Assembly (NCBI GenBank): GCA_937997485.1
Contig: CALKTH010000022.1
Span: 1 to 64,000, forward strand
Source of the DNA: an uncultured Acidimicrobiales bacterium
Lineage (GTDB): Bacteria > Actinomycetota > Acidimicrobiia > Acidimicrobiales > SZUA-35
Direction: 5' to 3'
DNA: 64,000 nucleotides
Shown piece after piece: positions 1 to 64,000 of the stretch. Below the pieces are notes generated by a model. It was not told the origin of the DNA. It searched no databases and saw nothing but the letters and a program-made list of their open reading frames with translations. The position numbers were made by a program, and so were the translations under genes. Every line of letters begins with the position of its first letter. Within the stretch, counting starts at the first letter, position 1.

Positions 1-1149
1 GTCACGGAATCGGAAAAGGTGGTCTTCAATGACCTGCGAGCGATCGAAGTCCGGGAAGATCCGACCGAGTTCGTCGAACCAGTGGGCCGACAGCTTCTCG
101 GGCTCAGCCGACATGTACCAGTGCTCTCGGGGCACGTAGTCCCCGATGTAGTACACGTGCTTACCGTCGAATTTCTCGGTGCCCGTCAGCGCCGTGAGGC
201 TCAAGAACACCACAAAGGGGGCGTCCTTGGAGTTGATGTTGTGCCAGTAGTACGGCGAGATTTCTTTCTCGCTGACGAAGACCATCACCGCCGCATCGAG
301 GTACTCGACCGCTTCGAGCTTGTCGAAGTATGCAGGGTCCGATGCTCGGTACGGCTCGAGAAGACGAGCGGCAACGGTTGATGGGGTTGTCATCAGCACC
401 GCATCGAATTCGGCGGTCATGGCACTGGCGGTGACTCGGACTCGGCCTGAGTCGAGTTTGTCGATCGAGCTCACCGGACTTGAGGTGAAGAATGAGGCAC
501 CAGCGCTGCTGGCACGCCCGACGAGTTCGTCCACCAGAGTGGCGAATCCGCCATCGAAATAGCCGAGCTTTTCCGTCGTGTCACCACGATCACGAGACTC
601 CACTCGCTGCTTCACCCGGCCCCACAGCCAGGCCATCGTGACCTTGTCGTAGTAGCGATCGAACTTGCCACGCAGCAGCGGCTCCCAGATCACGTCGGTG
701 ACCTCTTGGCCCGCCCACTTGCGCAACCACTCGAGTGCGGTGATCTTCGTGAGCTTCTCCCACGACCGAACCTGCTGCAGGTACAGGACCGAAACGCCGG
801 CCCGAATTCGGTTCCACGGCTTGAGCGGCGAGAACTTCAGCAGGTCGAGCGGCGTCATCATCGGGTAGAGAACGCCGTCGTAGTACGTCGAGAGTGAACT
901 CTCGTGATAGTTCAGCTTGTCGTTCAGGCCGAGCTCGTCGACGAGCGCAAGCATGTACTCATCGGTCTTGTAGAGGAAGTGATAGGCCTTCTCGGCTGGC
1001 TGACCCATGAGCTCGAACCCAGCGGCCAGACCGCCGAGCTCAGCGCCCGCTTCCAGAACGGTGACCTCGACGTCATCCTGCTTGGAGAGGTGGTAGGCAG
1101 CGGAGATACCGGTGAATCCACCACCGATGACTGCGACGGATTTCTTCAT
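1..1149 (-). CDS. FAD-dependent amine-oxidase-like oxidoreductase, 3'-truncated by window edge
   Basis: This gene is absent from the ORF track because it runs off the left edge. Reading the minus strand from ATG at 1149 gives 383 open codons. The protein begins MKKSVAVIGGGFTGISAAYHL, a Rossmann FAD-binding GxGxxG motif, followed by an ELGGLAAGF segment typical of the amine oxidase/protoporphyrinogen oxidase/UDP-galactopyranose mutase superfamily. Its ATG overlaps the TGA of the upstream gtrA-like gene (ATGA), so translation is probably coupled. Oxidoreductases of this type often sit beside GtrA proteins and glycosyltransferases in polysaccharide loci, where their substrate is usually unknown. 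The superfamily call is firm; no specific reaction is assigned. Confidence 0.85.
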   Translation of the reverse strand, partial: MKKSVAVIGGGFTGISAAYHLSKQDDVEVTVLEAGAELGGLAAGFELMGQPAEKAYHFLYKTDEYMLALVDELGLNDKLNYHESSLSTYYDGVLYPMMTPLDLLKFSPLKPWNRIRAGVSVLYLQQVRSWEKLTKITALEWLRKWAGQEVTDVIWEPLLRGKFDRYYDKVTMAWLWGRVKQRVESRDRGDTTEKLGYFDGGFATLVDELVGRASSAGASFFTSSPVSSIDKLDSGRVRVTASAMTAEFDAVLMTTPSTVAARLLEPYRASDPAYFDKLEAVEYLDAAVMVFVSEKEISPYYWHNINSKDAPFVVFLSLTALTGTEKFDGKHVYYIGDYVPREHWYMSAEPEKLSAHWFDELGRIFPDFDRSQVIEDHLFRFRD

Positions 1150-1589
1150 CGTGCCCCTTCGGCAAATGTCACCCGTGAATTGAGAACGAACTGCACCCCG
1201 GCAACGACCGGCAGCGAAATCAGCTTGGCGATCTCAGCGGCAACAGCGAACTGCACCAGGCCCCAGATCACTGCGGCGCCGATCACGAAGCCAACCGCCG
1301 ATACGGCCACGAAGGTGGCAAAGCGAGCCACGATCCGGTCGGTGGTCTTGAAGTTGTACTTAGCGTTCATGGTGAAGCTGAACAGCACCGCCGCGCTCAC
1401 CGAAGCCGCGTGGGCAAGCAGCTCGTGCACACCCGACACGGTGTGCAACAACAGGAACACACCGAAGTCGATGACCACGGATGTGCCTCCAATGAGGCCG
1501 TACAAAAGCAACTCTCGATGCTTCGTCGCCAGGGCGCGAGCCTTCTCTGCCAATGATCGACTGTCTACGCCCGCCTGGGTCGTCTGCAT
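1146..1589 (-). CDS. GtrA-like membrane protein
   Basis: This 147-residue protein has four hydrophobic segments, starting at about residues 28, 58, 87 and 115. The GtrA-family pattern is visible: a YGLIGG.S..IDFGVFLLL stretch in the first helix, then NAKYNFK near the middle. GtrA proteins are thought to help flip undecaprenyl-phosphate-linked sugars or otherwise support cell-surface glycosylation. The start is preceded by a good ribosome binding site (GGAGGCGGGC then ATG). The stop overlaps the start of the FAD oxidoreductase by 4 nt. It closes the Wzz-Wzy minus-strand run. Confidence 0.85.
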   Translation of the reverse strand: MQTTQAGVDSRSLAEKARALATKHRELLLYGLIGGTSVVIDFGVFLLLHTVSGVHELLAHAASVSAAVLFSFTMNAKYNFKTTDRIVARFATFVAVSAVGFVIGAAVIWGLVQFAVAAEIAKLISLPVVAGVQFVLNSRVTFAEGAR

Positions 1590-1693
1590 GCCCGCCTCCG
1601 CAACTCCGCTCCGAACTTCAGAGCATAGCTGCGCCGATCAGGGGAGAGAAGGGTCGCCATGCCCAACTCTCAGATCACCCGATATGGGTGTTT

Positions 1694-3052
1694 TCACCGA
1701 TGTCTACTCTTGCCTGCCCCTACCGGCGCGAGCATGTCGACATCCACTCGCTCGCCCTTCACTGCCGTCAGCGCGCTCACCGTGGCGACGAAGAGAACCC
1801 AGAGGAGCGTGTTCGGTGACATGACGCCGTGCTCGGTCGATGACCCCAGAACGGAGAGTGCCATGTAGCCGAGTGGAAACAGGCCAGCGACACCGGCATA
1901 GAGGCGGCAAAACCGAATCGCTCGAATCGTGCTGCGAACGAAGACGCCGGCGTACAAGAGTGCTCCGATGATTCCCAGATCAAGCGCCACATCGATCAAG
2001 CCATTGTGAGCGTGGGGGGTTCGGAAACTGCCGAGAGCGACCCAGATGTCGTGATTGGGCGAAAACCAGCCCAACCAAAAACTGCCGAAACCAGCGCCGA
2101 GAATCGGCCGGTCAGCGATCGCGGCGATCGAGTCGACCCACAGTGTCGTACGTCCGGTGAGCGTCACATCTTTTCCGAGTGCCGATGTGATTGCCGGGAG
2201 CTGAGAAAGTGAGACAGCGGCCGCGAGCATGGATCCGCCGCCAAGCGAGACCAGGACGGCACCGAACAGTGTCTTCTTGGCTCGAAGCATTTGGTACACC
2301 GGCAGTGCCAGCGTCAACAGAATCATGCTTACGAAAGCGGTGGTGGACTGCGATCCGAGCACCAATCCGAAAGCACCGACGCTTCCCGCAGTGAAGAGCA
2401 GCCTGAACTGTCGATTTCCGACGGCATGCCAGATCATGACCATTCCCCCGAGCACAGCGTCTCGCCCCAGGTTGTTCTTGCCGGGTGCCCTGCCCTGCCA
2501 TTGATCGGCCGACGTGACGCCGATATCAGGCAGCCCGAAGACGAGTGCGTAGTCCAGGGCCACCCGGAGCAACGCAACCCACGCCACTATGCGCAGAAGT
2601 TGAGGCAGCGGAAAGCGAACAACCAAGTAGACGCCAAAGAGCGCACTCAGGAGGAGGCCAACGGATCGCCTGGCTGTGATTTCGGGAGAGTAAGCCCAGA
2701 GCATCGAGATGACGGAAAGGGCGATCAGAGCGAAGAGCAAGGGCTCGCCGCGTACGATGCGAAAGACGGTCGGCCAGTCATTGGTGAGCAGGACTCCCGC
2801 CACGCCAAAGAGCAACAGAAAGAGCAGCGTCCCTCGCGTGTCACCGGCTTCAAGCGCATCGAGGGTGTTCTGACGGTTCAGCCAGAGCCACGGCCAGTTG
2901 ATGGCAAGGACGGCAATCGTCAGTGTTGCGTACGCGACCTCAAGCCAGTGGCGACGAGGCTTGACGGGAAGGGCTCCTACGACCGATTCGCGAGGCGGTC
3001 GTTCTGAGGGCGGATCGCCTTCGAGGCTGTCCTCACTTCGGAGCGTAAGCAT
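1694..3052 (-). CDS. O-antigen ligase/Wzy-like polysaccharide polymerase
   Basis: This 452-residue polytopic membrane protein has about ten hydrophobic segments. Near residue 345 it carries the PHAHNGLIDVALDLGIIG pattern, the conserved His-containing periplasmic loop and following helix of the O-antigen ligase/Wzy_C family (PF04932). Family members polymerise or ligate lipid-linked glycans on the outer face of the membrane. The start overlaps the 3' end of the upstream Wzz/BY-kinase gene by 20 nt, so the two are probably co-expressed as a polymerase and co-polymerase pair. A second Wzy-like gene lies at 32626-34077. Sequence does not distinguish polymerase from ligase. Confidence 0.85.
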   Translation of the reverse strand: MLTLRSEDSLEGDPPSERPPRESVVGALPVKPRRHWLEVAYATLTIAVLAINWPWLWLNRQNTLDALEAGDTRGTLLFLLLFGVAGVLLTNDWPTVFRIVRGEPLLFALIALSVISMLWAYSPEITARRSVGLLLSALFGVYLVVRFPLPQLLRIVAWVALLRVALDYALVFGLPDIGVTSADQWQGRAPGKNNLGRDAVLGGMVMIWHAVGNRQFRLLFTAGSVGAFGLVLGSQSTTAFVSMILLTLALPVYQMLRAKKTLFGAVLVSLGGGSMLAAAVSLSQLPAITSALGKDVTLTGRTTLWVDSIAAIADRPILGAGFGSFWLGWFSPNHDIWVALGSFRTPHAHNGLIDVALDLGIIGALLYAGVFVRSTIRAIRFCRLYAGVAGLFPLGYMALSVLGSSTEHGVMSPNTLLWVLFVATVSALTAVKGERVDVDMLAPVGAGKSRHR

Positions 3053-4676
3053 ACGGATCTTGGCGAAGGGCGAATCGACGTGATGCCTGACGGTCTCGAT
3101 TCAACACCGCACCGACGATGTGACCGCCAACGCCTTCGATCTCGGCACGGACCTGGCCGATGGCACCCGTCTCGGTCTTCCGGGAATCGATCACGATCAA
3201 CACGCCGTCGACGCGAGGGGCGATGCTCAAGGCATCTGCGGTGCTGAGGATTGGAGGCGAGTCGAAGATCACGAAGTCGACAACCTTCTCCAGACCCGTG
3301 ACGAGCTGGTCAGTCAGGCCACCGCCAAGCAGCTCACCGGGGTTGGCCGGCAGCGGTCCGACAGGCAGCACGTAGAGGTTCGGTTCGCCAACCTCGACGA
3401 GCACATCGCCGTCGCTTTCGCCGGCAAGCAGAGTGGCGAGACCGGTTTCGGTCGGCTCGATGCCGAGGATGCGTTCCGCTGAGGGTCGACGCATATCGGC
3501 TGAGACGAGCGCAACGCGCCGGCCACTCTGGGCGATCGACACGGCGAGGTTTGCCGCCACCTGCGACTTGCCCTCTCCGGGTCGAGAACTCGTGACGAGA
3601 ATCGACTTGAGACCCTCGCTGGCGCCCAAGAACTGGAGCGAGGTGCGAAGACGACGGAAGGCTTCTCGAGCACGCACAACGAGCGTTCCCGAACTGTCGG
3701 TGAGCATGACGGGCGTGCCGTCGGTGCGGCTGAAGCCGAGCCCGAATGAAGGCACCGTGACGAGTACCGATGCGCCGAGGGCTTGCTCGACGTCGCTGCG
3801 GTCTCGAGCGGTGGAGTCGAGGCGATCCAGCACGAACGCAAGGGCTGTACCGAGGATCAGGCCGAGAAGCGTGGCACCAATAATAAAGATGTTGGTTCCC
3901 ACCGAGGACGGCGACGTCGGGGCTTCGGCCAGTTCGAGCACTTCCGCGGGCGGGCGCAGGGTGCGTTGCTCCGTGCGGGAATCGCTGATCGCTGTGGCGA
4001 GCGATCGCTGTTGGTTGAGCGCCAAGTTCTTTGCCGTCAGGGCGGCCGAGCGATCCGCATCGATCTTGGCAATCTCGGAGCGGCGAACATCCGCGTCCAG
4101 CAAGGGATCGGAGGCGATCGCATCTCGCTGACTGTTCAGCGCGCTCACCTGAGAATCCAGGACCCGGATTTCCTCGGTCACGTCATCGGACTGGGTCTGC
4201 TGCTCGGCGATGATGGTGTCGTAGAACGCAGTCGCGGCAGCGATGCGCTCCCGCTCATACACAGTGGCAAAGCCGTTCACGACGTTCGCTGCGGTCTGTG
4301 GATCCTCATCGGAGTAGCTCAGGGCCAGGACCGAGCTCGATGGCACGAATCGCACAGACAGCCCAGAAAGGAGCGTGCCCGGCTCGACGTTGACTTGTCC
4401 GGACACCTCATTGGCGATGCGGACAGACTTGATGACTTCGCTCTCGCGTTCCAGCGTGACCGCGTCCAGAACGCCCGGTCGAGTTGACCCAACCGGCGTC
4501 GGCGCGACCAGCACGCGAGAGTCAGCCTCGTAAACCAGCGTCCGGGATGAACCCAGATACCAACCCAGCGCGCCGAAGAGCGCCGTGACCAAAAGAACGA
4601 CCCAGAAACGATTACGCAGAGCTTGCAGATACGTCTGCAGGTCCGCTCGATCATCCTGGGGGGCTTGATACATCAT
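3033..4676 (-). CDS. Wzz/BY-kinase-type polysaccharide co-polymerase (first of three)
   Basis: This 547-residue protein has an N-terminal Wzz domain with transmembrane helices at about 26-46 and 259-281, flanking a coiled-coil periplasmic part. A cytoplasmic P-loop kinase domain follows: Walker A SSRPGEGKS (363-371), Walker A' VALVSADMRRP (about 388-398) and Walker B VDFVIFDSPP (466-475). The C-terminus ends DPYAYAPK, a short tyrosine cluster of two residues, fewer than in typical BY-kinases. Such proteins set chain length and control export of exopolysaccharide by autophosphorylation. The motifs look intact. A ribosome binding site GGAAGG precedes the ATGATG start, and a 16-bp palindrome lies just upstream (separate entry). 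Confidence 0.9.
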   Translation of the reverse strand: MMYQAPQDDRADLQTYLQALRNRFWVVLLVTALFGALGWYLGSSRTLVYEADSRVLVAPTPVGSTRPGVLDAVTLERESEVIKSVRIANEVSGQVNVEPGTLLSGLSVRFVPSSSVLALSYSDEDPQTAANVVNGFATVYERERIAAATAFYDTIIAEQQTQSDDVTEEIRVLDSQVSALNSQRDAIASDPLLDADVRRSEIAKIDADRSAALTAKNLALNQQRSLATAISDSRTEQRTLRPPAEVLELAEAPTSPSSVGTNIFIIGATLLGLILGTALAFVLDRLDSTARDRSDVEQALGASVLVTVPSFGLGFSRTDGTPVMLTDSSGTLVVRAREAFRRLRTSLQFLGASEGLKSILVTSSRPGEGKSQVAANLAVSIAQSGRRVALVSADMRRPSAERILGIEPTETGLATLLAGESDGDVLVEVGEPNLYVLPVGPLPANPGELLGGGLTDQLVTGLEKVVDFVIFDSPPILSTADALSIAPRVDGVLIVIDSRKTETGAIGQVRAEIEGVGGHIVGAVLNRDRQASRRFALRQDPYAYAPK

Positions 4677-4706
4677 CGTGTGCGCCTTCCCATGCTCCGC
4701 CCGGCG

Positions 4707-4729
4707 ACTGTACCTCGTTGATCAACGAG
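4707..4729 (-). promoter_or_regulatory. Candidate promoter -10 with adjacent 16-bp perfect palindrome
   Basis: In the 73-nt gap between two minus-strand genes lies CTCGTTGATCAACGAG (4714-4729), a perfect 16-bp inverted repeat. One base away, on the minus strand, is TACAGT (4707-4712), a plausible TAnnnT -10 element about 30 nt upstream of the Wzz/BY-kinase ATG. The palindrome would occupy the -35/-10 spacer, a classical repressor position. No -35 match is obvious. The symmetry is seen directly; the regulatory role is inferred. Confidence 0.5.
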
Positions 4730-4749
4730 TATCGACCGGGCATTTGTCT

Positions 4750-6207
4750 TCATGTGCCTACCGTCAACAATGTGACAGTGGCGGAGCCGAACTGATCGAC
4801 CCGCTCAACGGTCAGGTCAGCGTTCAACAGATCTCGAATGCGCTCAACCGCTTCGGTGTCACCTTCAGCCTCGATCACGAAAACTCGAGAGGCGTCGAAG
4901 ATGACAGGAACGACAACATCGTCTGGATACGGGTGTTGGGGCACTCCAACCTCGGTGCGTGGCTCCAAACCCACAAGCTCAGTCTCTCCGGAACGCCAGT
5001 GGTAGAAGTCAAACGGTGCACGCTCGTAGTAGAGGGCGGAGTGAACCACATCGCCATCCTGCGCCAGATCGTCAATGTGCTCGGACAACTCGCGCCACGG
5101 CACGTCTTCCGTCGTGTACGTCGATGCGACCCGTGATGCTCCGAGGCCGAGCACAAGAACGAGGACCAACCAGCCGACCGGTGCCTTCTCCGCCCGCTGT
5201 GCTCTCGACATCAGCGCTTGCAGGCCGACCGCGCTGAGAAGCAACAGCCCAGGCACCAAGTGGAGATAGTAGCGAGCCGACGTCAGCGGGCTGAAGACAC
5301 TCGCTGCGAGCATGAGCACGACCGGGAGAAAGAACCCCACGAGCAGAACGTTCATCGTTTCTTGCGAACCGGCCACGCTGCCTCGAAGCTGGCGCAACAC
5401 GGCAACGAGCCCAACGACCGCCAACGATGCGACAAGCAAGAAGAGCACCCCAGCCAGCGCCGTTCCCTCGTCCAAGAAGTGCGCTCCGCTCAATCCGGTT
5501 GCAATCCTGGCCAGCGACTCCGCGCCCAGCGGCGGTAGCCAATCGACCTGGTCGTCACCGCCCAGCGCAATACCGATGGCCAGCGGTGCGCTGAACGTCG
5601 CCGCGATCGCGGCTGCCCCGACGACATTCAAGCGCTGCTTGCGACCGCTCCGGACCCATGCCACTGCGAAGAGCCCTGGCATGAAGAACAGCATCACGAC
5701 GTGCAGATAGAGGCTCGCTCCAGCAGCCAGCCCCAAGACGAGCCAGCCTCGTCGGGTTGGTTGTCGTAGCCGGCGTTCGAGCAGCCACGTCAACGCGGTC
5801 GCGCTCGTTGCCGTCAGTGCATACGACCGAGCCTCTTGCCCGTAGTAGACCATGGCTACCGACGTGAGCAGTAAGGCGGCCAGGACATGCGCCGTCCATC
5901 GTCCCTGGAGACGCCGAGCGACACTCCAGCTGAACGCAATTGTCAGTGCAAGGCCCAGAGCGGAGGGCAGGCGCAGCCACCACTCCCCCGCGCCGACGGG
6001 CGCGGCCAAGCGCTGCAACAGATAGAAGGCGGACATGTTGCCGCGGTCAGCGACCACACCGTCCACGAGCCCGCTCCACGGTCCGTTAGCGAGGCCAGCG
6101 GTGATGGCCTCGTCTTGCCAAAGGCTTCGCTGGGCGGACCCGGCAACGGCAACGACAAACGCCAACGCTGACCACGGAAGCCACTCGGGAAGGCGGCGGC
6201 TCGTCAC
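4750..6207 (-). CDS. GT39/ArnT-like membrane glycosyltransferase
   Basis: This 485-residue polytopic protein has the first-loop signature SLWQDEAIT (about 28-36), matching the acidic pair of GT-C glycosyltransferases of the PMT/ArnT (GT39, PF13231) type. These use polyprenyl-phosphate-linked sugars as donors on the outer face of the membrane. About ten hydrophobic helices precede a soluble C-terminal domain. Its ATG overlaps the stop of the GT87-like gene upstream (ATGA), and it is the last gene of the five-gene coupled run starting at 10484. Donor and acceptor are unknown. Confidence 0.8.
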   Translation of the reverse strand: MTSRRLPEWLPWSALAFVVAVAGSAQRSLWQDEAITAGLANGPWSGLVDGVVADRGNMSAFYLLQRLAAPVGAGEWWLRLPSALGLALTIAFSWSVARRLQGRWTAHVLAALLLTSVAMVYYGQEARSYALTATSATALTWLLERRLRQPTRRGWLVLGLAAGASLYLHVVMLFFMPGLFAVAWVRSGRKQRLNVVGAAAIAATFSAPLAIGIALGGDDQVDWLPPLGAESLARIATGLSGAHFLDEGTALAGVLFLLVASLAVVGLVAVLRQLRGSVAGSQETMNVLLVGFFLPVVLMLAASVFSPLTSARYYLHLVPGLLLLSAVGLQALMSRAQRAEKAPVGWLVLVLVLGLGASRVASTYTTEDVPWRELSEHIDDLAQDGDVVHSALYYERAPFDFYHWRSGETELVGLEPRTEVGVPQHPYPDDVVVPVIFDASRVFVIEAEGDTEAVERIRDLLNADLTVERVDQFGSATVTLLTVGT

Positions 6208-7478
6208 GAGTTGGGCACTGGCTTTCTGGCCACCGTCAGAACGATCGATGCAACAACCGCGAAGATGATGAGGCTTGCGACGGTTTCGAGCCGCCCGGAC
6301 GTCAGCGTCGACGAGCCGACGATGGTCTCGACGTTGGCCGATCGATAAAGCAACGCGACAGCAAAGGTGAGCGCCGCCAACCGGAGTCCGGCGCAGGCGA
6401 AAGCGACGACGAGCAAGACGCCAAGAACTGGCATGTCATAGCTCTGAATCGTGACGAAGCCGATCACACTTGCGATGGCCACGCTGATACGGAGTACCTC
6501 TCGCTCGCCAGGGAGGAAGTTCTGCGGCGCCCGTTGCACCAGCCATCCCCCTACGAGGACCGTCGCGACGGCGAGCACAACACCGAGCTGCACACCGACG
6601 TCGCCGAGGCCGGCCCAATGCAAGAGGTTGCGCACACCACTGACCTGTTCAGGAAGGTTCGGCTCGTACGCGACCGAGTACAGCTCGTCCCAGTTCTCGA
6701 ACATGCCATCGAGAATCTCGGACGGTGTGGAGAACAGGAAGGGAGGAATCGCGGCGAGCACCGTGGCAACGGCAGCCTTGCCGATCATCAGCCAGTTCTC
6801 GCGATCGAAGAGGAGCACGAAGCAGAAGATTGCACCGACCTGGGGCTTCAGCATCAAAATCACAATCGCCACGACGCCCCAGCCTCGTCGATCATGCACC
6901 AGCGACCAGAGCAACAGGGCCACACCAAACAGCGCGATCAGGCCACTCTGACCGGTGGTCAATGAGATCGCTGTCCCTTGCAGGAACGTCACAAATCCGA
7001 ACGCCACAGCGAAAAAGACAAAGCGATCCGTGAATGGATCGCCGCTGTGCAGCATCGAGCGGCTCCAGCGGGGCATTGAACCCAGCAGCGGCACCGCCAC
7101 TCCGGCAAGGAGCCAACAAGCAACGATCATCAGCACCGCGCTGATCAGGTTCCAGATGATCGAACCGGCCACGTCGCCGAGCGGAGCGAAAGGCGCAGTG
7201 ATCGGGTACCAGTTTGGCGGGTACACCCATATCCGTGGGAGGTCGCCGGAAGCGAACGATTGAGCGCCCAACTCGGCGAAGTCCGGTGAGTACGGGTTGT
7301 CGCCCGAGGTCCACATCTGGGCGGCGACCCAGGTGTGTCGAAAATCGATAGATGACTGGGTTCGAAAGGCCGCAATGCGCTCGACAACGTACGCGATGCT
7401 GACAAGCGAAACGAAGCCGGCCAGGATTCGCCGTGGCCGAACGCCAAGCCGTTCCGTGAATGTGATCAGGGCGGTCAT
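6204..7478 (-). CDS. GT87/DUF2029-like membrane glycosyltransferase
   Basis: This 424-residue membrane protein has about ten helices. The N-terminal third carries a FRHTWVAAQMW.SGDNPYSP stretch, typical of GT87 (DUF2029) alpha-mannosyltransferases, which use polyprenyl-phosphate-mannose. ATGA overlaps join it to the GT4 gene upstream and the GT39-like gene downstream. GT87 enzymes are characteristic of actinobacterial mannan/LAM assembly, but here the neighbours suggest an exopolysaccharide. The family call rests on the first loop and topology and is less certain than the GT-C superfamily call. Confidence 0.75.
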   Translation of the reverse strand: MTALITFTERLGVRPRRILAGFVSLVSIAYVVERIAAFRTQSSIDFRHTWVAAQMWTSGDNPYSPDFAELGAQSFASGDLPRIWVYPPNWYPITAPFAPLGDVAGSIIWNLISAVLMIVACWLLAGVAVPLLGSMPRWSRSMLHSGDPFTDRFVFFAVAFGFVTFLQGTAISLTTGQSGLIALFGVALLLWSLVHDRRGWGVVAIVILMLKPQVGAIFCFVLLFDRENWLMIGKAAVATVLAAIPPFLFSTPSEILDGMFENWDELYSVAYEPNLPEQVSGVRNLLHWAGLGDVGVQLGVVLAVATVLVGGWLVQRAPQNFLPGEREVLRISVAIASVIGFVTIQSYDMPVLGVLLVVAFACAGLRLAALTFAVALLYRSANVETIVGSSTLTSGRLETVASLIIFAVVASIVLTVARKPVPNS

Positions 7479-8641
7479 GACGCCACCAGCGCATGCTCAA
7501 CCCCGTCTGCGAAGCGTCGAACCATCGACGCCAATCCGTAGCTCTCTGCACTCACGGCGCATCCCTCCCTCAACTCTGCGAGAACGGCCTCGTTGTTGAG
7601 CAGCGCTGCCGCCGCCCTTCCCAACTCCGGTCCCGTCGCTCCCTCATCGAGCACTCGGGCGTTCACTCCGTCCTGTAAATACGTTACTTCGTGGCTGTGA
7701 TCGGCCATCTGCGCCGTCACGATCGGTGCCCCAAAGCCGAACGAATCAATCACGTGCAACCCGATCAATCCCGGGTGCACCGTGAGCTTGGCGCGAGATC
7801 CGATCGCCGAACGATCGGCACCGAATCGCGCCCCGGTGACGTGCAGCCAAGGGCGCATGCTCGCTGCGTCGCGAACGTGCTGTTCGTGGGAGCCGGCCCC
7901 TACGACGAAGAATTCGAAGTCTGGGACAGAGGCCTTCACGGTGTCGAGCGCCTCGATGAGCATCCCGAGCTTCTTCGACCCATCGAGGGCAGAGATCATC
8001 CAACCGACGTTTGACGTTCGGCTGTCCACGCGTTCGAGCAGCGCCTGAACTTCACCGCTTACTTCCCCGGCCGCAACGACTGCCGGATCTCGTGTGTTGT
8101 TCACCGTCGAAATCCGGTCGGCCGGGAATCCCGAGGAAGCAACCAGGTCCGCCGAAAACGAGGTGTAGGCGAAGAACCAAGCCGCTCGCCGAGTGAGCCA
8201 CCGCTTGTATCTCTCGGCGAGAGCCACGCTTTCCGTTGTCTCGATGTTCTCGCCATGTCCCCACACGGCGACAGGCGGAAACCCTCCAAACGGGAGGGAG
8301 GCGAGAAGTGTGGCGACGGTCCCGACCGGAAGCGTCACGGCCTGAGGGACAACAACGAGGTCAACGGAGCGCAGTTCTCGCAACACGGGCTGCCATGTGA
8401 CCTCTCGACCGGCCAGCCGAAGCGACCGGTTGTTGATCACTTCAGCCCAGGACAAGGAAGACGCGTCGTTGCGTTGTTTGCGATCTGCTGGCGGCTGGCC
8501 ATGCAGCAGCCGCAATTCAATACCTCTCGTGGTGAGTTCGGCGCGGAGGTCGTCGAAGAACGAGACGCGGTACGCCGGCACCCACTCTTGAACAATCGCC
8601 ACCGAGGCAGCCGCCCCACCCGAACGAGACGCTTGCGTCAT
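7475..8641 (-). CDS. GT4-like glycosyltransferase
   Basis: A soluble GT-B glycosyltransferase of 388 residues. The N-terminal half begins SVAIVQEWVPAYRVSFFDDLR, an acceptor-domain pattern. The C-terminal half has a SFGFGAPIVTAQ..DHSHEV segment at the place of the donor-binding E-x7-E loop, though the glutamates are not canonical. I chose ATG at 8641 (MTQASR) over the longer ORF start at 8677, because 8641 gives the ATGA overlap with the upstream wecG-like gene seen throughout this operon. It probably transfers one sugar onto a lipid-linked intermediate in the cytoplasm. Specificity is unknown. Confidence 0.8.
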   Translation of the reverse strand: MTQASRSGGAAASVAIVQEWVPAYRVSFFDDLRAELTTRGIELRLLHGQPPADRKQRNDASSLSWAEVINNRSLRLAGREVTWQPVLRELRSVDLVVVPQAVTLPVGTVATLLASLPFGGFPPVAVWGHGENIETTESVALAERYKRWLTRRAAWFFAYTSFSADLVASSGFPADRISTVNNTRDPAVVAAGEVSGEVQALLERVDSRTSNVGWMISALDGSKKLGMLIEALDTVKASVPDFEFFVVGAGSHEQHVRDAASMRPWLHVTGARFGADRSAIGSRAKLTVHPGLIGLHVIDSFGFGAPIVTAQMADHSHEVTYLQDGVNARVLDEGATGPELGRAAAALLNNEAVLAELREGCAVSAESYGLASMVRRFADGVEHALVAS

Positions 8642-9411
8642 CCTCGGCTGGCGACGAGTGCGCGACCCCAACTCCACATGAATTGGGAGTTCGTGACGAG
8701 GTAGCGCTTCCAGAGACGGCTCGGCTCTTCACGAAGCCGATACAGCCACTGCAGCCCATACTTCTGCATCCACGCAGGTGGTCGCTCGAGACTTCCGGCG
8801 GCGTAGTCGAACGCTGCGCCCACTGCGAGCATGGCTGCGTTCACCGAGCCGCGATGCTGGGAAACCCACCGTTCTTGGCGGGGACAACCTCGACCGACAA
8901 GAACAACACCGGCGCCAGATTCGTTGATGCGGGCGATGTCGGCCGCATCCTCTTCTGGCGTGGCCTCGCGGAACCGATCGGACTGGAAGTCGACCTGCGC
9001 TCCCGGATGCTTCGCCTCGATCGCCGCCTTGAACGCTTCACACGTTTCTTCGGTTGAGCCGAACAAGAAGATGCCAATGCCCTCTTCCGCCGCTCGATCG
9101 ATGACCCACCACGTGAGATCGGGACCGTAGACACGATCGTCGAGTCCGGCATCGTGCAGGCTGTTCATCGCCCATCGAACCGGCTGCCCATCAGGCACCA
9201 CGAGGTCGATGTCGTTCACCATCCGGCCGAATTCCGGATCGTGTGTTGCCTCCATGAGGCCATGTACGGCAAGAGCCGAGACGGCGTAGCTCCGGTTGTC
9301 TCGCGCAGCTTCGACGATGCGTTCGGTTGCGTCCTCGTAGGTCGTGATCGTCAGATCGATCCCAAAGATGTCGACTTCGTCGCCCAGCCGCTCCTGTGCG
9401 ATGGCGGTCAT
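8638..9411 (-). CDS. WecG/TagA/CpsF family glycosyltransferase
   Basis: This 257-residue protein has the full family pattern: [13 protein letters not shown] (about 71-83, catalytic Asp region), [36 protein letters not shown], and a basic C-terminal membrane-associating segment (PSRLWKRYL). WecG/TagA enzymes (GT26) add ManNAc or related sugars as the second residue on undecaprenyl-pyrophosphate-linked sugars, so this may act right after one of the two initiating sugar transferases. ATGA overlaps occur at both ends. A second, more divergent WecG/TagA member is at 23352-24197. Confidence 0.92.
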
Positions 9412-10484
9412 GCTTCCGCCGTTTCCCAGCGGGTCATGCCGTGCTCGTAGATGTCTCGAAGGATTCCTTCGATGTCGTATTGCAGCTCAAAGCTTGGGAA
9501 GTGACGCTGGAACTTTCGGATGTCAGACACCCACCAGATGTGATCGCCGATGCGGTTGTCGTCGGTGTAGGAGTGTTGCAGTTCCTTTCCTGCGATCTCC
9601 TGGCACTGCACGATGGCTTCCTTCATCGAGCAGTTCACCGCAGGGCCGCCGCCGATGTTGTACGCCTCTCCGGCGCGAGGGTTGCTGTGAAACGCCTCGA
9701 ACGCGCGGACGAGATCGTCGGCGTGGATGTTGTCCCGTACTTGCTTGCCGTTGTAGCCGAACACGGTGTAGTGCTCGCCAACTGCCGTGCACCGCATGAG
9801 GTAGGCAAGGAAGCCATGGAGCTGTGCCCCTGAGTGACCCGGGCCGGTGAGACAACCACCACGGAACACGCCGGTCTTTAACCCGAAGTAGCGGCCGTAC
9901 TCCTGCGTGAGGATGTCGGCCGCCACCTTTGAAGCTCCGAAGATGCTGTGCGTGGAATTGTCGATCGACATTTCCTCGGGGAACCCGAACTCTGCCCACT
10001 CGTGAGAGGGATCGAGCGTCCAACGGGACTCGGTCTCGATCAATGGCAAGCGGTTCGGCGTGTCTCCGTAGACCTTGTTCGTCGACGTGAAGATGAAGGT
10101 CGCGTCCGGTGCGTGTAGACGAGTGTTCTCGAGCAGGTTCAGTGTGCCTCCGGCGTTGACGTCGAAGTCTGTGAACGGTTCCTTGGCAGCCCAGTCGTGG
10201 GAGGGCTGAGCGGCAGTATGAATGACGAGGTCGATCTCGGTGTTCAGCTCGGAGAACAATGCGGCCACGGCGTCTCGGTCGCGGATGTCAAGCGACCGAT
10301 GCTCGTAGTTCGGCGTTGAGGTCGAGAGATCGTCGACTGCCCACGACGTGGAGGCTTCGGGACCGAAGAAATACGCCCTCATGTCGTTGTCGACGCCGAT
10401 GACCCGATCCGCCAACTTGGCGAAATGCCGAACGGACTGCGCACCAATCAAGCCGCCAGACCCCGTGACGAGAACAGTCTTCAT
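9408..10484 (-). CDS. CDP-paratose 2-epimerase-like NAD-dependent epimerase
   Basis: Extended SDR sugar epimerase of 358 residues. It has [15 protein letters not shown] for NAD binding at the N-terminus, [11 protein letters not shown], and GNGKQVRD-like [16 protein letters not shown], a combination that resembles RfbE (CDP-paratose 2-epimerase, tyvelose pathway) more than GalE. Position 4 of the classical YxxxK is occupied by FGASK, so Phe replaces the usual Tyr in that motif and the catalytic base needs checking. The ORF track starts at a TTG (10496); I use ATG 10484, preceded by GGTGGG. It is the first gene of a five-gene ATGA-coupled run. Glucose-1-phosphate cytidylyltransferase elsewhere in the locus (19682-20506) fits a CDP-sugar substrate. 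Confidence 0.78.
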
Positions 10485-10626
10485 GTGACCCACCAACCAA
10501 ACTTCGAACGCCGCCTACAAGAGCATCTAAATGTACTCCTCTCCCCTTGCGAACCGAACCGGGCAGAAACCCATGTCTGGAACGCTCGATAGGGGCCGTG
10601 CGGATCAGGCGATCTGCTCCCAGGGC

Positions 10627-10632
10627 TAGCCT
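10627..10632 (+). promoter_or_regulatory. Leaderless-type -10 element (TAGCCT) before GT4 gene
   Basis: TAGCCT is followed by exactly 7 nt and then the ATG at 10640. This TAnnnT-N7-start layout recurs in the window and matches leaderless promoters of actinobacteria. No convincing -35 is seen. It sits in the 155-nt divergent gap between the epimerase and the GT4 gene. Confidence 0.5.
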
Positions 10633-10639
10633 CAGCTTC

Positions 10640-11788
10640 ATGCGCGTGCTTCAGGTCCATACTCGGTACCGATTCGCAGGCGGAGAGGACAGCGTCGTTG
10701 ATGCCGAGCGAGCGGCGTTGCAGGCAGCAGGCCACGAGGTCGAACTCTTCGAAGCTCGCAATCCCGAGAGCGGTCGACCGGCGGCGCTGGCTCTGGCTCA
10801 GTCCACCTGGAATCGCAGTGCCCGACAGGCACTGCAGAAGGCCTGCGCCGAGAAACAGCCGGACGTCGTTCACTTTCACAACACCTGGTTTGCCCTGTCC
10901 CCGTCCGTCGCCTCGGTACCGAGGGAGCTGGGAATCCCAGCGGTCGCCACGCTTCATAACTATCGACAGGCCTGTCTCAACTCTTATCTGCTCCGCAATG
11001 ACTCGGCGTGCACCGACTGCGTGGGCTCTCTGCCCTGGAGAGGCGTGGCCAGAGGTTGCTATCGGGACAGCAAGGCGCAATCCGCCCTCGCCGCACTCTC
11101 CACGAGCTCGCATCGTGTGGCGAAGACCTGGAACAAGGCACTCGATCGGGTCCTGGTTCTCACGCCATTCGCTGCCGAGATCGCCGAATCGTCTGGTTTT
11201 TCACCGGACAAGATCATCGTTCGACCGAACTTCACAGACGACGCGGGCAGCCGACCAGCGCCACCGTCAGCTTCGGATGAGCTCCTCTTCGTCGGCCGCC
11301 TTTCGTCCGAAAAGGGCATCAACACCCTGGTCGACAGCTACATCGCGAGTGGCAGCGCACACCGGCTGACCGTGCTCGGCGATGGTCCTCTGCTCGATGA
11401 ACTGCGGAACGCACACGGCTCCTCGGTGAACTTCGAAGGCCGCGTGTCGGCGGGCGACATCACGGCGCGGCTCCTCGCAGCTCGCGCACTCGTTCTCCCG
11501 TCTATCTGTTTTGAAGGGCTGCCCATGACGCTCATCGAGGCCATGTCCGCTGGCACACCCGTGCTCGCCTCCGATCAGCCCACGTTCAACGGATTCGTTG
11601 AGCGCCAGGGCAGCGGCTGGCTCGTCGCACCTGGCGACACGGCTGCGTGGAGTCGAGCATTGCATGATCTCGACGATGAACGAGTCGACAAAGCCGGGGC
11701 CAACGGCCGGTCTGTGTGGGAGAGCGACTTCAAGACCGGTCCAGTCATCGACCAGCTGGTCGGCATCTACGCATCAATCACTTCGTAG
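10640..11788 (+). CDS. GT4 family glycosyltransferase
   Basis: This 382-residue GT-B enzyme begins MRVLQVHTRYRFAGGEDSVV, a common start of GT4 enzymes with a donor-loop N-terminus. The C-terminal half has LLFVGRLSSEKGINTLV and CFEGLPMTLIEAMSAGTPVLAS, which contains the E-x7-E nucleotide-sugar-binding motif. The ORF track start at 10547 adds 31 residues without family similarity; ATG 10640 is preceded by a leaderless -10 and is preferred. The gene is an isolated plus-strand unit converging with the methyltransferase, whose stop it overlaps by 11 nt. Sugar specificity is unknown. Confidence 0.88.
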   Translation: MRVLQVHTRYRFAGGEDSVVDAERAALQAAGHEVELFEARNPESGRPAALALAQSTWNRSARQALQKACAEKQPDVVHFHNTWFALSPSVASVPRELGIPAVATLHNYRQACLNSYLLRNDSACTDCVGSLPWRGVARGCYRDSKAQSALAALSTSSHRVAKTWNKALDRVLVLTPFAAEIAESSGFSPDKIIVRPNFTDDAGSRPAPPSASDELLFVGRLSSEKGINTLVDSYIASGSAHRLTVLGDGPLLDELRNAHGSSVNFEGRVSAGDITARLLAARALVLPSICFEGLPMTLIEAMSAGTPVLASDQPTFNGFVERQGSGWLVAPGDTAAWSRALHDLDDERVDKAGANGRSVWESDFKTGPVIDQLVGIYASITS

Positions 11789-12434
11789 ACGATTCGGGCG
11801 GAAGCCGAACGGCAACGTAGGCCTTCGGGAGCCCCAGAAAGCGCTCGACAACGATGTCGTGTTCAGGGAACAAGCGCTGCATGTCGCTCTTTCGGAGCAA
11901 GGTCGTGCTGCGCACGAAGTCATCGACCTCGTCCTGCGACGGCCGTGTGATCAGCCCCCAAAGTGAGCCGTTCCGCAGGAGCCGCATCTGGGTGTTCTTG
12001 GGCAACCAATGGAGAAACAACATGAGCGTGTGAGGTTCGAATGGGAACCAGTGCGCAGGCGTCTGAACGAACGAAGCGGGGGCGAGCCTGCGTACTTCCT
12101 GCGCAAACGGCTCCCATCGATCTTCCCCGACATGTTCGATCACACTGTTCGAGAAGACGAGGTCGAATGCGTCATCTTCGTAGCCCGTCTTCGTCGCGTC
12201 TCCCACCGTGGCCACCACGTTTGGCATCGAGGTGACTACGCGATCATCAAGGTTCACAAGCGTCACCTGCGGCTCATGCTTGCTGAGTGCCCAGATCGCC
12301 TCGCTTCCCCCAAGGTCGATCACTGACTCGATGGGTGCGCGATCCATCACCATCCGATCGAACTTCGCCATGCGACGCTTCCGAAACGGCGGCAACACGA
12401 TGTCGTAGATGCGGTGGATCAGCGGCTTGCCCAT
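11778..12434 (-). CDS. Class I SAM-dependent methyltransferase
   Basis: This 218-residue protein has motif I SVIDLGGSEAIWAL (about 37-50), an acidic end of strand 2 (VNLDD), VGDAT, and the FDLVFSNSVIEHV motif at about 90-102 (Methyltransf_11-type). It follows the homoserine-dehydrogenase-like gene on the same strand after a 99-nt gap. In this setting it probably O- or C-methylates a sugar or a finished glycan, but no specific substrate can be read from the sequence. The 3' end overlaps the convergent GT4 gene by 11 nt. Confidence 0.85.
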   Translation of the reverse strand: MGKPLIHRIYDIVLPPFRKRRMAKFDRMVMDRAPIESVIDLGGSEAIWALSKHEPQVTLVNLDDRVVTSMPNVVATVGDATKTGYEDDAFDLVFSNSVIEHVGEDRWEPFAQEVRRLAPASFVQTPAHWFPFEPHTLMLFLHWLPKNTQMRLLRNGSLWGLITRPSQDEVDDFVRSTTLLRKSDMQRLFPEHDIVVERFLGLPKAYVAVRLPPESSTK

Positions 12435-12533
12435 TGGGTCAGCCTGACAGACAAAACCGCTGTCGGCGAGAGCAAAGCCTCTTGCTGGACCGAGCCGATC
12501 GACTCCTTCGGGGCCGAACGTCCCGGAGCGCGT

Positions 12534-13826
12534 CTAGCCGAGGGGCCAGAGTGCGTCTTGCTCGGATCGCAGCTCGTCGACCCGACGCCCCTCAGGCATC
12601 GTGACATCGGCCAACGTGATCGGCTGATCCTTGGCGACGTCACGCACGAGGGTGCAACCCTCGGCCTGACCCATCGTGAGCAACCCGTCGGTCCGAGTGA
12701 TCGCATGGGTTTCGCACAGACCGTACGAATCGAAGCCCCCGAGCCCGTCGAGTGTCTTACCCGTAGCCAGATCGCTCTTGGCGATCGCAATCACGTCGAC
12801 CTGTGGGCCGAACGTGGGCTCAATCGTTGCGTCGTCGAACAGCACGGCCCGAGCGGCGCTGTTCGGCACCTCGAAGTGACACAAGTGATACGGCACGTAG
12901 AACGAGTAGAGCGGACCCTCGCCGAGCTTGCCGTACTTGAGGTAGATGTGCTGCTGGGGATCATCGTGCACGGCGTAGACGTACACGCCTGGGCTGGGGC
13001 GGGTGCCAACGATGTAGTCGACGATGCCACCCTTCTCCTCCAGCATGTCGAGGTCGTAGAACTGGACGGCGTCATCAATGAAGCCGTCGAACTCCGGACC
13101 GATCATGCCGCGCTCGGCGACCGTGAAGCCCGTGGCGTTGGCAACAACCGCCTGTTCGAACGCGATCTTGGTGCCGTCGGCAAAGCTCGTCACCATTTCG
13201 GGCGTCTGGCCCCACTCCGCAGCAAACTTCGCCTGCGTTGCTGGGGTCCGGTAGTAGTCGAGCATGCCCTTGATGTTTCCTGCGACGAGCGGGCGCGCAC
13301 CGATGCCCTGCACGAATCGCAGAAGGTTCATCTGCACACCCGGCTGATCGCCGTCGCACCCGGTGTAGACGACGCCGTTCGCCTGGGCCTTCTTGTGCAG
13401 GATGGGCCCGATCACGCCGTCGAGCTCGGCATTGAGCATGACCACGTGCTGGCCCCCCTCGAGGGCGGCCTCGACGATGGGAGCGGCGTAGTGGATCGTT
13501 CCCGTGCCTTCGACGAGGACATCAATCTGCTCGCAGCTCGTGGCCACGGTCCAGTCGGAGGTGTACGCCGGCTTGCCAGCTTCGATGGCTGCGCTCAGCT
13601 CGGCGACGGTGTTGACCTCGACGGGATCTTCCACACCAGCCTCGGCGTAGCAGCGGATCGCGTTCGCCGCCGTGCGGTTGACGATCACCGCCACGGTCAT
13701 CCCAGCCGTGTGGTTGAGAATTCGATTGGTCATGCCGCGGTTGATGAAGCCGGCGCCGGTCACGGCGACCTGGACCGGTCGCCCCTCGGTCTCGCGTGCT
13801 TCCAGTGCCTTGTCGACGAGGAACAT
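12534..13826 (-). CDS. Homoserine-dehydrogenase-like NAD(P)-dependent oxidoreductase with C-terminal SAF-like domain
   Basis: This 430-residue protein has an N-terminal Rossmann fold (VQVAVTGAGFINRGM, about 18-32), a central segment NAELDGVIGPILHKKA similar to homoserine-dehydrogenase-like proteins, and a C-terminal stretch (ITRTDGLLTMGQAEGCTLVRDVAKDQPITLADV) that looks like a SAF domain. Proteins of this architecture occur in surface-polysaccharide loci rather than in threonine synthesis. Here the gene is joined to the rfbC-like gene by TGATG, in a run with uxs-like and ugd. It may reduce a keto-sugar or make a non-sugar substituent; this is inference. True homoserine dehydrogenase is unlikely from context. 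Confidence 0.72.
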   Translation of the reverse strand: MFLVDKALEARETEGRPVQVAVTGAGFINRGMTNRILNHTAGMTVAVIVNRTAANAIRCYAEAGVEDPVEVNTVAELSAAIEAGKPAYTSDWTVATSCEQIDVLVEGTGTIHYAAPIVEAALEGGQHVVMLNAELDGVIGPILHKKAQANGVVYTGCDGDQPGVQMNLLRFVQGIGARPLVAGNIKGMLDYYRTPATQAKFAAEWGQTPEMVTSFADGTKIAFEQAVVANATGFTVAERGMIGPEFDGFIDDAVQFYDLDMLEEKGGIVDYIVGTRPSPGVYVYAVHDDPQQHIYLKYGKLGEGPLYSFYVPYHLCHFEVPNSAARAVLFDDATIEPTFGPQVDVIAIAKSDLATGKTLDGLGGFDSYGLCETHAITRTDGLLTMGQAEGCTLVRDVAKDQPITLADVTMPEGRRVDELRSEQDALWPLG

Positions 13827-14350
13827 CAGAGCAACTCCCAGTTCTGGTCCTTCTCGGACAGTTCGGTGATTTCATGCGGCCACTCGATGGCGAGTGCCGG
13901 ATCGGTCGGTCGGAGGCCGCGCTCTGCACCAGGGGCGTAGCGGGCGCTCACGAGATACAGCGCTTCGGTGTTCGGGGCGAGCGTCTGGTAGGCGTGGCCG
14001 AAACCTTCGCCGACGTACAAGGCTCGGCGGTTTTCCGCCGAAAGCTCGACACCGACGTGTTGCAGGTAGGTGGAACTCTCCGGGCGAACGTCCACAGCAA
14101 CATCGAAGATCGCCCCGCTGATGCAGCGGAAGAACTTGGCCTCGGCGTCATCACCGTCTTGCCAGTGGATGCCTCGGACCGTGCCCGCTTGTGCGGTGAA
14201 GCTGACGTTTCCCTGCACGTTCGGCAGGGTCAAGCCGTGTTCGGCGAACTCATCCTCGCAATAGAACCGGGCGAAGAAGCCTCGGTCATCACCGCGCGGT
14301 TCGAGATCAACAATGAACACGCCATCCAGCGCAGTTGGTGTGAAGATCAT
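13826..14350 (-). CDS. RfbC-like dTDP-4-dehydrorhamnose 3,5-epimerase family protein
   Basis: This 174-residue cupin-fold protein has the family pattern RGFFARFYCEDEFAEHGL, then NVSFTAQAGTVRGIHWQ, with the catalytic-base His in RGIH, and GFGHAYQTL near 115-125. RfbC enzymes epimerise C3 and C5 of 4-keto-6-deoxy sugars. Its neighbours here lack rmlA, rmlB and rmlD, so the substrate may be a CDP- or other NDP-4-keto sugar. The track start at 14515 is too long. ATG 14350, with GAGGAGGGA upstream, matches the family N-terminus. It overlaps the next gene by one base (TGATG). Confidence 0.85.
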   Translation of the reverse strand: MIFTPTALDGVFIVDLEPRGDDRGFFARFYCEDEFAEHGLTLPNVQGNVSFTAQAGTVRGIHWQDGDDAEAKFFRCISGAIFDVAVDVRPESSTYLQHVGVELSAENRRALYVGEGFGHAYQTLAPNTEALYLVSARYAPGAERGLRPTDPALAIEWPHEITELSEKDQNWELL

Positions 14351-14381
14351 GTCGTCCGGTCCCTCCTCGTTCGACGTTCGG

Positions 14382-15737
14382 TCAGCTCTTCGCCAGCGGG
14401 CGGCCAACGCCCACGTAGCGAGCGAACTTGCCAGGCTCAAACATGCGTCGGCCGTCAGCCACCAATGGCTGAGGCTGCATGTTCGCGACCATGTCGGGAA
14501 GCGTGCGATACGCATCCCATGAGGTCACAACGACGATGGCCGCTGCGCTCTTCAGCGAAGCGTCCAGGTCAGCCTGGTACTCGAGGTCGTCTGCATTCAT
14601 GTGCTGAGCGAGCTCGGAACGAGCGTTGTCCAAGGCGATCGGGTCGTGCAGCGTCACCTTGAATCCGGCATCCACCAACGCAGGAACGATACGCAGCGTC
14701 GGCGATTCCCGAACGTCGTCCGTGTTGGGCTTGAACGCAGCGCCGAGCACCGTGACCGAGGCACCCGGCTCGAGCGCATCGATCACCGGTGCGACAAACA
14801 GTCCAGGCTGCAGTGCATTGATCTCGAGTGCACCAGCGAGGATCGGCGCGGGGACGCCAGCAGCGCGAGCATGAGCCTCGAGCGCCATGACGTCCTTCGG
14901 GAAGCAGCTGCCGCCAAAGCCACAGCCGGCTTCGAGATACGTGAGTGACGAAGGACGAACTCGAGTGCCGTCTTCGAGGATCGGTGAGAAGCGGTGGTCG
15001 AGGTGCACGCCCTCCATCACCTCGGTGACGTCAACGCCAACGGCGGCGCTGAGGTTGCCGATCTCGTTGGAGAACGAGATGAGCGTGGCGAGCAGCGAGT
15101 TCGCCGTGTATTTGATCATTTCGGCCGTGCTCGGGGTGGTCCGCACGACGTCGGTCTCGGTGAAGATCGAGTACAGCTGCGACATGACATCAACCGTGCG
15201 CTCGTCGATGCCGCCGACCACGATGCGATCCGGGTTGAGGAAGTCGGGCACTGCCACGCCTTCGCGCAGGAACTCCGGGTTCATCCCAACGCCGAAGTCG
15301 GCGCCAGCCTTCTTGCCTGAGGCCTCCTCGAGGATTGGCAGCACCACAGTCTCGGTCGTGCCCGGCACGACGGTGCTCTTGACCGCAACGACGTGGTAGC
15401 TGTCCTTCGTAGCCAACTGTTCGCCAATGGCGCGAGCGGCCGATTCGATCTGACCGAGGTCAATCCGTTCCTCGCCGAACGGTGTGCCGACAGCGATCAG
15501 CGTCATTTCGCTGTTCTGCACGGCCTCACCAAGATCAGTCGTCGCGCTGAAACGAGTACCGAGCACCCCGTTCATGAGTTCGGGGAGCCCATCTTCATGA
15601 ATGGGGCACTCGCCGCCGTTGATGCGGTCGACCTTCGCGGCGTCGATGTCAACGCACTGCACCTCGTGTCCGAGGTGGGCGAGGCAGACGCCGCTGACCA
15701 ATCCGACGTAGCCGGTACCGATGACTGAGAGTTTCAC
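14382..15737 (-). CDS. ugd: UDP-glucose 6-dehydrogenase
   Basis: This 451-residue protein starts MKLSVIGTGYVGLVSGVCLA (NAD-binding GxGxxG) from a GTG codon at 15737. It contains NPEFLREG, EMIKYTANSLLA, and the catalytic cysteine motif GCGFGGSCFPKD (about 268-279). It oxidises UDP-glucose twice to UDP-glucuronate, the precursor for the decarboxylase encoded immediately upstream. Stop of that gene and start of this one share a base (TAGTG), indicating tight coupling. Length and motifs are complete, so the reaction is assigned with high confidence; UDP-hexose variants such as ManNAc dehydrogenase are less likely. Confidence 0.93.
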   Translation of the reverse strand: MKLSVIGTGYVGLVSGVCLAHLGHEVQCVDIDAAKVDRINGGECPIHEDGLPELMNGVLGTRFSATTDLGEAVQNSEMTLIAVGTPFGEERIDLGQIESAARAIGEQLATKDSYHVVAVKSTVVPGTTETVVLPILEEASGKKAGADFGVGMNPEFLREGVAVPDFLNPDRIVVGGIDERTVDVMSQLYSIFTETDVVRTTPSTAEMIKYTANSLLATLISFSNEIGNLSAAVGVDVTEVMEGVHLDHRFSPILEDGTRVRPSSLTYLEAGCGFGGSCFPKDVMALEAHARAAGVPAPILAGALEINALQPGLFVAPVIDALEPGASVTVLGAAFKPNTDDVRESPTLRIVPALVDAGFKVTLHDPIALDNARSELAQHMNADDLEYQADLDASLKSAAAIVVVTSWDAYRTLPDMVANMQPQPLVADGRRMFEPGKFARYVGVGRPLAKS

Positions 15738-16882
15738 TATCGCTCCTCTTGCGATTCGTACCAGGCGAGAGCCCGGCGCAGGCCGTTGTCGATGTCGATG
15801 ATTGGCTCGTACCCCAGCAAGGTGCGGGCCTTTTCAATGATGGGACAACGCCGGTTGGGGTTGTCCGTCAAGTACTCGGGATCGTCCGATGTCTTCTGCA
15901 CGATCTGGCCCTCGTAGCCGAACATGTCCTTGCCAAGCGCAACCACGCGATCGGCAAGCTCTCGCATGTCGATCTCAGGAAGATCGGTACCGATGTTGAA
16001 CGACTCACCGGGATGCTCGGCCGCGCCACCGAGGATCATGTAGTAGCCGGAGACCGAATCGGCCACGTAGCAGAACGTGCGGGTGGCCTTGCCGTCGCTC
16101 AGCATCACGATGTCTTCGCCGTTGAGCACGTTGCGGGCGTAGTCCGGGAGCACCCGACCGTCGTCGATGCGCAGACCGGGGCCGTAGTTGTTGAACGGAC
16201 GAGCGATGCCGATCGGCAGGTTGTACTGCTGGGCGAAGTTGACGCAGAGCGTTTCGCCATAGCGCTTCGACTCGTCGTAGCACGCACGAGGTCCGGTGCA
16301 GCTGACGTTGCCTCGGTAGGTCTCGGGTGTCGGAATGTGTTCCGGCTGGGGATCGCCGTAGATCTCGCTCGTCGAGAAGAACAGGAAACCCTTCACCGGA
16401 TGATCGGTCTCGGCCCGAGCCTTCATGTCGTCGAGGATCATGCGGAGGCCGTCCACGTTGGCATCCATCGTCTCGATCGGGAACTGCCGGTAGAAGATCG
16501 GCGACGCAATGGAAGCAGCGTGGATGATCCAATCGAAACGAGGTTCGTCGTCGGGCATGGGATCGAGGACGCTGCGGGTCACCATCCGAAGGTTTCCCGA
16601 GACCGCAGGGTCCTCGCTCAACGCCGTGAGCCAGGCCGGAACGCCGCGAGCGAAATTGTCGTGCAGCGTGACCCGAATCGGCTCCATGTCCGGATGCAAG
16701 TGGTTCCACGCCAGAGGCGCTTGCAAGAGGTAGTAGCCGAGGAAGCCGGCACCGCCTGTGATGAGGAGATCCTCGCCCGACATCGGAGCGAATACGTGGT
16801 GCAGGCGTTCACTCATCATCGTGAGATCTTCTGCCACCACGGCGCTGTAATTCGGAACGCTGGAGTCTTCAAGTGCGCGCAT
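15737..16882 (-). CDS. UDP-glucuronate decarboxylase-like SDR (UDP-xylose synthase)
   Basis: Extended SDR of 381 residues from ATG 16882, preceded by AAAGAAGA. The NAD-binding motif LLITGGAGFLGYYL is at about 40-53. FFSTSEIYGDPQPEHIPTPE, the YDESKRYGE active-site YxxxK, and RPFNNYGPGLR follow, all characteristic of UDP-glucuronate decarboxylases. The paired ugd supplies UDP-glucuronate. The pair therefore probably makes UDP-xylose for the polysaccharide. The track ORF (to 17398) includes 172 upstream residues read from the divergent intergenic region and the 5' end of the sugar transferase, with no SDR similarity. The N-terminal ~35 residues before the Rossmann motif are somewhat longer than usual. 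Confidence 0.85.
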   Translation of the reverse strand: MRALEDSSVPNYSAVVAEDLTMMSERLHHVFAPMSGEDLLITGGAGFLGYYLLQAPLAWNHLHPDMEPIRVTLHDNFARGVPAWLTALSEDPAVSGNLRMVTRSVLDPMPDDEPRFDWIIHAASIASPIFYRQFPIETMDANVDGLRMILDDMKARAETDHPVKGFLFFSTSEIYGDPQPEHIPTPETYRGNVSCTGPRACYDESKRYGETLCVNFAQQYNLPIGIARPFNNYGPGLRIDDGRVLPDYARNVLNGEDIVMLSDGKATRTFCYVADSVSGYYMILGGAAEHPGESFNIGTDLPEIDMRELADRVVALGKDMFGYEGQIVQKTSDDPEYLTDNPNRRCPIIEKARTLLGYEPIIDIDNGLRRALAWYESQEER

Positions 16883-17053
16883 GATCTTCTTTCGGTGCGA
16901 AGGCCCATCAAATGAGCCCGAAGGTCGTCGTGTGACGCAATTTCCCGGGGTTCGCCGCCCACCGCGCCGACCCCGTTCTACCAAGGTTGCGCGAGGTTCG
17001 ACGCACCTTCTCCTACAAGCGGCGGCAATGATCGACCAGACCCATTCCCCAGT

Positions 17054-17067
17054 GGGTGAATTCACCC
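17054..17067. promoter_or_regulatory. 14-bp perfect palindrome GGGTGAATTCACCC between divergent genes
   Basis: A perfect inverted repeat in the 286-nt gap between the uxs-like gene and the initiating sugar transferase. Such a position could let one dimeric regulator control both directions. If translation of the sugar transferase began at the upstream ATG 17028, the site would lie inside codons instead. Role is inferred. Confidence 0.4.
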
Positions 17068-17168
17068 GAGTCACCGAAGCTGTCAACGATGTGGCACTAC
17101 CTTGCTCGAAGGCGACGGGTCGGGCGGAAAACGCGACCTCCGCGCGGCGATGGAGAGGCGAAGTGGCG

Positions 17169-18785
17169 ATGGCAAAAGCAACGAGGCACGGGACAGACGA
17201 GGGCGATCGACCCGGCTCCCGCTCAGACATGGAGATGAACCTGACAGATCGCGGCGTCGACGCCGTGGTGCTGATCTCGGTCTGGGCGGTGATCCTGGTG
17301 CTGACGAACATCACCGTCACCGACGTTCGATCCGACGTCGAGTCCCTTGTTCTTGCGTCCGTCACCACGCTCGCAACGTTGATCTTCTTCCACCGCAAGG
17401 GCCTCTACCAGACTCGCCCCACGCTCCCCCGCACCGACGAAATCGCAAAAGCTACGGTCGGCATCCTCTCCGGCGCCGCCGTCACACTGGTGACTTCGGC
17501 CTTCATGGACTGGAGCATCGGTTCCTGGGAGATCGTGCTCGGCGTGGGTGCAGCGCTCCTCGTTCTGGTGCTGGCCAGAGGACTTCTCCGCACAATCCGG
17601 CTGGGCGTGAGCGCCACGGAAGATCTACGGCGGGTCATCATCGTCGGCTCCGGACAGGAAGCTCGCGAGTTGGCTGAGGTCATCGGCGATCACCCCGAAT
17701 CTCATCTGGGGATCGTCGGCGTGGTCGGCCATCTCCCCGTCGCTGAAACCCACGGTCTCGCCAGTTTGTGGCTCGGTCCCACGAGCCGCCTCATCGAGCT
17801 GATGCACCTCCACGAGTCCACCCTGGCCATCGTGACCCCCACCGGATTCCGAGGCGAGCAATTCCGACTGATCACCAAGGACCTGTTCGAAGCTGGGTTC
17901 GACGTCTACCTCTCCACCGGCGTCAGCCGGCTCTGGGAGGGACGCTTTGACGTCGTGTCGATGGCCCACGAGCCACTCGTCGTGATGAGCAGTCAGCAGC
18001 CCGCTCGCTGGCAACTGGGGGCCAAGCGAGTGTTGGACATCATCGGCGCCAGCCTGATTCTGCTGTTGGCCGCCCCGATCATGCTGTTCACTGCGCTCGC
18101 AGTGAAGGTCGAAGACGGTGGGCCGATCTTCTTTACCCAGAAGCGAGTCGGGCGGCGCTCGGAGACCTTTGGGATGTTGAAGTTCCGATCCATGGTCACC
18201 AATGCCGAAGAACTCAAGGCCGAACTGGCCGAGGAGAACGAACGCACCGGGCCACTGTTCAAGCTGTCGCGAGATCCACGCATCACCCGAGTGGGGAGCT
18301 TCATTCGGGAAACGTCGATCGACGAACTCCCGCAGCTGATCAACGTCCTTCGGGGCGAGATGAGCTTGGTGGGCCCTCGGCCCGCCTTGCCCGAGGAGTT
18401 CAACGCCTTCGACGCCGAGTTCCGGGGTCGCTTCGACGTCCGGCCCGGCATCACCGGCCTCTGGCAAGTCGAGGCTCGACGCAATGCCAGCTTCGGTGCC
18501 TACCGACGGCTCGACCTGCATTACGTCGAGAACTGGACCCTTGGACTCGATCTGCGGATCCTCCTCGCCACGGTGGAACAAGTCTTGGTGACGGTCGCCG
18601 TGCTCCCGCTCCGCAAGCTCTTGCCCGCGGCCGGCACGGATCAAGTCGATTCGGCAGCTTCAGACACCGTGATCGATCTCCGGGATCGCACACCAGCGAA
18701 ATTTGCAGCCGAACAGGGCTTGCAGCTGCCCTCTGCTGACCCGGCGCCAGCCGTGCCCAGCGACTCGGCGACAGACGCCGTCTGA
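17169..18785 (+). CDS. Polyprenyl-phosphate sugar-1-phosphate transferase (WbaP/WcaJ type, full length)
   Basis: This 538-residue initiating transferase has N-terminal membrane helices, a central Rossmann-like domain (RRVIIVGSGQEARELAEV), and the C-terminal catalytic bacterial sugar transferase domain (PF02397). The catalytic domain shows KRVLDIIGASLILLL membrane-entry helix, QKRVGRRSETFGMLKFRSM, SIDELPQLINVLRGEMSLVGPRP and PGITGLWQV. It links a sugar phosphate (often Glc-1-P or Gal-1-P) to undecaprenyl phosphate, starting a repeat unit. I chose ATG 17169, preceded by GGAGAGG; upstream ATGs at 17028 and 16881 remain possible. It is divergent from the ugd/uxs run. An unusual Ala/Asp-rich tail follows the catalytic domain. 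Confidence 0.9.
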   Translation: MAKATRHGTDEGDRPGSRSDMEMNLTDRGVDAVVLISVWAVILVLTNITVTDVRSDVESLVLASVTTLATLIFFHRKGLYQTRPTLPRTDEIAKATVGILSGAAVTLVTSAFMDWSIGSWEIVLGVGAALLVLVLARGLLRTIRLGVSATEDLRRVIIVGSGQEARELAEVIGDHPESHLGIVGVVGHLPVAETHGLASLWLGPTSRLIELMHLHESTLAIVTPTGFRGEQFRLITKDLFEAGFDVYLSTGVSRLWEGRFDVVSMAHEPLVVMSSQQPARWQLGAKRVLDIIGASLILLLAAPIMLFTALAVKVEDGGPIFFTQKRVGRRSETFGMLKFRSMVTNAEELKAELAEENERTGPLFKLSRDPRITRVGSFIRETSIDELPQLINVLRGEMSLVGPRPALPEEFNAFDAEFRGRFDVRPGITGLWQVEARRNASFGAYRRLDLHYVENWTLGLDLRILLATVEQVLVTVAVLPLRKLLPAAGTDQVDSAASDTVIDLRDRTPAKFAAEQGLQLPSADPAPAVPSDSATDAV

Positions 18786-18857
18786 CGCCTGACTAGGCCC
18801 AATGCCGGCCCGATGAGCAGTCCTTCACGGACCCCTGGCATCTTCAAAATGCGATGG

Positions 18858-18907
18858 TATTGTCACACTCCATGTCAGGAAGCCATCGGCTCCTGAACGA
18901 GGAGTGA
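18858..18907 (+). promoter_or_regulatory. Candidate leaderless upstream ORF (11 codons) coupled to the short sugar transferase
   Basis: TATTGT (18858-18863) is followed 8 nt later by ATG at 18872, opening an 11-codon frame MSGSHRLLNEE that ends with TGA at 18905-18907, one base before the next gene's ATG (18909). Its last codons (GAGGAG) are also that gene's ribosome binding site. This could be a leader peptide that couples translation. Presence of the frame is a fact; expression is inference. Confidence 0.3.
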
Positions 18908-18908
18908 A

Positions 18909-19649
18909 ATGTCGGCGACCTTCGAGGACAATCGGGCTGGGGCAGCGACCGCTGTTCCGACGCGCCCGGCTCCTCAGCCACCTCATCTCCGGGTCACATC
19001 GCTGGAGGACCAGCGCTCGAGCGTCGACGCCCAACGCTCCGACCGCAGCGGCCCGTACGAGCTGGGCGGCAAGCGACTGCTCGACATCGTCGCCGCCGGC
19101 GGCGTTCTCGTTGTCGCAGCCCCGGCCCTCGCCGTCGTCGCTGCTGCGATTCGTCTCCGCCTCGGTTCGGGTGTCTTGCTCGGGCAAGAGCGCATCGGCC
19201 GCAACGGTGAATCGTTCCGGCTTTTGAAGTTTCGCACCATGCACCACAGCCGGCGAGACCTCGAACCCACCGACTACGTCGGCCCTGAGCGCCGGCTCGA
19301 GCACAAGACGCTCGCCGATCCCCGCCACACACCGTTGGGCCGTATTCTTCGGCGCTTCAGCATCGACGAACTACCGCAGCTGTGGAACATCGTGCGGGGC
19401 GACATGTCCATCGTGGGCCCCCGCCCCGAGTTGGCCTCGCTGGCAGCCGAGGACTTCATCGCCCACGAACGGCACGCGGTTCGCCCCGGACTCACGGGTC
19501 CGTTCCAGATCTCGCCACTGCGGGCAACTGGCGATCTCCGCTCAGGGTTCGAGCTCGATGCCAGCTACGCGAAGAGCCAGACGCTGTTCGACGACGCCAA
19601 GATCGTCATCAAGACGGTCGAGGCGGTCCGCCGAGGTACGGGCAGCTAG
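18909..19649 (+). CDS. Short polyprenyl-phosphate sugar transferase (PF02397 catalytic domain only)
   Basis: This 246-residue protein has only the catalytic half of the bacterial sugar transferase family: KRLLDIVAAGGVLVVAAP helix, QERIGRNGESFRLLKFRTM, SIDELPQLWNIVRGDMSIVGPRP, and PGLTGPFQI. Short members (PglC-like) transfer a phospho-sugar to undecaprenyl phosphate. It lacks the N-terminal membrane bundle of the gene before it, so the locus has two chemically similar but structurally different initiators. A strong ribosome binding site GAGGAG lies 5 nt before the ATG. A GC-rich hairpin follows its stop and separates it from the convergent rfbF. Confidence 0.9.
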   Translation: MSATFEDNRAGAATAVPTRPAPQPPHLRVTSLEDQRSSVDAQRSDRSGPYELGGKRLLDIVAAGGVLVVAAPALAVVAAAIRLRLGSGVLLGQERIGRNGESFRLLKFRTMHHSRRDLEPTDYVGPERRLEHKTLADPRHTPLGRILRRFSIDELPQLWNIVRGDMSIVGPRPELASLAAEDFIAHERHAVRPGLTGPFQISPLRATGDLRSGFELDASYAKSQTLFDDAKIVIKTVEAVRRGTGS

Positions 19650-19654
19650 ATCCA

Positions 19655-19673
19655 TCGGCCGCTCAGCGGCCGA
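19655..19673. terminator. GC-rich hairpin between convergent genes
   Basis: TCGGCCGC, TCA, GCGGCCGA forms a perfect 8-bp stem with a 3-nt loop. It fills most of the 32-nt gap between the convergent short sugar transferase and rfbF. No T-run follows on either side, so it may act with other factors, or simply insulate the two transcripts. Confidence 0.6.
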
Positions 19674-19681
19674 AGAGATCG

Positions 19682-20506
19682 CTACCAGGTTTTCCATTCG
19701 GCGGTGCCTTCGTCCCAGATGCGATTCAGCGCCACGTACTCGCGGTACGTGTCCATTCCCATCCAGAACCCGTTGTGCTCCCAAAGGCCAAGGCGCCCTT
19801 CGCGAGCCAGATCCTGCACAGGGCCTTGCTCGAAGAAGTGCTCCGGGTCCGGCAGCAGGCGCTCCAGGAACTCCTTGCGGAAGGCGAAGAACCCGGCGGA
19901 GACCCAACCGTCGCTGGGGAGCTTCTCAGCGAAGTCCACGACCTTGCCGTCGGCGCAACCGAGTTCGCCGTAACGGCTCGTCGGGTGCACGCCCGTGACC
20001 ATGCCCATGAGGTCAGGATTGGCATCGAGATGGGCGAGCTCGCCGCCCAGGTTCACTCCGCCCACTCCGTCGCCATAGCTGACCATGAAGTAGGGCTGGT
20101 CGAGAAGATGAGCGACACGGGCCAAGCGACCGCCTGTGCCGGTCTCCATACCGGTGTCGATGATCGAGACATCCCAGTCTTCGTTCTCGCCCTCGTCATG
20201 GAATCGAGGACTCTCACCGTTCTGCAACGAGAGCGTGAAGTCACTCACGTTCTCGCGATAACGCAGGAAGTACTCCTTGATGTCCCAGGACTTGTACCCG
20301 GTGCACAGTACGAACTTTCTGAAGCCGTGTGCCCCGTACATCTTCATGATGTGCCACAGAATCGGGCGCCCGCCGATATCGATGAGCGGCTTGGGGAGCT
20401 TCTCGGACGCTTCCCGAATTCGGGTCCCCTGGCCGCCACAAAGGATCACGACGGGGATGTCCGCCGCCTGAATGCCGCCGCCTGTTTCGTTCGTTGCTTC
20501 GGACAC
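19682..20506 (-). CDS. rfbF: Glucose-1-phosphate cytidylyltransferase
   Basis: This 274-residue nucleotidyltransferase has the LCGGQGTRIREASEKLPKPLIDIGGRPILWHIMK region (about 19-52), in which the NTP-binding GGxGTR and the PKPL lysine are intact. TGYKSWDIKEYFLRY, VSYGDGVG and EGRLGLWEHNGFWMGMDT follow. This set is specific to RfbF-type enzymes, which make CDP-glucose from CTP and Glc-1-P. CDP-glucose normally feeds CDP-glucose 4,6-dehydratase (RfbG), which is not in this window, while an RfbE-like epimerase is (9408-10484). The gene lies just downstream of the degenerate Wzz/BY-kinase on the same strand, 5 nt apart. Confidence 0.92.
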   Translation of the reverse strand: MSEATNETGGGIQAADIPVVILCGGQGTRIREASEKLPKPLIDIGGRPILWHIMKMYGAHGFRKFVLCTGYKSWDIKEYFLRYRENVSDFTLSLQNGESPRFHDEGENEDWDVSIIDTGMETGTGGRLARVAHLLDQPYFMVSYGDGVGGVNLGGELAHLDANPDLMGMVTGVHPTSRYGELGCADGKVVDFAEKLPSDGWVSAGFFAFRKEFLERLLPDPEHFFEQGPVQDLAREGRLGLWEHNGFWMGMDTYREYVALNRIWDEGTAEWKTW

Positions 20507-20511
20507 GGGGT

Positions 20512-22407
20512 CTACTCCTTGGAGCGGCTGCTGGTGGCAGGCTCGGTCGAGACTTGCTTGTCGATCGGGCGACGACGGCCGCCCGGTGTGGGCTTGCTAC
20601 GGCTGCCCTTGGCTTCGCTGCTGCCGTTGCCGTTCGAGCGCGCCGGCTTGCGAGTGCTCCGGCCGTTCTCAGAACGGCCAGACGTGCTCCGACTGCTCGA
20701 GGGCGAGGCGTCGCCTGCGCCGTCCTTCGGGCCGTCCTTGGGCTCGGGGGCAGGTTTGTCCTTGGCGACCGGGCTCGGTGTCGGCTCAGGACGCTTGACC
20801 TTGCGGCGCTCAGCGATCGGCAACAGATTGCCGTCGGATCCAACACTGTCGGCGCCGAGATCCGAGGCCACGGGCTCACGGGACGCGGCACCCCGAGTCG
20901 GGTTGGTCGAGACCGGGAGCACTTTGTTGCGGACGGGCGCCAGCTGTCGTGTGACCGAGGAGAGATCATCGGTGCGCTGCATCGAAAGCGGAACCGTCAA
21001 CACGATGGCGTCCACCGTGTTGCACAGCTCGACGGTTGACGCAGCGTCGAGCAGCGGGCCGCCGTCGAAGATGATGATGTTGGCCGCTTCACGGCTGGCT
21101 TCCACCAGGTGCGGTGCCGCCTCGCGGCGCAGGATCGAGCCGGTCCGGCCGAGGCCGAGGACTCGGACATCCGGTTCGCTCGTGCGGGTGAAGATCTTCT
21201 GCAACCCCGCCTCAGACGTGCCGAGGAGCGCCGGGATACCGCCGTGCTCGCCGGCGCCGAAGACCTCGGTGATCCAGGGATCGCGACGATCCGCATCGAC
21301 GAGCAGCACCGAGTACTCAGCGGCAGCAAAGCGAGCAGCCAAGGCGACAGCCGTGGTGGTTGTGCCAGCGCCCCGTTGTGAACCAACGACAGCAATGGTG
21401 AGCGGCTGGTCGATCGTGGCGAGTGCTTCCGCCTGCACTGCGACTTGGTCGATACTGGAAATGAGCTCCTGCGGCAGACGAGTGAAGGCCACGAGCGGAT
21501 CCTGCTTCAGGGTCTTGCTCTTCTTGATCTTCGAAACGACCGGAGCACCGATGACTTCCTCCGCTGCCACGTCGTCGAGCACCTTCGGCGAGAAGCGGGC
21601 CCACAACAGTGCGGCGGTAATGCCCAGCAACGTCATGGCGAGGAGGAAGGCGATTTCGAACAGCGACCCCGCTTCGTTCACCGGGGCACCGGGAAGAGTG
21701 GCCGGCTGCACGATGGTCGAGTTCACGCCCGTGGGGCGATCTCGGAGTGCACTTCGCAGCGACTCCACTCGGTTGATATCGGCGATGATGAATTCTCGCT
21801 CTGCGAAATCGTCGAGTGCGATGGTCTCCAGCTGCGGTAGCTGCTGCCCTGGCTCATTCGCTCGAGCGAGCCAAACGGCGTACGCCGCTTCGAGTCGTGC
21901 GTTGACACCCGTGAGGCGCGTCTGCAACTCATCGAGCTCGGCGTCGTAGCGCTCGAGGTCGGGGCGTCGGCTCTCGTTGACGGCCTCCGTGAGGTTCTCG
22001 ACGTAGGTCGTGGCGAACGTTTGGGCGATCTCTTGCGCCGTCTCCGGCGCTCCGTCGGCTCCGGATGGCTGACGCACCGAGATGCGCACAACGTCGGAGT
22101 CAGGCAGATGCTCGAACGTGGTGGATCGTTGAATGTCGCGCGGCTCTTCGACGCCGAGCTTGTCGGCGACTTCCTCAGCCAACGCTCGGCTCTCCAGCAC
22201 ACGCAACTGACTCACGATGTAGCGGTCGGGCTGACCGGCGGCGGAGCGGAAGTCATCTCCAGCGCGGACCTCAACCTCGGCTCGCGACTCATACGACGTG
22301 TTGACGGTCGGACCGCCGAACAGCATCGGAAGGACGCCGAGTTCGGCGAAGATGAGAATGACCCACCAGCGGCGGCGAAGGGCCGCAACGACAAATGAGA
22401 GTTCCAT
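20512..22407 (-). CDS. Wzz/BY-kinase-like co-polymerase with degenerate P-loop and long C-terminal tail (second of three)
   Basis: This 631-residue protein has an N-terminal Wzz domain (first helix about 11-31, second about 249-269) and a ParA/BY-kinase-like domain. The P-loop reads GSQRGAGTTTT (342-352): the conserved GK[ST] lysine is replaced by Thr. Walker A' LLVDADRRDP is present, but Walker B reads IIIFDGGP instead of the usual DxPP. The last ~125 residues are a low-complexity Lys/Pro/Ser/Gly-rich tail with no tyrosine cluster. It is probably a structural co-polymerase partner with weak or no ATPase/kinase activity; that is inference. SD is GGAG, 8 nt before the ATG. Confidence 0.82.
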   Translation of the reverse strand: MELSFVVAALRRRWWVILIFAELGVLPMLFGGPTVNTSYESRAEVEVRAGDDFRSAAGQPDRYIVSQLRVLESRALAEEVADKLGVEEPRDIQRSTTFEHLPDSDVVRISVRQPSGADGAPETAQEIAQTFATTYVENLTEAVNESRRPDLERYDAELDELQTRLTGVNARLEAAYAVWLARANEPGQQLPQLETIALDDFAEREFIIADINRVESLRSALRDRPTGVNSTIVQPATLPGAPVNEAGSLFEIAFLLAMTLLGITAALLWARFSPKVLDDVAAEEVIGAPVVSKIKKSKTLKQDPLVAFTRLPQELISSIDQVAVQAEALATIDQPLTIAVVGSQRGAGTTTTAVALAARFAAAEYSVLLVDADRRDPWITEVFGAGEHGGIPALLGTSEAGLQKIFTRTSEPDVRVLGLGRTGSILRREAAPHLVEASREAANIIIFDGGPLLDAASTVELCNTVDAIVLTVPLSMQRTDDLSSVTRQLAPVRNKVLPVSTNPTRGAASREPVASDLGADSVGSDGNLLPIAERRKVKRPEPTPSPVAKDKPAPEPKDGPKDGAGDASPSSSRSTSGRSENGRSTRKPARSNGNGSSEAKGSRSKPTPGGRRRPIDKQVSTEPATSSRSKE

Positions 22408-22446
22408 GGCAAAGACTCCGGGGTTACACGTACGAGGGGGCCGACA

Positions 22447-23355
22447 TCACGACGCTGAGCTGGCGGCTCGACGCGTGATTTTCGGCAGAACAGTTTCTTC
22501 GGCAAGACCGACCAGGCGGCCAACAGCAATCGAACCGCGTCGCATGACATGCACTGCGTTCATTTGCGCCACCTTTTGACCGTTGGCGCGCAAGAGCGTG
22601 CCAGATCCGCCGTCATCATCGGGAAGACCGTAGCGGGCCAGGATTTGTGACATTCCTCGGCCGTACAGGTAATGCTGCTTCAGCATGGGCCAGAGGCCCT
22701 TTCGGTGGCGATAGTGCATCACTGCATCGGCGGCGAAGCCGAGCTCAACACCATTGCGCAGCATGGCGAACGAGAGCGCGATGTCTTCTCCCCTGATGAG
22801 CGAAGTGTCAAAGCCACCGGCGTCGCGAAACACCTTGGCCGTCATTCCCATGTTCGCCGAGACGAGATACGGGTGATCCAGATAATGCGGGTTGCCGCCC
22901 GGCGTGGCCGGGGGTCGCCAGTTCTCCTGGCCAGGAACGGCAAGACGTTCCTCTTCGAGGAAGCCGCCGACGGCGTCAGCGGTGCCGAGTGCTTGCAGGA
23001 GGGCGGAGAGCCATGCGGGATCCGCAATGTCGTCGCTGTCACAGAACGCCAGCAGGTCAGCAGCCGCAGCTGCCGCTCCGGTGTTCCGTGCATGCGACGC
23101 ACTCCGTACGTCGGACGAGTCCACGACCCGAACCGGAACACTGTGCTCAACGGCGGTGGAGAACTTCGCGAGGGAGGAATCAAGCGCAGCTCGAGCGTCC
23201 GGTGCGGGGGTGTTCAGAGAGATGACCAACTCCCAGGAGATCGGCGTGCCGTCTGGATGCATTGCCGCCTGCCGAGCGAGCGCTTCGAGTTGTTCGTCGA
23301 TCGAAGGATCGATGTTGCCCACAGGCATGACAACGGAGACATCGAGTGTGGTCAC
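22447..23355 (-). CDS. GT2 family glycosyltransferase
   Basis: This 302-residue GT-A enzyme begins VTTLDVSVVMPVGN from GTG 23355. It has ARNTGAAAAAADLLAFCDSDDIAD (about 90-113) with the DxD metal/nucleotide-binding motif, and GGFDTSLIRGEDIALSFAML with the catalytic GED-type acidic residue. GT2 enzymes transfer sugars from NDP-sugars in the cytoplasm. The GTG overlaps the upstream WecG-like stop by GTGA, favouring this start over the ATG 63 codons further out listed in the ORF track. The C-terminal ~50 residues are amphipathic and could associate with the membrane. Confidence 0.87.
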   Translation of the reverse strand: MTTLDVSVVMPVGNIDPSIDEQLEALARQAAMHPDGTPISWELVISLNTPAPDARAALDSSLAKFSTAVEHSVPVRVVDSSDVRSASHARNTGAAAAAADLLAFCDSDDIADPAWLSALLQALGTADAVGGFLEEERLAVPGQENWRPPATPGGNPHYLDHPYLVSANMGMTAKVFRDAGGFDTSLIRGEDIALSFAMLRNGVELGFAADAVMHYRHRKGLWPMLKQHYLYGRGMSQILARYGLPDDDGGSGTLLRANGQKVAQMNAVHVMRRGSIAVGRLVGLAEETVLPKITRRAASSAS

Positions 23356-24197
23356 CGTCGAGCTCGGATCTCGCGGATCGCCATGGGGATGAAGGCGACG
23401 TCGCGAACGAAGTAGCGGTAGAACATGCGCCGGGGCTCCTGGGCGAAGCGGACGAACCACTCCATGCCGATCTTCTGTGCCCACTCTGGCGCTCGTTTGC
23501 GAAGGCCGAGGTGCATTTCGGCCGAGGCACCGAGGCAGAGGCAAAGTGGCTCCGGCAAGTCGCTGGGCCAGCGGTCGAGCATGGCCGTGGCCAGCAGAGT
23601 GTCTTTGGGGTGCCCAATGCCGAAGATGACGAATTCAGCCTCGGCCTGCACCGCTTCCTTCACGAAGTCGTCCGCCGCAGCACCGATGTCTTCGGCGGAT
23701 GTGCTGATCATGGGCGGAACGACGCAGACAGCGTTGGGATGCTCTCGCTGCAGACCTTCGGCGACAGCCGCCTGGGAGACCAAGGCCGCGACCCGACGAC
23801 CGTCGGTAACAATCTGGGGCCACCACTGGGAGAAAACCGTGCTGCCAGCAATGCGACCCTCAAGCGAGGTTGGCAGACGGCGACTCACTTTCACGATCGG
23901 CCAACCGTCGGGAAGGACATACTCGGAGCGAGCAAAGACGTCTCGAACGTCGGTCGCCTCGTCGGACTGCAGCTGCACCATGATGTCGACGTTCGGCGTC
24001 ACCACCAACGGGAGGGGATCACCGGCCTGACGAAAGCGAGGCTGCCGGCCAGCAAGAGCACGAGCCACCGCCGGTTCATCGCCGCAGGCAATGAAGGGCA
24101 GCCCGAACACATCAGCAGTACGAAATCGGTCCACGCCGTCGGCGGTGGACCGTGTCGCATCGATGGGTTCGGATGTGGTCACAAACGACTCCTGCAT
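23352..24197 (-). CDS. WecG/TagA/CpsF family glycosyltransferase (divergent second copy)
   Basis: About 281 residues from ATG 24197 (the ORF track starts 16 codons earlier; no clear ribosome binding site decides). The TPNVDIMVQLQ and EYVLPDGWPIVKVSR segments match the family TxNxD and PDGxP motifs, and EFVIFGIGHPKDTLLA and LCLGASAEMHLGLRKRAPEWAQKIGMEWFVR match the C-terminal part. It is more divergent than the 8638-9411 copy: the usual RxGGPRQE is FGIGHPKD, and the Gly-Pro loop differs. It probably adds the second sugar on another lipid-linked glycan. GTGA overlap with the downstream GT2 gene. Confidence 0.83.
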   Translation of the reverse strand: MQESFVTTSEPIDATRSTADGVDRFRTADVFGLPFIACGDEPAVARALAGRQPRFRQAGDPLPLVVTPNVDIMVQLQSDEATDVRDVFARSEYVLPDGWPIVKVSRRLPTSLEGRIAGSTVFSQWWPQIVTDGRRVAALVSQAAVAEGLQREHPNAVCVVPPMISTSAEDIGAAADDFVKEAVQAEAEFVIFGIGHPKDTLLATAMLDRWPSDLPEPLCLCLGASAEMHLGLRKRAPEWAQKIGMEWFVRFAQEPRRMFYRYFVRDVAFIPMAIREIRARR

Positions 24198-24288
24198 GGG
24201 TTTTTGGAGCATAGGACATGCGTCGAACGCAAGGCTTGGTGGCAATCCCCATACGACGGCAGTCGAATCGGGGATTGTCGGCTCGCGA

Positions 24289-26610
24289 TCAACCCCCTCC
24301 TATCGGCGCGAAGCTGCCCACCATGAAGGAAGTTCCGGTGAAGCCGATGTAGATCGTTCCGGGCTCGGAAAGGTCGCCGGTCAGTGTTTTGATTCCCTGA
24401 TAGTTGCCGCCCGGTGCGGTCGTGATGAGTTCCCATGTTTCGAGCCCATCAATTGAGCGCCAAACGCCGGCGGTTCCGTTGATGGTGCCCGAGGCGTACA
24501 CAGCTGCTCGCTCACCCTGCACCGGCGCACCGAACCCCAGTGCGACGATGTTCTCCGTGCCGGGAAGGATTCGCCAGGTATCACCACCATCGGTGGATTC
24601 GTAGGCCGGCCACTCGTCGCCCTGGAGAATGCCGGGCGAGAAGATGAGGTGTTCGGCGTCCGTTGGAGATGACACGAGCGTGGCGTTGAACCACCCGACC
24701 GTCCACCCAACCGGCAGGCCCTCCGATGCCTTGAGTTCCCAGGAGGTCCCACCGTCGGTGGACACGAAGAGCCCGAGCCGCTGGTGATAGAGGTAGAACG
24801 TGTTCGGTAGCACACGATCCGCAACCAACACCTTCCGGTTCAGGAAGTACTGCTGATGCGAGCCACCGGCGTAGTTGCCTGAATCCGTCGTGAACTCCGA
24901 CGTTCCCGGCAATTCGATGCGCTGCCACGTCGCACCGCGATCCTTTGAGGTGTGCAGCGCGTTGTTGAAGCTGGGGAGCCACACCAAGTTGTTCGTGTCG
25001 TTGGCTGCCACGGCAATATTGCCGAAGATCAGCTCTTCAGGATGCCCGCTCTCATAGGAGGCGAACGGCGTCCAACTCTCGCCACCGTCTTCGCTGTAGG
25101 CGGAGAGGAATGAGTCCGGCTCGCCCCGGCAGCAACCCCGTTGGTCACCGATCACTGAGACGACGAAGTTGGGATCTGCAGGAGTCCAGTCGAGGTCCCA
25201 TGCGGTATTGAAGCGTTGCGCCGGGTGGTTGACTGCGTCCTTGGCACTGGTGCTGCCATGCCAGAAGATGCCTCGATCCCAGTGGGCCGTGACTGGCTCG
25301 CCGCCCGGCGGAACAACAACGTCGTTGGAGACCAGCTCTTCGACGCCCTCGGACTCGCACTCGAGCCCGAGTGTGTCGCTTCCGTTGTCCACACCGCGCC
25401 AGATTCCGAAGCCTTCCGGCACCCAGACCTGGTTCGCCACCTGTCGATCGAACCGGATGGAGCCGGTCGGAAGGAAGTCGTTCGGGTAGATCTCGAGCCA
25501 CGGGATCGCCTCACAGGACGTCTGAACAGACAGGCTGTCCCAGTCCGCTCCCCCGTTGGACGTTCGCCAGAGCGATCCGGCACCGATCGTCCGACCACCA
25601 ACAAGCACGAGATCAGGATCGAACGCATCGACCGACACGGTCTCGTAGTCCTTCGAGTTGTTTGGGGTGACATCTGTGATCGTCTCACCGACGATCTGCA
25701 GCACTCGTCCTGGATCGCGCTCGACGACCCACAGCCGTCCGTCATTGCCGAATTCCGCATCGAAGGGAAGACCTTCGCTGGCCTGCACCAGCGTCCAGGT
25801 GACGCCAGCGTCGGTGCTACGGAAAAGACCTTCGCCGGTGACGCCCGCCCAGGCGGTGTCGCTGGAGGGATCGAAGACAACGAACAGAATGCCCGCCGGA
25901 TCACCTCGGTCTCCTTCGACCACGACACCGGTGGGCACCGAGTCGATCTGTTCGAACGTTGTCGCACCGTCGGTCGAACGCCACAGCCCCTGGTTTCTGG
26001 TGGCCAGCAGCACGAGATCGGGATCGTTCGGATGAACCGCAAGACGCTCTCCCGAGGTCCGCCAGTCGCCGTTGGCGTGGATGTTGAAGAGCTGCTCGGA
26101 CGCCGTCCAGGTCTCGCCGGTGTCTCGACTGATGAGAATGCGACCGGTCTGGTTCTTCAGTGGGCCACCGGTGCTGATGTAGAGACGGCTCGGATCGCTG
26201 GGAGCGATCGCCATCGCCTCAACCAGGTAGTCCTCCCGCACGGGATTCTCCACGCCGGCTTCGGTGAGCAGTTGGTCCCAGCGGCGCTCACCCTCGTTCC
26301 AGCGATAGATGCCACCGACGTCCGTACGAGCCAGCCGGACAGATCCGTCCGCGTTGGAATCGAGGCCGGTCACGAAGCCACCGGCGCCGGAGGAAAGAAC
26401 TTCCCAGTCGTATTCGACCGGGGCCGGCACCGGGTCGGTCTCCGGAATCGGTTCGGTGGTCGGCGGTTCCTGGAAGGGCTCGTCCTCCCCGGGTCGGAGA
26501 TCCTCAGTGGTCGGCACCACCGTTTGCTCGTCGCCGCCCGTGCAGGCCGCAGCAATGAGCCCCAGAGCGAGCAGCAAGGCCACTCCGCTTCTTCGATGAC
26601 GCGTCGACAT
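24289..26610 (-). CDS. GH74-like secreted lipoprotein with BNR/Asp-box repeats
   Basis: About 773 residues. The N-terminus has basic residues, a hydrophobic stretch and LGLIAAAC, a lipobox, then an acidic Pro/Thr-rich linker. The mature part starts GAGGFVTGLDSN followed by ARTDVGGIYRWN, closely matching the first blade of GH74 xyloglucanases. Repeated Asp-boxes (SxDxGxTW variants such as STDGGTSW, SEDGGESW, STDGGDTW) mark a double beta-propeller. GH74 enzymes cleave beta-1,4-glucan backbones, including xyloglucan. An extracellular glycanase inside an EPS operon may trim or release the polymer. I chose ATG 26610 (MSTRH); ATG 26661, overlapping the upstream stop as ATGA, is an alternative. Confidence 0.82.
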   Translation of the reverse strand: MSTRHRRSGVALLLALGLIAAACTGGDEQTVVPTTEDLRPGEDEPFQEPPTTEPIPETDPVPAPVEYDWEVLSSGAGGFVTGLDSNADGSVRLARTDVGGIYRWNEGERRWDQLLTEAGVENPVREDYLVEAMAIAPSDPSRLYISTGGPLKNQTGRILISRDTGETWTASEQLFNIHANGDWRTSGERLAVHPNDPDLVLLATRNQGLWRSTDGATTFEQIDSVPTGVVVEGDRGDPAGILFVVFDPSSDTAWAGVTGEGLFRSTDAGVTWTLVQASEGLPFDAEFGNDGRLWVVERDPGRVLQIVGETITDVTPNNSKDYETVSVDAFDPDLVLVGGRTIGAGSLWRTSNGGADWDSLSVQTSCEAIPWLEIYPNDFLPTGSIRFDRQVANQVWVPEGFGIWRGVDNGSDTLGLECESEGVEELVSNDVVVPPGGEPVTAHWDRGIFWHGSTSAKDAVNHPAQRFNTAWDLDWTPADPNFVVSVIGDQRGCCRGEPDSFLSAYSEDGGESWTPFASYESGHPEELIFGNIAVAANDTNNLVWLPSFNNALHTSKDRGATWQRIELPGTSEFTTDSGNYAGGSHQQYFLNRKVLVADRVLPNTFYLYHQRLGLFVSTDGGTSWELKASEGLPVGWTVGWFNATLVSSPTDAEHLIFSPGILQGDEWPAYESTDGGDTWRILPGTENIVALGFGAPVQGERAAVYASGTINGTAGVWRSIDGLETWELITTAPGGNYQGIKTLTGDLSEPGTIYIGFTGTSFMVGSFAPIGGG

Positions 26611-26657
26611 GGTGTTCCGCCGTTCCCTCATGGTTGCCACGGTAGTCAGGGCGTCTG

Positions 26658-27974
26658 TCACCGTGACGTCGGCCGAAGCGCCGCTGGCTCGGGCCGAACC
26701 GCGATCGAGCCCGTTGGGGCCCCTGAGCCGGCTGCCCTGAACAGCGCCGCAAGTCGTCTGGCCTCTTCTTCGCTGTTGAAGTGCTCCACGACGATCTTCC
26801 TTCCCGCGGTCCCGAGCTGGGTACGTAGGGTTCGGTCATCCGCCAGCTTCTGGATGCAGGTTGCGAGCGCGTCGACGTCTCCTGGAGGTACGACGAAACC
26901 GGTTTCACCGTCGATCACGAGTTCGGAGACGCCACCCACCTGGGTTGCGATGACCGGAATACCGGAAGCTTGCGGCTCCATCAAGCTGACAGGTACGCCT
27001 TCAGCGAAGCTCGGCAGAACGTAGATATCGGATCGAGCAAGGAGGTCCGCGACATCCGCCTGGCTCACGTAACCCAGGAACTGGACGGCATCGGCGAGGC
27101 CGACCTTGCGTGCGTGCGATTCGAAGTCGGCTCGCTTTGGTCCGTCGCCGGCAACCTCGAGATGCACCTCAGGCAGCCCCGCAGCTCGCCGGTCTCGATT
27201 CACCTGCGCCATGGCGTCCAGCAGGATCGTGAGACCTTTGACGTGATCGAGCCGAGCGGCGAACGCCAGACGAATCGGAGCGGTGGGGTCAGATTCGGGA
27301 GCATTGAAGCGTGACTCGGCCGATGCCCGATACCGCTCGGGATCGACACCGCAGTGGATGATGTGGAGCTTGTCCGCCGCCTCTTCCGAACTCAGCAGTT
27401 GCGCTTGGCTTCGACAGAACCATGAGATGCAGCTGACAAACGTCGCCCGCTCGATCTTTGCATCGAGCCGCCACGTGTGAGCTTCGAAGAACACACCGGG
27501 GCCATGGAGCGTGAAACTGAATGGAAGGTTGGCGAGGGCCCCCGCCAACATCGCGATCGATGAAGACACATCGCCGAAATGGCTGTGCACGTGCGTGCGC
27601 TTGCCGCCGATCAGGCGCTGGGCGAGCACGCCCGCCTCCAGGAAGTAGAAGAGCTGGTAGAGGCCTCCACGGAGACCTGGCCGTTTCGTGTCCAAGGCAA
27701 GCCGAAGCGCGTCGACGTATCGCTTGGGCGATCGAACGAGCAACCCGAGGTGGGCTTGAACCAGGCCAAGCGGCGAGGGTGGCAGCACGTACGACGTGGC
27801 GTCGCGCATCGCTCGCTGCTCATCGCCGACCATGTGCTCATCACCGGGTCGGCGGGCCGCATGCGTTTCGACGTCGAGGCCGAGATTCCGAAGCGCCTGG
27901 ACTTCGCGCTGGATGAACGTGTCCGTCGCTCTCGGAAACTCAGTGGCGAAGTACGCGATTCGAGGCTCGCTCAT
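26658..27974 (-). CDS. GT4 glycosyltransferase (WcaL-like)
   Basis: This 438-residue GT-B enzyme begins IAYFATEFPRATDTFIQREV, the N-terminal pattern of colanic-acid WcaL-type GT4 enzymes, with HVHSHFGDVSSSIAM and FTLHGPGVF near 126-158. The C-terminal domain has RLAFAARLDHVKGL and SFAEGVPVSLMEPQASGIPVIATQVGG, containing the E-x7-E region in the form MEPQASGIPV (the second Glu is not canonical). It is coupled by ATGA to the SDR gene upstream. It likely adds one sugar of the repeat unit. Confidence 0.87.
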   Translation of the reverse strand: MSEPRIAYFATEFPRATDTFIQREVQALRNLGLDVETHAARRPGDEHMVGDEQRAMRDATSYVLPPSPLGLVQAHLGLLVRSPKRYVDALRLALDTKRPGLRGGLYQLFYFLEAGVLAQRLIGGKRTHVHSHFGDVSSSIAMLAGALANLPFSFTLHGPGVFFEAHTWRLDAKIERATFVSCISWFCRSQAQLLSSEEAADKLHIIHCGVDPERYRASAESRFNAPESDPTAPIRLAFAARLDHVKGLTILLDAMAQVNRDRRAAGLPEVHLEVAGDGPKRADFESHARKVGLADAVQFLGYVSQADVADLLARSDIYVLPSFAEGVPVSLMEPQASGIPVIATQVGGVSELVIDGETGFVVPPGDVDALATCIQKLADDRTLRTQLGTAGRKIVVEHFNSEEEARRLAALFRAAGSGAPTGSIAVRPEPAALRPTSR

Positions 27975-29017
27975 GTCGACCGCTGCACCACATCAGAGAC
28001 AAGGTCGACGCCGGACACGCTTCGTTGCAGTGCGGCAGTCAGATCGTGTCGGGGTGTCCAACCCAAAAGACGCTTCGCCTTGTCGTTGCGGTACACGAAC
28101 GGCTTGAAGCGGGCATCGATCTGATCGGGCATGCCGATGCTCGGGACCTTCGCTCGACCATCGAAGAATTGCTTGTTCACGGCATCGACCGCTGACGCTG
28201 CCGCCCGCATGAGCGGTCGCGGCACGAAGATCGAAGACGGTGTTTCCTCCAACGCCTGGACGCGTTTGGCGTATTCAGCCTGCGTCGGCAGCTCGTCATC
28301 CACGATGTTCACGACCTGGCCGTCGACCTGTGACCGGCGGGCAGGATCCACGATGGCTTCCGCCGCCAGCGCCAAGGCATCGGCGGTGTTCTCCACGTAG
28401 GTGATGGGCGGGCGGGCCTTCGCTCCGATGCGGAGATTGATCGGCCCGAACTCGCCACCAAGAAGCGGATGCCAGAGCTGATCTCGGCCATAGATCATGC
28501 CGGGGCGAATCATGATCATCGCGTTGCCGTCTTCAGCACCGAAGGCCTCGTACAGCTCGTCTTGATACAGCTTCGTTTCGGCGTACTCGTCGCGGCCCCG
28601 CGGGTCGCTGATGACCGGGAACGTCTCATCGAACTCGGTGCCCGCCTTGCGCGCTCCGTAGTCGTAGACGGAGAACGTGCTCACCGCGACGAGATTCTTG
28701 ACACCGGCCTCCCGGGTGGCGAGCAGCAGGTTCTCGGTGCCGAGCACCGTTCCGGCGAATCGAGAGAAGAAGTCGCCACCCTTCACGGCCGCCAGGTGCA
28801 ACACGACGTCGCAGCCGGCAATGCCTTCCGCCAGGCCAGCGCGGGATGCGAGGTCACCACGGCAATACGAGAGCCGGCCAGTCTGCTCTGCCGCCGCCAA
28901 TGCCTTCGGTGATGAGGCGGGACGAACCATCGCCACGACTTCGTGTCCCCGAGCAATGGCCTCGGCAACAACGTGGCGTCCCACGAAACCTGTGGATCCA
29001 GTGATGAAGACCTTCAT
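27971..29017 (-). CDS. NAD-dependent epimerase/dehydratase (extended SDR)
   Basis: This 348-residue protein has VFITGSTGFVGRHVV (TGxxGxxG, about 3-17), DVVLHLAAVKGG, SVYDYGA, and YAETK as the active-site YxxxK. The C-terminal part is of the extended-SDR type (YVENTADAL.LAAEA, VVNIVDDE). The substrate is unknown: the family covers NDP-sugar epimerases, reductases and 3-beta-HSD-like enzymes. ATGA overlaps at both ends place it in a coupled set with the Gfo/Idh/MocA oxidoreductase and the WcaL-like GT4. Confidence 0.83.
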   Translation of the reverse strand: MKVFITGSTGFVGRHVVAEAIARGHEVVAMVRPASSPKALAAAEQTGRLSYCRGDLASRAGLAEGIAGCDVVLHLAAVKGGDFFSRFAGTVLGTENLLLATREAGVKNLVAVSTFSVYDYGARKAGTEFDETFPVISDPRGRDEYAETKLYQDELYEAFGAEDGNAMIMIRPGMIYGRDQLWHPLLGGEFGPINLRIGAKARPPITYVENTADALALAAEAIVDPARRSQVDGQVVNIVDDELPTQAEYAKRVQALEETPSSIFVPRPLMRAAASAVDAVNKQFFDGRAKVPSIGMPDQIDARFKPFVYRNDKAKRLLGWTPRHDLTAALQRSVSGVDLVSDVVQRST

Positions 29018-30102
29018 CGGGACGCCTCCGCTTCGAGCAGCTGATCAACGAGCTGGGCCGCAGCGAGAATCTGGGCCGGCGAAACCGGTGGAGCCTGTCC
29101 GTTTTGGAACGCGGCGTAGGTGTCGTCCAGGAACTTGGCGAGCCCGTGATACGGGCCATGCTGCAGGAGCTTCTGGCCGAAGTTCTTGAACCCCGAACGA
29201 GCGAGCTTGGTGCCATTCACAATGTGATTGACGATCGGCGTGAGCTGCTCCCCACCCGGACGAGGGCCCACCACTTCAAGGAAGGGGTGGAACAGATCCG
29301 TGGCCGCCTGCCCACCGCTTCCCCGCACGACGACGGAGAAGAGGTCAGGTTTGGTGCTGCACGAAAAGCGGAGGCGCCCGTGGAAGGGCCCCGTTGCGTT
29401 GTGGCCGACGAGGAGTGCATCGAGGTCATCGAAGCGGAACAGGTCTCCCCCGCCGTGGTTGCTCCACACGGCGGCGACCCGTTCATACGTCGCTTCTCCC
29501 GACAAGGTGTTCATGAGATATGCGAAGTGGGTGATGAAGTCGTGGATCACTCCGGCCGGCATGTCGTGGATCGGATTCGGCAGGTTCTCATCGGCGAATC
29601 GGCTGCCCTCATCACGAATCGGCAGGGCCATGCGGATGTCGACTTCGTGGACGTCGCCGATCGTTCCTGCTGCGACGACCTTCTGCAGCTCGAGAATCTC
29701 GTCGTTGAAGCGGTAGTTGTGATTCTCGACCAGATGCACCCCGTGCTTCGCTGCGACCGCCAGCAGCTCGGCGGCCTCACTCGACGTAGGTGACATCGGC
29801 TTTTCACAGATGACGTGCACGCCCCGTTCAAGACACATCGTGGCGAGGAAGCCGTGGGTGTTCGGCGGTGTCAGCACATGGACGACGTCGGGCCGAGCCT
29901 GTTCGAGCATCGTTGCCACATCGGTGAAGGAGTCCTCTGCATCGAAGCGTCGGGCGGCGATGCCGGAAGAGACCGGCGAGAGATCGCAGATGCCGACCAA
30001 CCGGGACCGACTGCTCGAGCGCAGAAAGTCCAGGTGTTGCAGTGAGATGGCACCGGCACCGATCACAGCGGATCGGAGCGCGGGAAGGCCGGACGAGGTC
30101 AT
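29014..30102 (-). CDS. Gfo/Idh/MocA family oxidoreductase
   Basis: This 362-residue protein has LRSAVIGAGAISLQHLDFL (Rossmann, about 8-26), DVVHVLTPPNTHGFLA, and HVICEKPMSPT with the catalytic EKP lysine. Family members oxidise or reduce sugars and sugar-nucleotides (for example UDP-GlcNAc(A) 3-oxidases), so it probably modifies a precursor of the surface glycan. I chose ATG 30102, with GGAG 8 nt upstream. The track start (30258) would overlap the sulfotransferase by 74 nt and adds residues without similarity. ATGA overlap with the downstream SDR. Confidence 0.87.
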   Translation of the reverse strand: MTSSGLPALRSAVIGAGAISLQHLDFLRSSSRSRLVGICDLSPVSSGIAARRFDAEDSFTDVATMLEQARPDVVHVLTPPNTHGFLATMCLERGVHVICEKPMSPTSSEAAELLAVAAKHGVHLVENHNYRFNDEILELQKVVAAGTIGDVHEVDIRMALPIRDEGSRFADENLPNPIHDMPAGVIHDFITHFAYLMNTLSGEATYERVAAVWSNHGGGDLFRFDDLDALLVGHNATGPFHGRLRFSCSTKPDLFSVVVRGSGGQAATDLFHPFLEVVGPRPGGEQLTPIVNHIVNGTKLARSGFKNFGQKLLQHGPYHGLAKFLDDTYAAFQNGQAPPVSPAQILAAAQLVDQLLEAEASR

Positions 30103-30184
30103 GCTGTCTCCATCGGACGAAGCGACCCGAGGATCAAGGACAGATTCGGGAAGGAGTGCGTGAACCTCGTCATGCGCTGACCTC

Positions 30185-31270
30185 TCAGGGAGCGTCGGGA
30201 GCGAGTCCCAGCTCGGCTTTGCGACTGGGGCTGTAGGCGTACTCTCTGCCGTCCTCACGCCACGAGCGGATTCGGGACGCCCGCTCTCGCTTGTTCATCT
30301 CGGTCTTGCACTTGACCTCGATGCTTCGCACCCCGACCTTGCGGGCCGCGAACTCGGCCAGGAAGTAGGGGCCGTACTCCTCCAACTTGTGCTTCCACTT
30401 CTTGGCAGTGGCCTCGGCCTTGATCTTCTTGAGCTCGTTGGCGCCAACGTCGAGTGCGGGAAGACCGCTTGGCTCGTAGCCCCGCTCAGTCAGGAGCTCA
30501 CCAACACGGGCCTCGGCGAGCTGAATCTCACGCTCTGACATGGTGGTGCGCCACTCGTCGGCCTTTGCAGGATTCGGCCGGTCGTAGTCCGTGGGGGCGA
30601 CGTAGCTGAGCATCTCTGGGTCGTAGGTGACACCAAGGAACGCCAACACTGGCGCCAGCGCTGCCTCGTGATCGGTGGCGAGATCTTCGAACCGGATCTC
30701 GAGACGGCGATCGGCCGGGACCCATTGGCAGAGCTCGTTCCACTCCCGCTCGGTCTCGACCCACTTCTGTGCACTCAGATAGGTGTTGAAGCCCCAGTCC
30801 TTGGCGACCCCGGACTTGGCCATCGCTCGTGGATCCCGGATCAGATGGATGAAGCGGGCATCAGGCCAGAGGCGCAACATCTGGGGAGCGTCTCGATGGA
30901 GCTTGGTGACGAAGATCCCCTTGCCCGCCGCTGCCTTGCGCTGCTCCACGAACGACTGAGCGACCTCGATCACGCTGCCAAGCGAGCTGTCGAAGGTGAG
31001 TCCCATACCGGCGAACTGGTTGTCCGTGGAGAGAAATTCCTCGTATTCCGCCATGGTCGGCAGGCTGATGGTTGCGGGATCTTGACCGGCCTCGGGCGGG
31101 GGAAGCGCCTCAGCGACGAAGCGGAAGCCCTCCATGCACGTGATCTCAGGATGCGAGTCCAGCAGCAAACGGAACAGTGTGGTTCCGGTGCGTTCGGCAC
31201 CGACGAAGAAGACAGGCGACTCGCCAACGTGGGACGGGGTGTGTGTCGAAGGTTGGTCTGAGCTGGACAT
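30185..31270 (-). CDS. PAPS-dependent sulfotransferase (first of three)
   Basis: This 361-residue protein has the 5'-phosphosulfate loop VGAERTGTTLFRLLLDSHPEI (about 23-43) and the 3'-phosphate-binding segment RFIHLIRDPRAMAKSG (about 138-153), the two hallmarks of the sulfotransferase superfamily (Sulfotransfer_3 type). It transfers sulfate from PAPS, probably to a sugar or lipid-linked glycan. Its C-terminus contains SWREDGREYAYS, nearly shared with the paralogue at 35326-36306 (SWREPGREYSV). A leaderless -10 (TAGCGT, 7 nt before the ATG) precedes it, so it probably starts the minus-strand run to the GH74-like gene. Confidence 0.88.
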   Translation of the reverse strand: MSSSDQPSTHTPSHVGESPVFFVGAERTGTTLFRLLLDSHPEITCMEGFRFVAEALPPPEAGQDPATISLPTMAEYEEFLSTDNQFAGMGLTFDSSLGSVIEVAQSFVEQRKAAAGKGIFVTKLHRDAPQMLRLWPDARFIHLIRDPRAMAKSGVAKDWGFNTYLSAQKWVETEREWNELCQWVPADRRLEIRFEDLATDHEAALAPVLAFLGVTYDPEMLSYVAPTDYDRPNPAKADEWRTTMSEREIQLAEARVGELLTERGYEPSGLPALDVGANELKKIKAEATAKKWKHKLEEYGPYFLAEFAARKVGVRSIEVKCKTEMNKRERASRIRSWREDGREYAYSPSRKAELGLAPDAP

Positions 31271-31277
31271 CCGGGCG

Positions 31278-31283
31278 ACGCTA
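31278..31283 (-). promoter_or_regulatory. Leaderless-type -10 element (TAGCGT) before sulfotransferase
   Basis: On the minus strand TAGCGT is followed by CGCCCGG (7 nt) and the ATG at 31270, the same spacing seen at 10627 and 39882. It would start transcription at or next to the A of the ATG. Confidence 0.5.
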
Positions 31284-31427
31284 GCGGCGGGCCGGGCGGA
31301 CGGCGACGAGGCAAAAACCTGACGAGCCGCCTACCATCGCGGCGCGGCAGGGCAGTCGACGCATTTTGATGCAACGTCCGGCTGTGTAGGCCGTTGCGAA
31401 GATGCGTCTGCGAGATGGCATGACGCT

Positions 31428-31445
31428 GACCACACCGATGTGGTC
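31428..31445 (+). repeat. Hairpin GACCACA-CCGA-TGTGGTC upstream of GT4 gene
   Basis: A perfect 7-bp inverted repeat with a 4-nt loop ends 18 nt before the chosen ATG of the GT4 gene at 31464. It covers the alternative GTG start at 31440. It might be an operator or a 5'-UTR stem; nothing further can be said. Confidence 0.4.
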
Positions 31446-31463
31446 GAACAGACCGGAATCGGG

Positions 31464-32615
31464 ATGACACCTTTGGAGAACTCACTCCCAGCGACACCAA
31501 CACCTCGTGGTTCGCGGCTCGGCTCGAGGTTCGCCATTGCGATGAGCACCTCCGTCGACAGCCAGTCGTTTCGGGACCGGCACGCGGCAGACCTGGGACC
31601 CCATCACACCATGGTGAGCCTCGCCGACCTCACCGGCGGCAGCCTCATGCAACCGGACGGCGGCCCACCGAGTATCTTCGACCGCGTCGGAGGCAAATTG
31701 ATCGGTCGGCCCGAGCTGTGGACATCTGCTCGCGCAATCCTGCGCAGCGATGCCGACGTCGTCTACTGCACCGGTGAAGACATCGGCATTCCGCTGGCCC
31801 TTCTCGCCTCGGTCCGACGTCGCTCGATGGCCGTCGGCATCTACTTCCTCGCACCTCAGCGGCCGCGAGCCAAGTTTCTGGGCCGGGCGGCTCTCCGTCT
31901 TCTGCCGAACACGTTCGCTGCCACGGGAACGGAAGCGAAGCTGACCTTCCTGGAAGGCTGGCTCAAAGACTCGGTCAACGAACTGGTGCTGGCCCACGAA
32001 CAGACCGACACCACGTTCTTCCGTCCCGCCGACGTCGCCGGTGCCACAAACCCCGCCGCCACTCGAGTCCACATCGCCAGCTGCGGACTCGAGCAGCGAG
32101 ACTACGTGAAACTCAGCAAGGCCCTCGGCCGTCTGAACCGAGATGGGATCGAGGTAACGGCCGGTGTGTGTGCCGTCTCCCCCAACTTCTCCGATCGCAC
32201 GCGAGTGGAAATCCCTGAAACGCTGCCGACAGGGATGGAGATGCGTCACTACGAGTTCGATGAGCTACGGGATCTCTACCGCACGGCGACCGTCACGGTG
32301 ATTCCGCTGCTCGAGAACGAGTATTCAGCCGGGCTCACCACGATGCTCGAGGCCATCGCGTGTGGCTCGCCGGTCATCATGACCCGAACCGAAGGCCTCG
32401 CCTCGGACTTCATCGATCAAGATCTCATCGTGGGTATTCCTCCCGGTGACGATGAAGCGCTGGCAGATGCGATCAAGATGGTGATCAAGGAACCCGATGA
32501 ACACCGGGAACGTGCCGAACGTGCACGGAACTGGGTCCTCACCAATCACTCGAGCACGCCCTACGTCGAAACGCTTGCCGCCGCTGCAGAGCGCGCCGGC
32601 GCCACACAGCACTGA
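31464..32615 (+). CDS. GT4-like glycosyltransferase
   Basis: About 383 residues, GT-B type. The N-terminal half is not strongly conserved. The C-terminal half has VTVIPLLENEYSAGLTTMLEAIACGSPVIMTRTEGL (about 272-307), the donor-site E-x7-E-like motif of GT4 enzymes. ATG 31464 is preceded by GGAATCGGG; the track start GTG 31440 is an alternative. The Wzy-like gene begins 10 nt downstream, so the two form a short plus-strand operon. Confidence 0.8.
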   Translation: MTPLENSLPATPTPRGSRLGSRFAIAMSTSVDSQSFRDRHAADLGPHHTMVSLADLTGGSLMQPDGGPPSIFDRVGGKLIGRPELWTSARAILRSDADVVYCTGEDIGIPLALLASVRRRSMAVGIYFLAPQRPRAKFLGRAALRLLPNTFAATGTEAKLTFLEGWLKDSVNELVLAHEQTDTTFFRPADVAGATNPAATRVHIASCGLEQRDYVKLSKALGRLNRDGIEVTAGVCAVSPNFSDRTRVEIPETLPTGMEMRHYEFDELRDLYRTATVTVIPLLENEYSAGLTTMLEAIACGSPVIMTRTEGLASDFIDQDLIVGIPPGDDEALADAIKMVIKEPDEHRERAERARNWVLTNHSSTPYVETLAAAAERAGATQH

Positions 32616-32625
32616 ACACCACTCC

Positions 32626-34077
32626 ATGACCACGATCTCTCCCGATTCCCCTACCGCTCCCGACGGTGACGCCGCAGGGCCGAGCACGGATCTCATTCCC
32701 GCGGCCGCGCCGACCGAACGTCCACAGCCTCCGCGGTTCACTCGCATTGGCGATCGGGTCGGCTTCAACCCGGCACCGAAGACCGCCGAACCCTTCGGTC
32801 CCTTTGCCCTCGGCTTCGGAAGTTTGTACATCACGATCTCCTTCTTCCTTGCGGCTCCCGTGATGCCGCTCGAGCCTCGCTGGGCAACCCTGACCCTCGC
32901 CTTTGCCATGGGTTCGTTGCTCCTCATCCCGAGAGAGCACATGCGACGCATGGTCGTCGACGGTCCCGTGATGCTGATGGCCTTTTGGATTGCAATCACT
33001 GCGCTGTGGTCGGTCAATCCGAGCTTTGCCGTGTTCCAGGTTCGGCGAGATCTTCCCGTCGTGATCGCCGTCAGCCTCCTGGCGGGGGCACTTCCTTCCG
33101 ATGTCACCATTCGGGCGATCCGTCGGGCGATCTGGATCGCCATGGGCATTACCGCCTTCGCCCTTCTCATCGACCCCGAGACCCGAAGCCACGCCGCCGA
33201 CGGCATCTACGCCGACCCCTATCCCGGCTGGCACGGCTGGTTCATTCACAAGAACACGATGGCGCCGTACATGGTCATGGGCCTGATCACCACGCTCATG
33301 TTCGACAAGGAACCGCTCCGACGGGGCCTCACGCTCGCCGGACTGGCGGTGCTTCTGATCGGATCTGACTCCGCCACGGGCCTTTCGGCCGGGATGTTCG
33401 TCGTGGCGCTTTGGGTCTGGTTCCGACTGTTCCATCGCAGCGGTGGGCGTTGGTCCACCGGCTATGTCGTGGCTTCGACTGCTGTGGCACTGTGCGGACT
33501 GATGGGTGCCATCGCCTCGCTCAGCGCCCTGACCAGCGCGTACGGCAAGGACCTGACCTTCAGTGGGCGCACGTTCATCTGGAGCGCCGTGTTGAGCGCT
33601 ATCGAGAAGCGGCCGTTCACCGGCCAAGGCCTCGGCAGCGTGTTTTGGATTCCCAACTCCATCACCAGAGAGATCTGGCGAGATGTGGGGTTCAAGATCC
33701 CGCACTCGCATAGCGGCACGCTCGACGTCGTGCTCAACTTCGGACTCATCGGTCTCGTGCTCTTCACCGTGATGTTCCTCAGTTCGATCGCCATGGGCAT
33801 TCGCCTGTTGCGCATCTCCCCCGTCGTGGCGGAGTGGTTCCTGATTCTGCTGGCCGCTCAGTTCCTGATGGGCCTCTCGGAAAACGTGTTCCTCGGATCC
33901 TGGCTCGTCTATATGGCGGCGGCTCGCGGCGTCGTGCAACGCCGGACACGGGACGGCGATCCCGAGCCCGAGTCGAAGCCGGCGGCCAAGCCTGGCGGGC
34001 TGCAGCATTCAAACCTTCCCGAACTCACCGCGGGATCAGGCAGCTCGGCAACACCTGCCCTGCCGTCCGGCCACTGA
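32626..34077 (+). CDS. O-antigen ligase/Wzy-like polysaccharide polymerase (second copy)
   Basis: This 483-residue polytopic protein has about ten helices after a Pro/Asp-rich cytoplasmic N-terminus. It carries a SGRTFIWSAVLSAIEKRPFTGQGLGS segment and, near residue 360, KIPHSHSGTLDVVLNFGLIG, the His-containing Wzy_C loop that matches the first copy at 1694-3052. Internal landmarks such as GKDLTFSGRTFIW here and GKDVTLTGRTTLW there show that the two are paralogues. It probably polymerises or ligates a lipid-linked glycan. The track ORF adds 43 residues from the 3' end of the GT4 gene; ATG 32626 is preferred. Confidence 0.85.
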   Translation: MTTISPDSPTAPDGDAAGPSTDLIPAAAPTERPQPPRFTRIGDRVGFNPAPKTAEPFGPFALGFGSLYITISFFLAAPVMPLEPRWATLTLAFAMGSLLLIPREHMRRMVVDGPVMLMAFWIAITALWSVNPSFAVFQVRRDLPVVIAVSLLAGALPSDVTIRAIRRAIWIAMGITAFALLIDPETRSHAADGIYADPYPGWHGWFIHKNTMAPYMVMGLITTLMFDKEPLRRGLTLAGLAVLLIGSDSATGLSAGMFVVALWVWFRLFHRSGGRWSTGYVVASTAVALCGLMGAIASLSALTSAYGKDLTFSGRTFIWSAVLSAIEKRPFTGQGLGSVFWIPNSITREIWRDVGFKIPHSHSGTLDVVLNFGLIGLVLFTVMFLSSIAMGIRLLRISPVVAEWFLILLAAQFLMGLSENVFLGSWLVYMAAARGVVQRRTRDGDPEPESKPAAKPGGLQHSNLPELTAGSGSSATPALPSGH

Positions 34078-34131
34078 CACGACGCCAACGAGCGGCCTCA
34101 GCCATCCCGCGTCGAGCGTCTCGAGGCTCAG

Positions 34132-34167
34132 GAGCCGTGAGATCGGCGCGAGCCGTGAGATCGGCGC
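34132..34167. repeat. Perfect 2 x 18-bp tandem repeat between convergent genes
   Basis: GAGCCGTGAGATCGGCGC occurs twice head to tail with no spacer, just after a small GGCTC-AG-GAGCC hairpin (34125-34136), in the 96-nt gap between the convergent Wzy-like and GT genes. It may be part of a terminator, or a replication-slippage duplication. Confidence 0.7.
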
Positions 34168-34173
34168 GATTCG

Positions 34174-35274
34174 TCAGCGCTCAGCGAGGACACCATCGAG
34201 GACACGCACCAGCGATCGAGCCGCAGCCTGATCGGTTGCGTTCTCGGTCGCCCAATGCAATGCGCCAGCGGCAAGTCGAGAGCGAAGCGCCTCGTCATTC
34301 CACATCCCGTCGATGGCATCAGCCATCGCGGTGGCATCACGCATCGGAACAATCAGGGCGTTGTCGTCATGGTGCACGTAATCGTCGATGCCAGGACGAT
34401 CGCTGACCACCACTCCCCGTCCGTGACGGAAGGTCTCGGCGAACGTGATGATGCCGCCGGTCAGCCCACCCTCATGCATGGGGATGACGTTCACCCGCGC
34501 TTGCCGCACGAGGTGATGAATGTCTGAGCGGTTCAGTCCCTCGAGGATCTCGACGTTGGTCGGAGGCGTGAGTCCAGCGAGGACACGTGGGCCGGCCACC
34601 ACCTTGGCCTTCATTGGCAGCAGCGCCATGGCATCAAAGAACGTGCCGTAGTCGCGGAAGCCGGAGCCAGTCGCAAACACGAACGGATCCTCGGTGTCTT
34701 CTTCGTCGGTCTGCACCGTGCCGCCGTACTGGACAGGCACGAATTCGAAGCGCTCCGCTGGCAAGCGCAGTTCCTCGGCGTATGCCTCGATCTCGCGGGA
34801 GGAGTGCACGACGAAGCGATCAACTGCGTCAAGGGTGCGGCGGGCGAGCGCAGTGCGAGCGTCGTTGCCGAAGTTCGTGTTGAAGAACCAGGCGACGAGC
34901 GGAACGTCGAGCCGTCGGAGCTTCTTGCGCGAAGCGGCCGAGGCGGCCAGCTGTGGAAAGACCGTCACGACGCCGCCGTTGACGGACGAGGCCATGCGCA
35001 ACGCGGCCGTCGACGTACGGGCGAAGTCTCGCCACTCGCCGAGGCCCGTGCGAGCAACCTTCTTCGAGTGCCAAGAGATCTCGCCCCCGATCTTGGGAAC
35101 GATCACGAAGTCGTGGCGATCGGTCTCGGCGAACGACGAGATCCAACGGTGGCTTGGGTCGGTCAGGAACGGAGCAGTCACTGCCCACGTCACGGAGTCT
35201 TGGCCAGTCGAGATCGCCGAATCTTCCGCATCTTCATGGCGCGGGCGGGCCTCGTTCGCTGCGGTCACTTCCAT
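34174..35274 (-). CDS. GT4-like glycosyltransferase
   Basis: About 366 residues from ATG 35274, preceded by GAGGGGAAC. The GT-B C-terminal domain contains VQARVNVIPMHEGGLTGGIITFAETFRHGRGVVVSDRPGIDDYV-like sequence, in which ITFAETFRHGRGVV corresponds to the E-x7-E donor loop. A NTNFGN segment and a mid-protein VVHSSREIEAYAEEL lie in the acceptor half. It follows the second sulfotransferase on the same strand with a 51-nt gap and may add the sugar that is then sulfated. Specificity is unknown, and family confidence is moderate. Confidence 0.72.
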   Translation of the reverse strand: MEVTAANEARPRHEDAEDSAISTGQDSVTWAVTAPFLTDPSHRWISSFAETDRHDFVIVPKIGGEISWHSKKVARTGLGEWRDFARTSTAALRMASSVNGGVVTVFPQLAASAASRKKLRRLDVPLVAWFFNTNFGNDARTALARRTLDAVDRFVVHSSREIEAYAEELRLPAERFEFVPVQYGGTVQTDEEDTEDPFVFATGSGFRDYGTFFDAMALLPMKAKVVAGPRVLAGLTPPTNVEILEGLNRSDIHHLVRQARVNVIPMHEGGLTGGIITFAETFRHGRGVVVSDRPGIDDYVHHDDNALIVPMRDATAMADAIDGMWNDEALRSRLAAGALHWATENATDQAAARSLVRVLDGVLAER

Positions 35275-35325
35275 GTTGTTCCCCTCACTCTTCAACATCC
35301 CGTGTCTCGGTGTCGTGCGAGGCCG

Positions 35326-36306
35326 TCAGTTCTTCACGCTGTACTCTCGGCCGGGCTCTCGCCACGACCGCTTTCGATTCGCCCGCTCGATCTCGTTGAA
35401 GCGCAGCTTGACGGACTTCTGATACCCCGGGATGGGCAGCACTCGGCTCAAACCTCGTTCGACGAAGAGTCGCAATCCGAACTTGTCGATCCTCTTCTTC
35501 CATTGCTTCATTCGGTTATCGGCCTGAAGCGTCAACATTTCAGTCTTTCCCGGTTTGATGACCGGAAGACCGCTGAGCTCGAAGCCGCGGGACTGCATCA
35601 GGTCGCCGACACGACCTTCCACGAGTCCGATCTCACGATCGCTGAGCTTCTTGTGCCACTGAGCAACCTTCGAGGGATCCGGCACGCCGTAGTCGGTGTC
35701 GTTCGCGTAGTCGAGCATCTGCTGGGTGTAGGGAACCGAGAGAAACTCGGTGATACGCCGGAGTTGCGTTTCGTGGTCGCCGATGAGGTCGGCGTAGGGA
35801 ATCTCGATGTGCTGTTCGGAGCGCAGCTTCGGAACCAAGCGGTCCCATTCCTCTTCGGCCAGGATCCACTTGTCGAGTCCGAACCACACGTTGCCCTGCC
35901 ATCCCATCTGCAGAACCGAACTCGTGACGTCTCGTGGGTCTCGCAGAACGTGAATGAAGCGGGCGTTTGGCCAGAGTTCGAGGAGACGGGCGAAGTGGAA
36001 GTGGACCATCGCCGACACTTGGTCTTTGCCAGAGAGGTCCAGCCGCTGTTGCAGAAAGCTGTTGACGAGCGATGGGTAGTCCAGCGACCGATCGACGGTC
36101 AGATTGGCGCTACCGAAGATGTTGTGCGCCGAAAGGTAGTCCCAATATCGCTGCATCTCTGGGTACGAGCCGTCGTCACCCATGAGGTCCACGATGAACT
36201 CGAAGCCCTCGCAACCCGTGATGTCGGGGTGCGAGTCGAGCATGAGTCTCAACAGCGTCGTGCCTGAGCGTTCGGCACCGACGAGGAAGATGGGTGAGTC
36301 GATCAT
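35326..36306 (-). CDS. PAPS-dependent sulfotransferase (second of three)
   Basis: This 326-residue protein has IFLVGAERSGTTLLRLMLDSHPDI (5'-phosphosulfate loop, about 5-28) and RFIHVLRDPRDVTSSV (3'-phosphate site, about 120-135). It is a clear paralogue of 30185-31270, sharing the VGAER.GTTL.RL.LDSHP core, the SDREI/SEREI region and the C-terminal SWREPGREY motif. I start it at ATG 36306 (MIDSP); the longer track ORF has no similarity in its first 89 codons. The upstream ribosome binding site is weak. Confidence 0.87.
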   Translation of the reverse strand: MIDSPIFLVGAERSGTTLLRLMLDSHPDITGCEGFEFIVDLMGDDGSYPEMQRYWDYLSAHNIFGSANLTVDRSLDYPSLVNSFLQQRLDLSGKDQVSAMVHFHFARLLELWPNARFIHVLRDPRDVTSSVLQMGWQGNVWFGLDKWILAEEEWDRLVPKLRSEQHIEIPYADLIGDHETQLRRITEFLSVPYTQQMLDYANDTDYGVPDPSKVAQWHKKLSDREIGLVEGRVGDLMQSRGFELSGLPVIKPGKTEMLTLQADNRMKQWKKRIDKFGLRLFVERGLSRVLPIPGYQKSVKLRFNEIERANRKRSWREPGREYSVKN

Positions 36307-36613
36307 GTGTGTTGCGAGATCCTGGATCTGGTGGGAGGGGGAAATGGCGAGCTCACCGCACGCGGGAGCGCAGCCGGTAGCAACCCTACCTATCGACAAC
36401 GTGGCGCAGAAGCTGGAGACCTGCCCATCATCAACTGTGGGTCGTTCGGCACACGCACCCCAAAGATCCGCCCACATCGGGTTTGGCGCTTGACGCGAGT
36501 CACGCCCGTGTGCAGCGCTAACCTGCGCTGGGCGGCGAACGCAGCCACAGCGGCACACACCTGATCGGACCACGACAGTCCGATCACCCTCGACTGATCT
36601 GATCGCGGAGCGG
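36307..36613. promoter_or_regulatory. 307-nt divergent intergenic region with two hairpins
   Basis: This gap separates two divergent sulfotransferase genes. It contains a perfect 6-bp stem CAGCGC-TAACCT-GCGCTG (36513-36530) and a perfect 9-bp stem TGATCGGAC-CACGACA-GTCCGATCA (36562-36586), the latter ending 27 nt before the plus-strand ATG. No clear -35/-10 pair was found in either direction. No coding frame with family similarity was recognised here. Confidence 0.55.
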
Positions 36614-37480
36614 ATGCGACTTCCTGATTTCTACATCATCGGCGCGATGAAGGCCTCGACGTCGACGCTGCACGACCAGTTGGCCGCGCAGTCCGGCCTT
36701 TGGATGAGCGATCCCAAAGAGCTCTACTTTTTCAGTGACGACCCGGTGTACGCCAGAGGTCTCGACTGGTACGCATCGCACTTTGCCGACGCCGCACCGA
36801 CCGATCTATGCGGTGAGTCCACCACGCACTACGCCAAGCTGCCGACCTACCCAAAGACCATCGAGCGCATCGCTGCGGCGACACCCGATGCCTCGTTCAT
36901 CTACGTGATGCGGCACCCGATCGATCGCTTGGTCTCGCAGTACACCCACATGTGGTTGGAGCGCGAAGTCACGGTGTCGTTCAGCGACGCCGTCGACGGC
37001 GCCGTACCCGAACTCGTCGACTACAGCCGGTACACGACTCAACTCACCCCCTTCTTCGAACAGTTCGGACAGGACCGGGTCCTGCCGGTGTTCTTCGACC
37101 GGATGCATGCCCAGCCAGATCTGGAACTCGAGCGGGTCTGTTCGTTTCTTGGGTACACCGGCACGCCGTCGTGGCAACACGATCTCGGTGCGAACAACGT
37201 TTCGAGCGAACGCTTGCAAAGCAGTGCGACGCGTGACCGTTTGAAAGACATCCCGGGTTATCAGCAGATGCGGGCGCTGATTCCTGAGCAAGCAATCGAA
37301 CGGGTGCGTGACCGTTGGCGGCCGAAGGAGCGTCCGTCGCTGAGTGAGGCGCAGCTGCAGCGTTTGACGTCCATCTTTGATGCCGACCTCGCCGTCCTCG
37401 GCGAGTGGGTCGGTGCAGACCTGAATTGCGAGAACTTCAAGACGGTGAGCGCAGCCATTGCCCTCGAGTGGGCTCGTTGA
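36614..37480 (+). CDS. Sulfotransferase (third; heparan-sulfotransferase-like)
   Basis: This 288-residue protein starts MRLPDFYIIGAMKASTSTLHDQL, the 5'-phosphosulfate loop in the form found in Sulfotransfer_1/heparan N-sulfotransferase-like proteins. It is followed by PKELYFFSDD and FIYVMRHPIDRLVSQYTH, the 3'-phosphate-binding segment, at about 95-112. It is not a close paralogue of the other two sulfotransferases, so a different acceptor or position is likely. It is preceded by GCGGAGCGG and is joined by TGATG to the Wzx-like flippase, which suggests that sulfation and export belong to the same pathway. Confidence 0.87.
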   Translation: MRLPDFYIIGAMKASTSTLHDQLAAQSGLWMSDPKELYFFSDDPVYARGLDWYASHFADAAPTDLCGESTTHYAKLPTYPKTIERIAAATPDASFIYVMRHPIDRLVSQYTHMWLEREVTVSFSDAVDGAVPELVDYSRYTTQLTPFFEQFGQDRVLPVFFDRMHAQPDLELERVCSFLGYTGTPSWQHDLGANNVSSERLQSSATRDRLKDIPGYQQMRALIPEQAIERVRDRWRPKERPSLSEAQLQRLTSIFDADLAVLGEWVGADLNCENFKTVSAAIALEWAR

Positions 37481-38784
37481 TGCGGTCTCGCCTCCAAGGT
37501 TTGGTTCGGCGCTATCGAGAAATGGCGACCGACGTCGCCTGGTCGGCGATCAGCGACGGCCTCACGTTGGTCGTGAATCTGACCTCGTTCCTGCTGCTGT
37601 TCCGATCGCTCGAAATCGAAACCTACGGCGGCTACGTCGGCGTTTACGGCGTGATCGGACCGCTGGGCGCCCTCACGTTCTCCGGCATGTCGCTGCTGAT
37701 CCTCCAGCGCATCATCCGAGAGAAGGAGGATCCGCAAGAGGTCTTCTTCCGCACATTCGGGCTGACGCTTCTCCAGGGTGCGGTTGCCACCACGCTGGCC
37801 TTCCTCATTGGCCGAGAAGTCATCTCCGTGCTCGACAGCACGACGATCTTGCTGATGGCCATCGCCGAGTTGTTGGTGTTCCCGGTCTCCCAGACCGTCA
37901 CGATGATGGTGCAGGCTGTTCGGGGTTTCGCTGCCTCGGCCCGCTTCAAGATCTTCATCCCGCTCGTCCGGTTCGCGGCATTGATCGCCTGTTGGGCAAC
38001 AGGCAATCTCACCGTCCGCAATCTGGCGATCGCGTGGATCATCGGCTTCACCCTCACCGGGCTTGTGGCGATTCGAGCCGTGGTGCCCGCCCTCGGTCTC
38101 CGCGTCGGTGTGCGCAAGGCGCCGGCGAGCTACCTCCGAGGCAACCTCGAACTCGCCCTTCCGTTGTTCTCCTCGAACCTGCAGCAGAACGGCGACAAGG
38201 CCGTCATGAACCGCTTCGGTTTCGAGCAGGATGCTGGCTTTTACGGCGCAGCGTTCCGCGTGATCATGCTGGCCCAGATGCCGATTCGCACCATGAACCA
38301 GGCGCTCTTCCAGCGATTCCTGCCGACCGGCGACGATGATCGAGGCCTGCATCTCCGGCGAGCGCAGCGTTTCGCTTCGGTCTCGCTTCCCCTCAGCCTC
38401 AGCATCGCGGTGATCATCTACTTCACCGCTCCCCTGCTCGGCTTCCTCGTCGACGACATCGACACGTCGATCTCGATGATTCGCTGGTTGCTGCCCGTTG
38501 TCCCGCTGTTCTCGATCAGCAGGGCGCCACTCAACGGCCTGCTCGGACTCGGCCGGACCACGCTTCGGGCCGGCATCATCCTCAGCTCCTCGTTGCTCAG
38601 CATGACGCTGTATCTGAGCTTGATTCCGTCGATGTCGTGGCGTGGCGCGGTCATCGGGACGATCGTGTCCGAGCTCTACCTGACCGCCGTCAGCTGGTTC
38701 ATGCTGTGGCGAGCCCAGCGAGCGGCTGATGCTTCGGCGGACGTTGCCGAGTCGCTGGGACAGCTCAGCGTCGATCTTGACTGA
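37480..38784 (+). CDS. Wzx-like lipid-linked oligosaccharide flippase
   Basis: This 434-residue polytopic protein has about 12 helices, consistent with the polysaccharide biosynthesis (MATE-like/MOP) flippase family. Features include an early TDVAWSAISDGLTLVVNLTSF helix and a mid-protein LRGNLELALPLFSSNLQQNGDKAVMNRF segment like that between helices 6 and 8 of Wzx proteins. It would move an undecaprenyl-linked repeat unit across the membrane for polymerisation by one of the Wzy-like proteins. The start at 37480 shares a base with the sulfotransferase stop (TGATG). No second flippase was found in the window. Confidence 0.87.
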   Translation: MRSRLQGLVRRYREMATDVAWSAISDGLTLVVNLTSFLLLFRSLEIETYGGYVGVYGVIGPLGALTFSGMSLLILQRIIREKEDPQEVFFRTFGLTLLQGAVATTLAFLIGREVISVLDSTTILLMAIAELLVFPVSQTVTMMVQAVRGFAASARFKIFIPLVRFAALIACWATGNLTVRNLAIAWIIGFTLTGLVAIRAVVPALGLRVGVRKAPASYLRGNLELALPLFSSNLQQNGDKAVMNRFGFEQDAGFYGAAFRVIMLAQMPIRTMNQALFQRFLPTGDDDRGLHLRRAQRFASVSLPLSLSIAVIIYFTAPLLGFLVDDIDTSISMIRWLLPVVPLFSISRAPLNGLLGLGRTTLRAGIILSSSLLSMTLYLSLIPSMSWRGAVIGTIVSELYLTAVSWFMLWRAQRAADASADVAESLGQLSVDLD

Positions 38785-38838
38785 CGCTCCGACTCGCTGA
38801 CGCTGCGGTTGACCGGTCAGGCTTCCAACCGTCCGGGG

Positions 38839-39771
38839 TCAGATCTCGTGGTGATCGAGCTTCACCCCAACGAGGCCAGACATCGTACCCAAACCCTCCA
38901 TGACCAGGGCCGCCGTGTACCGCAACTGCGGGGGCTTGCGGGCCGAGAGCTGGCGGAGCGGATGGAGGAGACCCTGCGCGATGGCCTTGCCGGAGCGAAG
39001 GAACAACCGCGACTTGGTGGCATCTCCGCTGCGATGGTTCGTGAGGTACTTGGTGTTGCCCATCCAGGCCGCGCGCCGAAGCTGGTAGCCGAGTGTGGAC
39101 CGTTCATCTGGTTCGATTTCGTACACGGCGGTCTTGACCGAGAAGCGGCACGCCAGCCCGGCGCCGACCGCCTGGCGGTAGAAGACCATGTCTTCTCCCC
39201 CGAGTACTCCGAGATCGGGATCGAATCGGATCTCCGGATGTTCGAGAAGAAACGACCCGCGGAGCATGGAGTTGCCCGTTGCGCAGATCGGAACTTCGCT
39301 GTCCTCTTCGTACTCGAGCAGGCCGAATCGATCGAACGGCTCGTCGTGGATCCACGACGGTGCGTCCTTGGGAAAGGTGAGGAGCAGCGGCCCGGTCGTT
39401 GCATCGGCACCTGTCCGCGTCTGGAGATCGAGGTGCTGCACGAGCCAGTCTTCAGGTACGACGATGTCGTCATCGGTCATGGCGACCCAGTTCCCGAGCG
39501 AGGCAGCCGCGTCGAGCCCGGTGTTTCGGGCAATGGAAATGTTCTGCGAACCAGCGTGGCGGTAGTGCAGGCCAAGCGGGAACGAGAGATCGAACGAATC
39601 GACCACGGCCTTGGCCCGACCATCCGGATTGTCATCAACGACGACCACCGCCACGGAGGCGCGATCAGCCACTCGTTCGGCCGCAACATGCAGCGAACGC
39701 AGCAGTCGCTCGAGCGGTTCGTTGCGCTTGTAGGTGCAGACGTAGACGGCGATCGAGTCGGGAGCGCTCAC
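38839..39771 (-). CDS. GT2 family glycosyltransferase
   Basis: About 310 residues from GTG 39771, preceded by AGGAG. The start SAPDSIAVYVCTYKRNEPLERLL is the GT2 N-terminus. ISIARNTGLDAAASLGNWVAMTDDDIVVPEDWL (about 77-109) contains the DxD-type DDD motif, and LGVLGGEDMVFYRQAV the GED acidic residue. It is divergent from the third Wzz/BY-kinase gene and convergent with the flippase gene. The ORF track begins 16 codons upstream. Confidence 0.87.
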   Translation of the reverse strand: MSAPDSIAVYVCTYKRNEPLERLLRSLHVAAERVADRASVAVVVVDDNPDGRAKAVVDSFDLSFPLGLHYRHAGSQNISIARNTGLDAAASLGNWVAMTDDDIVVPEDWLVQHLDLQTRTGADATTGPLLLTFPKDAPSWIHDEPFDRFGLLEYEEDSEVPICATGNSMLRGSFLLEHPEIRFDPDLGVLGGEDMVFYRQAVGAGLACRFSVKTAVYEIEPDERSTLGYQLRRAAWMGNTKYLTNHRSGDATKSRLFLRSGKAIAQGLLHPLRQLSARKPPQLRYTAALVMEGLGTMSGLVGVKLDHHEI

Positions 39772-39881
39772 GATGCTCCTGTCGGCTGTGGAGCGAAGTA
39801 CCCAAGCGGTCCGGGCCAAATCCCCCGAATTTCAGCCGCATACAGGGGAATTCCTCTATCAGGAATCTCACACCGGTGGCC

Positions 39882-39887
39882 TAGACT
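39882..39887 (+). promoter_or_regulatory. Leaderless-type -10 element (TAGACT) before third Wzz/BY-kinase
   Basis: TAGACT is followed by exactly 7 nt and ATG 39895. The spacing matches a transcript that starts at the A of the start codon. No ribosome binding site is visible before this ATG, which agrees with leaderless translation. Confidence 0.55.
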
Positions 39888-39894
39888 CTTGCGC

Positions 39895-41949
39895 ATGGCG
39901 GGCAACACTAGTGACGGCGAGCTCGATCTCGCGGACTACCTCAAGATCCTCAAGCGTCGATGGCGATGGTTTGCCCTCGGCCTGGTCACAGTGATGTCGC
40001 TGGCGGTCACGCTGAGCCTCACGCAACCTGATCGCTTTCGGGCCTCTTCTGCAGTGCTTCTCCGTACATCGGCAGCACAGGATGCACTTGATCAGGGGAT
40101 CCTGAGCACGTCGTTCCTTTCCCGTGAGCTTGGCAACGAGATCAACTTCGCCGAGAGCGACGTCGTTCGTGACGCCGTTGAGGCCGATATCGGCATCATC
40201 CCGAGCGTGAGCATCAGCAACGAAAGCGGCACCGACCTCCTCGTCTTCACTGCCACCGCTTCGTTCCCCCAAAACGCTGCGCGCGACGCAAACGCCTGGG
40301 CCACCGCTTACATCGATGCAAAACGAGAGATTGCCTCCACCTCGATCCTCGGTGCCGTTGAAGAGTTCGAGGCCGAGCTTGCCGACCTACGAGCACAGCG
40401 GGCCAGCGTCCGTGCCCCCCTCGATGATCTCGAGCGTGAACTGGCCGGCGCCACCGTCGTTTCTCGGCCCGACCTCGAGAAGCAGATTGATGCGCTCGAG
40501 CTGCAGGTTGCCGATGAGCTTGCGGTGATCGACGCGCAGATCGCGGGAACGTTCGATCGCAGCGATCTGTCGCTCCTCCGGTCAGAACGTCGGCGCCTCC
40601 TCGCCCCCATCACAGCGCTCCAGCAAGATCTTCCCATCGCCTCTGAGGTCTCACGGGCGCAGCTGCAGGTCCAAGTCGACATTCTGACCAACCAGCTGGC
40701 CGGCGAGCTCGACCTCATCGATGCCCGGATCAATACCACTGCTCGCAACATCACCGACCTTGAGCTCTCCAGCCAGCTTGCCGCCGAAGGCACCGGTCGA
40801 GTCGTACAGGTGGCCGCCGTTCCGAGCGCTCCCATCAACGCCCCGATCGAGCGCAACATCGCCCTCGGGCTCGTCGTCGGATCCATCCTCGGCCTCGCTG
40901 CGGCGCTCCTCGCCGAGACGCTCGATCAGAGCATCAACTCGGCCGACGACATCCGCTCGCTGACCGACGTACCGGTCTTGGGCACCGTGCCCGAGTCCAG
41001 CAAGGACGAGGCGAAGGAAGAACTCGCCCTCGCCACCCTGCTCAGTCCGACGAGCGGGATTGCGGATGCGTACCACAAGGTCCGATCGTCGTTGCAGTAC
41101 GCCCTGGTCGACAACGCCGCATCGTCCATTCTCGTCACCAGTGCCAACGAATCGGAAGGCAAGACCACGTCCGCGGTCAACATCGCCTGGGCCCTGGCCG
41201 GGGTTGGCAATCGTGTCGCCCTCGCCGACGCCGACTTCCGTCGCCCCCGAGTCCATGCGGTGTTCGGTCTGCCGTCGAGCCCGGGTCAGAGCGATCACCT
41301 GCTCGGGTCCACTCCCCTCGTGGACCTCGTCCGTCACATCAATCACCCCGAGCACTCGATGGTGGTCCTGCCAACCGGCACGCTTCCACCCAACCCGGCT
41401 GACTTCGTGGCCTCGAGATCCTTCACGGCACTGCTCGCTGATCTCGCTCGTGAGTCTGACGTTCTCGTCCTTGATGCACCGCCTGTGCTGCCCGTGTCTG
41501 ACGCCGTCACGACTGCACGCTCGGTCGACGCCACCATCCTCACCGTTCGAGCCCGCTCGACGACGAAGGAACAGCTCGAGCAAGCAATCGACGCCCTTCG
41601 ACAGGGTGGCGCTCACCTCGTCGGCATCGTGCTTGTCGGTGGCCGGGCAAAGGAAACCACGTACTACGGAGAAAGCAGCGGCGCCGTTCGTCCGAGCGTG
41701 ATCACCAGGGATCGGGGCACACTCATCGTGCCGACGCCCGGCGCACTGCCCACAGCGACCGCGCCTCGCCCGAGCGCTCCGTCCCCCGCGCCCGAAGCTG
41801 CGAACGCAGCCTCGGCCCCGGACGGACAAACCATCTCGTTGCAGACTGTTGACACTGCAGTGTCGGTGCCAGCGGCACCATCAGTGGTGCCGAACGGGGC
41901 GTCGAGTAACGGCGCTCGCCGAAACGGCAAGGGTCCTCGCTCCGCCTGA
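39895..41949 (+). CDS. Wzz/BY-kinase-type polysaccharide co-polymerase (third of three)
   Basis: A 684-residue protein. The Wzz domain has helices at about 26-44 and 320-340 around a long coiled coil. The kinase domain carries SANESEGKTT (Walker A, about 416-425), VALADADFRRP (Walker A', 441-451) and DVLVLDAPPVL (Walker B, 522-532). After the kinase core, ETTYYGE gives two adjacent tyrosines, followed by a ~110-residue Ala/Pro/Ser-rich tail. The coiled coil contains two similar ~50-residue stretches (LERELAG..., then LQQDLPI...), suggesting internal duplication. The track ORF extends 362 codons upstream, antisense to the GT2 gene; ATG 39895 is the real start. Confidence 0.9.
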   Translation: MAGNTSDGELDLADYLKILKRRWRWFALGLVTVMSLAVTLSLTQPDRFRASSAVLLRTSAAQDALDQGILSTSFLSRELGNEINFAESDVVRDAVEADIGIIPSVSISNESGTDLLVFTATASFPQNAARDANAWATAYIDAKREIASTSILGAVEEFEAELADLRAQRASVRAPLDDLERELAGATVVSRPDLEKQIDALELQVADELAVIDAQIAGTFDRSDLSLLRSERRRLLAPITALQQDLPIASEVSRAQLQVQVDILTNQLAGELDLIDARINTTARNITDLELSSQLAAEGTGRVVQVAAVPSAPINAPIERNIALGLVVGSILGLAAALLAETLDQSINSADDIRSLTDVPVLGTVPESSKDEAKEELALATLLSPTSGIADAYHKVRSSLQYALVDNAASSILVTSANESEGKTTSAVNIAWALAGVGNRVALADADFRRPRVHAVFGLPSSPGQSDHLLGSTPLVDLVRHINHPEHSMVVLPTGTLPPNPADFVASRSFTALLADLARESDVLVLDAPPVLPVSDAVTTARSVDATILTVRARSTTKEQLEQAIDALRQGGAHLVGIVLVGGRAKETTYYGESSGAVRPSVITRDRGTLIVPTPGALPTATAPRPSAPSPAPEAANAASAPDGQTISLQTVDTAVSVPAAPSVVPNGASSNGARRNGKGPRSA

Positions 41950-41964
41950 GCCAGTGCTTCGGAA

Positions 41965-44900
41965 CTAGAACATCACGGCGTCGGCACCGAGCAACACCCG
42001 AAGCTCGGGGATCAGCCCGCTCTCGGTGTTGGCGTTGAATTCGTCGGTGAGCTTGACGACTTGGCTTTCGCTCAAGTGGATGTACACCGGGGAGTCACCG
42101 CGGTGTCGCTGCAGCACTTCCTTGAGCTCAGCGATCAAGTGATCGGACAGTTGATCGGGCCGCACCTCGAGGCGAATGGGTGCCGCGGAGCCGAGTGAAT
42201 CGGCCTCGAAGACCTCAACGGTCTGGATCATCAACTTGGCCTCGTCGTCTCGCTTCTGGACGCGGGCCCGCACCACTACGACTCGGTCGTCCTCGAGCAG
42301 GTGGCCGTAGTCGGTGAACGTTCGGGGGAAGACCATGCACTCCGACGAGTCGGTGAGATCCTCGAGGATGAAGATCCCCATGAGATCACCCTTCTTGGTC
42401 CATTTGCGCTGCAACTGCGTGACCACACCGCCGATCACGACCGATGCGCCATCTTCCATTCCCTCGAGCTCCGACATTGAGTGTTCGCTTCGGCGCTTGA
42501 GCGCTCCCTCGAGCCCCATCAATGGGTGGTCAGAGACGTACAGACCGAGCATCTCCTTCTCGAACGCCAGACGTCGGCTCTTGTCGAATTCTTGATCGGA
42601 GATTTGAGGCCGGTCGTCGAAGCTGGGGCCGCCAGCATCGTCTCCCCCACCGAACAGCGTCATCACGCCCATGTCGTGCTCTTTGCGAGACGCCACGGTC
42701 TTGTCGATGATCTCTTCGAAGCAGAGCAGCAGACCTTGGCGGGCATGGCCGAGTGAGTCGAAGCCACCGGCCTTGATGAGCGACTCGATCGCTCGCTTGT
42801 TGAGGACGGCGTAGTCGACACGCTCGACGAAGTCGATGAAGTCGACGAACGGGCCGTTGGCTCGCCGTTCCTTGATGATGAGTTCGACCAAACCCTCGCC
42901 GACGTTGCGCACGGCACTGAGCCCGAAGGTGATGGCGTTGAAGTCGTTGGGCGCCGTTGGGTCCGGGTTCGGGATCGAGCCGAAGTTCATGTCCGAACGG
43001 TTGACGTCGGGCACGAGCACGCTCACGCCCAGCTGACGGCATTCGTTGAGGTAAATGCCTGCCTTGTCGAGGCTGGACTTCACGCTGGTGAGCAGCGAGG
43101 CGAAGTACTCGACCGGATAATTCGCCTTCAGGAAGGCCGTTTGGAAGCTGACGAAGCCATAGCCGTAGGAGTGGCTCTTGTTGAAGGCGTAGTCGGCGAA
43201 GCCCTCGATGGTGGTGAACATGTCTTCACCGAACGTGACGCCGTAGCCCAGGTCGTCACAGCCCTTGATGAACTTCTCGCGCTCGAGCGCCATGAGTTCA
43301 CGCTTCTTCTTGCCGGCAGCCTTTCGCAGGTTGTCGGCCTCGGCGAGCGTGTAGCCAGCGAACTTCTGGCTCGCCCGCATCATCTGCTCTTGGTAGATCA
43401 TGAGGCCGTAGCTCTCCCCCATGATCTCCTCGGCATCGGGATGCACGTAGCTGACCTCTTGCCGTCCGTTCTTGCGGTCGGCGTAGTCGTTGTGCATGTT
43501 GGCCGCCATCGGGCCGGGTCGATAGAGGGCCACGAGGGCGGCCACGTCTTCGAATCCGGTGGGGGCCATTGAGCGCATGAGCGCACGCATCGGTGGCGAC
43601 TCGAGCTGGAACACGCCGATGGTCTGGCCAGCTTGCAGCAGCTTGTAGGTGTTCTGGTCTTCCAGGTCGACGTGGTCGATGTCGACGGTGACGCCATGCA
43701 CCTCTTCGATCAGCGCGATGGCATCACTGATCACGTCGAGGTTGCGCAAACCCAGGAAGTCCATCTTGAGCAGGCCCAGCGACTCGACGCCGTTCATTTC
43801 GTACTGAGTCACCACCGGTGACTCTTCGATCGGCTTGCCCGATTCCGGCTTGCGCTGGATGGGCAGGTAGGTGGTGAGGGGCTCCTTGGTAATCACCACG
43901 GCGGCGGCGTGGATGCCGTCGGAACGGCGGAGACCTTCGAGCCCCTTCGCGACCTCGATGACCTTGGCCACGTCCGGCTCGTTCTCGGTCATCGTGCGAA
44001 GTTCGCCCGCCATCGCGTAGCCGTCCTTGTACTTCTCCGAGGGTTCGAAGCAGTACTTGAGCGGGGTGTCTCGACCCATGATCAGCGGCGGCATGGCCTT
44101 GGCGATCTTGTCGCCGACGGCGTAGGGGTAGCCGAGCACACGGGCCCCATCTCGAACGGCGGCCCGGGCCTTGATCTGGCCGAACGTGACGATCTGGGCC
44201 ACGCGGTCGCGCCCGTAGCGCTCGGCGCAGTAGTTGATCATCTGATCCCGGTACCGGGTGTCGAAGTCCATGTCGATGTCGGGCATCGAGATACGGGACG
44301 GATTGAGGAACCGTTCGAACAGGAGGTCGTATTTGATGGGATCGAGGTCGGTGATCCAGAGCGTGTAGGCCACCGCACAGCCGGCAGCCGAACCACGGCC
44401 GGGACCGACACGGATGCCGACGTCTCGGGCGTAACGAATCATGTCCCACGTGATGAGGAAGTAGGACGAGAAGCCCATGTCTCGGATGACCTTGAGTTCG
44501 AACTCGAGTCGTTCAACCGCCTCTTCAGAGATGTTGTCGCCCCAACGCTTGCGTGCGCCCTCGAAGGTGAGGTGGTGCAGGTAGTCGTCGGCGCCCTCGA
44601 AACCCTCGGGAATCGGGAAGTCAGGCAGCAAGGGTTTGCCGAACTCAATCTCCACGTTGCAGCGTTCGGCGATCCAGAGCGAGTTGTCGCACGCCTCGGG
44701 GATCTCGGCCCATTGATGACGCATCTCGGACGCGCTCTTCAGGTAGTGCTGATCGCCGCTGAACTTGAAGCGGTCGGGATCGCTCATGAGCGAGCCGGTC
44801 TGCACACAGAGCAGCGCGTCATGCGCGTCGTGATCGACCCGGTTCGTGTAGTGAGAATCGTTGGTGGCGAGGATCGGCGCCTGGATCTTGCGGGCGATGT

Positions 44901-46653
44901 CGATGAGCTGCGGATTGGTCTTGTGCTGCTCGGGGATCCCGTGATCTTGCAGCTCGATGAAGAGGTTGTCTCGACCGAAGATGTCTTGCAGCCGGGCAGC
45001 TTTCTCGAGCGCCTGCTGCTCATTGCCCTGGAGCAGCGACTGCAGCACGTGTCCACCGAGACAGCCGGTGGTGGCAATTACGCCCTCGGAGTGCTTCTCC
45101 AGCAGTTCCCAGTCACAGTTGTGCACGGCAAAGTCGGTGACGTAGGAGTGATCCTCTTCGACCTCGAAGTTGTAGACGAGCCCGTCGTACCGTTTGGTCT
45201 GAACGTCCTTGATCGCTCGATACACGTAGTCGTCGTCTTGGAGCGTGCGTCGGTCGTCGAGCGCCTGGTGGTCCGAAGAGTCGTTCGAGCGGAACTGGTC
45301 GGCGTGCGCTTCGCTCGGGAGCTCGAAGCGCTCGACTGCAGCGAAGTCGCCATTGAGCGTCGCCCGCAGCATGCGCACCTGCCACGCCAGGGTCTCGGAC
45401 GTCTGCGTGAAGGCGGTAAACCGATCGTTGCGCGAACCGTCGCCGTCGAACAGACCACGGACCACTGCCTCTTGGAAACTCCTCGGCGTCTCCCAGATGA
45501 ATCCAGGCAGGTGCTTGTTCGACGCGCCCGTCCCGCAAAGGTCCGAGAGCAACTCTGCCAACAAGGCGGACGACGAGCGGATGTCGACGCCTCGGTGGCC
45601 AGGACGGTCCTCCGGACCGGAAACGGTTGGAGCGCGGCCCACGAGGCGTTCGATGACCGCCGAGCACGCGTCGATGATGTCGCCCTCGGACTCGGGCACC
45701 GTGAGGCGCACCTCACCTCGGATGACGTACCCCTCTGCCACGTACAGGCCGAGGAAGTAGCCGAACTCTTCGTCGAGCTTGATGCTGTCGGGGAAGTCGG
45801 CGTAGTGACGGGTCGGCCCCATGCCAGTTCGTTCCGAGCTCAAGAAGTAGCGATTCGGAATCTCAGGATCGGACTCCCACGTCACATGAACCGACGGAAA
45901 GATCTCGGCCATCGTCTCCGGCGAATGCACCTTCGGGAGGCAGACCCACGAGTTCCAGTTCGTGGCGTTCTCTGCGCTCGAAGGTCGTCCGGGCACGATG
46001 TCCTTCGCCTCGACCCACGATCGTTCGCCATCGCGGTCACGAACGAGAACAGGATGCTCACCCGTCATCCAGGTTGTGCGTGAGTAGCGGTTGTTCAGCT
46101 TGACGCCGAACAGCTCACCTTCGTGCCGTCGGCTCATTGTCTGTGTGACTGGCCGGAATCGCCCCTGGTGAGTCAGCACCATGTCGCCGACTGCGATCTC
46201 TTCGATCGGCTTGATGCCCGTTTCGGTGATGATCTCTTGCCCGGCTGGGAAGCAGCGTGGCTTGTAGTGGAAGCCCGACATGAAGGCCTCAGAGGACATC
46301 TCGATGAGGTTTCGGTAGCCGATGTTGTTCTCGGCCAGGGCGATCAGGTGGTAGTAGAGCTTCTTGCCGCCATCGGAGTTACCGCCGGAATCGTCCATCT
46401 TTCCTCGGCGACTCGGACGCTCGAATCGAGACTCGTGTGCCTGATAGAGCTCGATGCCGATGATGGGATTGATGTCGTGCGACTTGCAGGCGTTGTAGAA
46501 GTCGAGAACGCCGTACATGTTGCCGTGGTCGGTGATCCCGAGCGCCGGTTGCCCGTCGGCAGCGGCTGCGGCCACGAGATCGTCCAGCCGCGACGCACCA
46601 TCGAGCATCGAGTACTCGGTGTGCACATGGAGATGGGTGAACGACGAACCCAC
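41965..46653 (-). CDS. dnaE: DNA polymerase III alpha subunit (DnaE1) containing an intein
   Basis: The 1562-residue precursor becomes about 1183 residues after removal of a 379-residue intein, the normal DnaE1 length. The N-terminal PHP domain has HLHVHTEYSMLDG and TDHGNM, with its metal-binding histidines retained. The palm has GPGRGSAAG and PDIDMDFDTRYRDQM (catalytic aspartates). YRPGPM and KKKRELM match the fingers, and VVIGGVVTQLQRKWTKKGDLM the OB-fold near the C-terminus. It is the main replicative polymerase. Its stop converges on the third Wzz gene with a 15-nt gap, which marks the end of the polysaccharide locus. Confidence 0.97.
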   Translation of the reverse strand: MGSSFTHLHVHTEYSMLDGASRLDDLVAAAAADGQPALGITDHGNMYGVLDFYNACKSHDINPIIGIELYQAHESRFERPSRRGKMDDSGGNSDGGKKLYYHLIALAENNIGYRNLIEMSSEAFMSGFHYKPRCFPAGQEIITETGIKPIEEIAVGDMVLTHQGRFRPVTQTMSRRHEGELFGVKLNNRYSRTTWMTGEHPVLVRDRDGERSWVEAKDIVPGRPSSAENATNWNSWVCLPKVHSPETMAEIFPSVHVTWESDPEIPNRYFLSSERTGMGPTRHYADFPDSIKLDEEFGYFLGLYVAEGYVIRGEVRLTVPESEGDIIDACSAVIERLVGRAPTVSGPEDRPGHRGVDIRSSSALLAELLSDLCGTGASNKHLPGFIWETPRSFQEAVVRGLFDGDGSRNDRFTAFTQTSETLAWQVRMLRATLNGDFAAVERFELPSEAHADQFRSNDSSDHQALDDRRTLQDDDYVYRAIKDVQTKRYDGLVYNFEVEEDHSYVTDFAVHNCDWELLEKHSEGVIATTGCLGGHVLQSLLQGNEQQALEKAARLQDIFGRDNLFIELQDHGIPEQHKTNPQLIDIARKIQAPILATNDSHYTNRVDHDAHDALLCVQTGSLMSDPDRFKFSGDQHYLKSASEMRHQWAEIPEACDNSLWIAERCNVEIEFGKPLLPDFPIPEGFEGADDYLHHLTFEGARKRWGDNISEEAVERLEFELKVIRDMGFSSYFLITWDMIRYARDVGIRVGPGRGSAAGCAVAYTLWITDLDPIKYDLLFERFLNPSRISMPDIDMDFDTRYRDQMINYCAERYGRDRVAQIVTFGQIKARAAVRDGARVLGYPYAVGDKIAKAMPPLIMGRDTPLKYCFEPSEKYKDGYAMAGELRTMTENEPDVAKVIEVAKGLEGLRRSDGIHAAAVVITKEPLTTYLPIQRKPESGKPIEESPVVTQYEMNGVESLGLLKMDFLGLRNLDVISDAIALIEEVHGVTVDIDHVDLEDQNTYKLLQAGQTIGVFQLESPPMRALMRSMAPTGFEDVAALVALYRPGPMAANMHNDYADRKNGRQEVSYVHPDAEEIMGESYGLMIYQEQMMRASQKFAGYTLAEADNLRKAAGKKKRELMALEREKFIKGCDDLGYGVTFGEDMFTTIEGFADYAFNKSHSYGYGFVSFQTAFLKANYPVEYFASLLTSVKSSLDKAGIYLNECRQLGVSVLVPDVNRSDMNFGSIPNPDPTAPNDFNAITFGLSAVRNVGEGLVELIIKERRANGPFVDFIDFVERVDYAVLNKRAIESLIKAGGFDSLGHARQGLLLCFEEIIDKTVASRKEHDMGVMTLFGGGDDAGGPSFDDRPQISDQEFDKSRRLAFEKEMLGLYVSDHPLMGLEGALKRRSEHSMSELEGMEDGASVVIGGVVTQLQRKWTKKGDLMGIFILEDLTDSSECMVFPRTFTDYGHLLEDDRVVVVRARVQKRDDEAKLMIQTVEVFEADSLGSAAPIRLEVRPDQLSDHLIAELKEVLQRHRGDSPVYIHLSESQVVKLTDEFNANTESGLIPELRVLLGADAVMF
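45118..46254 (-). mobile_element. Intein with LAGLIDADG homing endonuclease in DnaE PHP region
   Basis: The intein spans DnaE residues C134 to N512. Block A is CFPAGQEIITETGIKPIEEI with catalytic Cys1. Block B is TWMTGEHPVLV with the TxxH histidine. Endonuclease motifs are FGYFLGLYVAEGYV and VVRGLFDGDGSR. Block F is YDGLVYNFEVEEDHSYVTD, and block G FAVHN precedes the +1 Cys. Splicing would join HYKPR to CDWELLEK, restoring the conserved PHP-domain motif. All catalytic residues for splicing are present (C1, block B His, terminal HN, C+1), and both endonuclease acidic positions are filled (E, D), so it may be active in both roles. Confidence 0.96.
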
Positions 46654-46898
46654 GGTGACTCCCCTGCCCTTTCGGGCCTGCTCTCGGGTCAGCAGCTCAA
46701 CCGGACTCCGGCACTGCTCACCTCAGTTCCTGTCCGCCGAACCCACGCTTCAGCGACGAATGACACGAGTGTAATTCGGTCAAGGCCATTCACTCCAGCC
46801 GTTCGCTCAACCTAGCAGGGCACCGAACTTCTGCCGGTGGGCTCACGACCCTCGATTGCCGATCGCCAAGGGGACCGGCGGCGGACAGCCCGGAGGGA

Positions 46899-47777
46899 CT
46901 AGTTCAGACCGGTCTTGGTCCGGAACTCCGGCGAATCGCTGAATGACAGCATGACGTCGCCTCGGCTGGCGCCGTTTCGCATCTGGGTGAGCCAGAAGGA
47001 TCGGCCACCAGAGTCAGCAGATCGGCCCATCACGTTTCGGTACACGAGATCGATGAAGGCCTGATCCGAGAGCGACCCATAGGTGTCTCGGAACTCGGGT
47101 GAGTTGGCGAACTGGTCGGACACGGTCGCAAGGGTCACGCCGGCGTAGGTCGATTCCACCCAGAAGGCCAGGCCACCAGCATCGGCTTCCCGCAGGAAGT
47201 AGGCCTGGTAGAGGCGACGGACAGAATTCGGGACCGGCTGGTCAGAGCATGTCGACCCGGCCTGCGTGGGCGTGACCCGAGGCGAGGCGGCAGAAGCACG
47301 CAACGTGCCGAGACGCTGGTCCACTCGGCGGAACTGAACCACGGCCCACATGTCGCCGTTGCCATCACAGGCAACACCGATCCCAGCCACGCCGATGTTC
47401 GGGTCGACGATGAGATGGCGGTGCGAAGCGGAGCGCATCCATGCGTCGGTGATCTGGCCCGTTCGCTGACCGCGAGCCACGATCTCGATGTTGGTCTCGG
47501 GCGAGTGGGCCAAGTTCTGCGAGCGAACGAGTGCGTTGCTCCAGACCTGGGCATCGCCAGCGAGCGAGTCTTCGAACCGCACGGGGTTCAGTCCTCGGGC
47601 CGCTCGCTCGGCGTTGAGCTGGGCGCCGAATTCGCCGATCAGGCCAGCAGCGGCGGGAGCGGGCTCGGATGCACCGGCGGCGTTGGGGAGGGCGAGCGAC
47701 GAGACCAAGGCCAGAACGAGCGCAAGGCTGCTCAGCAAGACGGATCGTCGTCGGGAGGGGCGAAGAACATCCGACAT
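46899..47777 (-). CDS. Secreted CAP/SCP-domain protein with C-terminal DUF4214
   Basis: About 292 residues from ATG 47777 (MSDVLRPS). A signal peptide with SVLLSSLALVLALVSSLALPNAAGA is followed by a CAP domain: LNAERAARGLNPVRF, LAHSPETNIEIVARG, and AWMRSASHRHLIVDP, retaining the HR and Glu positions typical of bacterial SCP proteins. The C-terminal ~95 residues form a DUF4214 unit with two similar halves (LYQAYFLREADAGGLAFW and VYRNVMGRSADSGGRSFW). It is likely exported; its function is unknown. A good sigma-A-like promoter with an operator-like palindrome lies directly upstream. Confidence 0.85.
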   Translation of the reverse strand: MSDVLRPSRRRSVLLSSLALVLALVSSLALPNAAGASEPAPAAAGLIGEFGAQLNAERAARGLNPVRFEDSLAGDAQVWSNALVRSQNLAHSPETNIEIVARGQRTGQITDAWMRSASHRHLIVDPNIGVAGIGVACDGNGDMWAVVQFRRVDQRLGTLRASAASPRVTPTQAGSTCSDQPVPNSVRRLYQAYFLREADAGGLAFWVESTYAGVTLATVSDQFANSPEFRDTYGSLSDQAFIDLVYRNVMGRSADSGGRSFWLTQMRNGASRGDVMLSFSDSPEFRTKTGLN

Positions 47778-47786
47778 CGGATTGAC

Positions 47787-47815
47787 ATATTGACGACACC
47801 GATCGGTCACGTCAA
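47787..47815 (-). promoter_or_regulatory. Sigma-A-like promoter with embedded 24-bp imperfect palindrome
   Basis: On the minus strand TTGACG (47810-47815), a 17-nt spacer and CAATAT (47787-47792) form a good -35/-10 pair, ending 9 nt before ATG 47777. The spacer and box edges make up TGACGTGACCGATCGGTGTCGTCA (47791-47814), an imperfect palindrome with a perfect ACCGATCGGT core and TGACG/CGTCA ends. A repressor bound there would block RNA polymerase. Role is inferred. Confidence 0.6.
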
Positions 47816-47825
47816 GACAATCGGG

Positions 47826-47850
47826 CGAAAAACCGCTTCGTAAAGCGTTG
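47826..47850 (-). terminator. Intrinsic terminator of the GNAT-like gene
   Basis: On the minus strand AACGCTT-TACG-AAGCGGTT is followed by TTT, a short bulged hairpin running into a T-tract about 100 nt past the stop of the GNAT-like gene. It lies upstream of the CAP/SCP promoter, as expected for a unit boundary. Confidence 0.6.
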
Positions 47851-47873
47851 GACAGCCAAATTTTGTCGGCTGA

Positions 47874-47905
47874 TCACCACGGAGAGTGGTGAAATGGGCC
47901 CATTT
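47874..47905. repeat. Hairpin TCACCAC-GGAGA-GTGGTGA adjoining perfect palindrome AAATGGGCCCATTT
   Basis: Two symmetric elements abut, overlapping by one base: a 7-bp stem with a 5-nt loop (47874-47892) and a 14-bp perfect palindrome (47892-47905). Both are in the gap between the GNAT-like stop and the CAP/SCP promoter. They may be a second terminator or a protein binding site. Confidence 0.5.
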
Positions 47906-47942
47906 GGCGTCGCGATTTCGTCACAATGCGACGAGGAAACGG

Positions 47943-48599
47943 CTAGCTCGCGGGCGATTGGAATCCGTCGAGGAACTCCGCCATCGCCCATCCCCAGGCA
48001 ATGACATGTTGCCCGGCGTCCACATCGACATCGGCGAGCACGTCCTCAGCACCGATGTTCTTGAGCGACTCGTGATCGAACACGAGGTGCTCCCCATCGC
48101 CAGTGGCAATCATGGAACGGTCATCGAACGCCACTGCACCGAAGCGCTTTGCGAGGCGTCGGCCCCAGGCCCGCTCCTCACCGTTCGCCCGCTCACCCGG
48201 CCAGGGTCGCACATCGGTGAGATCGCGCAGCGCTTCGAACGCTCCAACCGACGTCAACCGAGTCGCAACGACAACATCTTCATCGGGAAAGGCCATGAGC
48301 GTCTTGTGGAACTGCTCGTGCATCAAACTGGCCAGAACTGCCGAACGGCGTCGGCTGCGGGCGACCGCAGCGACCCCGATCACGAGCGACGGCGTGCCGC
48401 CGATGCGCTCGAGCGTGGTGAAGGCGAAGCCCACGAGCTTGCCCTCATCGAAGGCTTGGCTGACGAGCACCCACTTCTCGGCCTGCTTTGACAGCGCACC
48501 GACTTCCCAGCCTTCGCCTCTGACACTGAGATCAGCCATCTCGCCGAGCTCGGCATCGCTCAGCGCAGTGCAGTCCTTCGTAAAGACATCGACGGTCAT
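47943..48599 (-). CDS. Hypothetical protein, possible GNAT-fold acetyltransferase
   Basis: About 218 residues from ATG 48599, preceded by AAGGGGGA. The middle contains KLVGFAFTTLERIGGTPSLVIGVAAVARSRRRSAVLASLMHEQF, which resembles the beta4-alpha3 region of GNAT N-acetyltransferases: strand, then Arg/Gly-rich CoA-pyrophosphate loop, then helix. No catalytic or substrate motif is clear. The track ORF starts at 48812, but that extension lacks similarity. The gene is monocistronic, between terminator-like hairpins on each side. The GNAT call is tentative. Confidence 0.6.
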   Translation of the reverse strand: MTVDVFTKDCTALSDAELGEMADLSVRGEGWEVGALSKQAEKWVLVSQAFDEGKLVGFAFTTLERIGGTPSLVIGVAAVARSRRRSAVLASLMHEQFHKTLMAFPDEDVVVATRLTSVGAFEALRDLTDVRPWPGERANGEERAWGRRLAKRFGAVAFDDRSMIATGDGEHLVFDHESLKNIGAEDVLADVDVDAGQHVIAWGWAMAEFLDGFQSPAS

Positions 48600-48673
48600 C
48601 GAGCCATCCCCCTTGCAGTGGCCTTGCGGCCCGGTTGTGTCTGAACGACCGGCCGCCTGGTGCTTCCACGGTT

Positions 48674-48691
48674 GCGTCACCGCAGTGACGC
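48674..48691. repeat. Hairpin GCGTCAC-CGCA-GTGACGC upstream of the GNAT-like gene
   Basis: A perfect 7-bp stem, extendable to about 10 bp with one bulge (GTTGCGTCAC / GTGACGCCAAC), lies 75 nt upstream of the GNAT-like start. It may be an operator. Confidence 0.45.
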
Positions 48692-48810
48692 CAACGGGGA
48701 TGCCAATGCCCTTCGATGCGTTTGCTACCCCCTTGTGGCAATCACACCTGGCACGTGCTGTCGACGGCCGAATCGACCTCCAAAGCTTCCCGCTGTTCGG
48801 CCACCGGTGC

Positions 48811-48834
48811 AAACTGAGATGGCGAGAATCTCAG
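48811..48834 (-). terminator. Terminator-like hairpin after bpa
   Basis: On the minus strand CTGAGAT-TCTCGCC-ATCTCAG forms a perfect 7-bp stem followed by TTT, starting 3 nt after the bpa stop codon. The T-run is short, so efficiency is uncertain. Confidence 0.6.
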
Positions 48835-48837
48835 CGC

Positions 48838-49389
48838 CTAGAGGTAGACGCCGCTTTGAGGCACCTGCTGGGAGCCTTGATTCTGTCCGGCCCCGGGAGG
48901 CAAGGCCTGTGCTTGCTTGATTTGCTGCAGCTGGCTCTGCGCTGCCATCTGCTGCGCCGAGAGTGTGGCCTGGATGCCATGAAACAGTCCTTCAAGCCAA
49001 CCCACGAGCTGCGCCTGAGCAATCCGAAGTTCTGACTCGGATGGCACCTCATCGTCGCCGAACGGCATGGCCAGGCTGTTGAGTTCGTCCTTCAGATCCG
49101 TCGACAGCGCTTCGGACAGTTCTGCGACAGACGTGTCGTAGATCTCTCGCAATCGGTTCCGGCCGCCGAGATCGAGATCCGTCGACCGAACCTCCTGCAG
49201 CAGGACCTTGATCATCGAACCAATGCGCATCACCTTCGCCGGCTCCGACACCGATCCAGGCGGCATCTCCTCGCGCTCGGCGTCGCCTTGCGCCTCGGCA
49301 GAGCGAGTCTGATCTGGCGAGGTGACCTCGTTGGCTTCCAGGATTTCAGGCTCGTCGGGGCTGGTGTCGGCAGGCTGCTCGGTGGTCAT
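48838..49389 (-). CDS. bpa: Bacterial proteasome activator
   Basis: This 183-residue protein has an acidic N-terminal region, then EPAKVMRIGSMIKVLLQEVRSTDL, RNRLREIYDTSVAELSEAL, SELRIAQAQLVGWLEGLFHGIQATLSAQQMAAQ, closely matching Mycobacterium Bpa (Rv3780, DUF2587) across its core. Bpa forms a 12-mer ring that opens the 20S proteasome gate without ATP and feeds it unfolded proteins. Its last four residues dock into the proteasome: GQYL in mycobacteria, GVYL here, which keeps the essential Tyr-Leu. The gene is a strong sign that the organism has an actinobacterial-type proteasome, although none is in this window. Confidence 0.94.
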   Translation of the reverse strand: MTTEQPADTSPDEPEILEANEVTSPDQTRSAEAQGDAEREEMPPGSVSEPAKVMRIGSMIKVLLQEVRSTDLDLGGRNRLREIYDTSVAELSEALSTDLKDELNSLAMPFGDDEVPSESELRIAQAQLVGWLEGLFHGIQATLSAQQMAAQSQLQQIKQAQALPPGAGQNQGSQQVPQSGVYL

Positions 49390-49407
49390 GGCCGGTCAGG
49401 ATAGAGC

Positions 49408-50538
49408 TCAGTTCGTGGCAAGGAGGAGCGGAACCAGCATCTCTGCCGACGTGAGCGAGCCATGCCTCCCGACGAGCGGGAACGGTCCGCCGTCATCGGG
49501 ATCATCAAAGCCGATGGGGGCGAATGGCATCAGGGCGACATCACCGAAACGGTCCCGAACTTCGTGACGAATCACCGGCCCGAACCAGCCTTCGTCCGCC
49601 ATCTGCTCGAACGTCCGGATCCAGGCAACCTGGCCGTGTGCCTCTTCCGCTCTCGCTGCGAGGGTGTCGATGCGATCCTTGTCCGTGTGCAGCCAGCGAA
49701 ATCTCGCCTCGCCGGAGAAGCTCTCGACAAGCTCCATCACCTCGGGTGCCACGTCCACAAGACCGTCGCGACAGTCGACCTGTCCGTGATCGGCCGTGAT
49801 CAAGACCTGGGTTCCCGACGGAACGGTGGCGACCACATCAGCGACGAGGCGGTCCGCGAATGCGACCTCGGCGTCAAACGCTCCGCCCAGTCCGTGCTCG
49901 TGAGAGACCTTGTCGACTCCGTCGTAGTACGCGTAGACGAATCTCGACCCCTCGCGCACCAGGCGGCCGATCTCATGGACCATGACCGCCGTGGTGCGGT
50001 AACCGTGCAGGTCGGCGCCTCGGAGATGGGCTCCGGAGAACCCCGAAGTTCGGAACTCCGCCTTGGAGACCATGTCCACGCGCTCACCGAGGAAGGGTTC
50101 GTACGGCTGAAGCGACGACGGGGGCCACACGCGGCGACCGTCAGGACGACTCTTCGTGCCCCAGCGCAGGCAGTTCAGGACCTCTCCGTCGATCGCCATT
50201 CGGTAGCCGACGATGCCATGCTCGCCGGGCGTGAGACCCGTGGTGATCGAGGTCAGTGCGGTCGCCGTGGTGGACGGCGCCACGCTGGTGATGGCCGCCC
50301 CGGAGCAGTTCGACATCACCGGAGCCAACGCCGCCCGCTCGCGCAGCTGATCCCAGCCGAGCCCGTCGAGGACGAGAAGGACAATGGGTTGGCGAGCATC
50401 GACTTCGACCGCTCCCCCATCCACGGTGGGAATCGACGCCCCTCCGAGCCCGAGAACGACGGGAAGGAGGTCGGTGAGACAGCCACTGCCGAACGCAGGC
50501 AGCACAGGAGACGGGGGGCCGCCGAATTCGGTGATCAC
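49408..50538 (-). CDS. Alkaline-phosphatase-superfamily protein (nucleotide pyrophosphatase/phosphodiesterase type)
   Basis: About 376 residues from GTG 50538. PIVLLVLDGLGWDQL (about 54-68) carries the first metal-ligand Asp, SVAPSTTATALTSITTGLTPGEHGIVGY the nucleophile Thr/Ser region, and AYYDGVDKVSHEHG and ITADHGQV the later metal ligands. This is the type I phosphodiesterase/nucleotide pyrophosphatase family (PF01663). No signal peptide is seen. The start is supported by a leaderless -10 TACCGT 7 nt upstream; the track ORF (to 50712) runs antisense into the Rrf2 gene. Substrate is unknown. Confidence 0.85.
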   Translation of the reverse strand: MITEFGGPPSPVLPAFGSGCLTDLLPVVLGLGGASIPTVDGGAVEVDARQPIVLLVLDGLGWDQLRERAALAPVMSNCSGAAITSVAPSTTATALTSITTGLTPGEHGIVGYRMAIDGEVLNCLRWGTKSRPDGRRVWPPSSLQPYEPFLGERVDMVSKAEFRTSGFSGAHLRGADLHGYRTTAVMVHEIGRLVREGSRFVYAYYDGVDKVSHEHGLGGAFDAEVAFADRLVADVVATVPSGTQVLITADHGQVDCRDGLVDVAPEVMELVESFSGEARFRWLHTDKDRIDTLAARAEEAHGQVAWIRTFEQMADEGWFGPVIRHEVRDRFGDVALMPFAPIGFDDPDDGGPFPLVGRHGSLTSAEMLVPLLLATN

Positions 50539-50545
50539 GTCGGGC

Positions 50546-50563
50546 ACGGTAGACGAGTAGTGT
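50546..50563. promoter_or_regulatory. Back-to-back leaderless promoters for the phosphodiesterase and Rrf2 genes
   Basis: The two divergent genes start only 32 nt apart. The minus-strand -10 is TACCGT (50546-50551), 7 nt before GTG 50538. The plus-strand -10 is TAGTGT (50558-50563), 7 nt before GTG 50571. The two -10 boxes are 6 nt apart, so each polymerase would block the other, and -35 regions would overlap the opposite gene. Confidence 0.55.
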
Positions 50564-50570
50564 CTCGCCC

Positions 50571-51026
50571 GTGAAGGTCTCGACCCGAGGTGACTACGCC
50601 AGTCGCGCACTGCTCTCGCTGGCGTTGCATCGCGACGCCGAGCCTGGCTCGCCGGGTTCCGGCCCGACAACGGTTCGTGACATCGCCGAGCGGACCGGGC
50701 TGCCTCAGCCATATCTCGAGCAGATCCTCCTCGCCCTGAAGGGGGCAGGTCTCGTCAAGTCCAAGCGTGGCGTTGGCGGTGGCTATGTCCTGGCCAAAGC
50801 GCCGGAAGAGATCACACTGGCGGCCATCATTCGGGCCGTTGACGGGCCGATCGTGCTCGGCGATTTCGGCCAACCGCACACCGACGGCGCCTGCGACCAC
50901 GAGGGCCAATGTGTGCTGCTCTCGGTGTGGCAGAACGTAGGTGACGAGATGCGCAAGATGCTCGATGGGTTCACCCTTGCCGACGTCTCCAGCATGGCTC
51001 GCGGCACCGCCCCCTGGCCCGAATAG
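50571..51026 (+). CDS. Rrf2-family transcriptional regulator
   Basis: This 151-residue protein starts from GTG with MKVSTRGDYASRALLSLAL, the Rrf2 N-terminal helix. A winged helix (TVRDIAERTGLPQPYLEQILLALKGAGLVKSKRGVGGGYVLA, about 34-75) and an EITLAAIIRAVDGPI dimerisation helix follow. The cysteine loop reads ACDHEGQCVLLSVW: two cysteines six apart, where IscR-type [2Fe-2S] regulators have three. It may sense redox or metal through a modified cluster, or bind none. It is divergent from the phosphodiesterase and may control it. Confidence 0.9.
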   Translation: MKVSTRGDYASRALLSLALHRDAEPGSPGSGPTTVRDIAERTGLPQPYLEQILLALKGAGLVKSKRGVGGGYVLAKAPEEITLAAIIRAVDGPIVLGDFGQPHTDGACDHEGQCVLLSVWQNVGDEMRKMLDGFTLADVSSMARGTAPWPE

Positions 51027-51123
51027 GCAAGGTCACCCAGTCCGAGCACCGGCGGACATGACGAGTCCGTGGCATTTGCCGGATTGTCCCCTTCTGCGCC
51101 TCGGGCTGTGTCTGCGGTCACAC

Positions 51124-51129
51124 TACGGT
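51124..51129 (+). promoter_or_regulatory. Leaderless-type -10 element (TACGGT) before patatin gene
   Basis: TACGGT is followed by 6 nt (ACGATC) and GTG 51136. This favours the GTG as the patatin start over the earlier in-frame ATG 51058. Confidence 0.4.
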
Positions 51130-51135
51130 ACGATC

Positions 51136-52197
51136 GTGGCTCCGGGATCAACACATCGCCAGACTCCTGCGTTCACGGCGTTGCCGTCCGCGCCCCGGAC
51201 CGCTCTGGTCCTCGGCGCCGGTGGACGAGCCGGTGTTGCCCACCACGCGGGCGCCCTCTCCGCGCTAACCGAGCACGGCGTCATTGATCTCGACGCCCTG
51301 GACTTAGTCGTGGGAACCTCGGCCGGGGCCATCGTCGGAGCCCAACTGCGGTCCGGTCTCGATGCCGCAGACCTCTGGGAGATTGCCGTCGACGACACAC
51401 CCGGAGCGGAACAGCGCCGGGGCGATGATCTCTTCGAACCGGCCTGGAGCACGATCGCCGAGTTGATGCGCAGAGGTGTTGGATCAAGCCTGCTGCTCGG
51501 TCGCAGCTTGGCTCGCCGTTCGCACCCTTCGATCCCCGGCGTGGTCCACTGGGTCTTCCCCAGCGGCCTCATGCGAGTCGCACGCCACATCGATCTCGAT
51601 GCCCACCTACCGAGCGAATGGCCCGACCAGCCGCTGTGGCTTGCCACCGTCGACGTCCGAAGCGGTCGACGGGTCATGTTGGGTCGAGACCGACTGCCCC
51701 GCCCCGATCTCCAACGAGCCGTGATGGCCTCGGCCGCCGTGCCCGGCGTGTACGAGCCGGTGCCGGTGTCCGGCCACACGCTCGTGGACGGCGGAGTTCA
51801 CTCCACGACGAACGCCGATGCGGTCCTTGAACTCCACGCCGAAAACCCGTTCGACCGTGTGGTCATCGTTGCCCCAATGGGGCTGCGCTCTCCAGCCCCC
51901 ATGGACCCGTTGCTCCTAACCCTGCGAACGTGGGTCCATCGCTCACTTCGCCGTGAGGTCGCCCAACTCGAAGCTGCAGGCATCCAGGTCGAGGTGTTCG
52001 AGCCTGGAGCTGCGATCGCCCGGGCCCACGGCCTGAACACGCTGCGGGCCGGCGTCGCCGAGACCGCGGCCCAGCTGGCCTATACCGACACCGCTGGATT
52101 GCTCGACCGCCGGGCCGCCCAGTCGGAGGCACGCGACGCGAAGGCGCCAGCCCGCCAGCGAGCAACCGGCGATGCCGCCGATACCGCGGCAGCCTGA
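51136..52197 (+). CDS. Patatin-like phospholipase
   Basis: About 353 residues. TALVLGAGGRAGVAHHAGAL (oxyanion-hole glycine motif), VVGTSAGAIVGA (GxSxG nucleophile) and LVDGGVHSTTNAD (DGG/DGA catalytic Asp) are all present and in order, so the Ser-Asp dyad is intact. Bacterial patatins hydrolyse acyl groups of phospholipids. No signal peptide or transmembrane segment is evident. The upstream part of the track ORF overlaps the Rrf2 gene and is non-coding. A tail of ~30 Ala/Arg/Asp residues ends the protein. The nitroreductase follows 11 nt downstream. Confidence 0.88.
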   Translation: MAPGSTHRQTPAFTALPSAPRTALVLGAGGRAGVAHHAGALSALTEHGVIDLDALDLVVGTSAGAIVGAQLRSGLDAADLWEIAVDDTPGAEQRRGDDLFEPAWSTIAELMRRGVGSSLLLGRSLARRSHPSIPGVVHWVFPSGLMRVARHIDLDAHLPSEWPDQPLWLATVDVRSGRRVMLGRDRLPRPDLQRAVMASAAVPGVYEPVPVSGHTLVDGGVHSTTNADAVLELHAENPFDRVVIVAPMGLRSPAPMDPLLLTLRTWVHRSLRREVAQLEAAGIQVEVFEPGAAIARAHGLNTLRAGVAETAAQLAYTDTAGLLDRRAAQSEARDAKAPARQRATGDAADTAAA

Positions 52198-52208
52198 CCG
52201 GCCTCACC

Positions 52209-52838
52209 GTGAGCGAACTCGAACCCGTCCACCTTGATCGCATCATTGGGCGACGCAAGATGGTTCGATCCTTCGCCACCGAACCAATTGCTTCGCCAGT
52301 TCTGGATGGGATGCTCGACCTGGCTCGGCGCGCTCCTTCGGCCGGAAACAGTCAGGCCGTGTCGTTCCTGACATTGGAGGATGATGCCGTCGCGCTCTAC
52401 TGGGACACCACGCTTCCTGCTACTCGCCGATCGTCCTTCCGGTGGCAAGGCTTGCTCGACGCTCCGGTTCTCGTGGTCCTCACCACTCGGCCCGGCGCCT
52501 ATGTGGAGCGCTATGCCGAGCCCGACAAGGCTCGGGCGGGCCTGGGAGACCACGAGGATGGCTGGCCGGTCCCCTTCTGGTGGGTCGACGCCGGGGCCGT
52601 GGCCCAGAACCTGTTGTTGCTCACCGTCGAGCGAGGGCTCGGCGCCTGTCTCTTCGGCATCTTCCATCACGAAGCAGCCGTGAAACGTGCCTTTGGTGTG
52701 CCCGACGAAGAGCGCCTTGTTTGCACGGTCGCCTTGGGTCATCCCCTGCCGGATGAACCGGGACGATCAGCCGGTCGTACTCGTCCGCCGCTCGAACATG
52801 TCAGACATCGGAATCGCTGGCGGCACGACGGGCTGTAA
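52209..52838 (+). CDS. Nitroreductase-family protein
   Basis: This 209-residue protein starts from GTG. RIIGRRKMVRSFATEPIA (about 11-28) and LARRAPSAGNSQAVSFLTLED are the FMN-binding segments. DAGAVAQNLLLLTVERGLGACLFGIF and the GHPLPDE end match the family C-terminal half. Nitroreductase-fold enzymes use FMN and NAD(P)H to reduce nitro compounds, quinones or flavins; the natural substrate is not predictable. The 3' end overlaps the convergent rluD by 38 nt. Confidence 0.87.
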   Translation: MSELEPVHLDRIIGRRKMVRSFATEPIASPVLDGMLDLARRAPSAGNSQAVSFLTLEDDAVALYWDTTLPATRRSSFRWQGLLDAPVLVVLTTRPGAYVERYAEPDKARAGLGDHEDGWPVPFWWVDAGAVAQNLLLLTVERGLGACLFGIFHHEAAVKRAFGVPDEERLVCTVALGHPLPDEPGRSAGRTRPPLEHVRHRNRWRHDGL

Positions 52839-53751
52839 GCACGGCGTCGAGGTCGGCCGGCAACTCAGCATCGAACGACAGCCAGTCGCCCGAGTCTGGG
52901 TGCTCGAAGCCGAGCGTGGCTGCGTGGAGGAAGGGTCGATCAAGTTCCTCAGACGCCATTCCGTACCGATCATCGCCAACCACACTGTGCCCGATCGCTT
53001 CCAGGTGCACGCGAATCTGATGCGTCCGACCGGTCTCGAGGCGACAATGCACCAAGGTGGCCTCGGGATTCGTGAACCGCTCCACCACTTCGTAGCGGGT
53101 CCGAGCTGGCCGACCACCGGCAATCACGGCATGGCGAGTGGCGTCTCGAGGCGAGCGTCCGAGGGGTGCATCGATCAGTCCCTCGGCTGACTCGACGCGC
53201 CCATCGACCAACGTGATGTAGCGCCGCAGCACCGTCCGAACCGCGAGCTGGCCGGAGAGATGGGCCAGGGCCGCCTCGGTCCGGGCCACCATCAACAAGC
53301 CGGACGTTCCCTTGTCGAGCCGGTGCACGACGCCAGGCCGAGTATCGGGGCCGACGCCGGCGATATCCGGGTAACGATGGAGTAGCCCGTGCACCATCGT
53401 GCCTCGATCGACACCGGCACCGGGGTGGACGACCATGCCGGCGGGCTTGTTGATCACAAGCATGTGGTCGTCTTCGTAGACGACCGGCACCTCGACCGAA
53501 GGATCGGCGGTCAATGACGTATCGAACCGGTGCACGACGAGGTCGACTCGATCGCCCACGGCGACACGATGGGATGCCTTCGAGATCGTTCGACCGTTGA
53601 TCTGCACTCGGCCTTCGGTCACTGCATCTGCGGCATCCTTGCGGCTGACATCGGCGATGAGGGCAACCACGCGATCGATTCTCTGTCCGGCCAGGGCGTC
53701 GGGGATCTCTTCCCGGATCTCGTCGGTATCGAAGCGCTTTTCGTCAGTCAT
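52801..53751 (-). CDS. rluD: Ribosomal large-subunit pseudouridine synthase, RluD family
   Basis: About 316 residues from ATG 53751 (MTDEKRF). An N-terminal S4 domain (ALAGQRIDRVVALIADVSRKDAADAVTEGRVQINGR) is followed by the catalytic domain with GVVHRLDKGTSGLLMVART, containing the active-site Asp, and ETGRTHQIRVHL. The RluD family modifies uridines of 23S rRNA helix 69 or nearby sites. It overlaps the end of lspA by 8 nt, the usual lspA-rluD arrangement of actinobacteria. RluA or RluC specificity cannot be excluded. Confidence 0.92.
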   Translation of the reverse strand: MTDEKRFDTDEIREEIPDALAGQRIDRVVALIADVSRKDAADAVTEGRVQINGRTISKASHRVAVGDRVDLVVHRFDTSLTADPSVEVPVVYEDDHMLVINKPAGMVVHPGAGVDRGTMVHGLLHRYPDIAGVGPDTRPGVVHRLDKGTSGLLMVARTEAALAHLSGQLAVRTVLRRYITLVDGRVESAEGLIDAPLGRSPRDATRHAVIAGGRPARTRYEVVERFTNPEATLVHCRLETGRTHQIRVHLEAIGHSVVGDDRYGMASEELDRPFLHAATLGFEHPDSGDWLSFDAELPADLDAVLTARRAASDSDV

Positions 53752-54295
53752 CGCTGGGAGCCATTCGGTCGAGCCGCCACACCTGAGCGGCCAAAGCGAA
53801 CGCACCGCCAATCACCGCCATGTCAGCGATGTTGAAGATGGGCCACCATTGGAAATCGATGAAGTCGACGACTTCACCCGAGAGCAACCCGTCCTTGGCC
53901 CGGAAGATCCGATCGAGCACGTTGCCCATCGCTCCACCGGCCACGAGGCCATACAACAGCGCAGCGGGACGATCGCTCGTTCGGCTGCCCTGGTAGATCA
54001 AGAACGCCGTCATCAGCAGGGCGATCACCCCGAGGACGGGCCCGCCGCTGGTGAAGCTGCTGAAGGACGCGCCGGGATTGCCGACGTAGTGGAATCGAAG
54101 CGTCCAGAACACATCGATGCACGCGTCAGGAGCGGAAGAGCACGGGGCATCAGCCAGGTTGGCGACCGCCCAACCTTTTGTCAGCTGGTCCAGAAAGATG
54201 ACGAGCAGCGCCGCCACCACTGTGGGGATCGGGTGGATCGCAATGCGCTCGGGAGGAGGCGTCGGCGCGTCGAGGTCGTCGGAATCGGGGAGCAC
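53744..54295 (-). CDS. lspA: Lipoprotein signal peptidase II
   Basis: This 183-residue protein starts from GTG. Four transmembrane helices are visible. FLDQLTKGW, YVGNPGASFSSF, GGAMGNVLDRIF, and VVDFIDFQWWPIFNIADMAV are the family motifs, with the two catalytic aspartates in NVLDR..VDFID and FNIAD. It removes signal peptides from prolipoproteins such as the GH74-like lipoprotein of this window. An unusual ~20-residue acidic/Pro-rich N-terminus precedes helix 1. A perfect palindrome separates it from the DksA-like gene. Confidence 0.95.
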   Translation of the reverse strand: MLPDSDDLDAPTPPPERIAIHPIPTVVAALLVIFLDQLTKGWAVANLADAPCSSAPDACIDVFWTLRFHYVGNPGASFSSFTSGGPVLGVIALLMTAFLIYQGSRTSDRPAALLYGLVAGGAMGNVLDRIFRAKDGLLSGEVVDFIDFQWWPIFNIADMAVIGGAFALAAQVWRLDRMAPSDD

Positions 54296-54300
54296 GCTGA

Positions 54301-54316
54301 CGAGGGTCGACCCTCG
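54301..54316. repeat. 16-bp perfect palindrome CGAGGGTCGACCCTCG between dksA-like gene and lspA
   Basis: The palindrome takes up most of the 23-nt gap. As RNA it gives a 6-bp GC-rich stem with a TCGA loop, extendable by CTGA/TCAG with a bulge. It could be a processing site, an attenuator or an operator. Confidence 0.5.
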
Positions 54317-54318
54317 GG

Positions 54319-54849
54319 TCAGAACATGGCCGTCTGAGCGGCCACAGTCTTTGCCGCCATCGGAAGGGCCTCGAGTCGCTCTTGCGGAATCACTTCACCG
54401 CTGATGATGCAGATGCCGTAGGTGCCGGCGTCGAGGCGAGCCAGCGCCGCGTCGATCTCATCGACCTTCTCGCGCGCCTTGGCCGACAGGGCCAGGTCTC
54501 GATCGCGCTCGACGGCGAGCGTGTCGCCTTCTCCCGACTCTTCGTCGAACTGGACGTCGCCTGGGTCTCGATCGGCCATCAGCGCGGCGGCCTCCGCCGC
54601 AAGGGCCTCGGCGTTGTGCGTGTAGCGCTTCCGTTCATCGTTCAGCGCCTCGCGCTGAGACTTCAGCCACTTCTTGTCCTTGAGCCACTTCGGGATCTCG
54701 ACCGACTCGGCCTTCACCGTCTTGGAGGACCTCTTGGCCGGCGCCTTCTTCGCTGGCGCGGCCTTTGCTGCTGCTGGCGCCTTCTTCGCTGCGGCCTTCT
54801 TGGCCGGCGCCTTCTTCGCTGCTGCCTTGGACGTCTTCTTCTGGGCCAC
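54319..54849 (-). CDS. TraR/DksA-like protein with histone-H1-like N-terminus and lost zinc site
   Basis: About 176 residues from GTG 54849. The first ~45 residues are Lys/Ala/Pro repeats (KKAPAKK, AAAKK) like histone H1 tails or mycobacterial HupB tails. A coiled-coil region follows, then the DksA/TraR C-terminal signature GTYGICIISGEVIPQERLEALP. The zinc finger normally has four Cys (CxxC...CxxC), but here only one remains: CIIS, then TVAA. It may bind RNA polymerase or nucleic acid without zinc. It heads the lspA-rluD run and is divergent from ileS. Confidence 0.85.
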   Translation of the reverse strand: MAQKKTSKAAAKKAPAKKAAAKKAPAAAKAAPAKKAPAKRSSKTVKAESVEIPKWLKDKKWLKSQREALNDERKRYTHNAEALAAEAAALMADRDPGDVQFDEESGEGDTLAVERDRDLALSAKAREKVDEIDAALARLDAGTYGICIISGEVIPQERLEALPMAAKTVAAQTAMF

Positions 54850-55031
54850 GGAGATGCCACTTTCTGGGCTGGGGAACCGTCGTACACAGCGACTTGGCGG
54901 CGCACTCCGGCACGGGGGATCAAGGTTGCGGACGACGCTGCGACCCGGCCCCCTGGGTTCAAGAGTTCGGGCAGTGTACGCGGCGGCCTCTCCCGAGACC
55001 ACTCACCCACGAGAGAGAGGTGCTCCTCCGA

Positions 55032-55037
55032 TAGCCT
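55032..55037 (+). promoter_or_regulatory. Leaderless-type -10 element (TAGCCT) before ileS
   Basis: TAGCCT is followed by 8 nt and ATG 55046. No T-box leader (no AGGGUGGNACC-like sequence) is visible in the 196-nt gap between the DksA-like start and ileS, in keeping with a leaderless start. Confidence 0.45.
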
Positions 55038-55045
55038 CTGACCCC

Positions 55046-58000
55046 ATGTCTGACGCATCACGCCGCCCCTATCCCGAGGTTCCTGCTCGCGCTGATTTTC
55101 CAGCGATCGAGCAGCGAATTTTGGATCGTTGGGCCGCTGAGGACACGTTCAAGCGCAGCGTCGACGAGCGCCCAGAGAGCAACGAATTCGTCTTCTACGA
55201 CGGACCGCCCTTTGCCAATGGCCTCCCCCATCATGGCCACTTGCTGACGGGCTACGTGAAAGACGTCGTCCCTCGCTTCCAGACGATGCGAGGCAAGAAG
55301 GTTGATCGCCGCTTCGGCTGGGACTGCCACGGATTGCCAGCAGAGATGGAAGCCGAGAAGCAGCTCGGCGTCTCTGGTCGCGTGGCCATCGAGGAGTTCG
55401 GCATCGCGAACTTCAACGATCGCTGCCGTGAATCGGTCATGAAGTACACGGGCGAGTGGGAAGACACCGTCACCCGCCAGGCCCGCTGGGTCGATTTCGA
55501 CAATGACTACAAGACCATGGACCTCTCCTACATGGAGTCGGTCATGTGGGCATTTTCACAGCTGCACGAGAAGGGTCTGGTCTACGAGGCCTACCGGGTC
55601 ATGCCGTATTCGTGGGGCGCAGAGACCCCGCTGTCGAATTTTGAGATCCGCCTCGATGACGCGACCCGCCCTCGTCAGGATCCGGCCGTCACCGTGGCCT
55701 TCGAGCTTGCTCCCGCTGATGGAGACCCAGGACCGCTGAAGATCTTGGCTTGGACCACCACGCCCTGGACCTTGCCGTCCAACCTCGCCCTCGCCGTCGG
55801 CCCCGACATCGACTATGCCATCGTGGCCGCGCCCGACGACAGCGAGTTCGCCGGGTCGTTCTTCGTGCTCGGCGCGGCTGCACAAGCGGGCTACGCAGCC
55901 CAGGTCGGCGATGCCGAGCCGGTGGCCACCATCAAGGGCACCGACCTTGTCGGTCGCACCTACGCGCCACTGTTCGAGTACTTCGCCGATCGAGCCGACC
56001 CGGCGCACGAGTCCCCCGCCTTCCGTGTGCTCTCTGCCGACTTCGTCGATACCTCCGAGGGCACCGGCATCGTCCACACGGCCCCTGGCTTCGGCGAGGA
56101 CGACCAGCGAGTCTGCGAGGAGAACAACATCCAGATCGGCCGCGTCGTCCCCGTCAACGACCAGGGCCGTTTCACCGACGATGTGTCGGACTGGGCCGGC
56201 ATCAACGTCTTCGAAGCAAACCCTCAGATCATCAAGACGCTCAAGGAGCGCGGCCGTGTGGTGCGGCACGACAGCTACGAGCACAACTATCCGCACTGCT
56301 GGCGTACCGACACACCGATCATCTACAAGGCGATCAGCAGCTGGTACGTGGAAGTCACGGCGGTGCGAGACCGCCTCATGGAACTCAACAACGAGATCAA
56401 CTGGGTGCCCGATCACGTTCAGCAAGGACGCTTCGGGCAATGGTTGGCTGGCGCTCGCGACTGGTCGATCAGCCGCAACCGATACTGGGGCTCCCCCATC
56501 CCGGTCTGGAAGAGCGACAACCCCGAGTTCCCTCGCATCGATGTTTACGGCAGCCTCGATCAGATCGAGGCCGACTTCGGCGTGCGACCTGACGACCTTC
56601 ACCGGCCGGTCGTCGACGATCTCGTTCGCCCCAACCCCGACGACCCGTCCGGACAGTCGATGATGCGTCGAGTGCCCGAGGTGCTCGACTGCTGGTTCGA
56701 GAGCGGCTCCATGCCCTTCGCTCAGGTGCACTACCCGTTCGAGAACAAGGACTGGTTCGAAGAGCACTTCCCAGCGGACTTCATCGTCGAGTACATCAAC
56801 CAGACTCGCGGTTGGTTCTACACGCTGCACGTGCTGGCCGGTGCGCTCTTCGACCGTCCTGCATTCCAGAACGTGATCTGCCACGGCATCTTGCTCGCCG
56901 ACGATGGTGCCAAGCTCTCGAAGAAGCTCCGGAACTACACCGAGCCAACCGAGATCTTCGACAAACAGGGCTCTGACGCACTCCGCTGGTACTTCATGTC
57001 CAGCAACATCGTTCGCGGGGGCGATGCCCGCATCAGCGATCAAGCCATCAACGACGTCACACGCCAGGTCATGCTTCCGATCTGGAACGCGTATTCGTTC
57101 TTCGTGCTGTACGCAAACGCTGAAGGCCATCAGGCCCGCTTCCGCACCGACTCGGCCAACGTGCTCGATCGCTACATCCTGGCCAAGACTGCAGCACTGG
57201 TTGCCACCACGACCGAGCGGATGGAGGCGTACGATCTCGCCGGCGCCACCGACGAGATCCAATCGTTCCTCGATGCCCTCAACAACTGGTACATCCGGCG
57301 CAGCCGCGACCGCTTCTGGGGCACGGGTACGACAGCCGCGGATGCCCCCGGCGGGGCGGGCGAAGCGATCGACACGTTGTACACCGTGCTCCACACGTTC
57401 ACCCGTGTCGCCGCGCCGTTCCTTCCGATGGTCGCCGAGGAGATCTGGGCGGGACTCACACCAGTCGATGCGGAGACCACTTCAGTGCATCTGCAGATGT
57501 GGCCCAGCGACGGCGAGATTCCCGCCGATGACGACCTCGTCAATGCCATGGACCGCCTCCGCCAGGCCGCCTCGGCCGCCCTCTCGCTCCGCGAGGAGCG
57601 CGGACTCCGCGTTCGCCTCCCGCTTGCGAGTGCCACAGTGGCCGGCGCAGGCGCTGCTTCGGTGATGCCCTTCCAGGATCTTCTCGCCGACGAAATCAAC
57701 GTCAAGGAGATCCGCGTCGCCGACGACGTCGAGGCCTACGGCTCGTTCCGACTTCAGCCCAACGGCCGCGTGCTGGGACCAAAGCTCGGCAAGGACGTGC
57801 AGACCGTCATCAAGGCGGCCAAGAATGGCGATTGGAACTCCAACGCCGATGGCACCGTCACCGTGGCCGGCCACACGCTCCAAGCGGACGAGTTCACGCT
57901 GGCCCTCGACCCACTCGAGGGCGTGGCCGCTGCTCCCCTACCGGGCAACGACGCCGTGGTAGCCATCGATATCGACGTGACGCCCGAGCTCGAGGCCGAG

Positions 58001-58201
58001 GGCGAAGCCCGAGACGCCATCCGCGCCATTCAGCAAATGCGCAAGGACGCCGACCTCGACGTGTCGGATCGCATCGTGCTCCGGCATGCCGAGCTGAGCC
58101 CGGCGCTGGCCACGCATCTCGAGTGGATCATGAGCGAGGTGCTCGCCACGTCGAGCGAACTCGACGCCACGCTCGACACGTTCGCCGTTCAGCGAGACTG
58201 A
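55046..58201 (+). CDS. ileS: Isoleucyl-tRNA synthetase
   Basis: This 1051-residue class I synthetase has the HIGH-type motif PHHGH (61-65), FDWDCHGLPAE-like FGWDCHGLPAEMEAEK, the editing domain (LKILAWTTTPWTLPSNLAL and FVDTSEGTGIVHTAPGFGEDD), the Ile-specific DCWFESGSMPFAQ, and KLSKK (623-627, KMSKS-type loop). The length and lack of a clear C-terminal zinc site fit the type II (eukaryote-like, mupirocin-resistant) class. That class call rests on general layout and should be verified. The track ORF runs 124 codons further upstream; ATG 55046 matches the family N-terminus. Confidence 0.96.
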   Translation: MSDASRRPYPEVPARADFPAIEQRILDRWAAEDTFKRSVDERPESNEFVFYDGPPFANGLPHHGHLLTGYVKDVVPRFQTMRGKKVDRRFGWDCHGLPAEMEAEKQLGVSGRVAIEEFGIANFNDRCRESVMKYTGEWEDTVTRQARWVDFDNDYKTMDLSYMESVMWAFSQLHEKGLVYEAYRVMPYSWGAETPLSNFEIRLDDATRPRQDPAVTVAFELAPADGDPGPLKILAWTTTPWTLPSNLALAVGPDIDYAIVAAPDDSEFAGSFFVLGAAAQAGYAAQVGDAEPVATIKGTDLVGRTYAPLFEYFADRADPAHESPAFRVLSADFVDTSEGTGIVHTAPGFGEDDQRVCEENNIQIGRVVPVNDQGRFTDDVSDWAGINVFEANPQIIKTLKERGRVVRHDSYEHNYPHCWRTDTPIIYKAISSWYVEVTAVRDRLMELNNEINWVPDHVQQGRFGQWLAGARDWSISRNRYWGSPIPVWKSDNPEFPRIDVYGSLDQIEADFGVRPDDLHRPVVDDLVRPNPDDPSGQSMMRRVPEVLDCWFESGSMPFAQVHYPFENKDWFEEHFPADFIVEYINQTRGWFYTLHVLAGALFDRPAFQNVICHGILLADDGAKLSKKLRNYTEPTEIFDKQGSDALRWYFMSSNIVRGGDARISDQAINDVTRQVMLPIWNAYSFFVLYANAEGHQARFRTDSANVLDRYILAKTAALVATTTERMEAYDLAGATDEIQSFLDALNNWYIRRSRDRFWGTGTTAADAPGGAGEAIDTLYTVLHTFTRVAAPFLPMVAEEIWAGLTPVDAETTSVHLQMWPSDGEIPADDDLVNAMDRLRQAASAALSLREERGLRVRLPLASATVAGAGAASVMPFQDLLADEINVKEIRVADDVEAYGSFRLQPNGRVLGPKLGKDVQTVIKAAKNGDWNSNADGTVTVAGHTLQADEFTLALDPLEGVAAAPLPGNDAVVAIDIDVTPELEAEGEARDAIRAIQQMRKDADLDVSDRIVLRHAELSPALATHLEWIMSEVLATSSELDATLDTFAVQRD

Positions 58202-58234
58202 GTCACTGCCTCAGAGCGTGAAGGAGAGGACCGT

Positions 58235-59587
58235 CTATTTGCGGCGGCTGAACCAGCTGCCGCCCTTGTCGCCTTCTTCATCATCTCCGAGGAAGGCGGC
58301 CAGGGCGGGATCTTCTTCGTCTTCGTTGGTGACTCGTCGCAACTCGTCGAGGAACGGGTCGCCCGTTGTGCCGTCGGGTGGCGGCGGGTCGGCATCAGGA
58401 ATGGCGTCGGCCCATGCCGGGCGAGCAACACCAACGGCCTCGCCGGCGGCATCGTCGTCGGCTGCGCCCTCGGAGGTCAGGTCGACGACGCTCGCATCCT
58501 CGTCAGCCACGGTCACGGTCTCGTGGGCTTGGGTGGCCTCGAGGTCGACGTCGTCGCCTGCGTTGGCGACTTCGATCGTGTCGGTGTTGGTGATGGGTTC
58601 GTTCAGCGCACTTTCGACGGCGGCTTGCACGGCCGCGGTATCGGGTGCGGCGGTATCAGGTGCGACGGTGTCGCCTGCCCCAGTGGCTTCGGGAACGGAT
58701 TCGCCGGCTTCGCGCTCGGCGGCGGCGTGGAGGTCCAACGGCGGAGCCTCACCAAGTGGGGTGTCGAGCGAAGTGTTCACCGCCTCGTTGAGGCCGGAGG
58801 AAAGCAATGCATCAGGATCGACGGCGGCAACGTCCGCCGGAGTCGGCGGCATCGACGTTCGAAGACGCTCCGGATCCTCAACGACACGAGTGAGCTCCGC
58901 CAATGCCTCACGAATGGTCTCGCGACGGGCAGCGAGATGGCCTTCGAATTGATCAACGTCGGCCACAAGCACGTCTCGCTGGGAGCGAAGTCCAGCAATC
59001 TCTTCCACCAACGCCGCCCGGGTGCCACCGTGCGCATCTGCCAACTCCGCCTCCGCTGCTGACACCTTCGCATCGAGGTCGGCCTTGGCCGACGACACCA
59101 GCGCAGCGACGTCGGTTTCTGCCTGGCTCATGAGCGTTGCGCGTTGCGCGAGGATCTCGGATCGGATCCGCTCGGCCTCGGCGTTGGCGTCGCCGACCAC
59201 CGTGCTGGCTTCTGCCGCAGCAGCATCGCGCAATCGTGCGCTTTCCTCGTTGGCTTCTCGCAGCTTGTTGTCTGCCGCCTGTTGCGCAAGGAGCAGCGTC
59301 TTGGAGATCGTCTCGTTGTCGAAACCATCTGCCTGCGCACTCGGTGCGGGGGCCGCGACCTCGGCGATGTCAGCGCCGGGACGCTCCATCAACCGCGCCT
59401 CAGCCGACGCGGCACGCGTCTCAGCTTCCTTCAGACGGTCCAACAGCAGGTCGACCTCATCGGCCAATGGAGCGAGGTTCTCGAGAACCCGATCCACCTG
59501 ATGCTTGTTGTAGCCGCGAAGCTCTTCCTCGAATCGCAGTTCCGGGATCCGCCGGAGCACGCGCAGCTTGTCATTCGATCCAGGCAT
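58235..59587 (-). CDS. DivIVA-domain cell-division/polar-growth protein
   Basis: About 450 residues from ATG 59587. The N-terminus has a DivIVA-like lipid-binding/coiled-coil start (RFEEELRGYNKHQVDRVLENLAPLADEVDLLLDRL, about 15-49). A long coiled coil to about residue 235 and a ~200-residue acidic Ala/Asp/Glu-rich tail that ends GSWFSRRK follow. It is in the usual wag31 position after sepF, but much longer than typical Wag31 (about 260). A possible -10 TACTCT lies 8 nt before the ATG. The tail is unusual. Confidence 0.86.
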   Translation of the reverse strand: MPGSNDKLRVLRRIPELRFEEELRGYNKHQVDRVLENLAPLADEVDLLLDRLKEAETRAASAEARLMERPGADIAEVAAPAPSAQADGFDNETISKTLLLAQQAADNKLREANEESARLRDAAAAEASTVVGDANAEAERIRSEILAQRATLMSQAETDVAALVSSAKADLDAKVSAAEAELADAHGGTRAALVEEIAGLRSQRDVLVADVDQFEGHLAARRETIREALAELTRVVEDPERLRTSMPPTPADVAAVDPDALLSSGLNEAVNTSLDTPLGEAPPLDLHAAAEREAGESVPEATGAGDTVAPDTAAPDTAAVQAAVESALNEPITNTDTIEVANAGDDVDLEATQAHETVTVADEDASVVDLTSEGAADDDAAGEAVGVARPAWADAIPDADPPPPDGTTGDPFLDELRRVTNEDEEDPALAAFLGDDEEGDKGGSWFSRRK

Positions 59588-59654
59588 GACCGGCAAGAGT
59601 ACCGGAGCAACGCCCGTGGCGGTGGGACAGTCGAGGGTTCGTCGACGGGAACTC

Positions 59655-59674
59655 GACCGTCAGCGCCGACGGTC
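59655..59674 (-). terminator. Hairpin GACCGTC-GGCGCT-GACGGTC after sepF
   Basis: A perfect 7-bp stem with a 6-nt loop starts 16 nt after the sepF stop and lies before the divIVA promoter. No T-tract follows, so it may be a weak terminator or an RNA-stabilising element. Confidence 0.45.
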
Positions 59675-59690
59675 ACGACGGCTGGCTGGC

Positions 59691-60320
59691 TCAGCGATCG
59701 AAACCGCGCTCTTCGATCCGGCGACGATCTTCCGCCGAGACGTCAACGCCCTTCGGAATCAGTAAGAACACACCGGTTGCCAGCTTCTCCATGGTTCCGC
59801 CCAGCGAGTAGCAAACGCCGCTGGCGAAGTCGATCAACCGGCGCGACAGGTCTCGATCCAGGGACTGGAGAATCATGATGACTGGCGTGGCTCGCTTGAA
59901 CTCGTCGGCGAGAATCTTCGCATCGCCAAACGACTGGGGGGCCAACGACTTGGGCTTCGCGCTTCGCACGGGCATCGGTTGCACTCCGCCGACAGCGGCG
60001 CCGAACTCGCTGGCCTTTGCCTCGGCCGGGGCATTCAACGGCCGGACGGTCACCGACCCATCCTCGAAGTCGGGCCCGGGAGAACCGACAGGACGGAGCG
60101 GGCGAACCGTACCTACAGCACTGGCCCCACCCGTGGTGTTCTGGCCATACGAAGACGTCGCCTGCGGCTCGGGCCCGGTGGCGGGTACATCAAACGCGCC
60201 AGTCGATGCGGCCGGGGCCGCCTCCTGCTCCGGCTCGTCATCTTCGTAGAGGTAGCCGTCGTCGTACTCTTCGTCAGGGCCGAGGCCCAGGTACACCATC
60301 ACGTTTCGAAACATCGACAT
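59691..60320 (-). CDS. sepF: Cell division protein SepF
   Basis: This 209-residue protein starts MSMFRNVMVYLGLG, the membrane-binding amphipathic helix of SepF. A disordered acidic linker follows, then the SepF core: SFGDAKILADEFKRATPVIMILQSLDRDLSRRLIDFASGVCYSLGGTMEKLATGVFLLIPKGVDV (about 128-192). SepF anchors FtsZ filaments to the membrane and replaces FtsA in actinobacteria. It has a good ribosome binding site (GGAGAG). The gene is 214 nt from yggS, a gap that contains a GGATCGC/GCGATCC palindrome at 60343-60358. Confidence 0.95.
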   Translation of the reverse strand: MSMFRNVMVYLGLGPDEEYDDGYLYEDDEPEQEAAPAASTGAFDVPATGPEPQATSSYGQNTTGGASAVGTVRPLRPVGSPGPDFEDGSVTVRPLNAPAEAKASEFGAAVGGVQPMPVRSAKPKSLAPQSFGDAKILADEFKRATPVIMILQSLDRDLSRRLIDFASGVCYSLGGTMEKLATGVFLLIPKGVDVSAEDRRRIEERGFDR

Positions 60321-60342
60321 CGCACTCTCTCCGTGGACACAA

Positions 60343-60358
60343 GGATCGCGGGCGATCC
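60343..60358. repeat. Palindrome GGATCGC-GG-GCGATCC in the yggS-sepF gap
   Basis: A perfect 7-bp inverted repeat lies 22 nt upstream of the sepF ATG. As RNA it could form a small stem near the ribosome binding site. Role is unknown. Confidence 0.4.
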
Positions 60359-60534
60359 GAGGTCGTAGTTTCGCACGTCCGCTGTCCCGCGTCGTGCTTT
60401 GTCCTTCACAGCGACCATTTGGCCTCGAAGTTTCGCCCCGTCATCGCCGAACTCCACACCCAGCCTGCCCGGTACACCTGGAGTTCTGCAGAGCAGCATC
60501 ACCCGGTCGCTCACTACGGGCAGAGCCGAACCGG

Positions 60535-61239
60535 TCACGGCGCCTGTCCGGCCGCTGGTCGGGCCCCGAACAAGGCGGTACCGACGCGAATCATCGTGGA
60601 ACCTTCTTGCACGGCCCGTTCCAGATCAGCAGTCATTCCCATCGAGACCTCCGGAAGCTTCCAGTTGTCGGCCAACGATCGAAGCAGGGCAAAACCCGGG
60701 GCGGGGTCACTGCCATCGGTCGGGCCGATGGTCATCAACCCTCGCACATCCAGTGCCGAATCATGCGCCGCCTCAAGCAGCACCGGAAGCTTGTCTGGGT
60801 TGGCACCAGACTTCTGGGCCTCTTGCGTGGTGTTGACCTGAATGAGGATCGCCGCGCCGGGCGCTCGCTTGGCGATCTCGCTGACCAGCTCGATCCGATC
60901 CACTGTTTGCCACAGCGCCACGTATCGGGCGATCTTCTTGACCTTGTTTCGCTGCAAGCCGCCGATCATGTGCCAGCGAGCCTCAGGGCGATCGAGCATC
61001 GGTGCCTTCCGCTCGATTTCTTGTCCGTAGTTCTCGCCCAGATCCACCAAGCCGACGTCGATCGCCGCTCGGGCCACTTCGATCCCGTGCGTCTTGGTGA
61101 CGGCGAGCACCCGCGTCCGCTCGAGCGAGCCTCCAGCATCGGTGATCCGGGCCTGGACCGCTGAGTGTCGCTGGGCGATGACCTCAACCAAGGCGCGATG
61201 CGCCTCCTCCGTGCCGAGCTCTGATTCGTCGACACTCAT
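60535..61239 (-). CDS. YggS-family pyridoxal-phosphate homeostasis protein
   Basis: This 234-residue protein has LERTRVLAVTKTHGIEVARAA with the PLP-binding Lys (KTH, usually KT/KYx), LGENYGQEI, WHMIGGLQRNKVKKI, VDRIELVSEIA, ILIQVNTTQEAQKSG and RGLMTIGP. YggS (PLPBP) proteins bind PLP without a known enzyme reaction and maintain B6 vitamer balance. Its ATG overlaps the pgeF stop by 4 nt. The ftsZ-pgeF-yggS-sepF order is typical of Gram-positive division clusters (ylmD-ylmE-ylmF). Confidence 0.93.
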   Translation of the reverse strand: MSVDESELGTEEAHRALVEVIAQRHSAVQARITDAGGSLERTRVLAVTKTHGIEVARAAIDVGLVDLGENYGQEIERKAPMLDRPEARWHMIGGLQRNKVKKIARYVALWQTVDRIELVSEIAKRAPGAAILIQVNTTQEAQKSGANPDKLPVLLEAAHDSALDVRGLMTIGPTDGSDPAPGFALLRSLADNWKLPEVSMGMTADLERAVQEGSTMIRVGTALFGARPAAGQAP

Positions 61240-61925
61240 GAGGCGGATGCTTCGATCCAGGCGACGGTGGTTTGGCGACCGCGGTCGCCTCGAGTGCGAT
61301 GGCTGAAGAAGGCCGGATCACTTGTGCAGGCGAGTGTGGTCGGGTCAGGAGCAGGGCAACCGGAGCGGTCGAGCACGAGCCGCACCATGCCGGGCATGTC
61401 CAGCGCACGTTGGCCAGAGACAGTGCGAGACTCGACGGCGGGCCCGAAGGACTCGATCAAGGCATCGAGGTCCTCGTCACCGAACTCATACGCACTCGGG
61501 GTAATGCATGGGCCAACGAACGAAGCGATGGGTGCTCCGCAGTTGGCGCTGAGCAGCTCCACACCTCGGCCGATGATCCCGGCCGCAGCCCCGCGCCACC
61601 CGGCGTGCAGCACTGAAACTCCGGCTGCGCCGACGAGCACGACGGGCGCACAATCCGCCGTGGTGACCGCAATCGGTGCGTTCGACACGGTGGTCATCGC
61701 ACCGTCGGCGGTCGCTCCTGCATGCTCACCGGGCTCACCGACGTGTACGACATCACTGCCATGAACCTGTCGGAGCCACGTCCACGGCGCGTCGACAATC
61801 GATCGACGACGTCGCTCGAGATCCGCGGGAGCGGGTTCGCCAACGAAGAAATCACCGTCTGCCGCTGCGGTCGCGACGACTCGCACGGTTCTGCCATCGG
61901 TGAGCGCGTGCGACCAACGTTGCAC
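61236..61925 (-). CDS. pgeF: Purine nucleoside phosphorylase/laccase-domain protein (YfiH/YlmD family)
   Basis: This 229-residue protein starts from GTG, 14 nt after ftsZ. TWLRQVHGSDVVHVGEPG, ITTADCAPVVLVG and VLHAGWRGAAAGII give the conserved His, Cys and His zinc ligands. Members of the family act as purine nucleoside phosphorylases or adenosine deaminases and, as PgeF, correct misincorporated peptidoglycan amino acids. The gene is part of the conserved ftsZ-pgeF-yggS-sepF set. Confidence 0.92.
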   Translation of the reverse strand: MQRWSHALTDGRTVRVVATAAADGDFFVGEPAPADLERRRRSIVDAPWTWLRQVHGSDVVHVGEPGEHAGATADGAMTTVSNAPIAVTTADCAPVVLVGAAGVSVLHAGWRGAAAGIIGRGVELLSANCGAPIASFVGPCITPSAYEFGDEDLDALIESFGPAVESRTVSGQRALDMPGMVRLVLDRSGCPAPDPTTLACTSDPAFFSHRTRGDRGRQTTVAWIEASAS

Positions 61926-61939
61926 GAGCGGCCGATGAG

Positions 61940-63058
61940 CTACTTGAGGAAAGACGGGACGTCGAACTCGTCGTCCTCGTCGTCGTCGGAAGCAAAGATG
62001 TCCACACCGGCGTCGCGTTGCGCCGGACGGGAGTCGTCGGCGGGGTCGTCGCCGAGGAGATCGCTGAGTGGACTGTCGTCTTCGTAGCTTGCACCGCCGC
62101 CCTCGTCGCCTCGATCCCAGCGGTCGAAACCGGCGGCGATCACGGTGACGCGGATCTCGTCGGCCATGTTCTCGTCGACCACGGTGCCGAAAATGATGTT
62201 GGCGTCCGCGTGGGCGACGTCGTGGATGATCTCCGCTGCTTCGTTGACCTCGAACAAGCCGAGTTCGCTCGAGCCAGCGACGGAGAGAAGGATGCCTCGA
62301 GCGCCTTCGATTGATGCTTCGAGGAGCGGGCTGGCAATCGCCGCCCGAGCAGCCGCCAGCGCGCGACCCTCACCGGACGCCTTGCCGATTCCCATGAGGG
62401 CGGATCCTGCGTCGTGCATGATCAGTCGCACGTCAGCGAAGTCGGTGTTTATCAGACCCGGTGTAGTGATGAGGTCGGTGATGCCGGCGACACCGGACAG
62501 CAGGATCTCGTCCGCCATCCGGAAGGCGCTGACCATCGTGGTCTTTTCGTCGGCGATCGAAAGCAGTCGATCGTTCGGAATGACGATCTGCGTGTCGACC
62601 TTGTCCTTCAGGCGCCCGATACCGCTCTCTGCCTGCGAGGCACGACGGCGTCCCTCGAACCCGAACGGGCGGGTGACAACGGCGATCGTGAGCGCACCCT
62701 GGCTCTTGGCGATCTCGGCGATCACAGGCGCAGCGCCGGTACCAGTGCCGCCGCCCTCACCGGCGGAAATGAAGACCATGTCGGCTCCATCCAGCGCAGC
62801 GGAGATCTCATCGGCGTGATCTTCGGCCGCCTGTTGACCGATCGCTGGGTCACTGCCGGCGCCGAGACCACGGGTGAGGTCTCGACCGATGTGAATCTTC
62901 GTCTCGGCGTCGTTCATGAGCAACGCCTGCGCGTCGGTGTTCACGGCGATGAACTCGACGCCTCGAAGGCCGGCATCGATCATTCGGTTGATGGCGTTAC
63001 AGCCACCACCACCAACGCCCACCACCTTGATGACGGCAACGTAGTTCTGGGTGTTCAT
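61940..63058 (-). CDS. ftsZ: Cell division protein FtsZ
   Basis: About 372 residues from ATG 63058 ([19 protein letters not shown]). The tubulin GTP-binding signature GGGTGTGA is near residue 100. RGLGAGSDP and the T7-loop region [13 protein letters not shown] follow. After an acidic linker the C-terminus ends FDVPSFLK, the conserved peptide that binds SepF and other partners. It forms the division ring. The track start (63085) adds 9 residues. ftsQ ends 45 nt upstream. Confidence 0.97.
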
Positions 63059-63103
63059 GAATGAGTTGTCTTTCTGGGGGCCCATCGGAGGACGGGCGGG
63101 AGA

Positions 63104-63976
63104 TTAGGTACAGGTCGAGAGATCGGTCAACGGCGCCGCCGGGCGACCGTCTGCGTGTTGGCGGGTGACGGTCGGTGCCGCAGGCACGCGTACGTCGATC
63201 TCCCACAAACAGCGGAGATCTACAGAGGCGAGAATCGTGTCGAGACTAACGAGTTTCTCCCCGAGGCCGCTGTCATTGCCCAAACGGGCTCGCCCACCGG
63301 AGCTGAGCTGCAGGAAGATCGTGCGCTCATCGACCACGATCTGGTCGATCTCGGCCAACCGTTCTGGAGTGAGGCGATCGAGCAGTGCCACGATCCCGTG
63401 GATCTCGGAGGGGGCGAGTTCACCGGGTACTCCCGATGCCTCGACTCCCGCGATCGGCACGAAGCCGAACGGCCGAGTCGCCACCGTGTCCAATTGCCGT
63501 CCCGAACGATCGATGATGGCGAATCCTTCGCTCCCTGCGGACTGGCCAGCGGGGACGGCCACGGGGAGCAAGAGGTGCGGGGCTCGTTCGGAGACCGTGA
63601 CGGTGATGCGTCCCTTCCACGAGCGCTCGACCTCGACGCCGTGAACCCACGGCACTCGACTCACTGCGAACTCGGCCGCCGTGAGGTCGAGCTCGACCAG
63701 GGGCATCTCGGGCTCGATGCCGGTGGCGTTGATGATCTCGTTCGTGTCGGCCTGTTCGTTCCCGACGACAACAACCTCGTTCACATCGAGGAATGAACTC
63801 TGCAGAAGCGCAAGTGCCCCGACCGAAAGAACAGTGATGGTGGCCAACGCCAGCACGGTGCGAAGCCGCTTTCGGCCTTCACCGCGAGCCACCTCTGTGC
63901 GGCGTGCTCGCATACGGGGGTCGACGACGGCCCCGCTCTTTTCTGCTGTTGGCTTCTGCTTCGTCGTCGTGGTCAC
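63104..63976 (-). CDS. ftsQ: Cell division protein FtsQ
   Basis: This 290-residue protein starts from GTG. A basic cytoplasmic N-terminus is followed by one transmembrane helix (about 40-60) and the extracytoplasmic POTRA and beta domains: SSFLDVNEVVVVGNEQADTNEIINATGI, then LVELDLTAAEFAVSRVPWVHGVEVERSWKGRITVTVSERAP. FtsQ links early and late divisome proteins. The start is preceded by AGAAGG and overlaps the stop of the upstream gene (GTGA). Confidence 0.94.
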   Translation of the reverse strand: MTTTTKQKPTAEKSGAVVDPRMRARRTEVARGEGRKRLRTVLALATITVLSVGALALLQSSFLDVNEVVVVGNEQADTNEIINATGIEPEMPLVELDLTAAEFAVSRVPWVHGVEVERSWKGRITVTVSERAPHLLLPVAVPAGQSAGSEGFAIIDRSGRQLDTVATRPFGFVPIAGVEASGVPGELAPSEIHGIVALLDRLTPERLAEIDQIVVDERTIFLQLSSGGRARLGNDSGLGEKLVSLDTILASVDLRCLWEIDVRVPAAPTVTRQHADGRPAAPLTDLSTCT

Positions 63977-64000
63977 TCGAGGCCTTCTGGCGCGTGTGTT
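63973..64000 (-). CDS. 3' end of an upstream gene overlapping ftsQ (partial)
   Basis: On the minus strand, in the frame that ends with the TGA inside GTGA (63973-63975), the last codons read THAPEGLE then stop. A 4-nt overlap with ftsQ is what a further gene of the division and cell-wall cluster would give. In actinobacteria this position is usually murB or murC, but eight residues cannot identify it. Confidence 0.35.

Follow-up and report, generated by a model that had tools for sequence, protein, structure and literature searches.

The 64,000-nt stretch of Acidimicrobiales DNA analysed here (the window) carries what is in all likelihood a Wzx/Wzy-type locus for a sulfated extracellular polysaccharide, whose repeat unit would be sulfated while lipid-linked, before flipping. 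The host is an uncultured genome bin, and its genes make it very probable that this bacterium produces a sulfated sugar polymer. Support comes from two enzymes that pair with the sulfotransferases of the cyanobacterial synechan cluster and from genes for the sulfate donor PAPS, and it is from these that we infer the sulfation of the product.

A sequence-only reading had placed three sulfotransferases within a polysaccharide locus, and Pfam searches recovered each of them. ST1 (30185..31270, minus strand; Sulfotransfer_3, E 1.4e-26), present in two genera of the family, and ST2 (35326..36306, minus strand; Sulfotransfer_3, 4.5e-32) flank, as that reading had it, the GT4-type glycosyltransferase GT4d (31542..32615, plus strand; Glyco_trans_1_4, Glycos_transf_1), the O-antigen polymerase-like membrane protein Wzy2 (32626..34077, plus strand; Wzy_C, 4e-15; about seven membrane-like segments) and a second GT4-type glycosyltransferase, GT4e (34174..35298, minus strand; identified by Pfam, with orthologs in the genomes G038, G008, G004 and G037). 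The reading frame of ST2 opens at 36573, and the start compatible with its homologs is the ATG at 36306. ST3 (36614..37480, plus strand; Sulfotransfer_3, 2e-20; Sulfotransfer_1, 1e-13) is joined to the gene of the Wzx flippase (37480..38784, plus strand; Polysacc_synt) by the expected TGATG at 37478-37482, in which the TGA stop of ST3 (37478-37480) overlaps the flippase ATG (37480-37482). They are followed by the glycosyltransferase GT2b (38839..39819, minus strand; Glycos_transf_2, 1e-15), which genera g1 and g4 also keep close to ST3-Wzx, and by a Wzz protein with a BY-kinase-like ATPase (39831..41949, start position provisional, plus strand; Wzz, ParA/AAA_31).

Downstream of ST1 and on the same minus strand lie genes for a Gfo/Idh/MocA sugar oxidoreductase (29014..30102; Pfam 4e-26), which adjoins ST1 in G038 and G004-G008 too, an NAD-dependent sugar epimerase/dehydratase (27971..29017; Epimerase, 3e-26), the glycosyltransferase GT4c (26658..27974; Pfam), a BNR/Asp-box beta-propeller protein with a lipoprotein-like N-terminus (24289..26583; Sortilin-Vps10, BNR), a WecG/TagA/CpsF glycosyltransferase (23352..24182; Pfam 6e-27), the glycosyltransferase GT2a (22447..23355; Pfam), WzzBYK2, also a Wzz protein with a BY-kinase-like ATPase (20512..22407; Pfam), which adjoins ST2 in genus g11 (loci L052 and L053), and an RfbF-like glucose-1-phosphate cytidylyltransferase (19682..20506; NCBIfam TIGR02623, 7e-73, under its cut-off). 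The BNR/Asp-box protein, a possible polysaccharide hydrolase, matches the NCBIfam F510_1955 glycosylhydrolase under that model's cut-off. The priming sugar-phosphate transferase PHPT1 (17028..18785, plus strand) is also a member of the compact g11 cluster L052. No tRNA was found in the window.

All three enzymes belong to the PAPS-dependent sulfotransferase superfamily, with motifs for binding the 5′- and 3′-phosphates and the corresponding fold. ST1 and ST2, described earlier as paralogs, share 40% identity from end to end, and ST1, whose clade has 100/100 support, is on the tree an in-lineage duplicate of ST2. The third enzyme had been called heparan-sulfotransferase-like and unrelated to the other two: the likeness stands, and the second part falls, since ST3 belongs, if distantly, to the superfamily of the other two. 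Alongside the PAPS-binding motifs, ST3 has an invariant glutamate, E68 within GESTTHY, a candidate catalytic residue. Its predicted model (pLDDT 86) gave a TMt of about 0.7 against human 3-OSTs, and that of ST2 (pLDDT 90) resembles TPST, CurM and OLS sulfotransferases in fold. Animal heparan sulfate 3-O-sulfotransferases and tyrosylprotein sulfotransferases thus share the fold and the PAPS site with ST3 and ST2, respectively, but at about 20% identity, and ST2 and ST3 stand in a bacterial polysaccharide setting. No hydrophobic or membrane segment was found in ST1, ST2 or ST3, and thus no N-terminal anchor of the eukaryotic Golgi type.

The synechan (xss) cluster on plasmid pSYSM of Synechocystis sp. 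PCC 6803 (Maeda et al., 2021, PMC8205485) encodes two sulfotransferases, XssA and XssE. Chemical measurement has shown synechan to be a sulfated exopolysaccharide, with about two sulfates per eight-sugar repeat, and its host loses the exopolysaccharide without xssA and is little affected by the loss of XssE (PMC8205485). ST3 is the ortholog of XssA, with 54% identity over 286 residues (286 of 288 aligned) compared to 27% for the next-best sulfotransferase of the genome, and the two are each other's best match among the sulfotransferases compared. ST2 is the counterpart of XssE (44% over 307 residues, against 35% for ST1; trees were also made), and it is the best match of XssE among the sulfotransferases found in this genome.

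The likeness to xss extends to PHPT1 and XssP (44% over 190 residues), GT4c and XssI (32% over the length of GT4c), TagA1 and TagA2 and XssN (32 and 26%, the latter for the protein at 23352..24182), and a Wzx/Wzy/Wzz architecture, here assigned by Pfam, common to both loci. Wzx and Wzy, however, have no blastp-level homology to XssH and XssF, so the polymer would not be synechan; the present locus also differs in its third sulfotransferase, ST1, in its RfbF, UGD, UXS, Gfo/Idh and BNR genes, none of which was seen in the compared xss stretch, and in a host of another phylum. Two glycosyltransferases commonly found with XssA, XssB and XssM, had no blastp match here, the XssB profile only weakly matching GT2a (1.5e-5), and since there is no clear XssB or XssM beside ST3 the locus is filed as a variant that works like xss and not as a strict member. 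A match of the XssM profile to the Gfo/Idh protein was discarded as a probable artefact of a 773-residue, apparently fused protein in the profile, XssM being a GT2.

Genome searches, on which all genome-wide statements here rest, located the PAPS pathway that the sequence-only reading had proposed as a check: contig C152 has a cysD-cysN-cysC operon, divergent from an adjoining Wzz gene, and contig C33 carries a near-duplicate of the cysD-Wzz junction that runs on into a Wzz-Wzy-Wzx locus. The three genes border a polysaccharide locus in this genome (G000), in G038, in G036 and probably in G037. No CysH or APS/PAPS reductase was detected in this genome, so that assimilation of the CysH type does not account for its PAPS. 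The pathway was nevertheless rejected as a discriminating test, because CysC occurs in 36 of the 39 family genomes, many of them without ST3, and its presence alone says little.

Comparison of neighbourhoods across Acidimicrobiia showed the cluster conserved in three genera of one family, with ST3 adjoining Wzx in every genome that carries it (7/7). The genome holds 12 Sulfotransfer_3 matches in 4.86 Mb; three of them within 7.3 kb have a probability of about 0.0015 under uniform placement, and conservation of the locus in other genera rules out chance clustering. XssA-type enzymes were not found in the other actinobacterial genomes sampled and are otherwise seen in cyanobacteria, planctomycetes and proteobacteria. 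Such a narrow distribution, together with nesting, favours a lateral origin of ST3, which was not retained, as the AU test does not reject grouping ST3 with sequences from other actinobacteria (p 0.45).

In genus g4, ST1 moves with a vertically conserved Gfo/Idh-epimerase-GT4c-BNR-TagA block, whereas identities suggest that ST2-ST3-Wzx-Wzy is exchanged as a block, and in genus g11 ST2 and ST3 are present and ST1 was not found. This favours a variant, compatible with the best explanation, in which this polymer is served by just one or two of the enzymes and ST1, as part of another conserved gene block, sulfates a different glycan; given that ST1 keeps to the same cluster as ST2, at a distance of about 4 kb, wherever both share one contig, we consider this variant plausible but somewhat the less probable course. 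The history of Wzx was rejected as proof of ST3-Wzx co-evolution: identities suggest block exchange, but a single g4 clade of Wzx is not rejected by the AU test (p 0.22).

It is improbable that the three enzymes act on a glycolipid or small molecule, in the manner of NodH and NoeE on Nod factors or Stf0 on mycobacterial sulfolipids, and lie in a polysaccharide locus by coincidence. ST1 weakly matches NoeE in NCBIfam, ST3 shares 29% identity with sulfotransferases of Sinorhizobium, and genera g2, g6 and g10 have solitary ST2-like genes away from polysaccharide loci. The rhizobial and mycobacterial enzymes (NodH, NoeE, Stf0, STF1/STF9) are likewise PAPS sulfotransferases for glycolipids or carbohydrates; to our knowledge they do not occur in Wzx/Wzy loci. 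The rhizobial matches reach about 29% at best, far below the identity of ST3 to XssA, and the Pfam matches of the locus sulfotransferases comprise Sulfotransfer_3, Sulfotransfer_1 and weak _2/_4 but no Stf0 domain (PF09037), the mark of the mycobacterial sulfolipid type. XssA-type genes are found among or next to genes for glycosyltransferases in cyanobacteria, planctomycetes, one gammaproteobacterium and a plasmid of Jannaschia, several of these loci carrying an XssE-type partner, and ST3 overlaps a flippase gene. As ST3 and ST2 are the counterparts of enzymes from the cluster for a measured sulfated exopolysaccharide, the lipid or small-molecule acceptor raised as an objection by the sequence-only reading is unlikely. 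The interpretation given by that reading, a likely sulfated exopolysaccharide, is supported. That the cluster has decayed and its inactive enzymes leave the polymer unsulfated is very improbable: nothing in the window suggests it, a single in-frame stop in ST2-like matches of some relatives is its one sign, and against it stand open frames at 57-70% identity across three genera, the invariant PAPS-binding motifs, the candidate glutamate of ST3 and the confident folds of ST3 and ST2.

For the sulfated polysaccharide we therefore propose the following route. PHPT1 and the glycosyltransferases would build a lipid-linked repeat unit on the cytoplasmic side; PAPS, made by CysD-CysN-CysC, would donate the sulfate that soluble ST3 (XssA type), ST2 (XssE type) and ST1 move onto specific sugar hydroxyls; Wzx, translated in overlap with ST3, would flip the sulfated unit, and Wzy2 would polymerise it under Wzz/BY-kinase control before export. 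We infer that sulfation precedes flipping, since the three enzymes lack membrane segments, PAPS is a cytosolic donor and ST3 overlaps the flippase gene. Rather speculatively, XssA and XssE could be a sulfation cassette that moved between phyla and was fitted to unrelated Wzx/Wzy systems. In these Acidimicrobiia, ST2-ST3-Wzx-Wzy would then be exchanged together as one chemotype block, owing to a preference of the flippase for the sulfated lipid-linked unit, and sulfation would be a licence for export.

Among bacteria, sulfated polysaccharides have been described as restricted to the cyanobacteria and a handful of marine bacteria (PMC8205485, PMC13125312); a hint from Actinoplanes dates from 2026 (PMC13390465). 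There the wps-1 cluster of Actinoplanes missouriensis, required for normal sporangia and with putative sulfation of its product, is likewise described as a Wzx/Wzy locus in an actinobacterium. Its two sulfotransferases fall into separate subfamilies, one of them being heparan-sulfotransferase-like, and the gene content described for it differs from that found here (PMC13390465). A literature search for Acidimicrobiia sulfotransferase loci returned nothing relevant. New here are the close counterparts of the synechan pair XssA/XssE in a three-sulfotransferase locus of Acidimicrobiia. The locus offers new candidate carbohydrate sulfotransferases for enzymology, one of them heparan-3-O-sulfotransferase-like, and XssA and XssE adjoining Wzx/Wzy may serve as a sequence signature for finding further producers. 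With such a locus conserved in Acidimicrobiia, the prediction of a sulfated polymer from another phylum can be tested directly.

Over its first 42 kb the window is a single large polysaccharide region with two Wzy polymerases, one Wzx flippase, three Wzz/BY-kinase-like genes and two priming transferases, the latter identified via similarity to XssP. Three sulfotransferases lie within it: ST1 (30185-31270, minus strand) and ST2 (35326-36306, minus strand), each with a Sulfotransfer_3 match, and ST3 (36614-37480, plus strand), with Sulfotransfer_3 and Sulfotransfer_1 matches. The genome assembly (4.86 Mb, 158 contigs, 93% complete) holds 12 Sulfotransfer_3 matches, and the chance of three of these 12 genes falling inside 7.3 kb is P ~ 0.0015. 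ST1 and ST2 share 40% identity over their full length and a common C-terminal tail, in agreement with the paralogy proposed by the sequence-only reading; ST3, there called unrelated, is instead a more distant member of the same superfamily. That reading's account of the layout was borne out, as GT4, Wzy and GT4 genes lie in this order from ST1 to ST2 and the flippase gene adjoins the 3′ side of ST3, its ATG sharing a base with the ST3 stop codon (TGATG).

At 1-16000 there is a second, adjacent Wzy/Wzz polysaccharide locus, truncated where the contig begins (at window base 1); its equivalent in the related genome G038 extends to a Wzx-like gene (L127:12849-13532). A further polysaccharide locus on another contig of this genome, C98 (L015:2594-4783), carries two more sulfotransferases, of which one is a 729-aa fusion with a GT4 glycosyltransferase. 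DnaE, the DNA polymerase III alpha subunit (41965-46653, minus strand), is interrupted inside its PHP domain by an intein (approximately residues 134-512) that bears Hint and LAGLIDADG domains; DnaE of G004, G005 and G006 aligns as two pieces of ~130 and ~1050 residues and thus looks intein-free.

The confidently predicted model of ST3 (pLDDT 86) was nearest to 3rnl, a sulfotransferase from a bacterium, and to human heparan 3-O-sulfotransferases (TM by target ~0.7); the ST2 model (pLDDT 90) most resembled tyrosylprotein sulfotransferases and the sulfotransferase domains of CurM and olefin synthase. The PAPS-binding motifs are intact and invariant, as is Glu68 of ST3, in GES(T/S)THY, the counterpart of the catalytic Glu of heparan sulfotransferases. 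No membrane segments were found in ST1, ST2 or ST3.

A search for PAPS genes, which the sequence-only reading had called for, located the donor pathway as a cysD, cysN, cysC operon on contig C152, with a divergent Wzz gene at the contig end. The ends of contigs C33 (L176) and C152 (L016), each with a cysD-Wzz junction, share 84% identity over 1.6 kb, which may reflect duplication or the presence of two strains in the assembly. From there C33 runs on into Wzz, Wzy-like, Wzx-like, Alg14/Alg13-like and GT2 genes, the last of which were named by eye. The cys genes have comparable surroundings in G038 and G036 and, in a less direct form, in G037. CysC was found in almost the whole family (36 of 39 genomes), so its presence is permissive. 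Strong APS/PAPS reductase matches were obtained in only 11 of the 39 and, apart from a CysD cross-match, none in the source genome, G038, G036 or G037, so that CysH-type assimilation does not explain PAPS there.

Among plasmid proteins, the top matches for ST3 (54%) and ST2 (44%) were on Synechocystis pSYSM, which encodes XssA (40411-41316) and XssE (43343-44293), so named from the order of genes in the xss cluster. Conversely, XssA as query against the 12 sulfotransferases found ST3 best (runner-up 27%), and XssE found ST2 (44%) and ST1 (35%). The xss cluster produces the exopolysaccharide synechan, with Rha:Man:Gal:Glc:sulfate at 1:1:1:5:2; loss of xssA prevented bloom formation and suppressed the exopolysaccharide, loss of xssE had little effect, and the authors remarked that no other bacterial cluster had been found to hold two sulfotransferases (Maeda et al., 2021, PMC8205485). 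A 2026 paper reports synechan to be abolished by xssA loss only (PMC13125312). PHPT1, a priming transferase, resembles XssP, the glycosyltransferase GT4c resembles XssI and TagA proteins resemble XssN, whereas Wzx and Wzy bear no resemblance to XssH and XssF. Since the sulfotransferases are common to both and the assembly machinery is not, the polymer would differ from synechan.

With ST3 as query, XssA-type proteins (46-60%) turned up in cyanobacteria (12 of 390 genomes), planctomycetes (5 of 297 genomes), one gammaproteobacterial bin and one Jannaschia plasmid; in Actinomycetota outside the home family there was no match above 38% (395 Acidimicrobiia and 397 phylum-wide genomes, overlapping samples). 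In cyanobacteria and planctomycetes XssB and/or XssM usually adjoin XssA, with XssE close by in some. One XssA-containing cyanobacterial locus encodes a 773-residue protein (L166:4457-6778) with a 327-residue match to XssM and, apparently, a Gfo/Idh-like part as well. In the tree the ST3 clade (support 100/98) is nested in the cyanobacterial-planctomycete XssA group; placement with other actinobacterial sequences was not rejected (p 0.45), which leaves lateral transfer as the likely, though not demonstrated, origin of ST3. By their tree, ST1 (100/100) and ST2 (98/92) are products of a duplication inside the family.

The neighbourhood comparison, likewise suggested earlier, showed that the cluster recurs in three genera (g1, g4 and g11) among 39 family genomes; the records that carry a name denote genome bins of Acidimicrobiia or Acidimicrobiales, two of which bear the label Actinomycetes. 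Six further genomes have strong ST3 matches (58-66%), and Wzx adjoins ST3 in all six. ST1 is present in g1 and g4, where it precedes the Gfo/Idh and epimerase genes. G036 (g11) has a compact cluster of PHPT1, epimerase, RmlC, SAF-type oxidoreductase, RfbF, WzzBYK2, ST2, ST3, Wzx and Wzy, whose compactness ties its parts to one polymer. Solitary ST2-like genes outside polysaccharide loci in g2, g6 and g10 (L054, L055, L058-L062) adjoin pilus-like or housekeeping genes; in L061 the gene stands immediately ahead of a polysaccharide locus.

In g4, ST3 was not detected in G004 and G007 (81% and 76% complete), and ST1 directly adjoins Wzx in both. Between G004 and G005, ST1, Gfo/Idh, epimerase, GT4c, GT2a and WzzBYK2 share 65-78% identity, against only 36-49% for Wzx, ST2, GT2b, Wzy2 and GT4d. 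The pattern suggests that a chemotype block with ST2, ST3, Wzx and Wzy has been exchanged, and fits, short of proof, a flippase suited to the sulfated unit; for Wzx alone the AU test was not significant (p 0.22).

A search of the available literature found no paper on Acidimicrobiia polysaccharide loci with sulfotransferases. Among published systems, xss and the wps-1 cluster of Actinoplanes come closest; sulfation of the wps-1 product is still putative (PMC13390465). The genes and their orthology, the intact motifs, the PAPS pathway, the conserved gene surroundings and the overlap of ST3 with Wzx are established from sequence. We propose that ST3, ST2 and probably ST1 would sulfate a lipid-linked unit in the cytoplasm, and that the sulfated unit would then be flipped, polymerised and exported, yielding a sulfated polysaccharide.
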